DNA from: Sphingomonas sp.
GTDB taxonomy: Bacteria > Pseudomonadota > Alphaproteobacteria > Sphingomonadales > Sphingomonadaceae
Length of the DNA: 35,795 nt
Direction of reading: 5' to 3'
Assembly: GCF_019242355.1 (NCBI RefSeq)
Contig: NZ_JAFAVR010000271.1
Span: 1 to 35,795, forward strand
Part shown: one piece after another, positions 1 through 35,795 of the stretch
Position numbering within the stretch: the stretch's first letter is position 1
Layout: each line of letters begins with the position of its first letter
Program-made: the position numbers and the translations under genes
The notes under the pieces: generated by a model
Seen by the model: only the letters and a program-made list of their open reading frames with translations
The model's database searches: none
Told to the model about the DNA's origin: nothing

Positions 1-535
1 CGGCGCGGCCGAGCGGCGCGCTGACCTATGAGCCTGGCGACGGCAGCCCGCTGTCGCCTGAGCAATTCCGGCGATTGAAGGACGAGCTTGGCGAGCAGTT
101 TTCGGGCAGCGGCAATGCCGGGCGGCCAATGCTGCTCGACGGCGGGCTCAAGTGGCAGGCGATGAGCCTGACTCCGGCCGACATGGATTTCGTGTCGCTG
201 AAGGAAGGCGCGGCGCGGGACATTGCGCTGGCGTTCGGAGTGCCGCCCGTGCTGGTCGGCCTTCCGGGCGACGCGACTTACGCCAATGCGCGAGAGGCGG
301 GGCGGCGCTGTACCGACAGACGATCCTGCCGATGGCGACGCGGGTGCTGGGCACGCTGGAGGCGATGCTCGGCGACTGGATGGGGCCGCTCAGGCTGGCG
401 GTCGACACCGACCAGATCAGCGAGCTCGCCGACGACCGTGCGCTGTTGTGGCAGCAGGTCGGCGCGGCGACGTTCCTGAGCGACGCGGAGAAGCGGATCA
501 TGCTTGGCTTTCCCGTCGAGGAGCTGACGCAGTGA
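1..535 (+). CDS. HK97-family phage/GTA portal protein, 5'-truncated by window and frameshifted at ~299-302
   Basis: Frame 3 reads ...PSGALTYEPGDGSPLSPEQFRRLKDELGEQFSGSGNAGRPMLLDGGLKWQAMSLTPADMDFVSLKEGAARDIALAFGVPPVLVGLPGDATYANAREA, typical of HK97 portals. The portal C-terminus continues in another frame: ALYRQTILPMATRVLGTLEAMLGDWMGPLRLAVDTDQISELADDRALLWQQVGAATFLSDAEKRIMLGFPVEELTQ, stop at 533-535. Confidence 0.9.
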
Positions 536-852
536 GCGCGTCGATGGACTCCGGGGCGATGCTGGCCACCCTGATGGCGCAGGCGGAGGGGCGCGGCGTC
601 GACCTGATCACGCTGCGGGCGCTGGTCGAGGAGTCGAGCCAGGCAGGCGCGCGGCGGGCGCTGGCGTCGCTGGGGCTCGATGACGAGCGGGCGCGGCGGG
701 ACATGGATGAACTGCGCGAGCTGCTGAGCGCGTGGCGCGATGCGAAGCGGAGCGCGTGGCGGGCGGTGGTGACATGGGCGGTGCGGCTGGGGCTGGCGAT
801 GCTGCTGATCGGGATCGCGGTGAAGCTGCGGCTAACGGACCTGGTGCAATGA
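532..852 (+). CDS. small GTA gp3.5-like protein (possibly DUF6127 family) with C-terminal hydrophobic helix
   Basis: GTG start overlapping the portal stop; VSASMDSGAMLATLMAQAEGRGVDLITLRALVEESSQAGARRALASLGL...WAVRLGLAMLLIGIAVKLRLTDLVQ; sits between portal and protease as in RcGTA-like clusters. Confidence 0.7.
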   Translation: MSASMDSGAMLATLMAQAEGRGVDLITLRALVEESSQAGARRALASLGLDDERARRDMDELRELLSAWRDAKRSAWRAVVTWAVRLGLAMLLIGIAVKLRLTDLVQ

Positions 853-1286
853 GGTTGCAACAGGCCCACCCCCCGGCCCCCTCCCGCAAGCGGGAGGGGG
901 AGGTGCGGTTCGCGGGGTACGCGGCGGTGTTCGATCGGCCGGACAAGGCCGGGGATATTGTGCGGAAGGGCGCGTTCCAGCGGGCGCTGGAGCGGGCGGG
1001 CGAGGTGCCCCTGCTGTGGCAGCACAAGCCGGGCGCGGTGATCGGGCGGATCGAGCATTTGAGCGAGGACAAGCGCGGGTTGCGGGTGATTGCGGTGGTT
1101 GGGGACGCGCGGGCGGCGGGGCTGCTTGGGAGCGGGAAGGTTGATGGGTTGAGCTTCGGCTATCGAGTGCGGGACGCGACGAGCGTCGGCGGGCAGCGCG
1201 AGCTGACGGAGCTGGACCTCGTCGAGGTGAGCGTGGTGGCGAACCCGATGCACCCGAAGGCTCGGGTGCATGCGGTTGAGACCTGA
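849..1286 (+). CDS. HK97-family prohead protease (GTA gp4-like)
   Basis: RFAGYAAVFDRPDKAGDIVRKGAFQRALERAGEVPLLWQHKPGAVIGRIEHLSEDKRGLRVIAVV...GKVDGLSFGYRVRDATSVGGQRELTELDLVEVSVVANPMHPKARV. ATG overlaps the previous stop; an alternative GTG start at 903 is possible. Confidence 0.92.
   Translation: MRLQQAHPPAPSRKREGEVRFAGYAAVFDRPDKAGDIVRKGAFQRALERAGEVPLLWQHKPGAVIGRIEHLSEDKRGLRVIAVVGDARAAGLLGSGKVDGLSFGYRVRDATSVGGQRELTELDLVEVSVVANPMHPKARVHAVET
877..900. repeat. GC-rich palindrome inside the predicted N-terminus of the protease ORF
   Basis: CCCCCTCCCGC-AA-GCGGGAGGGGG (perfect palindromic arms). Confidence 0.8.
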
Positions 1287-1365
1287 GCGCCGCGCCGTCG
1301 CCGGAGGACGGACGTGGCGACGACAGGGGGCGGAACGGCTCCTCCGCCCGCGCGGCGATAACGGT

Positions 1366-1405
1366 ATGGAATGAAGCGGGTCCCGGCTCAAGGCCGGGAT
1401 GACGA
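1366..1405. repeat. intergenic palindromic repeat (TGGAATGAAGCGGGTCCCGGCTCAAGGCCGGGATGACGAA)
   Basis: TCCCGGC (1381-1387) / GCCGGGA (1393-1399) followed by TGACGA; resembles dispersed alphaproteobacterial palindromic elements. Confidence 0.6.
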
Positions 1406-1442
1406 ATTAGGAAAAATCGATGGGCTGGGTCGCGCTTGCGGT

Positions 1443-1465
1443 CCGCCAGTCCCCCGGACTGGCGG
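1443..1465. repeat. perfect 10-bp inverted repeat between protease and capsid genes
   Basis: CCGCCAGTCC-ccc-GGACTGGCGG. Confidence 0.75.
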
Positions 1466-1514
1466 CTGCGCTCGCGTCCGCGGCCCTTTTTGTTTGTGCA
1501 CGGGAGATGAGTGA

Positions 1515-2633
1515 ATGGTGGAAGTGAAGGCGGATGCGCTCGAGCAGTCGTTCGAGCAGTTCGAGAGCGACGGGGTGGCGGAGCTCAAGGCGGAGCTCGA
1601 GACGCTGAAGGCGAAGATTTCGAGCGGGGTGATCGCGGCGCAGCGGCCGGCGCTGGACGGGGTGAAGTCGGCGGAGGCCTCGGGCTTCGTCGACCAGTAT
1701 CTGCGGCGCGGGATCGAGAGCGGGCTGGAGACCAAGGCGGTCGGAAGCTCGAGCGATGCGATCGGCGGCTATGCGGTGCCGCGCGAGATCGACCAGGTGA
1801 TCGGCGATACGTTGAAAGCGGTGTCGCCCATCCGCGCGATCGCCAATGTCGTGCAGGTGGGAAGTGCGGGTTACCGCAAGCTGATTGCGGTCGGCGGAAC
1901 GCCGTCGGGCTGGGTCGGGTTTGAAGGCGCTCGGCCGGAGACGGGGACTCCGACCTTTACCGAGGTCGTGCCGCCGTCGGGCGATCTCTATGCCAATCCG
2001 GCGGCGTCGCAGCAGATGCTCGACGATGCGGCGTTCGATGTCGAAGCCTGGCTGGCGAACGAGATTGCGGCCGAGTTCGCTCGCGCCGAAGGTGCGGCTT
2101 ACGTCAACGGCACCGGTGTCGGGCAGCCGCTCGGTTTCCTTGCGTCGCCGGTTGCGACGACTGCGGACGGCGTGCGGCCGATGGGCACTTTGCAGACAAT
2201 CGGCACCGGCAATGCAGGCGCCTTCCCGGCGAGCAACCCGGCCGACAAGCTGATCGACCTGGTGCAGACGCTTCGCTCGCCATACCGGCAGGGCGCGGTG
2301 TTCGTGATGAACTCGGCGACGGCGGCCGCGGTCAGGAAGTTCAAGACCGCGGACGGAGCGTTCATGTTCCAGCCGAGCCTGGCGGCGGGCCAGCCGGCGA
2401 CCTTGCTCGGCTATCCGCTTATCGAGGCGGAGGACATGCCGGACATCAGCGCGAACAGCCTGTCGATCGCGTTCGGCAACTTCAAGGCCGGCTATGTGAT
2501 CGCAGAGCGCAATGCGACGACGATCCTGCGCGATCCGTACACGCACAAGCCGTACGTCCACTTCTACGCGACCAAGCGGGTTGGCGGTCAGGTGGTGAAT
2601 TCGGAAGCGATCAAGCTGCTGAAGTTCGCCTGA
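1515..2633 (+). CDS. HK97-fold major capsid protein (GTA gp5-like)
   Basis: 372 aa; N-terminal coiled-coil scaffold-like region, then SSDAIGGYAVPREIDQVIGDTLKAVSPIRAIANVVQVG...GWVGFEGARPETGTPTFTEVVPPSGDLYANPAASQQMLDDAAFDVEAWLANEIAAEFARAEGAAYVNGTGVGQPLGFL. Confidence 0.95.
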   Translation: MVEVKADALEQSFEQFESDGVAELKAELETLKAKISSGVIAAQRPALDGVKSAEASGFVDQYLRRGIESGLETKAVGSSSDAIGGYAVPREIDQVIGDTLKAVSPIRAIANVVQVGSAGYRKLIAVGGTPSGWVGFEGARPETGTPTFTEVVPPSGDLYANPAASQQMLDDAAFDVEAWLANEIAAEFARAEGAAYVNGTGVGQPLGFLASPVATTADGVRPMGTLQTIGTGNAGAFPASNPADKLIDLVQTLRSPYRQGAVFVMNSATAAAVRKFKTADGAFMFQPSLAAGQPATLLGYPLIEAEDMPDISANSLSIAFGNFKAGYVIAERNATTILRDPYTHKPYVHFYATKRVGGQVVNSEAIKLLKFA

Positions 2634-2642
2634 TTTGACTCG

Positions 2643-2674
2643 GGGGCTGAGCGTTCGTTCGCTCAGCCCCTTTT
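2643..2674 (+). terminator. intrinsic terminator immediately downstream of the major capsid gene
   Basis: GGGGCTGAGC (2643-2652) - gttcgttc - GCTCAGCCCC (2661-2670) - TTTT. Confidence 0.85.
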
Positions 2675-2723
2675 CCCGTGTCGCCAGTCGGCGCGGGCCC
2701 CCTCCACCGCCTCCGGCGGTCCC

Positions 2724-2752
2724 CCTCCCCGTTCCGGGGAGGATTTTCTTTT
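2724..2752 (+). terminator. second terminator-like hairpin directly upstream of the tailspike RBS (part of a repeat-like element at ~2696-2752)
   Basis: CCTCCCCG - ttc - CGGGGAGG - ATTTTCTTTT; preceded by ACCGCC-tcc-GGCGGT. Confidence 0.6.
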
Positions 2753-2766
2753 GGTGAGGAGCGCCG

Positions 2767-4593
2767 ATGTCGGACGCCTTTCAGCCGAGGTTTGTCGACC
2801 TCGTGCGCAACTACAGTATCTCGCAGGGCACGGGACCGTTCGTGCTCGGGCCGCCGGTGCAGGGGTTCTCGAGCTTTGCGAGCGCTCTCAAGACCGGCGA
2901 CCAATTCTATTATTCCGCAATCGGGATCGACAAGCCGAACGAACGCGAAGTCGGACGCGGGACGCTGCAGTCGGACGGAAGCATCGCGCGCGCCGCGATC
3001 GCCGGCGCGCCGACCAGCTTCACCGCCGGCAGCAAGTCGATTGCGCTGATCGCCGCGGCGGAATGGTTCAACAATGTCCAGGCTGGAGCGGGAACGGGCG
3101 CGGCAGCGCAGGCGGCGGCGACGCGGACGGCGCTTGCGGCGACGGCGGCCGGCGCTGTCCCGGTGCAGCTCACCGAGAAGGGTCGCGAGGGCACGTTCCT
3201 CTTCGACAGCTCGAACCTCAGCGCGAAGGTCAGCGCCGATTCGGCGCAGGGCATTTATGTCGCTCCGTCTTCGGATGCGTCGGGAGCGTCCGGCGCCTGG
3301 GTGCGCAAGTTCAGCGGCGCGGTCGACGTTCGCTGGTTCGGCGCGGTTGCCGACGACACGGGCACGGCGGGCACCGACAACGGGCCGGCGTTCGCGGCGG
3401 CTATCGCCTTCCTGAATGCGACGTCATCGACGCTGAACAGTACTTCGAAGGGGTCGCGCAGGCTGATCGCATCGGGCGCTTATTATCTTGGAACGACGAC
3501 CCTGGAGCTTACGCATACGTTGATGCTGTCGGGCGACGGGCCGCAAGCCGCGACCAAGCTGCGTTGGGCGGACAACACGACCGGCATCCGGATCGAGCGC
3601 TACAACACGCAAGGGGCGACCGCGGTGTCGTCGCCGACTCATTATGGCGGCGACAACAGCGTCATCGAGAACATGACGCTCTATGGCGGATTCACCGACG
3701 CCGAGAGCGAGAGCCATGCGATCCACATGCGGGCCGCGGCGATCGTCCGGAACGTCCAAATCTACAATTTCGGCGGGGATGGCATCCATATCGAGGCGAC
3801 GTCGGGCGGCGGCGTTCCCCAGGAAGGCAATGCCAACGTCTGGCGCGTCGAATATTGCAATATCAGCCTGTGCCGGATTGGCCTGTTCATCGACGGCGCC
3901 GATACCAATGCGGGCGTCAGCATTTCCGTCAATGCCTTCACCAACCGGCAGGCGCATACCTGGGACAGCTCGTTCCTCAACAACACGCACATCGCCGCGC
4001 AATCGTCAGGCAATGGCGTCGTCGCGTGGTGCACCGGCGCTGCCGGGCATCCGGCGACAGCCTGCAGCTACAACGGCAATCGCTACTATGTGAAGCTGGG
4101 GCAGTCCGCCGGAGCGTCGACCAACGCGCCAACGGGAACAACCGCGGACAACGCCTATTGGGGCTATCTGACGCCGGGCGCGGTCCGGGCGGGCTATCCG
4201 GCGTGGGTCAGCGGAATGACGTGCCGCGAGGGGTCGGCGTTCCTGACCGATAACGCCAATGCGCGTATCATCTTCGACGGCTGCTACAGCGAGCAGGACC
4301 ATGGGCCGTCGCAGCTTGGCCCGCTGACGCTGGTCCGGGGCGGCTTCCATGGTGCCGGAATCGTCGGCACCGGCACCGTGACCGAAGTCGGCTCGACCGG
4401 CTGCTTCACGGCGCGCGGCGCGATCGGGAAGAATGATCCGTTCGTCGGCAATCTCTACACGATCGGCGAATATAATGTGGAGGCGACGCTGCTTCGCGCC
4501 GTTCATCCCACCTACGCTCCCAACTCGTGGCGGATGGCGTTCGGCGTGAATGGCGGGGCGAAAATACGCCGAAGACCTGTGGACCCACTATAA
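2767..4593 (+). CDS. tailspike/tail fiber protein with right-handed beta-helix (pectate-lyase-like) domain; N-terminal part, frameshifted near its 3' end
   Basis: N-terminal anchor-like region (DAFQPRFVDLVRNYSISQGTGPFVLGPPVQGFSSF...), then WFGAVADDTGTAGTDNGPAFAAAIAFL and repeated helix-like strands (NSVIENMTLYGGFTDAESESHAIHMRAAAIVRNVQIYNFGGDGIHIEATSGGGV). Confidence 0.85.
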   Translation: MSDAFQPRFVDLVRNYSISQGTGPFVLGPPVQGFSSFASALKTGDQFYYSAIGIDKPNEREVGRGTLQSDGSIARAAIAGAPTSFTAGSKSIALIAAAEWFNNVQAGAGTGAAAQAAATRTALAATAAGAVPVQLTEKGREGTFLFDSSNLSAKVSADSAQGIYVAPSSDASGASGAWVRKFSGAVDVRWFGAVADDTGTAGTDNGPAFAAAIAFLNATSSTLNSTSKGSRRLIASGAYYLGTTTLELTHTLMLSGDGPQAATKLRWADNTTGIRIERYNTQGATAVSSPTHYGGDNSVIENMTLYGGFTDAESESHAIHMRAAAIVRNVQIYNFGGDGIHIEATSGGGVPQEGNANVWRVEYCNISLCRIGLFIDGADTNAGVSISVNAFTNRQAHTWDSSFLNNTHIAAQSSGNGVVAWCTGAAGHPATACSYNGNRYYVKLGQSAGASTNAPTGTTADNAYWGYLTPGAVRAGYPAWVSGMTCREGSAFLTDNANARIIFDGCYSEQDHGPSQLGPLTLVRGGFHGAGIVGTGTVTEVGSTGCFTARGAIGKNDPFVGNLYTIGEYNVEATLLRAVHPTYAPNSWRMAFGVNGGAKIRRRPVDPL

Positions 4594-5221
4594 CAACAAT
4601 CCGGTCGAGAAACTGAGCGGGCCGAGCACGGGCGAGCAATATGGGCGTGGGGCTGCGCAGCCTTACTATCGCCACGTCGTCAACTTCGCGCTTGGGCCCT
4701 ACAACAACGCCGGAGCGCGAGTACTGACCTATGGCGCGGCTGCGCCGACGACCGGGGCGCACGCGGCCGGCGAGATCGTGTTCAACAATGGCGCGACGAG
4801 CACAACGGCGGTTGCCTGGCAGTGCGTCGCGACCGGGACGCCGGGAACCTGGCGGGCGATCTTCAGCGGCTTCGGAATTGCGCCGGTCGGTTATTCGACC
4901 GGGGCGGGCGGCGCAGTCACGCAGGCGACCGCCAAGTCGACCGGAGTCACCCTGAACAAGCTGTCGGGGCAGGTCACCATGAACGCGGGCTCGCTTGCGG
5001 CCGGGGCCGCCGCTGGGTTCACGCTCACGAACTCGCAGATCGCGGCGAGCGACATCGTCAAGGTGAACATTGCGTCCGGTGCGAGCGCGGACAGCTACGT
5101 CGTCGGGGTGGATGCGGTCGCGGCCGGATCGTGCCGGATCTCGCTGCGCAACCTGTCGGCCGGCGCGCTCGCGGAGGCGGTCGTGCTCAACTTCGCAGTG
5201 ATCAAGGCGGTGGCGGCGTGA
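4550..5221 (+). CDS. C-terminal part of the tailspike in another frame (continuation of 2767..4593)
   Basis: KYAEDLWTHYNNNPVEKLSGPSTGEQYGRGAAQPYYRHVVNFALGPYNNAGARVLTYGAAAPTTG...GSLAAGAAAGFTLTNSQIAASDIVKVNIASGASADSYVVGVDAVAAGSCRISLRNLSAGALAEAVVLNFAVIKAVAA; phage spike C-terminal-domain-like sequence with no independent N-terminal domain. Confidence 0.8.
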   Translation: MAGRKYAEDLWTHYNNNPVEKLSGPSTGEQYGRGAAQPYYRHVVNFALGPYNNAGARVLTYGAAAPTTGAHAAGEIVFNNGATSTTAVAWQCVATGTPGTWRAIFSGFGIAPVGYSTGAGGAVTQATAKSTGVTLNKLSGQVTMNAGSLAAGAAAGFTLTNSQIAASDIVKVNIASGASADSYVVGVDAVAAGSCRISLRNLSAGALAEAVVLNFAVIKAVAA

Positions 5222-5355
5222 GCATCGGCGCATCCGGCATCGCCGAGGCGGCGCTTGCCCAGCAGGTGGCGATCGCGCGCGGCGGCAAGGCGCCGCGATC
5301 CCGGCAGACGGTCGCCAAGCCCGACTCCGCGACCCTGGTGCCCGAAGCGCGCTGA
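5218..5355 (+). CDS. small hypothetical protein (45 aa)
   Basis: GTG start overlapping the tailspike stop; VSIGASGIAEAALAQQVAIARGGKAPRSRQTVAKPDSATLVPEAR. Confidence 0.5.
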   Translation: MSIGASGIAEAALAQQVAIARGGKAPRSRQTVAKPDSATLVPEAR

Positions 5356-5391
5356 GCCGCGCCTACGCAACTGAGATTCAAGAGGACAAAG

Positions 5392-5673
5392 ATGAACTAT
5401 CTCCTCAAGGACCCCGACGCGGTCCTCGATTATTCCGTGGATTGGGGCGCCGAATATCTAGGCGGCGACCTGCTTGCGGAAAGCACATGGTCGGTGGTTC
5501 CCGACGAGGCCGGCGGGGTTTCGGTCCAGGCTTCGGATTTCGATGCAACCACAACCAGCGTCACCGCCGCCGGCGGGATCGCCGGACGCGTGTATCGGCT
5601 GGTCAACGCCGTCGTCCTGATGTCGGGCCGGGCCGACAGCCGCTCGATCGTGCTGCGCGTGGAGGGGCGGTGA
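5392..5673 (+). CDS. phage fiber-tail adaptor-like protein
   Basis: MNYLLKDPDAVLDYSVDWGAEYLGGDLLAESTWSVVPDEAGGVSVQASDFDATTTSVTAAGGIAGRVYRLVNAVVLMSGRADSRSIVLRVEGR; matches the pattern of small gp77-type fiber-tail adaptor proteins. Confidence 0.7.
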   Translation: MNYLLKDPDAVLDYSVDWGAEYLGGDLLAESTWSVVPDEAGGVSVQASDFDATTTSVTAAGGIAGRVYRLVNAVVLMSGRADSRSIVLRVEGR

Positions 5674-6206
5674 TGGGCGGCGTCGGGATGGCTCCGGCCG
5701 CGGTCACCGTCACCGAGGCGCAGGCCTATGTGCGGATCGACACGGGCGAGGAGGAGGCGATCGTCGCCGGCCTGATCCGCACCGCCACGGCATTATGCGA
5801 AAGCTTCATCGGCCAGGCGTTGATCGCCCGGCCATTCAACGAGGATGTTCCGGCGAGCGGCTGCTGGCAGCGGCTGACGGCAGCGCCGGTACAGTCGATC
5901 TCGGCGGCGCAGGGGATCGCCAGTGACGGGAGCGCGGCGGACCTCGCGAGCAGCGACTATGGCGTGGATGTGGATTCCGGCGGGTCGGGCTGGGTGCGCC
6001 TGGCACGAGATACTGGCGTGACCCGCCTGAGGGTGAGCGGAACGGTCGGCATGGCCGAGAGCCAGAGCGACGTCCCCGAGCCGATCCGGCAAGGCGTGTT
6101 GCGGCTGGTCGCGCATCTGTTCGCGACGCGCGACGGATCGGGTGGTGAACCGCCGGCAGCGGTGACGGCGCTGTGGCGGCCCTACCGCAGGCTGGGTTTG
6201 CGATGA
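5673..6206 (+). CDS. head-tail connector protein (GTA gp6-like; phiE125 gp8 family)
   Basis: MGGVGMAPAAVTVTEAQAYVRIDTGEEEAIVAGLIRTATALCESFIGQALIARPF...VPEPIRQGVLRLVAHLFATRDG. Confidence 0.85.
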   Translation: MGGVGMAPAAVTVTEAQAYVRIDTGEEEAIVAGLIRTATALCESFIGQALIARPFNEDVPASGCWQRLTAAPVQSISAAQGIASDGSAADLASSDYGVDVDSGGSGWVRLARDTGVTRLRVSGTVGMAESQSDVPEPIRQGVLRLVAHLFATRDGSGGEPPAAVTALWRPYRRLGLR

Positions 6207-6535
6207 GAAGCGGCGAATTCGCGGGGACGCTCTGCGAGCGGATCCTCATCGAGCAGCCATCGATGCAGCGGGACCCGAGCGGGCTTCCGCTCGTGGGCTG
6301 GGTGAGCGTTTGCACCTGCAGTGCGAGCATCGTGCCGGACGGTGTCGGGCCGCAGAGCCAGGGCGAGGCGCCGAGCGCGATGCAGCGATTCCGGGTCACG
6401 ATCCGGCGGCGCGACGGCATCGCCATCGACCAGCGCATCAGCTGGGGAGCGAGGCGGCTGATGGTGCGGCAGCTGCTCGACGACCGCGTAGCGAAGGATC
6501 GGATCAGCATGCGATGCGACGAGGTGCGAGGATGA
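6203..6535 (+). CDS. head closure / head-tail adaptor protein (GTA gp7-like)
   Basis: MRSGEFAGTLCERILIEQPSMQRDPSGLPLVGWVSVCTCSASIVPDG...AMQRFRVTIRRRDGIAIDQRISWGARRLMVRQLLDDRVAKDRISMRCDEVRG. Confidence 0.8.
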   Translation: MRSGEFAGTLCERILIEQPSMQRDPSGLPLVGWVSVCTCSASIVPDGVGPQSQGEAPSAMQRFRVTIRRRDGIAIDQRISWGARRLMVRQLLDDRVAKDRISMRCDEVRG

Positions 6536-6741
6536 TGGAGAAAGCAGTCGAGCGCGCCCGCCAACTCGGCGAGGCGCGGGCGCAAAGCGTCGCGGAAGAG
6601 GTCAGGGACACGGTGCGGGCGGAACTTCCTGGACAAACCGTTGAGGTGGACGGAAGCGATCTCGTCGTCACCGGACACGGCCTGCTGAGGCAGTGGCTGC
6701 AGTCCGCGGACCTCCGATTTCTGGCGAGCAGGCGGCGATGA
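6532..6741 (+). CDS. small hypothetical protein in head-tail module
   Basis: MMEKAVERARQLGEARAQSVAEEVRDTVRAELPGQTVEVDGSDLVVTGHGLLRQWLQSADLRFLASRRR; overlapping start/stop with both neighbours. Confidence 0.65.
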   Translation: MMEKAVERARQLGEARAQSVAEEVRDTVRAELPGQTVEVDGSDLVVTGHGLLRQWLQSADLRFLASRRR

Positions 6742-7109
6742 GCGCGGGCGCGATGGTGGCGACGGCGGTGGTCGCGAGCCTGGCCGACGTGGGACTTGCG
6801 GGCGTTTATGACGGGCCGCCGGCGCGGGCCGCTTACCCTTACGCGACGATCGATGCCGCGAGCGAGGCCGACTGGAGCCACAAGACGGGGACCGGGCGCG
6901 AGGTGGCGCTGGCAGTGACGGTCTGGGACGACCAGCCGATGCGGCTGCGCGACCTTGCCGATGCGGCCGAGCAGCGAATCGCGGCGATCGAGCTTTCCGG
7001 CGACTGGCAGCTGGTCAGCCTGCGCTTCGTGCGCCGGCGTGTCATCCGCGATGTCAGCGGGCCCTGGGCGGCGGCAATCGATTTCCGGGCGCGGCTGCTG
7101 GCGAACTGA
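6738..7109 (+). CDS. tail terminator, DUF3168 (GTA gp8-like)
   Basis: ADVGLAGVYDGPPARAAYPYATIDAASEADWSHKTGTGREVALAVTVWDDQPMRLRDLADAAEQRIAAIELSGDWQLVSLRFVRRRVIRDVSGPWAAAIDFRARLLAN. Confidence 0.88.
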   Translation: MSAGAMVATAVVASLADVGLAGVYDGPPARAAYPYATIDAASEADWSHKTGTGREVALAVTVWDDQPMRLRDLADAAEQRIAAIELSGDWQLVSLRFVRRRVIRDVSGPWAAAIDFRARLLAN

Positions 7110-7154
7110 TTTTCGGCGGTCCGAGCGCGGGATTCATTCAACGAGGAGAAGATT

Positions 7155-7562
7155 ATGGCGGCGGAACGCGGAAGCGCATTCCTGCTCAAGATCGGCGACG
7201 GTTCGGCGACCCCGACCTATGCGACCGTGGCGGGGCTGAAGACGACGCAATTGTCGATCAACGGCAATGCGGTCGAGATCACCAACAAGGGCAGCGGCGG
7301 CTGGCGCGAGTTGCTGTCCGGCGCGGGCGTGAGGTCGGTGTCGGTCGCGGCGAGCGGCATCTTCACGGGCAGCAGCGCGGAAACGCAGGTGCGCGGCCTG
7401 GCGCTGACGGGGACGTTGCAGAGCTGCCAGCTGAGCTTCGAGAGCGGCGAGCGGATGCAGGGGCAGTTCCTGGTTACGCGGCTGGAATATGCCGGCGATT
7501 TCAACGGCGAGCGCAACTACACGCTAGCCCTCGAAAGCTCGGGCGAAGTGGTGGCGCTATGA
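7155..7562 (+). CDS. major tail protein, TP901-1-like (GTA gp9-like)
   Basis: MAAERGSAFLLKIGDGSATPTYATVAGLKTTQLSINGNAVEITNKGSGGWRELLSGAGVRSVSVAASGIFTGSSAETQVRGLALTGTLQSCQLSFESGERMQGQFLVTRLEYAGDFNGERNYTLALESSGEVVAL. Confidence 0.92.
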   Translation: MAAERGSAFLLKIGDGSATPTYATVAGLKTTQLSINGNAVEITNKGSGGWRELLSGAGVRSVSVAASGIFTGSSAETQVRGLALTGTLQSCQLSFESGERMQGQFLVTRLEYAGDFNGERNYTLALESSGEVVAL

Positions 7563-7870
7563 GCGGGGCCAACGCGTATCGTGGCGAGTGTAGCCTGGAG
7601 GTCGGCGGCGAAACGCTGGTGCTTCGGCCGAGCTTTGCAGCGCTGGTCGCGGCGGAGGAGGAGCTCGGCTCGCTTTTCGAGCTGGTCGAGCAGGCTGCAG
7701 CCGGGCAGCTTGGGCTGCAGCAGATCGTTGCCTTGTTCGACCATCTTTCGAAAAGCCGCGTCGGCGCGATTACGCGTGAGCGGATCGGCGAGGCTGTGGT
7801 CGAGCTGGGGCTGGCGAAGATCACGCCAGTCCTGCGCGCTGTCCTGAGTCAGGTCCTGCAGGGGCGATGA
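7559..7870 (+). CDS. gene transfer agent family protein (GTA gp10-like)
   Basis: MSGANAYRGECSLEVGGETLVLRPSFAALVAAEEELGSLFELVEQAAAGQLGLQQIVALFDHLSKS...; overlaps both neighbouring genes by 4 nt. Confidence 0.85.
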   Translation: MSGANAYRGECSLEVGGETLVLRPSFAALVAAEEELGSLFELVEQAAAGQLGLQQIVALFDHLSKSRVGAITRERIGEAVVELGLAKITPVLRAVLSQVLQGR

Positions 7871-8061
7871 CCGCAAAGTTCGGCAATGCGGCCTCGCGAT
7901 TGTGCGGGGCCGCGTCGACGCTTCTTGGGTGGCGGCCGGACGAGTTCTGGAACGCGACGCCTGCGGAGCTGGCAACGGCCCTGGCGCCGCCGGAGCATAG
8001 TGCCGAGCCCATGCTGCCGGACGTCTTCGCCGATCTTCGGCAACGCTTCCCTGACGATTGA
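7867..8061 (+). CDS. phage tail assembly chaperone (small GTA-type protein)
   Basis: MTAKFGNAASRLCGAASTLLGWRPDEFWNATPAELATALAPPEHSAEPMLPDVFADLRQRFPDD; GWRPDEFWNATPAEL is characteristic. Confidence 0.8.
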   Translation: MTAKFGNAASRLCGAASTLLGWRPDEFWNATPAELATALAPPEHSAEPMLPDVFADLRQRFPDD

Positions 8062-8073
8062 AAGCAGTAAGAG

Positions 8074-8649
8074 ATGGATGAGGAAATCGATCGGCTGGTC
8101 GTCAGCGTGCGCGCGGACACGGCTGGCTTTGCACGTGACGTGGCATCGATGCGCGGCGAGCTCGAGGGGCCGCTTGCGAGCGGCGTCAGCCGGGCCGGGC
8201 GACTGATCGACAATGCGCTCGCAAGTGCGCTCAAGACCGGCAAGCTAGGCTTCGACGACCTGAAGAAGACGGCACTGTCGGCGATGTCGGACATCGAGCA
8301 GTCGTCGTTGCGTGCCCTCTTCGGTACGTCGGGTGGAACGGGCGGAAGTATCGGCAAGGGATTGCTGAGCGGGATCGGAAGCGTCGTCTCAGGGCTGATG
8401 GGGTCTCCGGGCCGGGCGACCGGCGGACCGGTTTCGCAAGGTCGCGCCTATGTCGTGGGCGAGAACGGGCCCGAGCTGTTCGTGCCGGGCAGCGCGGGGC
8501 GGATCGAGACCGGCGGGGGATCGGGCGCGCGGGACGTGCGCGTTGCGATTTCGGTGCAGACGCCGACGCCTTCGGACCCGCAGGTGCTGCGACAATCGAG
8601 CAGGCAGTTGGCGCGCGCGGTTCGGGCTGCGTTGGCGAGCGGGCGATGA
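8074..8649 (+). CDS. short tail tape measure protein (GTA gp11-like)
   Basis: MDEEIDRLVVSVRADTAGFARDVASMRGELEGPLASGVSRAGRLIDNALASALKTGKLGFDDLKKTALSAMSDIEQSSLRALFG...GGPVSQGRAYVVGENGPELFVPGSAGRIE; 191 aa. Confidence 0.85.
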   Translation: MDEEIDRLVVSVRADTAGFARDVASMRGELEGPLASGVSRAGRLIDNALASALKTGKLGFDDLKKTALSAMSDIEQSSLRALFGTSGGTGGSIGKGLLSGIGSVVSGLMGSPGRATGGPVSQGRAYVVGENGPELFVPGSAGRIETGGGSGARDVRVAISVQTPTPSDPQVLRQSSRQLARAVRAALASGR

Positions 8650-10946
8650 GATACTGGTTCACTCGGCCGGACGCGCCGATTGCCGGCACGTGGGTCAAGC
8701 GGTTCGATCCCCGCTACTGGACCGTCGATTTTCCCCGCGGAACCGTCGCAAGCGTCGTCACTGGCGACGATCCGCATAGCATGACGGTCACGGCGGAGAT
8801 GGCGCGCAAGGGCGACCTGGTCGGACTCATTTACGAGAGCGCCGACCGGCTGTCGCATCCGGCGCATGCGTACCGGACGGGTGTCGATTATTCCGGATGT
8901 ACGTTGAGCTTTCGCTGGCAGTCGAGCGGCGTGATGCCGCTGGACGCGGCGAACGGTCCGACGCTGACGATCGAAGGCAAGGACGCCGCGGGCAATCCGC
9001 GGTCCTGGTACGTGCGGCTCTGGAATTATGCGCAGGGCTCTTCGACCGATGCCGTGATTACGCTCGACTTCGACGCGATGGATGGCGGCTTCGGGCTGCC
9101 AGCGGACGCGGACGGGGTGAATCCGAGCGCGATCGACCGATTGTTCATCAGCATCGTCGCGCCCGATTACGCGGAGGGATCGGCAGAGCTGCGCGCCGCG
9201 CCGGCGAAGGCGACGGTGACGATCAGCGGACTTGCCTGCGACGGCCATGCCAGCGTCCTTCGCATCAACGATGCGATGGTGCCTGAGCATGACCTGCGCA
9301 TCGCGACGGCCTATGACGACATGTACAATTTGACGCCCGAACGGATTGTCGAGGCAGTGGAGCGGCTCGGCTACCGCGGGGTCATCAATCACTATATCGG
9401 AATGAGCCACTATTTCGCGCTGGACGGCGCGGGGCTGGTGGATGCGTCGCGACCGATGAACGATGCTGCGCTGGCGTGGCATCGCGCGTTCGCCGAGGCG
9501 GCCAAAGTGCGCGGCTATGACGTGATCTGGTCGCTGTCGTACGAAATCCTGGACCAGTTCTGCCCGGACGCGTGGAAGCAACGCGACTATCACGGCGCGT
9601 CGGCGGCGACCGGATATGATCCGCCCTCGACGCTCGTGTCGCCGGCGAACGAGGACGCGATCGCCTTCCTGCGTTCGGTCGGGGAGCAATTCGTAGATAT
9701 CGCTGTCGAGGCTGGCCTGCAGCCGCAGGTCCAGGTTGGCGAGCCGTGGTGGTGGGTGACGGCGAGCGGCGGGCTCAGCCTTTACGACGATGCGGCGAAA
9801 GCAGCGCTGGGCGGCGCGCCTGTCGAGATCGCGGACGTGCGTGCGGCGATGACGACGGCGCAGACGGAGTTGCTCGATGCCGCCGGGGCCTTGCTCGCGG
9901 CATCGACGGCGGAGATCGCGAATGCGGCGAAGGCAAAGGCGGCGGACACTCGGACGCTGTTGCTCGCTTACCTGCCGGTCGTGCTCGATCCTGCGGCGCC
10001 GGAGCTGGCGCGGGCCAACCTGCCGGTCGGCTGGGCGAAGCCTGCGTTCGATGTCCTTCAGCTGGAAGATTACGACTGGGTGACGAGCGGGCGAAGCAAC
10101 CTGCGGGCGTTTGCCTATTCCGAGGTGCAGGCGCGGCTCGGCTATTCGGCCGGCGAGCAGCATTATCTGTCCGGCTTCGTCGCGAACGCCGCCGAGCGCG
10201 GCCAATGGCGCGAGGTGATCGACGCAGCCCTGGAGGCGCGGCGGCGCGGTTGCGCGGAGGTCTTCATCTGGGCCCTCCCGCAGGTGCTTCGCGACGGACT
10301 GACAATCTTTGGAACGGAGGCGGCGGTGGCGCCCTTTGACGATCTATCCTTCCCGATCGAGATCGGCGCGCAGGCGAGCGTTGCGCCAAGCTATTCGACC
10401 AGTATCGTGACGACGGCGAGCGGATATGAGAGCCGCAACGCCAACTGGCAGCAGGCGCGGCTGAAGTTCGATGCTGGGCCGGGCGTTCGCGGCGATTCGG
10501 AACTTGAGACCCTGATCGCGTTCTTCCGAGCCCGCCGCGGGCCCGCCGTGGGGTTCCGCTTCCGCGATCCCTATGATTTCAGCTCGAACGGGATGACGGC
10601 GACACCGAGCGCGAGCGACCAGGCGATCGGATTCGGGGACGGCGCGACGGCTCGGTTCGAATTGGTGAAGGCTTACGGCGGCGGCGAGACGCGACGAATC
10701 ACTCGGCCCGTTGCCGGGACGGTTCGGGTGGCGATCGACGGGACCGAGCTCGCGAGCGGATGGACGCTGGCGCCGCTCGGCGTGATCGAGCTGTCGGAGG
10801 CGCCCGCAGTTGGGGCGACCGTAACGGCCGGGTTTCTGTTCGACGTGCCGGTGCGGTTCGCCGAAGATCAGATCGAGGTGAATCGGGCGACGTTCCTGGC
10901 CGGCGAGGCGCCGAGCGTGCCGCTGGTCGAAGTCCGCGAGGGCTGA
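8646..10946 (+). CDS. 766-aa fusion: N-terminal TIM-barrel/glycoside-hydrolase-like region plus C-terminal DUF2460 (TIGR02217; GTA gp12-like distal tail protein)
   Basis: C-terminus: FPIEIGAQASVAPSYSTSIVTTASGYESRNANWQQARLKFDAGPGVRGDSELETLIAFFRARRGPAVGFRFRDPYDFSS...EDQIEVNRATFLAGEAPSVPLVEVREG (DUF2460). N-terminal ~560 aa: beta-rich segment, then TIM-like pattern GYRGVINHYIG...GYDVIWSLSYEIL...QPQVQVGEPWWWV...FDVLQLEDYDWV...CAEVFIWALPQVL. Confidence 0.88.
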   Translation: MRYWFTRPDAPIAGTWVKRFDPRYWTVDFPRGTVASVVTGDDPHSMTVTAEMARKGDLVGLIYESADRLSHPAHAYRTGVDYSGCTLSFRWQSSGVMPLDAANGPTLTIEGKDAAGNPRSWYVRLWNYAQGSSTDAVITLDFDAMDGGFGLPADADGVNPSAIDRLFISIVAPDYAEGSAELRAAPAKATVTISGLACDGHASVLRINDAMVPEHDLRIATAYDDMYNLTPERIVEAVERLGYRGVINHYIGMSHYFALDGAGLVDASRPMNDAALAWHRAFAEAAKVRGYDVIWSLSYEILDQFCPDAWKQRDYHGASAATGYDPPSTLVSPANEDAIAFLRSVGEQFVDIAVEAGLQPQVQVGEPWWWVTASGGLSLYDDAAKAALGGAPVEIADVRAAMTTAQTELLDAAGALLAASTAEIANAAKAKAADTRTLLLAYLPVVLDPAAPELARANLPVGWAKPAFDVLQLEDYDWVTSGRSNLRAFAYSEVQARLGYSAGEQHYLSGFVANAAERGQWREVIDAALEARRRGCAEVFIWALPQVLRDGLTIFGTEAAVAPFDDLSFPIEIGAQASVAPSYSTSIVTTASGYESRNANWQQARLKFDAGPGVRGDSELETLIAFFRARRGPAVGFRFRDPYDFSSNGMTATPSASDQAIGFGDGATARFELVKAYGGGETRRITRPVAGTVRVAIDGTELASGWTLAPLGVIELSEAPAVGATVTAGFLFDVPVRFAEDQIEVNRATFLAGEAPSVPLVEVREG

Positions 10947-10949
10947 GCG

Positions 10950-11759
10950 GTGGCGACAATGATCGATGGGGAGGCCACGAGCCTCGCCCTGTGCTGGCGG
11001 CTCGAGCGGGCCGACGGCGCCGGAATCGCGCTTACCAGTCACGACGAGGCTGTGCTGATCGGCAACGACCGCTACGAGCCTGAGCCGGGCATCGTGCCCG
11101 CGTCGGTGAGCCGCAGGCTCGGGCTCGATGCCCAGACGTCGGAGATTTCAGGCGGTCTCAGTTCGGACGCGCTGGATGAGACGGAGCTCACGCTCGGCCG
11201 GTGGGACGGTGCGCGGGCGGTGCTCGTCGCAGTGGACTGGAGCAGCCCCGACCGCGGGGAGACCAGCTTGCTCACGGGTGAGATCGGGCAAGTGCAGACC
11301 CAGGACGGAGGCTTCTCCGCCGACCTGAACGGCGCCGCCGCTGCGCTGGACCGGCCGATCTGTCCGTCGACCTCGCCGCAATGCCGGGCCGAGCTTGGCG
11401 ACGCGGCGTGCCGGATCGATCTTCGCGGGCGGAGCGCGCGGGCGATCGTGGCGGGCAGTAGCGGCGGCGAGCTGACGTTGGAAGACGCCGTCGACAGCAG
11501 GTTCCTCCTCGGCCGGCTGCGCTACCTGAGCGGATCCAATTGCGGGCTCTCGACCGTGATCATTGGGGTTGCCGGTGACCAGATTCGGGTTCGCGACCTG
11601 CCGCGAGCGGCGATCGAGGAAGGTTGCCGGGTCGAGCTTCGCGAAGGGTGCGACAAGACATTCGCGACCTGCCGAACGCGCTTCGCCAATGCCGCGAATT
11701 TTCGGGGCGAGCCGTACCTGCCCGGCAATGACCTTCTCACCCGATACCCGGGGGCCTGA
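10950..11759 (+). CDS. DUF2163 baseplate hub protein (GTA gp13-like)
   Basis: LALCWRLERADGAGIALTSHDEAVLIGNDRYEPEPGIVPASVSRRLGLDAQTSEISGGLSSDALDETELTLGRWDGARAVLVAVDW...CPSTSPQCRAELGDAACRIDL...GCDKTFATCRTRFANAANFRGEPYLPGND; GTG start. Confidence 0.92.
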   Translation: MATMIDGEATSLALCWRLERADGAGIALTSHDEAVLIGNDRYEPEPGIVPASVSRRLGLDAQTSEISGGLSSDALDETELTLGRWDGARAVLVAVDWSSPDRGETSLLTGEIGQVQTQDGGFSADLNGAAAALDRPICPSTSPQCRAELGDAACRIDLRGRSARAIVAGSSGGELTLEDAVDSRFLLGRLRYLSGSNCGLSTVIIGVAGDQIRVRDLPRAAIEEGCRVELREGCDKTFATCRTRFANAANFRGEPYLPGNDLLTRYPGA

Positions 11760-11760
11760 C

Positions 11761-12162
11761 ATGACCAATCCATTCGTCGACCGGGCGCGCGCTCTGGTCG
11801 GCACGCGGTTTCGCCCGCAGGGACGGAGCCCGGAGACAGGGCTCGACTGCGTCGGTCTTGCACTGGCGGTGTTCGGCATTCGCGCGAACGCCGTGCGGCG
11901 GGACTACCGATTGCGCGGCGCTCACGGCCAGGAGCTGAGTCGCGAGGTGCTGCGGTTCTTCCGGCGCGTCGGCAAGGTGGCCGCGGCGCCCGGCGACCTG
12001 GTGATATCCAGTGTCGCCCTCGACCAGCTGCATCTCTCGATCATCAGCGACGGCGCCTTCGTCCACGCGGACGGGAGGATCGGCCGCGTCGTCGAGACGC
12101 CGGGAACGCCTTCGTGGCCATGCGAGGGCGTTTATCGGCGCCGGGTACGTGGGGAGAGCTAG
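11761..12162 (+). CDS. NlpC/P60 family peptidase (GTA gp14-like)
   Basis: MTNPFVDRARALVGTRFRPQGRSPETGLDCVGLALAVFG...GDLVISSVALDQLHLSIISDGAFVHADGRIGRVVETPG; DCVGL catalytic Cys and LHLSI His positions. Confidence 0.9.
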   Translation: MTNPFVDRARALVGTRFRPQGRSPETGLDCVGLALAVFGIRANAVRRDYRLRGAHGQELSREVLRFFRRVGKVAAAPGDLVISSVALDQLHLSIISDGAFVHADGRIGRVVETPGTPSWPCEGVYRRRVRGES

Positions 12163-12165
12163 GCG

Positions 12166-14316
12166 ATGGCGACTCTTGTTCTCAGCACGGTCGGCACATC
12201 GCTTGGCGGTCCCGTCGGCGGCGCGATCGGCAGTCTGATTGGCCAGTCGATCGATCAGCAGATGCTGGCTCCGCCGGCGCGAGGGCCCCGGCTCGGCGAC
12301 CTGTCGGTCCAGACGTCGGCGTACGGGACGCAAATCCCGCGAGTCTATGGGACGATGCGCGTGGCAGGCAGCGTGGTCTGGTCAACCGACCTGATCGAAA
12401 GCAGCGCCATCGCGGGCGCCAAGGGCGAGCCTGACGTCACCTACAGTTATTCGGTGTCGATGGCGGTCGCGCTGTCATCACGGCCCTTGCGCGAGATCCG
12501 CCGCATCTGGGCCGACGGCAATCTGCTGCGGGGCGAGGCCGGCGATTTCAAGACGAGCACGGATTTCCGCTTCTACGACGGCGGCGAGGATCAGGCGGTC
12601 GATCCGCTGATCGGCTCCATCGAAGGAGCCGACGGGACGCCAGCCTATCGCGGACTGGCAATGGCGATGTTCGAGAATCTCGAGCTTGCCGATTTCGGCA
12701 ACCGCATTCCGTTCCTGACCTTCGAAGTCGTCGCGGACGACGGCGACCCGACGCTTGCAGACATTCTCGGCGACGCGAGCGATGGGTGCATCAGGATCGC
12801 GGATGGGCGGACGTTGGTGGGCTATTCCGCAATCGGCAAGTCGATGAGCGCGGCGATTCGGCCGCTAGTCGACACGTTCGATGTGGAGCTGGTCGATGCG
12901 TGCGGATTGATAGGGCCTGCCGACGGCGAGACGCTCCAGATTGGCGAGGATGAGCTCGGGACGTCGGCAAACAGCTCGACCGCCACGCGGATGCAGCGCG
13001 ATCAAGACCCGGCCCGGTCCCTGCCGGCATCGGTTCTGGTGACCTATTACGATCCGGAACGCGATTATCAGTCCGGGCTGGCGCGAGCGGATGGCGGCGC
13101 GCGCGAAGGCGAGGAGACCCGGATCGAGTTGCCGGCCGTCCTTTCCGCTGCCTCTGCTCGCTCGCTAGCCGAGGAAGCGATTGCGCGAGCATGGGCTCGG
13201 CGCGACCGGTTGAAGCTGAGTCTGCCCGGCAGCCGGATCGGGCTCCTTCCGGGTGCTCGCGTCAAGGTCCCGGCGATGCCGGGAATTTGGCGGGTCGAGC
13301 AGAGCACGATCGACGCGATGGCGGTTGCGCTCGAGCTGCGGCCGGAATGGCGGCCTTTGCCTGACATCGCCGCGGACAGCGGACGGTCGAACGCCGCTGC
13401 CGACCGCGTCGACGGGCCAGCCAGCTTTGCCTTGGCCGAGCTTCCGAGCATCGACGGAACGCCGTCGTCAGTCCCGAATGTTTACCTTGCCGCGGCCAGT
13501 GCAACGCAGGGTTGGAAGCCGCTCGCGGTCGAGGTCACGGGACCGGGATGGTTGGCGAGCAGCACGACTTCGGCAGTTAAATCGGTTCTGGGTGCTGCGA
13601 TCAGCATTCTGCCGGACGGGAGCACCGACCTCGTCGACGCGGTCGGGTTCGTGGATGTCCGGCTCGTCGATGCGGAACAGTGGCTCTTAAGCTGCGACGA
13701 CGAGGCCTTGATGGCGGGCGCAAACCTTGCCCTTCTCGGCGGCGAGATCCTGCAGTTCGGTGTGGCGAAGCCGCTTGGCGCGGGCGCTTTTCGGCTGTCT
13801 CGATTGCTGCGCGGCAGGGGCGGAACGGAATGGGCGACGGCCGGGCACCAGGCCGGCGAGGCATTCGTGCTGCTTGAGGCGGCGTCACTTCGGCAGGTTC
13901 CGCTGCCGGATTGGGCTAGCGGAAGCGAGTTCGAGGTGCTGCAACCCGCGCGGCAGGGGAGCGCGAGCGCGGCGCTCAAGGTCAGTGGGGACAGTCTTCG
14001 GCCCTGGTCGCCGGTTGGACTTCGGGCCGCGCTCACCGATGGTGGCGATCTTGCGATCGGCTGGATCCGCCGAAGCCGAGTGCGCTGCGGTTGGCTCGAC
14101 GACATCGACATGCCGCTTGGCGAGCGGCTCGAGCAATATGACGTCACGATCACGGCCGGGGAGCAGTCGCTGGACTATTCCTGCGGAATGCCAGCGATCA
14201 CGATTTCCGCTGTGCAGCTGGGACGACTCGGCACAGGAACGGCGACGATCTCGGTCAGGCAGGTCGGCGACTGGGGCGCGTCGCGTCCGGCCACCGTACA
14301 CATTACGCTAAGCTAG
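12166..14316 (+). CDS. tail tip/host-specificity protein (GTA gp15-like, Phage-tail_3 domain), without the TIM-barrel domain of RcGTA gp15
   Basis: Gly/Ala-rich N-terminus; GTQIPRVYGTMRVAGSVVWSTDLIESS...VTYSYSVSMAVALSSRPLREIRRIWADGNLL...DFRFYDGGEDQAVDPLIGSIEGADGTPAYRGLAMAMFENLELADFGNRIPFLTFEV. Confidence 0.9.
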   Translation: MATLVLSTVGTSLGGPVGGAIGSLIGQSIDQQMLAPPARGPRLGDLSVQTSAYGTQIPRVYGTMRVAGSVVWSTDLIESSAIAGAKGEPDVTYSYSVSMAVALSSRPLREIRRIWADGNLLRGEAGDFKTSTDFRFYDGGEDQAVDPLIGSIEGADGTPAYRGLAMAMFENLELADFGNRIPFLTFEVVADDGDPTLADILGDASDGCIRIADGRTLVGYSAIGKSMSAAIRPLVDTFDVELVDACGLIGPADGETLQIGEDELGTSANSSTATRMQRDQDPARSLPASVLVTYYDPERDYQSGLARADGGAREGEETRIELPAVLSAASARSLAEEAIARAWARRDRLKLSLPGSRIGLLPGARVKVPAMPGIWRVEQSTIDAMAVALELRPEWRPLPDIAADSGRSNAAADRVDGPASFALAELPSIDGTPSSVPNVYLAAASATQGWKPLAVEVTGPGWLASSTTSAVKSVLGAAISILPDGSTDLVDAVGFVDVRLVDAEQWLLSCDDEALMAGANLALLGGEILQFGVAKPLGAGAFRLSRLLRGRGGTEWATAGHQAGEAFVLLEAASLRQVPLPDWASGSEFEVLQPARQGSASAALKVSGDSLRPWSPVGLRAALTDGGDLAIGWIRRSRVRCGWLDDIDMPLGERLEQYDVTITAGEQSLDYSCGMPAITISAVQLGRLGTGTATISVRQVGDWGASRPATVHITLS

Positions 14317-14326
14317 GAGAACGAAA

Positions 14327-14824
14327 GTGGGCGCAAGCGCGCGATTCTCGCTGCCCCTTCTCGCCGCCGGACAGGCGCAGAAGGAAGCGGTGCACAATGA
14401 AGCGGTCCAGCTGCTCGATTTTCTGGCCGCGGCGGCGGTCGAGGATGTGCCGGGAGCAACTCCTCCGGGCGCTCCGCAAGTGGGCGCGACCTATATCGTC
14501 GGGGAGGGTGCGACAGAAGGGTGGGCCGGGCAAGACAATAGCCTGGCGGGCTATAGCGCCGCCGGGTGGCGATTCATTTCGCCGCGGGACGGGATGCTGG
14601 CCTATGTCGTGAGCCAGTCGACCTGGGCACTCTATCGCGGAGGCGCGTGGGAGATCGGCGCCGTTCGCGGCGACAAGCTCGTGATCGCCGGCCAGCAGGT
14701 CGTCGGACCGCGTGCCGCGATGATCGCTGCCCCGACCGGAGGCGCCACCGTGGACGCTCAATCACGGACGGCGATCGCGCAGATCCTGTCCGCGCTGCAA
14801 ACCCACGGACTGATTGGAAGCTAG
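14327..14824 (+). CDS. DUF2793 domain-containing protein (phage/GTA tail-associated)
   Basis: GTG start; FSLPLLAAGQAQKEAVHNEAVQLLDFLAAAAVEDVPGATPPGAPQVGATYIVGEGATEGWAGQDNSLAGYSAAGWRFISPRDGMLAYVVSQSTWALYRGGAWEIG. Confidence 0.88.
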   Translation: MGASARFSLPLLAAGQAQKEAVHNEAVQLLDFLAAAAVEDVPGATPPGAPQVGATYIVGEGATEGWAGQDNSLAGYSAAGWRFISPRDGMLAYVVSQSTWALYRGGAWEIGAVRGDKLVIAGQQVVGPRAAMIAAPTGGATVDAQSRTAIAQILSALQTHGLIGS

Positions 14825-14831
14825 CGCATTA

Positions 14832-16136
14832 CTATCGAGCCGAGGCAATCTGCTGCGGTGGCGCGGAATCCCATCCATAGACGTCGGGCAGATAGGCAAT
14901 TTGGCCGTTCTGCACCTGCGCGGTGATGTAGGTCACATAGACCGGGACGCCGCGGGGCAGCTGCACCTGAACTTCCGCATCCTGGCTCGGGGCCGCCGGC
15001 TCCTGACCCAGCAGCCACCGGCCGAGGCGCCTGGCGTCCTGCAGGCGCACGCAGCCATTACTGAGGGATCGCGCATTCTTGTCGAAATATTCCCGTTCGG
15101 GAGAATCGTGGAGGTAGATGTCCTCGCCGTTCGGGAAAGGGAACTTGAGCCTGCCCATCGAATTTTTCGGGCCCGGGTCCTGGCGGACGCGAATGTGCAC
15201 GTTGCCGGCGAGAACACCCTTCCAGTCGATCTGCGTCCAGGGCACGACCGCCGAGTCCACCGTCCAGTCGGCCATCACCTTGTATCCCTGGCGTTTCAGG
15301 TAGGCGTCGCCCTCCTTCAGGACGTTCGGTGCGGTCACCTTGCGAACCAGGTGGTCGGGCACGTTCCAGTAGGGGTTGTAGACGATGTAGCTCATGATGC
15401 TGGCGATGAGCGGGGTCGGCAGTTCGGGCTTGCCGGAGACGACCTTCATCGAGTCCACCGGGTGCCCGTTCTCATACATCGTCAGCAGCTGCGATCCTGA
15501 ATCGACGACGATGAAGCGTCCCGCTGCCGGGATCGAGCGAACGCGGTCTAGATTGGCGAGAAGGCGTGGGTCGGGCGTGAAATTGCCGGTCGCCTGCGCC
15601 TGCGCCCAGGCGGTATCGCGAAGGCTCGAATAGATCGGGTTCACGTTGGATGTGGCCGTCACGTACGCTGCGAGCGACGGCGCGGCGGCTGCGGTCAGGA
15701 GAATCTGGTCGGCGCGCGTCCCCTGCGGTGCAAGAACTCGATAAGCGTAGGACATACCCTTTGTCGGCTGCTTGATCGTCTGCACATATTCGACCCAGTC
15801 GGTGGAGAGCAGGTGGTCAGCGGATTGGATATCCATGGGATTGCCGCTTTGCGCCTGGGCTAGCGCTGCCTCTGCGCGCGCCGCGAGTGCCGGACCGCTC
15901 GGCAGGCCATCGAAGGATGCTCTGCGAAGGATGGAAACGAGCTGCGCGGTGGCGGGATCGGCGACGCCGTTCCGGAACCAGATCGGCCGGGCGTGGAAGC
16001 GGTCGTAATAACTCGCGACGGAGCTTGCGGCACTCAGACCTGGATCGCCGGGCGCAACATATTGCGCCTGAGCCATCCCGCCGGCGCCAGCGACCAACAC
16101 GCCGAGAATTGAACTCAAGCCGTTCTGAACCTTCAC
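14832..16136 (-). CDS. L,D-transpeptidase (YkuD domain, YcbB/LdtD-like)
   Basis: Signal-like N-terminus; FIVVDSGSQLLTMYENGHPVDSMKVVSGKPELPTPLIASIMSYIVYNPYWNVPDHLVRK...FPNGEDIYLHDSPEREYFDKNARSLSNGCVRLQDARRL. Confidence 0.92.
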   Translation of the reverse strand: MKVQNGLSSILGVLVAGAGGMAQAQYVAPGDPGLSAASSVASYYDRFHARPIWFRNGVADPATAQLVSILRRASFDGLPSGPALAARAEAALAQAQSGNPMDIQSADHLLSTDWVEYVQTIKQPTKGMSYAYRVLAPQGTRADQILLTAAAAPSLAAYVTATSNVNPIYSSLRDTAWAQAQATGNFTPDPRLLANLDRVRSIPAAGRFIVVDSGSQLLTMYENGHPVDSMKVVSGKPELPTPLIASIMSYIVYNPYWNVPDHLVRKVTAPNVLKEGDAYLKRQGYKVMADWTVDSAVVPWTQIDWKGVLAGNVHIRVRQDPGPKNSMGRLKFPFPNGEDIYLHDSPEREYFDKNARSLSNGCVRLQDARRLGRWLLGQEPAAPSQDAEVQVQLPRGVPVYVTYITAQVQNGQIAYLPDVYGWDSAPPQQIASAR

Positions 16137-16334
16137 TATTCATCCCCCTCAACGAGACGCGCACAGCATTGCATAGTCCGGATGTGATGCGCCAGCGCAT
16201 GTGGACGGAAGATGAATCGGAAGCGGCGCGACCAGGCTTGGCTGTCCCTAAACGGCTTCCTCCCATGGCCGCTCTTGTGCTTGGCCGCAATCCGCGCATA
16301 GGCCTTCCGCCTCGTCAGCGCGGAAGGGACCTGC

Positions 16335-17114
16335 ATGGACATCGAGGGAATTTCGGCAGTGGTCACCGGCGCCGCGTCGGGACTGGGCGAGGCGACTGCG
16401 CGGACGCTCGCAGCCCGCGGCGCCAAGGTCGCCGTCTTCGACCGTGACCGCGCGCGTGGCGAGGCGATTGCCGGCGACATCGGCGGTATCTTCTGCGATG
16501 TCGACGTCACCAGCGACGAGAAGGTCGCCGCCGCTTTCGCGAGGGCGCGCGAGGCGCATGGCCAGGAGCGCGTGCTTGTCAATTGCGCCGGGGTCGCGAA
16601 CGCTGCGAAGACGGTCGCCCGCGACAAGGAAACCAAGGCGCCCAAATTCTACCCAATGCAGCAGTTTGAGCTGGCCATCCAGATCAACCTCATCGGTTCG
16701 TTCCGCTGCATTGCTCATTCGGCGTTCGGAATGGTCGGACTCGATCCGCTTGACGAGGGTGAGCGCGGCGTCATCGTCAACACGGCCTCGGTTGCCGCCG
16801 AGGACGGTCAGATCGGCCAGGCTGCGTACTCAGCATCGAAGGGCGGAGTGATGGCCATGGCGCTGCCCATCGCCCGCGACCTCATGAACGACGGTGTTCG
16901 CGTGAACACCATCCTGCCCGGCGTGTTCAAGACGCCGATGGTGGCGATGATGCCGCCCAACGTGCAGGATGCATTGGGCGCTCAGGTTCCTTTCCCGAAG
17001 CGTCTCGGCCAGGCCGAGGAATATGCCCGGCTCGCCTGTTTCATGGTCGAGAATCCCTATCTCAATGCCGCTGCCGTCCGGCTCGACGGCGGCATCCGCA
17101 TGGCGCCGCGGTGA
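16335..17114 (+). CDS. SDR family oxidoreductase (3-hydroxyacyl-CoA dehydrogenase-like)
   Basis: AVVTGAASGLGEATARTLAARGAKVAVFDRD...LVNCAGVAN...AAYSASKGGVMAMALPIARDLMNDGVRVNTILPGVFKTPM. Confidence 0.92.
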   Translation: MDIEGISAVVTGAASGLGEATARTLAARGAKVAVFDRDRARGEAIAGDIGGIFCDVDVTSDEKVAAAFARAREAHGQERVLVNCAGVANAAKTVARDKETKAPKFYPMQQFELAIQINLIGSFRCIAHSAFGMVGLDPLDEGERGVIVNTASVAAEDGQIGQAAYSASKGGVMAMALPIARDLMNDGVRVNTILPGVFKTPMVAMMPPNVQDALGAQVPFPKRLGQAEEYARLACFMVENPYLNAAAVRLDGGIRMAPR

Positions 17115-17941
17115 TGGATTACGCGCGCCTCGTCGATGACCTCGCAGTCACCGCCCGCGAAGCGGGTGAAGCGATCCTGACCATCGTTCGCCGCGGCTTC
17201 GACGTCGAAGCGAAGTCCGATTCCTCCCCCGTGACAGAAGCTGACCGAGCCGCCGAGCTGGTCATCCTCGCCGCCCTCGCAAGGCTCGCGCCCGGTGTTC
17301 CGGTGATCGCCGAGGAGGAAGTCGCGGCCGGCCGCATCCCCGCCCATGGCGGCACCTTCTTCCTTGTCGACCCGCTTGACGGGACCAAGGAATTCGTCCG
17401 CGGCGGCGACGACTATACGGTCAACATCGCGCTGGTCGAGAATCGAGAGACCCGGCTAGGTGTCGTGTTCGCGCCTGCGACCGGCCGACTGCACGGCGGC
17501 CTGGTCGGCGAAGGCGCCTGGCTGGACGAGGGCGCCGGACGCCGCCCGATTCGTACGCGCCCGCTGCAGCAGCCAGCCGTCGCTGTCGCCTCCAAGTCCC
17601 ATTTCACCCAGGCCACGGCGGACTATCTCGCGCAATCCGTCGGGCTCGGCGGAAGCCATGTCAGCATCGGCTCCAGCCTCAAATTCTGCATCGTCGCCGA
17701 GGGTTCGGCCGACATCTATCCGCGTCTTGCGCCCACCAGCGAGTGGGACACGGCGGCGGGCCACGCCGTCCTGCTCGCAGCCGGCGGTAGGGTCGACGGG
17801 CCCGAGGGCGGCCCTCTGCTTTATGGCAAGCCGACCTTCCTCAATCGCGGTTTCGTCGCCACGAGCGGATGGGAGCCACCGGCGATCGCGCCTTTCCTGG
17901 AGCCATTCTCAGGTGGCGGCGACCTGCCCCAAGGCGTCTAG
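17111..17941 (+). CDS. cysQ: 3'(2'),5'-bisphosphate nucleotidase CysQ / inositol monophosphatase family
   Basis: SDSSPVTEADRAAELVILAALARLAPGVPVIAEEEVAAG...FFLVDPLDGTKEFVRGGDDYTVNIALVENRETRLGVVFAPATG...TSEWDTAAGHAVLLAAGG. Confidence 0.9.
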   Translation: MMDYARLVDDLAVTAREAGEAILTIVRRGFDVEAKSDSSPVTEADRAAELVILAALARLAPGVPVIAEEEVAAGRIPAHGGTFFLVDPLDGTKEFVRGGDDYTVNIALVENRETRLGVVFAPATGRLHGGLVGEGAWLDEGAGRRPIRTRPLQQPAVAVASKSHFTQATADYLAQSVGLGGSHVSIGSSLKFCIVAEGSADIYPRLAPTSEWDTAAGHAVLLAAGGRVDGPEGGPLLYGKPTFLNRGFVATSGWEPPAIAPFLEPFSGGGDLPQGV

Positions 17942-17944
17942 CGA

Positions 17945-18202
17945 TCACCTTGGCGCCTCCGGCCACAAGGGCGCATTGGTCCATTTCGGATCGGCATCAT
18001 CGAACCCGCCGTCCGGCCGGCCGAGCCGCAGCGCCGTCACCTGGGCGCGTGCCGCCGCCAGCCGCATGAGCAACTCGACGGCATCGGCATGATGCATGCG
18101 CCCAAGCCCAAGCTGGGACGCGATTTCCTCGGCCGCGACGAGCGTATCGGAAAGCTCCGCAAGCCATCGTGCGCGCTCCGCACTGGTCAGATCCTTTGAC
18201 AT
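17945..18202 (-). CDS. small hypothetical protein
   Basis: MSKDLTSAERARWLAELSDTLVAAEEIASQLGLGRMHHADAVELLMRLAAARAQVTALRLGRPDGGFDDADPKWTNAPLWPEAPR; start chosen at internal Met of the longer ORF. Confidence 0.6.
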   Translation of the reverse strand: MSKDLTSAERARWLAELSDTLVAAEEIASQLGLGRMHHADAVELLMRLAAARAQVTALRLGRPDGGFDDADPKWTNAPLWPEAPR

Positions 18203-18372
18203 CTCATTCACGAACGCGCCCTCGGTAAATGTCGGGCGATCATATGAGGCGGGGGCCCTTGACGGTTCCCGTGGACGCATCCGTTGTGGAGGCGAATTTG
18301 CCTCACTTTTATCCAGAATGCGGGTTATTGCCGCGGGGCTCGGTCCCCCTTCTTCCGATGAGGTGACCCACT

Positions 18373-19287
18373 ATGGATGCGATTTCGACAGCGCCTGCTC
18401 TCGATTATTCCGATTCCCCTCCAGTTCTGATTGCCGGGTCGAGTGATGCATGCCTGATGCGGGCATCGCGGACCGTTCGGGCGCTTGGGCTCAGAATCGG
18501 CGATGCGGTCCCGATCGAGGAGGCTCCGGCCCGGCTGAGCCGGCAGGCGGCGGCCTCCGCCGTGTGGGTCGAGCTCGACGGTGAGGTTACGGACGGAACT
18601 TCGGGAACGCTGTCCGCGCTCAACCGCGATGCCGCGGACGGGCGCTACGCCGCGATCGTGTCGGCAACGCCGCCGCTGGTCGACGATCTGTTCGGAGTGC
18701 TCGACGACCAGGTCCATCTCCTCATCGACGCGGACGATGCCGAGCGCGCGTCCGCTCTGTCACTTGCCATCGCGCTTCACAGCGAGCGACACTTTGCCGC
18801 TGACGTGGCATCGGACCGCAGCGCCGAGCGCCTTCGCCAGCTGAGTGACGAGGTCGGGCGGATCGCCGCGACCCTTGCGCGGCTATCGACCGGGCCTTCC
18901 CCGGCCCTTACTGCGCCGCCGGTCCAGCAGAGCGGAGAATCGGGCGAGGTCCCGATCGAGGTGATCCGAAAGGTGATCCGCGCCCGGCGCCTGCGCAGCC
19001 GTTTCTTTCGCGACGACCTGTTCGCCGACCCCGCCTGGGACATGCTGCTGGACCTGCTGCACGCGGAGATCCAGCACTTGCGGGTCCCCGTGTCCAGCCT
19101 GTGCATCGCCGCTTCGGTCCCGGCGACGACCGCGCTGCGCTGGCTGAAGACGATGGTAAGGGAAGGCCTGTTCCTGCGCCGCGCCGACCCGCACGACGGC
19201 CGCCGCGTCTTTGTCGAGCTTGCGCCCCAGACCAGCGACGCGCTGCGCCGCTACTTCGCGGAGGTTGGCGCGGCCGCAGTGATCTAG
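18373..19287 (+). CDS. winged-helix MarR-like transcriptional regulator with N-terminal extension
   Basis: C-terminal winged-helix pattern SSLCIAASVPATTALRWLKTMVREGLFLRRADPHDGRRVFVELAPQTSDALRRYFAEV; long N-terminal receiver-like alpha/beta segment. Confidence 0.75.
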   Translation: MDAISTAPALDYSDSPPVLIAGSSDACLMRASRTVRALGLRIGDAVPIEEAPARLSRQAAASAVWVELDGEVTDGTSGTLSALNRDAADGRYAAIVSATPPLVDDLFGVLDDQVHLLIDADDAERASALSLAIALHSERHFAADVASDRSAERLRQLSDEVGRIAATLARLSTGPSPALTAPPVQQSGESGEVPIEVIRKVIRARRLRSRFFRDDLFADPAWDMLLDLLHAEIQHLRVPVSSLCIAASVPATTALRWLKTMVREGLFLRRADPHDGRRVFVELAPQTSDALRRYFAEVGAAAVI

Positions 19288-19366
19288 AGGAAGTGCCGCT
19301 TTCCGTCTGGCCGCGAGTCTGCGCTCGCTTGCGGCACAGCGCCCGGCGTGGCACGGCGGCAGGGTA

Positions 19367-19439
19367 GGGCGGTTAGCTCAGCTGGTAGAGCATCTCGTTT
19401 ACACCGAGAGGGTCGGCGGTTCGAGCCCGTCACCGCCCA
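19367..19439 (+). tRNA. tRNA-Val (anticodon UAC)
   Basis: GGGCGGTTAGCTCAGCTGGTAGAGCATCTCGTTTACACCGAGAGGGTCGGCGGTTCGAGCCCGTCACCGCCCA: 7-bp acceptor GGGCGGT/ACCGCCC, anticodon stem TCTCG/CGAGA with loop TTTACAC, T-loop TTCGAGC; no encoded CCA. Confidence 0.95.
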
Positions 19440-19501
19440 CGGTACGGTTCGAAGCGCGAAGGCCGATGCCTGCTCTTCGGTTTCATCGACGTCGTGGTTG
19501 C

Positions 19502-19684
19502 TCAGTCTGGACGCGCCGCCTGACTGGCGGATCCACCGTCGGCCTCAAGTCTCGCGAGGTCGGCATCTCCTTCCTCAGCCATTTGCAGCAGCATCGCCGC
19601 GACCTGCCGGTCCGTCGTGCTTGCCGCGAGCCGCCGGCAGCGCTCGATGCGCGCGCGGATGTTGGCCACCACGTCTTCGTCCAT
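19502..19684 (-). CDS. small conserved-looking hypothetical protein (60 aa)
   Basis: MDEDVVANIRARIERCRRLAASTTDRQVAAMLLQMAEEGDADLARLEADGGSASQAARPD; helical, soluble. Confidence 0.5.
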   Translation of the reverse strand: MDEDVVANIRARIERCRRLAASTTDRQVAAMLLQMAEEGDADLARLEADGGSASQAARPD

Positions 19685-19789
19685 GGCGACAAAAAGCGCT
19701 CAGCCCCACGGCCGTTCCGGCAAATGCTCGCCGGCCCCTGCATCGGCCACCGCCTGTTGCCCCCTGGCAACAGCCGTCCGCCTCTCGCG

Positions 19790-20356
19790 TCAGAGCCCGC
19801 GAACTAGCGTTGAGGCGACCGCGATCCAGGGTGGGTTGGTCACGATTTGCTGGCGCCCACCGGCCTCGAGCGGCAGAATCTGAAGCTTGTCGGCGTCGCG
19901 GTTGATCAACCGTCCGAACAGGAAGCGTCCGGCGGCGCGCGGAACCAGCACGTCGCGGTTCATCGCTCGGCCGAAATCCTCGGTCCCCAGCATCTCGCAC
20001 CAGATCTCGTCGCCGGCGCGGTAATTGCCGATGCTCGAGGAGACCGTGACCGCCACCTCGCCGTTCTTGACTCGCGGCGGAATGACGATGGTGGCCTTGC
20101 GCGGAGCCGCCGCCCCCGATGCCCCAACCACCGCCGCGACCTTGAGCTCGGCCGGCGCCTCACCACCGCCGACGAGATCCTGCGCATCGACGCCGAGCGC
20201 GCCTGCGATGCGGTTGAGCCAGCCCACCGACACGGTGCGCGTGCCCGTTTCGAGCCTGCCAATCGTCTGCGGCGTCGTCGGCGGGTCGCAGCGCCGCGCG
20301 ACATCGTCCAGGGTCAGCCCGCGGGCCTTCCGAACATCCCGAATTCGCGTAATCAT
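19790..20356 (-). CDS. XRE-family HTH regulator, possibly with C-terminal S24-like domain
   Basis: MITRIRDVRKARGLTLDDVARRCDPPTTPQTIGRLETGTRTVSVGWLNRIAGALGVDAQDLV (HTH_3), then a beta-rich C-terminus ...VKNGEVAVTVSSSIGNYRAGDEIWCEMLGTEDFGRAMNRDVLVPRAAGRFLFGRLINRDADKLQILPLEAGGRQQIV. Confidence 0.85.
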   Translation of the reverse strand: MITRIRDVRKARGLTLDDVARRCDPPTTPQTIGRLETGTRTVSVGWLNRIAGALGVDAQDLVGGGEAPAELKVAAVVGASGAAAPRKATIVIPPRVKNGEVAVTVSSSIGNYRAGDEIWCEMLGTEDFGRAMNRDVLVPRAAGRFLFGRLINRDADKLQILPLEAGGRQQIVTNPPWIAVASTLVRGL

Positions 20357-20368
20357 GTTGTGCCACCT

Positions 20369-20397
20369 AACCATAACGGTTTCTCTCTGTCCTACAG
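20369..20397. promoter_or_regulatory. candidate operator region between divergent XRE and DUF6456 genes
   Basis: Two dyads in the 85-bp divergent intergenic region: AACCATAACGGTT (20369-20381) and CTGTCCTACAG (20387-20397). Confidence 0.4.
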
Positions 20398-20441
20398 TTT
20401 CGCCGCTGTGGCAAGCCACCCGCGACTCGAAAGGAGAAGGC

Positions 20442-20936
20442 ATGGGACGAGGGCAGCGAGATCTGGTGGTGGAACGGGCGCTCGATGCGAATCTGGAGGG
20501 GAAGGACGCTGGTCGTAGCCGCCGCGCACGCTCGGTCACGGTCAATCTTGCGGAATCGCCCCTCGGCTGGTTGTTCGCACGCGGCCTCCTGACCCAGCGT
20601 CAGTTCGATGCCGGCGAGCGCTTGCGCAGCGACTGGGAGCGGTCGCAGCTCGCCCCACGAGTCACGATGGGTTGGAACAGTGCCCCGCAATCGTCGAGCC
20701 GCGGCGGCTCTTTGCCGGCACCCGATCTTGTCGGCGCCCAGATCGATGCCAAGCGGCGTTTCCACGCTGCCGTGGACAGCGCCGGGCCAGGCCTCGCCGA
20801 TATCCTATGGCGCGTCGTCTGCGCAGGCGAGGGGATGCGCGACGCCGAAACTGCGCTTGGTTGGCCGGCGCGCGCGGGCAAGCTCGTGCTCACTTTCGCA
20901 CTCGACCGGATCGCTGATTATTACCGAATTCGCTGA
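20442..20936 (+). CDS. DUF6456 domain protein (GafA C-terminal-half / GafZ-like GTA activator candidate)
   Basis: ESPLGWLFARGLLTQRQFDAGERLRSDWERSQLAPRVTMGWNSAPQ...ARRFHAAVDSAGPGLADILWRVVCAGEGMRDAETALGWPARAGKLVLTFALDRIADYYRIR (read as DUF6456 from memory); RBS AAGGAG upstream. Confidence 0.75.
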   Translation: MGRGQRDLVVERALDANLEGKDAGRSRRARSVTVNLAESPLGWLFARGLLTQRQFDAGERLRSDWERSQLAPRVTMGWNSAPQSSSRGGSLPAPDLVGAQIDAKRRFHAAVDSAGPGLADILWRVVCAGEGMRDAETALGWPARAGKLVLTFALDRIADYYRIR

Positions 20937-20954
20937 TCTTGCCGTTCAAAAGAA

Positions 20955-20987
20955 AAGCGCCGTGCCCCCGGGAGAAGCACGGCGCTT
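20955..20987 (-). terminator. intrinsic terminator for the Q/G/S-rich gene
   Basis: AAGCGCCGTGC / GCACGGCGCTT perfect 11-bp stem; followed on the minus strand by TTTTCTTTT. Confidence 0.75.
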
Positions 20988-21003
20988 CCGTCAGGCTGAA
21001 GCC

Positions 21004-21618
21004 TTAGATCGAGTTGTCGGAGCCCGAGCCCGAGCCTCCGGTCAGGCCGCTCGGCGAGGTACCGCTGTCCTGGTCCTCGTCGTCGAGCGCGCCCTGGCCC
21101 TGTTCCGCGAAATCCGAGCCGCCGGTCGCGTTCGCTGACGATGACTGGTCTTGCTGCTGCAGATAGTCACCCGAACCGCCGCCCTGCGAGCCGATGAAGC
21201 CCTGGTCGGAGGACTGGCCCGACGAGCCACCCTGGCTGCTTCCGCTCTGGTCGCGGGTCAGCGTGTCGCTGTCCGAACCGGACTGGGCCTGACCCTGGCC
21301 GTAGCTCTGGTTCTGGCCGCTCGAGCCCTGGCCGCTGCTGCCGATGTCGGAGCTTCCGCTCTGGCTCTGCGTCGTTCCCGATCCGATGCTGCTGTCGTTG
21401 CCGCCGATCGGCTGGCCACCGGACCCGCCGCTCATCGTCGATTGCTGGCCGAAGCTGTCGCCCTGCTGCTGGCCCTGCTGGCCGAAGGCGCTCTGCTGGT
21501 TCTGCCCGAATTCCGCCTGCTGGCCCTGCCCGAAGGCGCTCTGCTGGTTCTGCTGGCCGGTGGGTTGCTGGTTGTCCTGAATGTCGTTCGATTGGTCCTG
21601 GTTGCGTTCGTCAGCCAT
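21004..21618 (-). CDS. low-complexity Q/G/S-rich, predicted disordered protein
   Basis: MADERNQDQSNDIQDNQQPTGQQNQQSAFGQGQQAEFGQNQQSAFGQQGQQQGDSFGQQSTMSGGSGGQ...; start at internal Met; terminator downstream. Confidence 0.7.
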   Translation of the reverse strand: MADERNQDQSNDIQDNQQPTGQQNQQSAFGQGQQAEFGQNQQSAFGQQGQQQGDSFGQQSTMSGGSGGQPIGGNDSSIGSGTTQSQSGSSDIGSSGQGSSGQNQSYGQGQAQSGSDSDTLTRDQSGSSQGGSSGQSSDQGFIGSQGGGSGDYLQQQDQSSSANATGGSDFAEQGQGALDDEDQDSGTSPSGLTGGSGSGSDNSI

Positions 21619-21747
21619 TGAGAAAACTCCCTCTCCTGGCCCCATCTGCTCTGATGGCTAGAACAAGGACTTGACAGCAACCGTTCCGCACGGTCGCGAG
21701 GCGATGCGACCAACCGCTGGTCGCAAATGCCGGGCACAAAAGAAAAA

Positions 21748-21775
21748 GGCCGCCTCCCGCGAGCAGGACGCGGCC
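21748..21775 (-). terminator. intrinsic terminator downstream of rplI
   Basis: GGCCGC / GCGGCC stem with A-run on the + strand (TTTTTCTTTT on the minus strand). Confidence 0.6.
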
Positions 21776-21801
21776 CTTTCCGGTTCTGTTGCCGAAGGGC
21801 C

Positions 21802-22419
21802 TTAGCCCTCCTGGGCTTCGGGAGCCTCCGGCGCCGCGGCTTCGGCAGCGCCTTCCGGAGTCGCCGTCGCGCCGGGCTCGGCGTTCGGGTCGTAGGCCTC
21901 GGTAAAGCCGGCGTCGTCGCGCTCGAACATCTGCGCCATGACGTCGACGCCCTGCGCCTGGAGCTCGGCCTCTTCCGGCGAGCGGGCGACGTTGACCTTC
22001 ACCGACACCGACACTTCCGGGTGGAGAGCGATCTTCACCTCGTGCATTCCGATCGCCTTGATCGGACGGTCGAGCACGACCTGGCTCTTGGTCACCCTGG
22101 CGCCTTCGGCGTCGAGCAGGTCGACGATGTCGCGGGCGCTGACCGAACCATAGAGCTGGCCAGTGTTCGACGCCTGGCGAATGAGCTGGACCGTCTTGCC
22201 GTCGATGCCCTTCGAGGCCTTCTCGGCATCCGTGCGGCGGGAGGCGTTATCCTCCTCGATCTTCGCGCGGTTCGCTTCGAACACCTTGCGGTTGGCTTCG
22301 TTGGCGCGGAGCGCCTTCTTGTTCGGCAGAAGGTAGTTGCGGGCAAACCCGTCCTTGACCTTCACCACGTCGCCGATGGCGCCGAGCTTCTCGACGCGCT
22401 CAAGCAGAATCACATCCAT
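21802..22419 (-). CDS. rplI: 50S ribosomal protein L9 (bL9)
   Basis: MDVILLERVEKLGAIGDVVKVKDGFARNYLLPNKKALRANEANRKVFEANRAKIE...; acidic/Ala-rich C-terminal extension. Confidence 0.98.
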   Translation of the reverse strand: MDVILLERVEKLGAIGDVVKVKDGFARNYLLPNKKALRANEANRKVFEANRAKIEEDNASRRTDAEKASKGIDGKTVQLIRQASNTGQLYGSVSARDIVDLLDAEGARVTKSQVVLDRPIKAIGMHEVKIALHPEVSVSVKVNVARSPEEAELQAQGVDVMAQMFERDDAGFTEAYDPNAEPGATATPEGAAEAAAPEAPEAQEG

Positions 22420-22431
22420 GTCTGCCGCTCC

Positions 22432-22656
22432 TTACTTCACGACATAGGGAAGCAGGCCGATGTGGCGCGCGCGCTTTATCGCACGGGCCAGCTCGCGCTG
22501 CTTCTTGGAGGAGACGGCGGTGATCCGCGACGGCACGATCTTGCCGCGCTCGGATACGAAGCCCTGGAGCAACCGGACGTCCTTGTAATCGATGCGCGGC
22601 GCGTCCTTGCCGGAAAAGGGGCAGGATTTGCGGCGGCGGAAGAATGCGCGAGCCAT
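22432..22656 (-). CDS. rpsR: 30S ribosomal protein S18 (bS18)
   Basis: [74 protein letters not shown]. Confidence 0.98.
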
Positions 22657-23105
22657 TATTCGACCTCCTCTTCCCGTGCGCGGAAGTCGGGACGCTCGCC
22701 CCGCTCACCGCCACGCTCACCGCGATCTCCGCCGCGGAAGCCCTCGCGATCGCCGCCACGCGGGCCGCGCTCACGCTCCTTCTCACCGCGCCGCATCATG
22801 GCCGAGGGTCCGGCCTCATGCTCGTCGACGCGGATGGTGAGGAAGCGGATGATGTCCTCGTTGATGTTAGACTGGCGCTCGAGCTCGGCGATGGCCGGAG
22901 CGGGCGCGTCGATGTCGAGGGCGACGTAGTGCGCCTTGCGGTTCTTGGCGATCCGGTAGGCGATGGAGCGAAGGCCCCAGGTCTCCGTCTTGGCGATCTT
23001 CCCGCCGTTGTCCTCGATGATCTTGGTGGCGTTTTCCGCAAGCGCGTCCACCTGGGCCTGGGCCAGGTCCTGACGCGCGAGGAAAACATGCTCGTAGAGC
23101 GGCAT
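22656..23105 (-). CDS. rpsF: 30S ribosomal protein S6 (bS6)
   Basis: [97 protein letters not shown]. Confidence 0.98.
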
Positions 23106-23370
23106 GCTGTTCTCTCATGTTGGCCGATCGCTGACGCCGCCCAATGCGGCGCCCCTCCGGCTGTCGTCCTTCATTGCTGCCGGCGGTCGGCATGGCGCTC
23201 CGCCGGGTCCGCGCCTATGGCCAAAGCCGGCGGAAAAGGCAAGCCAAGCCAAAGCATTGCAATAAAAACGAAACTCGGCGCGGCAATTCATTTGCCATTA
23301 ACACGCAAGCGGAATGAAGTAAGGAGCCGCGAGGCGTTTCCGCCGTTTACGCGTCAGGAGGACCAGTAAG

Positions 23371-23895
23371 ATGAGTAGCAGGATCATGAAGGGCGCCGTC
23401 GCCTCGCTGATCGCAATCGCGATGGCGGGCTGCACGACGACCGGTATCGGGACCGGCCAGGCAGTCGGCCAGAATCTCGGCGCGCAGTTCACCTGGACCG
23501 AGAATGGCGGCACCAGGGGCATGATGACCGCTCAGCTGAGCGACGGCACGGTTTACCAAGGCCCGTTCTTCCAGATCACGTCGGAAGGCCGGATGGACTA
23601 TGACCCGCTGTGGAACGGCTGGGGCGGCGGCTTCGGCTGGGGCCACGGCTGGGGCGGTCACCGCTTCGGCTTCGGCTGGGGCGGTTGGGGCCCGTGGGGT
23701 CCGTACGACGACACCTTCACGCAATATAGCGGCCAGGTGCTCGCCAACCTGCAAGGACCGCAGGGCTTCATGCGCTGCCACTTCAGCCTGATGCGTCCGA
23801 CGGGCGGAATGGCGAGCGGCGGCCTTGGCCAGTGCCAGCTGCCTAGCGGCACGATCATCAACGCCCAGTTCCCGCCCCACCCGAGCAGCTGGTAA
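23371..23895 (+). CDS. putative lipoprotein with Gly/Trp-rich segment
   Basis: Lipobox-like AIAMAGC after a hydrophobic signal; WNGWGGGFGWGHGWGGHRFGFGWGGWGPWGPYDD. Confidence 0.75.
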   Translation: MSSRIMKGAVASLIAIAMAGCTTTGIGTGQAVGQNLGAQFTWTENGGTRGMMTAQLSDGTVYQGPFFQITSEGRMDYDPLWNGWGGGFGWGHGWGGHRFGFGWGGWGPWGPYDDTFTQYSGQVLANLQGPQGFMRCHFSLMRPTGGMASGGLGQCQLPSGTIINAQFPPHPSSW

Positions 23896-23912
23896 GCGAA
23901 GCCGCCGAGCAT

Positions 23913-23943
23913 AAGCGAGTGCTTGCCCAAGCAAGCCTCGCTT
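23913..23943. repeat. inverted repeat / hairpin downstream of the lipoprotein gene
   Basis: AAGCGAG...CTCGCTT with nested GCTTG/CAAGC; no clear U-tract. Confidence 0.5.
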
Positions 23944-24237
23944 GTGTCCTAGAGAAGCGCAAAGGCCGGCTGGCGAGGCGTTCGGCGCGACGCGGCGCGG
24001 ACACATTTCTCTCGAAGCTTCGAGGCGATCATAAGGTCGCCAGCGTTCTGTCCCACACGCCTGCCGCCCGGCTCTCCGTCGCGGCGTCCTTTCGCGTCTG
24101 CGCGTAAAGCGACAGCCCTCGATAAAGTAACGCCAGCAGCGACTCTATCCGTACTCTGGTGCCCCTGAGCACATTGCCCTTCGGGCCAAACCGTCGTCCG
24201 CTTCGACAGCCGCCGATTGACTCGGTAAAAGCGCCGG

Positions 24238-25401
24238 ATGGCCACTAGATTGCGCGAAGTTGCCGCTGAACCGGATCCTCTCGACGGCATGAGCCTGCCC
24301 GGCTGGCTCTACCACGATCCGGAATTCTTTTCCGCCGAGGTCCGGGCCTTCCTTCGCGCCGCGCCGCAGGTGGTTTGTCACGAAAGCGAGATCGCCCTCG
24401 CCGGCGAATGGCGCAGCCTCGATTATCTCGGGGAGAGCGTCATCGTCATCCGCGGCGACGACGGCAAGGTTCGGGCGTTCGTCAATGTCTGCCGCCATCG
24501 CGGTTCAAGGCTGGTCGACGGCACCGGCGGTTGCGCGCGGGTTCTGACCTGCCCCTATCATGCCTGGAGCTACGCCCGCGATGGGCGGCTCGTCGGCGTT
24601 CCCCACCGCAACGAGTATCCGGGTCTGCGCACGGATGAGCTGGGCCTCGTGCCGGTCGCGTTGGAGCGCTGGCACGGCTTCCTGTTCGTGACTCTGGAGC
24701 CCGGCGCGCCCGCGGTGGCCGACATGATGGCGCCCTATGAGGAGGAGGTCGCGCCCTACCGGCTCGAGCAATTGCGAGCGATCGGCCGAGTGACGCTCCG
24801 TCCCCGTCCTCTCAATTGGAAGACCATCGCCGACAATTATTCCGACCATCTCCATATCCCGGTCGGGCATCCCGGCCTCACCCGCCTGTTCGGCCGCAAC
24901 TACCGGATCGAGGCTCAGGCGGAGGTTGACCGGATGGAGGGCGACCTCGTCGACCGGGAGTCCGACAACCCGTCCGAGCGGGCCTACCAGCGGCTGCTGC
25001 CTGCGGTCGACCACCTGCCGCCCTCGCATCGGCGCAAGTGGCTCTATTACAAGCTCTTCCCCAATGTCGCCTTCGATATCTACCCCGACCAGGTCGACTT
25101 CATGCAGTTCCTGCCGGTCAGCGCGACGGAGACCGTGATCCGCGAGATCAGCTATGCGCTCCCCGACGACCGGCGCGAGATGCGGGCCGCGCGCTACCTC
25201 AACTGGCGCATCAATCGGCGGGTCAACGCCGAGGACACCGAGCTCATCACCCGGGTCCAGCTCGGCATGCAGTCGCCAAGTTACGTCGCAGGGCCGCTGG
25301 GGAAGAGTGAGGTCTGCCTGAGGAGTTTCGCGAGCAAGCTTCGCCGCCTCATTCCGGAAGCGCGGCTGGACTCGTCTCCGGCCCCCGGCTGGAGCCGCTG
25401 A
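24238..25401 (+). CDS. Rieske [2Fe-2S] aromatic ring-hydroxylating oxygenase alpha-subunit-like protein
   Basis: Rieske motif CRHRGSRLVDGTGGCARVLTCPYHAWSY; mononuclear iron region NYSDHLHIPVGHPGL. Confidence 0.92.
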   Translation: MATRLREVAAEPDPLDGMSLPGWLYHDPEFFSAEVRAFLRAAPQVVCHESEIALAGEWRSLDYLGESVIVIRGDDGKVRAFVNVCRHRGSRLVDGTGGCARVLTCPYHAWSYARDGRLVGVPHRNEYPGLRTDELGLVPVALERWHGFLFVTLEPGAPAVADMMAPYEEEVAPYRLEQLRAIGRVTLRPRPLNWKTIADNYSDHLHIPVGHPGLTRLFGRNYRIEAQAEVDRMEGDLVDRESDNPSERAYQRLLPAVDHLPPSHRRKWLYYKLFPNVAFDIYPDQVDFMQFLPVSATETVIREISYALPDDRREMRAARYLNWRINRRVNAEDTELITRVQLGMQSPSYVAGPLGKSEVCLRSFASKLRRLIPEARLDSSPAPGWSR

Positions 25402-26740
25402 TCCCGGACCGGCGATTGCCTTTCATATACAGCAGGATCGGAACCCCGCTGGCGAGCAGAGCCAATCCCCATAGCGCCGCCGAAAGGCCCGCGCCCCAGT
25501 AGGTCCAGATTGAAAACAGCAGGCCAATTCCGCCGCAAACGCCGAGCGCGCTTCCGCGAAGCTTCTTGCGCGCGACCAGCGTCAGGGCCGCGGCGGTGCA
25601 CCCGGTGTAGAGTGCGAAAGTCGCGGTCACCGAGATAAGCGTAAGGAAACCGAAAATGCCGGTCAGCGACCGACTGTAATTCATGCCGATGAGCAGGCTT
25701 GCGGCAACGGCGGCCAAGACCTGTGCACGGACCGGAGTCCCGAGCCCCGTGGTCTTGCCGAACCAAGCCGGAAACGCGCCATCGCGAGCGAGCTTGAGCG
25801 GTACCTCTCCCGAGCAGAGGATCCAGCCGTTGAGGGCTCCCAACGCGCTAATCACCGCAAAGAGGGCGATCGCCGAGCTGGCGACGGGACCGACCAAAGG
25901 CTGAACGGCGTCCGCGAAGGGCGACGGCGATGCCGCCGCCGCCTTGGCCGGGAGGAGATAGAGCACCGACCAGGTCGCGGCGAGGTAGATCATGCCGGTT
26001 GCGGCGGCTCCGGTCACCGATGCGATCGGGATGTTACGGTGAGGGTTCTTGACCTTGTCGCAAGAGACAGTGGCGGACTCGAAGCCGAGCATGGAGAACA
26101 TTGCCAGCGCGGCAACGGACGCGACGGAGCCGGTCGAGATCCGAACGTCTGCCTGCGTGGCCGGCGTAGCGCCCCGGCTGAGGTAGGCGGCGGCGACCAG
26201 AACCACGGCGACGAGCGGGAGCGCCTTCAGCAGAGTCGTCACGGTTTGCACCCGCCCCGCGTTGCGCGCCCCGGTGGTGTTGACCAGCGTGAACGCCCAG
26301 ATGATCGCGATTGCCACCATTGGCGCAATCATCGGTGTATTGAGGCTGGGCACGATGTGGCTGAAATTGCTGACGGCCGCGATCCCCAGCGACGCATTTG
26401 CCGTCCACATCGACACGAGATAGCTCCACATGACGAGGAACGAGACCTGCCGGCCAAAAGCCTCTTCGACATAGACGAACGGTCCGCCTTCGATGCGCGC
26501 GGATAGCAGGGCGAGCGTTGCCGCCAGAACCATCGATCCGGCGATCGTTACCACCCAGCCGTAGATGGCACTCGGTCCGAACGGGGCGAGCAAAGCGGGC
26601 AGCAGGAAGATGCCGGAGCCGATCATGTTGCCGACAATGAGAGCGATGCTCATTGGCAGGCCGAGCTGGCGCTCGCTCGCAGCCGGATCGACGTTCATCG
26701 GTGGGTCGATAATATCGGCAGGCACCGACCTCGCGGCCAT
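25349..26740 (-). CDS. APC-family amino acid permease
   Basis: LGLPMSIALIVGNMIGSGIFLLPALLAPFGPSAIYGWVVTIAGSMVLAATLALLSARIEGGPFVYVEEAFGRQVSFLVMWSYLVS...; multiple TM segments. Confidence 0.93.
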   Translation of the reverse strand: MAARSVPADIIDPPMNVDPAASERQLGLPMSIALIVGNMIGSGIFLLPALLAPFGPSAIYGWVVTIAGSMVLAATLALLSARIEGGPFVYVEEAFGRQVSFLVMWSYLVSMWTANASLGIAAVSNFSHIVPSLNTPMIAPMVAIAIIWAFTLVNTTGARNAGRVQTVTTLLKALPLVAVVLVAAAYLSRGATPATQADVRISTGSVASVAALAMFSMLGFESATVSCDKVKNPHRNIPIASVTGAAATGMIYLAATWSVLYLLPAKAAAASPSPFADAVQPLVGPVASSAIALFAVISALGALNGWILCSGEVPLKLARDGAFPAWFGKTTGLGTPVRAQVLAAVAASLLIGMNYSRSLTGIFGFLTLISVTATFALYTGCTAAALTLVARKKLRGSALGVCGGIGLLFSIWTYWGAGLSAALWGLALLASGVPILLYMKGNRRSGISGSSRGPETSPAALPE

Positions 26741-26873
26741 TGAAGTCTCCTGCCTGGCTGCGGCTCTGCAGCGCCGCGGTTAACGCGGTTCAGCTATAGC
26801 GGAAACGCTGCGGCTGTCGCGAACGAAAATCCGGACGGCGTTAGGTCCATGCGATAGCTCGTACCGTTGCCGG

Positions 26874-27347
26874 CTAGCGCCTGATCGCTTCCGCCATCGC
26901 GAGGTGCTTGCGCAGCGTCGGCAGGGTCGCCGTGGCAAGGGCCGCCGTCGCCTTATCGCCGGTGCGCGCCTGCTCCTTGAATTCGGCGATGTCCTTCTTG
27001 TGGTCGTCGATCATGTAACGCGCCACCTCGCGGTCGAAGTGGGCGCCGCTGAGGCGTTTCAGCCGATAGAGCTCATCGCGCGCCTCTGGCGCCATGGTGG
27101 CGCGGATATGCAGATGCTCGCGAGCCGCGACGGCCTGGGCCTTCGGCAGCGCTGCACTATGGTCGCGGTTCAGGGCCGCGCCAAAGTCGCGCACCTGCGC
27201 CGACGCGCCATGCGCCTGAATCAGCTTGCCGAGCGTCGACTCCGAATAATCGCCCTCGACCGCATCCTTGAGGAAATGGGCGGATGGGGCGGCGAAGGCC
27301 GGCGTGGCGACGAATATGGCTGAGGCGAACAGGATCGTGCGGAGCAT
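26874..27347 (-). CDS. DUF4142 domain protein with signal peptide
   Basis: MLRTILFASAIFVATPAFAAPSAHFLKDAVEGDYSESTLGKLIQAHGASAQVRDFGAALNRDHSAALPKAQAVA...YMIDDHKKDIAEFKEQART. Confidence 0.85.
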   Translation of the reverse strand: MLRTILFASAIFVATPAFAAPSAHFLKDAVEGDYSESTLGKLIQAHGASAQVRDFGAALNRDHSAALPKAQAVAAREHLHIRATMAPEARDELYRLKRLSGAHFDREVARYMIDDHKKDIAEFKEQARTGDKATAALATATLPTLRKHLAMAEAIRR

Positions 27348-27469
27348 CACGGCTCTCCATGCGAGGTGGCGCTGACGGAACCCGTGGCGCTCCGTGCCGG
27401 TTCCGAGGGTTGCTTGACCGGTGCCGGTCAAGCGGCCAAGCGGCGGCTCCGACAGCAACAGGGGTAACG

Positions 27470-28408
27470 ATGCGCGCTTTTCTATTTCCCGGACAGGGCA
27501 GCCAGGCGGTCGGCATGGGTGCCGCGCTCGCCGATGCGAGCCGGACGGCGCGCGACATCTTTGACGAGGTCGATGAGGCGCTCGGACAGAACCTGTTCCG
27601 GCTGATGCGTGACGGGCCTGAGGACGAGCTCAAGCTCACCGAGAATGCCCAACCGGCGATCATGGCACATTCGATCGCCGTTTTTCGCGCGCTGACGCAG
27701 GACGGCGGGGTGGACATGGCGAAGGCGGCAAGCTTCGTCGCCGGTCATAGCCTTGGGGAATATTCGGCACTATGCGCGGCTGGCTCGTTCGACCTCGCGA
27801 CGACGGCCAAGCTGCTGAAGCTGCGCGGCCAGGCGATGCAGCAGGCGGTGCCGGTCGGCCAGGGCGCGATGGCGGCGCTTCTGGGCGCGGACCTCGCGCT
27901 TGCTCAGAAGATCGCCGACGCGGCGGCGCAGGACGAGGTCTGCACCGTCGCCAACGACAACGACCCGAGTCAGGTCGTAATATCCGGCGCTAAGGCGGCG
28001 ATCGATCGGGCGATTGCGATTGCGAAGGACATGGGGGCCAAGCGCGCGGTGCCGCTGCCGGTGTCCGCGCCGTTCCATTGTCCGCTGATGCAGCCGGCGG
28101 CCGAGGCGATGCGCGATGCGCTGAGCTATGTCGTAGTCCAGCAGCCCGCGGTGCCGCTGGTCGCCAATGTCACTGCCGAGCCGGTCACCGACCCCGACAC
28201 GATCCGCGACCAGCTCGTCGATCAGGTTACCGGCATGGTCCGCTGGCGGGAAAGCGTCGCCAACATGGGAAGCGCCGGCGTCGAGGAATTTGTCGAATTG
28301 GGCGGCAAGGTGCTCGGCCCCATGGTGAAGCGCATCCTGCCCGACGCCAGGGTCACCAGCCTCCTCACCATCGACGACATCGAAGCTCTGGCGAAGGAGA
28401 TCGCCTAA
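27470..28408 (+). CDS. fabD: malonyl CoA-ACP transacylase
   Basis: MRAFLFPGQGSQAVGMGAAL...AGHSLGEYSALCAAGSF...QPAIMAHSIAV. Confidence 0.97.
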   Translation: MRAFLFPGQGSQAVGMGAALADASRTARDIFDEVDEALGQNLFRLMRDGPEDELKLTENAQPAIMAHSIAVFRALTQDGGVDMAKAASFVAGHSLGEYSALCAAGSFDLATTAKLLKLRGQAMQQAVPVGQGAMAALLGADLALAQKIADAAAQDEVCTVANDNDPSQVVISGAKAAIDRAIAIAKDMGAKRAVPLPVSAPFHCPLMQPAAEAMRDALSYVVVQQPAVPLVANVTAEPVTDPDTIRDQLVDQVTGMVRWRESVANMGSAGVEEFVELGGKVLGPMVKRILPDARVTSLLTIDDIEALAKEIA

Positions 28409-29148
28409 TGTTCGACCTCAGGGGCATGACGGCGCTGGTCACGGGCGCTTCTGGCGGCCTCGGCAGCGCGATTGCGAAGGCCTTGGCGGGGCAAGGCGCC
28501 CGGCTTGCGGTGAGTGGGAGCAATGTCGACAAGCTGGAGAGCTTCCGCTCCGGCCTGGGCGGCGATCATGTCGCGCTGCCGTGTAATCTCTCCGACGGCG
28601 CGGCCGTCGACCAGCTCGTCCCGCAAGCGGTCGAGGCGCTGGGCGGCAAGCTTGACATCCTCGTCAACAACGCCGGCGTGACTCGCGACAATCTCCTGAT
28701 GCGGATGAAGGATGAGGAGTTCGAGGACGTGATCCGCATCAATCTCGAGGCCGCGTTCCGGCTGATGCGGGCGGCCGCGAAGCCGATGATGAAGGCCCGC
28801 TTCGGGCGGATCATCTCGGTGACGTCCGTCGTGGGTGTAACCGGCAATCCCGGGCAGGCCAATTATGTGGCGTCGAAGGCGGGGCTGATCGGCATGACCA
28901 AGGCGGTTGCGCAGGAGCTCGCAAGCCGTGGCATCACCGTCAACGCCGTCGCGCCCGGATTCATGACCTCGGCAATGACCGAGGCGCTGAACGAACAGCA
29001 GCGAGCGGGCATCCTTTCACGCATTCCGCTCGGCCAGATGGGCAGCGGCGACGATATCGGTGCCGCCTGCGTCTATCTCGCCAGCCGCGAGGCAGGCTAC
29101 GTCACCGGGCAAACGCTGCACGTGAACGGCGGAATGGCAATGCCGTGA
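28408..29148 (+). CDS. fabG: 3-oxoacyl-ACP reductase
   Basis: FDLRGMTALVTGASGGLGSAIAKALAGQGARLAVSG...NNAGVTRDNLLMRMKDEEFEDVIRINLEAAFRLMRAA...GNPGQANYVASKAGLIGMTKAVAQELASRGITVNAVAPGFM. Confidence 0.97.
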   Translation: MFDLRGMTALVTGASGGLGSAIAKALAGQGARLAVSGSNVDKLESFRSGLGGDHVALPCNLSDGAAVDQLVPQAVEALGGKLDILVNNAGVTRDNLLMRMKDEEFEDVIRINLEAAFRLMRAAAKPMMKARFGRIISVTSVVGVTGNPGQANYVASKAGLIGMTKAVAQELASRGITVNAVAPGFMTSAMTEALNEQQRAGILSRIPLGQMGSGDDIGAACVYLASREAGYVTGQTLHVNGGMAMP

Positions 29149-30049
29149 TCGCTTCGAGCGGCAGGCGGGCGAAGACTAGTCGCCTCGCCGCCGCAATGCT
29201 CGCCCCCGCAATCGCGACGCCGGCGATCACATCGACGAAATAATGACCGCCGTTGACCGGCGTCGCGGCAATGGTGAGCAGGGCCACGAGGCCGCCGCCC
29301 CACCGCAGCCACTTGAGGCCGCTCGTCCAGAATGCCCACAAGGTCGTCGCCGCAAGTGCGCCGTGGTAGCTCGGGAAGACGATGATCCCTTGCATCTTGC
29401 GCAGGTCGAGGCTTGCAAGGCTGCCGTTCCTCACCGCCAGGAAGTCGCGGACGTCGGCCAGGTCCGCCGACTGCCAGACATGCGCGAAGCCGCTTGGCTT
29501 GAGCGCGAGGAAGGTGAAGTTGCCGACCGCCGGAAATAGCGGCGAGAGCAGGATGGCCGTCGTTCCGCTCAGGATCGCGGCGAGGATGAACATGCGAAGC
29601 CGATCCAGCCTGCCGCTGAAACCAAGCGCGACGATGACGACGATCGTCTGCGGGATCAGCGTCCCATAGGCGAAGCCATAGGCGGCGACGAGCCAGGCGT
29701 GACGGTCGACGAACCGCGCGTAGGCGAGCCAGTCGAGGCCGAGCGCCCGATCCCAACGGTGTAGCGTCGGATCCCACAGTGGCCCTCCATCGCGCGCTAG
29801 CAGGTAGGAGAGGACCGCCCCGAGTGCGCTGAAGACCAGTGCCTGGGCGAGGCCGATGCAGCAGGCACTGAACCGGTCGTTGACTCGGACATGTCGATAG
29901 AACAGCGCCGCCGAGCCCAGGGCTGCGCAGGCAAACGCGAGATTGGCGAGGCTGACCATCGCGACATGCAGTGGGGAGGTCAGCTCGGCGCCGATCACCG
30001 CGACGGCAAGCGCCGTAATCGCCGCCCAGCTGATGCTGTCGTTGCTCAT
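29102..30049 (-). CDS. PAP2 superfamily membrane protein
   Basis: Multiple TM helices; PSYHGALAATTLWAF and GGHYFVDVIAGVAIA (PAP2 motifs). Start taken at MSNDSISWAAITALAVAVIG; MAADQ at 30073 is an alternative. Confidence 0.85.
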   Translation of the reverse strand: MSNDSISWAAITALAVAVIGAELTSPLHVAMVSLANLAFACAALGSAALFYRHVRVNDRFSACCIGLAQALVFSALGAVLSYLLARDGGPLWDPTLHRWDRALGLDWLAYARFVDRHAWLVAAYGFAYGTLIPQTIVVIVALGFSGRLDRLRMFILAAILSGTTAILLSPLFPAVGNFTFLALKPSGFAHVWQSADLADVRDFLAVRNGSLASLDLRKMQGIIVFPSYHGALAATTLWAFWTSGLKWLRWGGGLVALLTIAATPVNGGHYFVDVIAGVAIAGASIAAARRLVFARLPLEAITALPFRRSRAAFAR

Positions 30050-30143
30050 CCGTTCGGGTTGATCCGCGGCCATGGCGCAGGGGTCGCACGAAGCTGTTAA
30101 TTTTGCACAAAGCACGTGGGGCCAGGTCTTGGACCGCCCGTGC

Positions 30144-30171
30144 CTTGTTGTCGCGCTCCTTGCACCTATAT
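30144..30171 (+). promoter_or_regulatory. candidate heat-shock (RpoH/sigma32-type) promoter of dnaK
   Basis: CTTG (30144-30147) - N17 - CCTATAT (30165-30171) upstream of dnaK, resembling the alphaproteobacterial RpoH consensus. Confidence 0.6.
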
Positions 30172-30244
30172 CGCCCTCCGAAATCAACAATCCGGTCGCC
30201 TTTCGGGAGATCGGAGAGGGGCATAGGAAGAGGGACAGAGACAC

Positions 30245-32194
30245 ATGGCCAAGGTCATTGGAATCGACTTGGGCACGACCAACAGCTGCGTCGCCGTCAT
30301 GGAAGCGGGCAAGCCGAAGGTCATCGAGAATGCGGAAGGCGCGCGCACGACGCCGTCAGTCGTCGCCTTTACGAAGGACGGCGAACGCCTGATCGGCCAG
30401 CCGGCGAAGCGCCAGGCGGTCACCAACCCCGACAACACCATCTTCGCGGTGAAGCGCCTGATCGGCCGCCGTTTCGACGACCCGATCACCAAGAAGGACA
30501 CCGAGCTGGTGCCCTACAAGATCGTTCGCGGGAATAATGGCGACGCGTGGGTCGGCGCCGGCGGCAAGGATTATTCGCCGTCGCAGATTTCCGCCTTCAT
30601 CCTTCAGAAGATGAAGGAAACTGCCGAGGCCTATCTCGGCGAGGGCGTCACCCAGGCGGTGATCACCGTCCCCGCTTACTTCAACGATGCGCAGCGCCAG
30701 GCGACCAAGGACGCCGGCCAGATCGCCGGTCTTGAAGTGCTGCGCATCATCAACGAGCCGACCGCGGCCGCGCTCGCCTACGGGCTCGAGAAGGAAGACG
30801 GCAAGACGATCGCGGTCTATGACCTTGGCGGCGGCACGTTCGACGTCTCGATCCTCGAGATCGGCGACGGCGTGTTCGAGGTGAAGTCGACCAACGGCGA
30901 CACCTTCCTCGGCGGCGAGGATTTCGACGCGCGCATCGTCAACTGGCTAGCCGACCGCTTCAAGGCGAAGGAGGGCATCGACCTCCGAACCGACCGCCTT
31001 GCCCTGCAGCGGCTCAAGGAGGCCGCCGAAAAGGCGAAGATCGAACTGTCGTCCGCAGCGACGACGGAGATCAACCAGCCGTTCATCACCGCGCGGATGG
31101 AGGGTGGCACGACCACTCCGCTCCACCTGGTCGAGACGATCAGCCGCGCCGATCTCGAGAAGCTGGTCGAGGACTTGATCGACCGCACCATGGAGCCGTG
31201 CCGCAAGGCGCTAAAGGACGCCGGCGTCGATGCGAAAGACATTGCCGACGTCGTTCTCGTCGGCGGCATGACCCGGATGCCGCGCGTGCGCGAGCGGGTG
31301 AAGGAGTTCTTCGGTCGCGATCCGCACACTGGCGTCAACCCGGACGAGGTCGTGGCGATGGGCGCCGCGATCCAGGCCGGCGTGCTGCAGGGCGACGTCA
31401 AGGACGTGCTGTTGCTCGACGTCACTCCGCTATCGCTCGGCATCGAGACTTTGGGCGGCGTGTTCACCCGGATGATCGACCGCAACACGACCATTCCAAC
31501 CAAGAAGAGCCAGGTCTTCTCGACCGCCGAGGACAACCAGAATGCGGTGACCATCCGCGTCTTCCAGGGCGAGCGCGAGATGGCTGCCGACAACAAGGTG
31601 CTCGGGCAGTTCGACCTGGTCGGCATTCCCCCCGCGCCGCGCGGCGTGCCGCAGATCGAGGTCACGTTCGACATCGACGCCAACGGCATCGTCAATGTCT
31701 CGGCCAAGGACAAGGGTACCGGCAAGGAGCAGCAGATTCGGATCCAGGCCTCGGGCGGTCTCGGCGACGCCGACATCGACAAGATGGTCAAGGAAGCCGA
31801 GCAGTTCGCCGAGGACGACAAAAAGCGGCGCGCTGCGGCCGAAGCCAAGAACCAGGCCGAAAGCCTCATCCACTCGACCGAGCGCCAGCTTGCCGAGCAT
31901 GGCGACAAGGTCAGCGCAGAGGTGAAATCGGAGATCGAGAATGCGATCGCCGAGGCAAAGACCGCCGTCGAAAGCGGCGACGCCGAGCAGATGACGCAGA
32001 AGACCAATGCGCTCACGCAGGCGGCGATGAAGCTCGGCCAGGCGATGTACGAGCAGCAGCAGGCGCAGGCCGCGACCGAGGCTCCGGAAGGCGCCGAGCA
32101 GGCAGGTGCCGAAACCGGGGAAACCTCTGGCAGCCAGGACGAGGTGGTTGACGCCGAGTTTTCAGAGGTCGACGACGAAGCAGCCAAGGGCTGA
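30245..32194 (+). CDS. dnaK: molecular chaperone DnaK (Hsp70)
   Basis: [42 protein letters not shown]...[39 protein letters not shown]. Confidence 0.99.
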
Positions 32195-32199
32195 TGACT

Positions 32200-32234
32200 T
32201 GCGGCGCCGTCACCTCGAAGGGGGCGGCGCCGCA
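32200..32234. repeat. GC-rich hairpin in the dnaK-dnaJ intergenic region
   Basis: TGCGGCGCCG / CGGCGCCGCA perfect 10-bp stem; no U-tract. Confidence 0.6.
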
Positions 32235-32264
32235 CCTTGTGCTGCGTAGGGGCAAGATTCACTG

Positions 32265-33380
32265 ATGGTCGAGCAGGACTATTACGAGCTGCTGGGCGTC
32301 GCGCGCGGCGCGGACGACGGCGCCATCAAGGCGGCGTACCGCAAGCTTGCCAAGGAACACCATCCGGATCGCAAGAACGGCTGCAAGGAATCGGAAGCGC
32401 ATTTCAAGGCGATCAACGAAGCCTATGACGTGCTCAAGGACCCGAACAAGCGCGCCGCTTATGACCGGTTCGGCAAGGCGGCATTTCAAAATGGCGGCGG
32501 CGATCCGTTCGGCGAGGCCGGCTTCAACGGTTTCTCCGACATCTTCTCGACCATCTTCGGCGACTTCATGGACCAACGCGGGCAGCAGCAGAATGCCGCC
32601 CGCGGCGCCGACCTCCGCTACGATATCCAGCTGACGCTCGAGGAGGCGTTCAACGGGGTCGACAAGGAGATCACGGTCGACGCGTTGGCGCGGTGCGAGG
32701 CGTGCGAGGGCCGAGGCTGCACCCGCACCGACAATTGCGCGGCGACTTGCGGCACCTGCCGGGGCATGGGCAAGGTCCGTGCCCAGCAGGGCTTTTTCGT
32801 CGTCGAGCGCGGCTGCCCCACCTGCCGCGGCAGCGGCGAAGTTATCAGCGATCCGTGCAGCAATTGCGAAGGGGAAGGGCGCGCTCTCAATCGCCGCCAC
32901 CTGTCGGTGAAGATCCCGGCCGGCGTCGACGAAGGCACCCGCATCCGCATTGCCGGCGAAGGCGAGGCAGGCGTTCGCGGCGCGTCGAGCGGCGACCTCT
33001 ACATGTTCGTGCACATGAAGCCGCACCCGATCTATGCCCGCGAAGGCACGAACCTGATCGCCGATTGTCCGGTGACCTTCACGACGGCGGCGCTTGGCGG
33101 TTCGATCACCCTCCCGGGCATCGACGGCGACAAGGTCGAGCTCAAGATCCCGTCGGGCATCCAGTCGGGCGAGCAGCTTCGCCACCGCGGTGCCGGCATG
33201 ACGGTCCTCAACGGCCGCGGGCGCGGGGATGTCGTCGCGCGCATTCTGGTCGAGACTCCGACCCGGCTCAGCAAGGAGCAGAAGAAGCTGCTCGAGGAAT
33301 TCCGTGAGACGGAGACGGGCGAGGAATGCCCGGCGGCGAAGGGCTTCTTCAGCCGGGTCCGCGACATGTTCGGCGGCTAG
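32265..33380 (+). CDS. dnaJ: molecular chaperone DnaJ
   Basis: J-domain with HPD (EHHPDRKNG); zinc-finger repeats [33 protein letters not shown]. Confidence 0.98.
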
Positions 33381-34222
33381 AGCCGCTCCAGCTCGATCCC
33401 GACCATCTGGGCGAACAGCTCGGCAGCAGCGTGAAGCTCAAGCGACGGCGTCCATGGCGTTCGGCTCTCGCACCGGAAATGGCCCAGGGACCGCCCCTGC
33501 CGGGCTAGCGGGACGCATAGGGCTGACCGAACCCCGTTGGCCGCCAGCTCCTGCTGCTCATCCGCGGTAAGGCCGCGCAGCAATGCCCCGGACACCGTCC
33601 CGTCGCTCGTGCCGACCGGAAAAACGCCGACCGGCGCCGCCTTCGCGTCGGCGAGCATCGACGGCAGGACGTCGCACCCGGCCGGCTCGGCGAAGGGGCT
33701 CCGAGCGCTTTCGGTGCAATGCGTGCCGTCGAGCACGAGGGTCACCCGATCGAAGCCGGTCAGTGCCCGCATGCGCCGTGCGGCATTGTTACAGAGCGCC
33801 TCGCGGGTATCGCCGGTCATTCCGTCGAGCAGCCGGCTGACCGCGCCCAACGCATCGCCAAAGCCGTCGTTGCCGCTCGGCAGGAACTCGAGCAGCATGC
33901 CGTTGTCCAGCTGCTGGAAGGCGATATCGAAATGCCGCGGCTCATGCGTCAGTCGGGCGCGATAGGCGCGGGCAATGCCATTGCTGCTGCGCTGCCGGGC
34001 AAGGCTGTTGCGAAGGTCGTGCAACGGCTGGGCAAGGGTGAAGCTGGACAAGGGCTCGCCGATCAGCCGGGCCGGATATTCACCCAGATAGGCGTGGGCG
34101 TTCTCCGAAGCGCGGATAATCAGCCAGTCCGGCGACAGCTCGAGGACGAAGCCGCACGACTGGGTACGCGCCGCGGGCTGAGGCGCGGCTTCAGAGGGCT
34201 TCGAGGTGACGGTGCTCGCCAT
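33377..34222 (-). CDS. PAS-GAF protein resembling the phytochrome N-terminal photosensory region, without PHY or kinase domain
   Basis: FVLELSPDWLIIRASENAHAYLGEYPARLIGEPLSSFT...MRALTGFDRVTLVLDGTHCTESARS...[65 protein letters not shown] aligns by eye with phytochrome GAF (YLRNMGVRASxSISLxxxGxLWGLIxCHHxSP). Confidence 0.7.
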   Translation of the reverse strand: MASTVTSKPSEAAPQPAARTQSCGFVLELSPDWLIIRASENAHAYLGEYPARLIGEPLSSFTLAQPLHDLRNSLARQRSSNGIARAYRARLTHEPRHFDIAFQQLDNGMLLEFLPSGNDGFGDALGAVSRLLDGMTGDTREALCNNAARRMRALTGFDRVTLVLDGTHCTESARSPFAEPAGCDVLPSMLADAKAAPVGVFPVGTSDGTVSGALLRGLTADEQQELAANGVRSALCVPLARQGRSLGHFRCESRTPWTPSLELHAAAELFAQMVGIELERL

Positions 34223-34246
34223 GCGCTGCATCAATCGGCGAAAGCC

Positions 34247-35572
34247 TCAAGAGTTGCGGTCGAAAACGCGTCCGAAGATCGTATCGACGTGCTTGAGGTG
34301 GTAGCCGAGGTCGAACAGCGCATCGAGCCTGTCGCCCGGCAGCTTCGACGTCACCTCGGGGTCTTGCTTCAGCAGGTCGAGCAGCGACAGCTGGCCGTCC
34401 GACTGCCACACCTTCATCGCGTTGCGCTGGACGAGGGCGTAGGAATCCTCGCGGCTGAGGCCGGCCTGGGTCAGCGCCAGCAGGACCCGCTGCGAGTGGA
34501 CTAAGCCGCCCATCCGGTCGAGGTTCTTCTGCATCCGCTCGGGATAGACGACCAGCTTGTCGACGACGCTGGTGAGACGAGCGAGAGCGAAATCGAGCGT
34601 GATCGTGGCGTCGGGCCCGATGAAGCGCTCGACCGAGGAGTGGGAGATGTCCCGTTCGTGCCACAGCGCCACATCCTCCATTGCGGGAAGCGCATAGCTC
34701 CGCACGATGCGGGCGAGACCGGTAAGGTTCTCCGTCAGGACAGGATTGCGCTTGTGCGGCATCGCCGAGCTGCCCTTCTGGCCGGGCGAGAAATATTCCT
34801 CCGCCTCCAGGACCTCAGTCCGCTGCAGGTGGCGGACCTCGATCGCCAGCCGCTCGATCGACGAGGCGATCACGCCCAGCGTCGCAAAGAACATCGCGTG
34901 GCGGTCGCGCGGGATGACCTGGGTCGAAGTCGGCTCGGGCGTCAGGCCGAGCTCGGCGGCGACATGCTCTTCGATCGCTGGGGGAACGTTGGCGAAGGTG
35001 CCGACCGCGCCCGAGATGGCGCAGGTCGCGACATCGTCACGGGCGCGGACGAGGCGCTCGCGATTGCGCTCGAACTCGGCATAGGCCTGGGCGAGCTTCA
35101 ACCCGAAGGTCACCGGCTCGGCATGGATGCCGTGGCTTCGGCCGATGGTCGGAGTCAGCTTGTGCTCCAGCGCCCGGCGCTTCAGTGCTTCCAGCAGCTT
35201 GTCGAGATCGACGATCAGAAGGTCGGCGGCCTGCTTGAGCTGCACCGCAAGCGCGGTGTCGAGCACGTCGGAGCTGGTCATCCCCTGGTGGATCCAGCGC
35301 CGCTCGGGTCCGAGCTTCTCCCCCGCCCAGGTCAGGAAGGCAATCACGTCATGCTTGGTGACGGCTTCGATGGCGTCGATGGCGGGAACATCGATCTCGC
35401 CCAGCACGTCGCGGTCGTAGGCGGCGCGGATCTTCGCGGCGTCCTCGGCCGGGATCATGCCGATCTTGCCCATCGCCTCGGCGGCGAACACTTCGATCTG
35501 CCACCAGATGCGGAAACGATTTTCGGACGACCAGATGGCCGTCATCTCGGGACGGGAATAGCGGGGGACCAT
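34247..35572 (-). CDS. purB: adenylosuccinate lyase
   Basis: MVPRYSRPEMTAIWSSENRFRIWWQIEVFAAEAMGKIG...TIGRSHGIHAEPVTFGLKLA...GQKGSSAMPHKRNPVLTENLTGLARI. Confidence 0.98.
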   Translation of the reverse strand: MVPRYSRPEMTAIWSSENRFRIWWQIEVFAAEAMGKIGMIPAEDAAKIRAAYDRDVLGEIDVPAIDAIEAVTKHDVIAFLTWAGEKLGPERRWIHQGMTSSDVLDTALAVQLKQAADLLIVDLDKLLEALKRRALEHKLTPTIGRSHGIHAEPVTFGLKLAQAYAEFERNRERLVRARDDVATCAISGAVGTFANVPPAIEEHVAAELGLTPEPTSTQVIPRDRHAMFFATLGVIASSIERLAIEVRHLQRTEVLEAEEYFSPGQKGSSAMPHKRNPVLTENLTGLARIVRSYALPAMEDVALWHERDISHSSVERFIGPDATITLDFALARLTSVVDKLVVYPERMQKNLDRMGGLVHSQRVLLALTQAGLSREDSYALVQRNAMKVWQSDGQLSLLDLLKQDPEVTSKLPGDRLDALFDLGYHLKHVDTIFGRVFDRNS

Positions 35573-35795
35573 GCGCCGGGCGGCTAGCAGGGAAGGGGCG
35601 GGGGTTCAAACCGGCGGCGCGCAAAAGGTCACAAAGTACGTGTCCGATCGGGTTGCGCAATGTTCGGGGCCTCTCGGCGAAGACGCCTCAGGACGGCCGG
35701 ATGTGTGACCTTCAGAAGGTTGCCCGCACGCACACTGCAAAACGATCACGCCACCCTTAGAGCATAGCGCGCCATCTGTAGGACAGACGTCTGGA

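Follow-up and report, generated by a model that had tools for sequence, protein, structure and literature searches.

An RcGTA-type head-tail gene cluster in a sphingomonad, with a variable slot for putative receptor appendages between the capsid gene and g6

We have found, in a 35,795-base stretch of sphingomonad DNA (the window, which is the entire contig C269 of a 287-contig, 2.62-Mb assembly), a head-tail gene cluster of the kind that encodes RcGTA of Rhodobacter capsulatus. A gene transfer agent (GTA) is a bacterium's own virus-like DNA-delivery particle. The cluster spans positions 1-14824 and is the RcGTA-type head-tail cluster in its sphingomonad form. We hold it highly probable that the region is an RcGTA-type GTA cluster, inherited mostly vertically in the Sphingomonadaceae, with a slot for receptor appendages between the capsid gene and g6. 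This kind of GTA is known; the slot is apparently undescribed, and no priority is claimed. The full-text GTA literature that we searched (on distribution, codon bias, replacement of the head completion gene, RcGTA head spikes and TspA, with Viswanathan et al. 2017 outside its scope) holds no description of it. Which recipients receive GTA DNA is a central question, set between sharing among kin only and broader transfer. A slot with species-specific receptor modules beside a near-invariant particle would make recipient range directly testable.

Gene content and flanks of the cluster

All genes of the cluster lie on the forward strand. The window opens within the portal gene, g3 (1-535; PF04860, E 3.7e-30 over 3-479), whose 5' part lies beyond the contig; its second half reads in frame over 152-535 and is homologous to the portals of relatives at a fixed in-frame offset. 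Next come a g3.5-like gene encoding a DUF6127 protein (544-852; PF19622, E 6.7e-27), which has the same place in most clusters, the prohead protease g4 (849-1286; PF04586, E 4.4e-28; phrog_80) and the HK97-type major capsid protein g5 (1515-2633; PF05065, E 1.6e-86). Beyond the interval treated below, which holds a tailspike gene and a gp77 gene, lie the head-tail connector g6 (5673-6206; TIGR02215, E 2.3e-25; phrog_442) and the head completion protein g7 (6203-6535; PF05521, E 4.4e-12); the head completion gene has been reported as replaced in Sphingomonadales (PMC9765227). A small ORF between g7 and g8 (6535-6741) has homologues in 30 loci by an iterated profile and no match among the PHROGs. 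It is followed by the tail completion protein g8 (6738-7109; PF11367, the DUF3168 of the earlier note, E 3.9e-13), the tail tube protein g9 (7155-7562; PF06199, E 1.1e-37), g10 (7559-7870; PF11836, GTA-gp10, E 6.7e-15), a tail assembly chaperone (7867-8061; PF09550, E 8.3e-15) and a short tape measure of 191 aa, g11 (8074-8649), which matches tape-measure PHROGs (phrog_30701, E 1e-58) and, below the cut-off, the RcGTA_tape model NF058675 (E 4e-4). A 766-aa fusion joins a non-contractile-tail-sheath-type N-terminal/TIM-barrel region to the distal tail protein g12 (8646-10946; PF23844, PF23845, PF09343; PDB 6tba distal tail protein, E 1.4e-44). The cluster closes with the baseplate hub g13 (10950-11759; PF09931, PF09356), a cell-wall peptidase-like g14 (11761-12162) called from phrog_329, its position and an NlpC/P60 match of only E 0.0065, a short form of the g15 'megatron' (12166-14316; PF23666, PF13550 and Rcc01698_C, with the megatron model NF048004 below its cut-off) and a DUF2793 protein that is a probable tail-fibre base (14327-14824; PF10983, E 7e-26; PDB 8gtc chain S, E 7e-8). 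The number of genes backed by profiles, and their collinearity, exclude chance. A GC-rich palindrome (CCCCCTCCCGC/GCGGGAGGGGG) at 876-903 falls among the opening codons of the protease gene and is read through in frame.

Contig C269 begins within the portal gene, so that the GTA cluster is cut mid-portal. On another contig of the assembly, C60, an inorganic pyrophosphatase gene is followed by a small-terminase-like gp1 and then by terL, within which that contig ends. The only portal recovered in a search of the source genome is the window's own. Because of this gene order, and because gp1, terL and portal are adjacent in relatives, C60 and C269 probably join. Downstream of the cluster lie an L,D-transpeptidase gene, an SDR gene, an inositol-phosphatase-family (IMP) gene and other ordinary chromosomal genes; both flanks are thus chromosomal, given the pyrophosphatase gene upstream on C60. 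Profile searches found no integrase among the window ORFs scanned or on contig C60, the gap between C60 and C269 lying outside view, and no replication or lysis genes among the window ORFs scanned. An earlier note, made from the sequence alone, had described an RcGTA-like order from portal to DUF2793, free of integrase, replication and lysis genes and ending next to ordinary chromosomal genes. Profile searches bear out the order, from which its list left out the spike and gp77 genes, and the other two points held as well; the upstream terminases that it proposed to look for are the gp1 and terL of C60, beside the pyrophosphatase gene, and the integrase that would have spoken otherwise is absent from that contig. 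Further along the window, on the reverse strand at 33377-34234, a 285-aa protein with PAS_2 and GAF domains only resembles a shortened bacteriophytochrome.

The cluster resembles RcGTA in the order g1-g15, the short tape measure, the homologues of distal tail protein, hub and megatron, and a GafA-family activator. It differs in its tail: here the TIM-barrel region is fused to g12, and the megatron is without its central ~645 residues. The window's g15 has 716 aa versus 1304 in RcGTA and aligns only to residues 25-215 and 861-1290 of the RcGTA megatron; the central megatron region is therefore absent, while g12 carries the TIM barrel. Every one of 49 relatives has the fusion as a single ORF, and their g15 is likewise short throughout (median ORF about 740 aa). 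Judged by these genomes, the TIM-barrel-g12 fusion, the short megatron and the DUF2793 gene are normal for the lineage and no peculiarity of the strain. The cluster is thus a variant and not a copy of RcGTA, as the earlier note had it, but most of the differences belong to the normal sphingomonad form, and the variable part is the capsid-g6 interval. One genome (G045, locus L054) is missing the region from tail sheath to g12 between the tape measure and g13.

Descent of the cluster and its putative regulators

A capsid match is present in 106 of 151 genomes of the family, and the gene order is identical in all 39 family clusters that were fetched. A GTA tree built from five proteins in 27 species was compared with an RpoB tree of the same species, the window's genome being excluded from this comparison, its own RpoB being cut by a contig end. 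Quartet agreement was 0.715 (shuffled mean 0.334, maximum 0.481), and the correlation of GTA and RpoB distances was 0.694 (null maximum 0.339). In a capsid tree that included five phage and six prophage capsids, the GTA capsids form a set without any phage or prophage inside it, with low support (0.28) at the exact base of the clade. The best phage capsids are about 45%, and at most 46%, identical. The bias towards carbon-poor amino acids that sets GTAs apart from phages was gauged here against neighbouring proteins and shows only weakly: pooled side-chain carbons per residue are 2.62 in the GTA proteins and 2.74 in their neighbours.

That the region is an ordinary temperate prophage, or a recent remnant of one, with RcGTA-like structural genes is a reading to which we give very little credence. 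Homologues of all components occur in phages, gp77 and tailspikes among them. We reject it on account of the flanks, the gene order and the tree congruence: chromosomal genes lie on both sides without an integrase, the signal of descent is vertical with an order fixed over dozens of genera, and phage capsids reach at most the identity given above. The conserved order, the congruence with RpoB, the position of the capsid outside phages, an activator gene 5.6 kb away and terminases beside a housekeeping gene without an integrase together identify a GTA and not an ordinary prophage remnant. Where the earlier note left the choice at a domesticated GTA or a prophage remnant rather than an intact prophage, the first half stands and the ordinary remnant falls, on the shared order, the trees and the flanks; the synteny across sphingomonads and the capsid phylogeny that it proposed as checks came out on the side of the GTA, the latter with the low basal support stated above. 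A 'conserved prophage' of Sphingomonadales (Viswanathan et al. 2017) has been predicted to be RcGTA-like by GTA-Hunter, as cited in PMC6821227, and it and the window's cluster are almost certainly the same class of element.

Gene content, order, distribution, the anchor-gene rule described below, congruence and linkage to gafZ were read directly from the genomes, and the GTA is known here from its genes alone; we infer from them that particles are produced. Terminase and portal would load small heads with host DNA, and a short tail, built with the 191-aa tape measure, would deliver this DNA after lysis of the producing cell.

The activator gene encodes a 164-aa gafZ-type protein with DUF6456 (20442-20936, forward strand; PF20057, E 8.9e-39), 5.6 kb downstream of the cluster. 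DUF6456 is the gafA family (PMC9638019, PMC9765227). Beside it and divergent from it lies an HTH repressor-like gene (19790-20356, reverse strand; HTH_31/HTH_3, E 1e-10). Across the genus the HTH gene is 59-83% identical and divergent from gafZ, and the pair lies near the GTA cluster in several species, sometimes on its other side. Genomes that lack a capsid match can carry DUF6456 genes too, and the linkage to gafZ would for that reason be supporting, not decisive, for a GTA. The region between the two genes (20357-20441), predicted to be a shared promoter/operator, was aligned from nine genomes of the genus, which have in common an invariant 10-base CTGTCCTACA, AACC-N-GGT and TGGCA. An operator of the RogA type, GGAA-N4-TTCC, was not seen in the gafZ promoter, which carries this different conserved element instead.

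The closest parallel to this arrangement is CcGTA of Caulobacter crescentus with GafY, GafZ and RogA (PMC9632790, PMC11150451), which likewise has a separate GafZ-like activator. There the LexA-like repressor RogA blocks gafYZ (PMC9632790); here the repressor-like gene is of the HTH kind, adjacent and divergent, and no GafY gene was seen beside the window's gafZ. The HTH gene is a candidate counterpart of RogA. A GafZ-type activator, restrained by such a divergent LexA/RogA-like repressor, may activate the operon in a subset of cells. A Gln/Gly/Ser-rich low-complexity protein is predicted at 21004-21620 on the reverse strand, in the stretch from gafZ to the rpsF region.

The interval between the capsid gene and g6

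The window's interval holds a modular tailspike gene (2767-4593) and a gp77 gene (5392-5673). The spike has a conserved anchor domain at about residues 9-110, found at the same place in relatives and also kept in other genera, and a variable, probably beta-helical body; its C-terminal part follows in another frame (4550-5221; phrog_18251, E 1.1e-35), and its end matches the ends of the unbroken spikes of L162, L165 and L176. The gp77-like fibre adaptor belongs to PF23148 (E 9.5e-25; 87.4 bits against a curated cut-off of 27) and matches PDB 8jou chain D (E 1.5e-5). Both anchor domain and gp77 are present in 16 of 16 classifiable clusters of the genus, and we reject the idea of an insertion unique to the window's strain.

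Across 125 non-redundant clusters, the interval is empty in 74, holds gp77 and little else in five, and is merely short, with a head-spike base, in two. It exceeds 1 kb in 44, with gp77 in 36 of these, an RcGTA-type head-spike base in six and both in two; a large insert thus comes with an anchor gene (gp77 or spike base) in 44 of 44 cases. The set was partly picked for the presence of gp77, so the proportions are not frequencies, and the association of insert and anchor is the point. Head-spike bases were called by the NCBIfam equivalog model for Rcc01079 (NF048002; 98 bits, cut-off 28) and PDB 6tb9. The base occupies the same capsid-g6 slot in other sphingomonad clusters, is encoded at another chromosomal site in further genomes of the family and, by NF048002, has no match in the window's genome. 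Spike base and gp77 are not strict alternatives, an idea that we rejected since L052 and L053 carry both. Going by the clusters compared, the slot is polymorphic, and the window's spike cassette represents one of its states.

The insert might instead be a passenger (moron) that forms no part of the particle, and the empty interval in 74 of the clusters and the poor conservation of spike bodies would agree with that. We think it improbable: the insert always travels with a particle anchor gene, on the same strand and at the same place, its anchor domain is conserved throughout the classifiable clusters of the genus, gp77 is fused to a connector in L116, and the known head-spike base of RcGTA uses the same slot. 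We thus treat the capsid-g6 interval as a putative slot for receptor appendages, which in other lineages would hold the RcGTA head-spike base and fibre or stand empty.

In RcGTA itself, the head-spike base and fibre (rcc01079-01080) and the tail fibre rcc00171 have locus numbers away from the rcc016xx cluster. Here the receptor genes are inside the cluster, between g5 and g6, and the spike and gp77 replace the spike base and fibre.

The body of the spike has no detectable similarity in some close relatives whose capsids are 79-84% identical, and 33-48% in more distant ones, a pattern that fits exchange of the receptor part. Spikes of other clusters carry GDSL and SASA esterase domains and a lectin-like domain, which therefore point to surface sugars. 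The sequence of the window's spike gave no significant match in PDB or Pfam. A full-length model of it (mean pLDDT 44.8) found tailspikes as its best fold matches, non-significantly (none reached E 0.001), and was set aside as too weak to serve as evidence by itself. The anchor domain by itself gave a model of fair confidence (mean pLDDT 79), and its second-best PDB match was a chain of the GP4 portal-tail complex, at a non-significant E of 0.02. We infer both the attachment point and the sugar specificity: the N-terminal domain would anchor the spike to the particle, and the exchangeable body would bind or trim surface polysaccharide.

The likeness to GP4, a Ralstonia podophage, lies in the gp77 homologue (PF23148; PDB 8jou chain D) and, weakly, in this anchor model; the difference is that GP4 is a short-tailed phage whose overall gene set is unrelated. 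In L116, gp77 forms one fusion protein with a head-tail connector like Mu gp36, and gp77 is common in ordinary phages too. Because gp77 matches the fibre-tail adaptor family of GP4 and because of the fusion in L116, gp77 would most likely serve as the adaptor that holds the spike to the neck. A spike at the capsid vertices or the tail tip, with gp77 acting elsewhere, is the less likely arrangement but keeps some weight: RcGTA head spikes sit on capsid pentamers (PMC7296036), and L052 and L053 have spike base and gp77 together. Against it, gp77 takes its name from a podophage fibre-tail adaptor (PF23148), adjoins g6 and is joined to a connector in L116. Attachment at the neck is most likely.

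RcGTA also uses a polysaccharide-active spike, TspA (PMC13420450), and is in this respect alike, the sugar activity proposed here being deduced. The spikes described here differ in their anchor, and their genes are part of the cluster. In GTA-bearing Alphaproteobacteria outside Rhodobacterales, TspA is reported to have no homologue (PMC13420450). Sphingomonad GTAs would gain a concrete attachment apparatus, as deduced from the genes, in place of TspA. What the slot contains may decide the cells to which a particle sticks. It is tempting, and somewhat short of an even chance, that sphingomonad GTAs have a dedicated capsid/neck cassette site at which whole receptor systems are swapped, their recipient range evolving by cassette exchange in the manner of phage host range.

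The spikes of L157, L168 and L174 end in an ILSALRxHGLI-like motif, as does the window's DUF2793 protein (14327-14824), which suggests that GTA appendage proteins share an element at their C-terminus.

Frame breaks and loss within the genus

Two genes of the cluster are broken in the window. The absence of one G near 298-303, where relatives read GCGGGGCGGGCGCTG, throws the portal out of frame, and a second break near 4562 leaves the C-terminus of the spike in a different frame from the rest. In each of the 50 relatives examined the portal is an intact ORF of 364 aa or longer, and nearly all relatives have the spike as a single ORF of about 650-990 aa. All other genes of the cluster are open. 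The genus has a capsid match in only 29 of 71 genomes (none in 42); capsids are broken in G159, G163 and G164, stops occur in G167 and G200, and internal deletions in G158, G167, G168, G196 and G207.

The window's cluster could accordingly be a decaying, non-functional GTA in which portal and spike are pseudogenes. This would be the same kind of element as in our preferred reading and would differ from it on function, and we rate it a serious contender, although not the favoured one. The single-base breaks in two genes that relatives keep whole, the broken or deleted clusters of the genus and the many genomes without a capsid match all speak for decay. Against this, all other genes are open, and the two breaks in the GTA part, with none noticed elsewhere on the contig, accord with chance (about 0.17, going by length only). 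Because each of them alters a single base within a short G or A run, in the manner typical of sequencing or assembly error, such error may well account for them; they were rejected as proof of decay, for which the reads would be needed. The favoured reading remains the RcGTA-type cluster described above, and within the genus the clusters range from complete through broken to lost, a gradation suited to the study of GTA extinction.

Several further arrangements were seen in the genus. Some clusters appear to have no terminase beside the portal (L163, L165, L166, L168, L169 and L174), and several of these have the ribosomal S6 region as their immediate upstream neighbour. Their genomes carry a GTA-like terL at another chromosomal site (L284, L290, L293-L296); the GTA genome is therefore split there, and the lack of a terminase in those clusters is only apparent. 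Capsid, spike, gp77 and baseplate genes are kept in L168, L169 and L174, with g10, chaperone and tape measure not recognisable and a very divergent g9. Several species have lost everything between the capsid (or the spike) and g15 or the DUF2793 gene (L177 and L178, also L167, L172, L159, L170, L179 and L180). In G168 and G158 the capsid, up to about residue 354, runs into the DUF2793 protein in a single open frame (529 and 503 aa, respectively).
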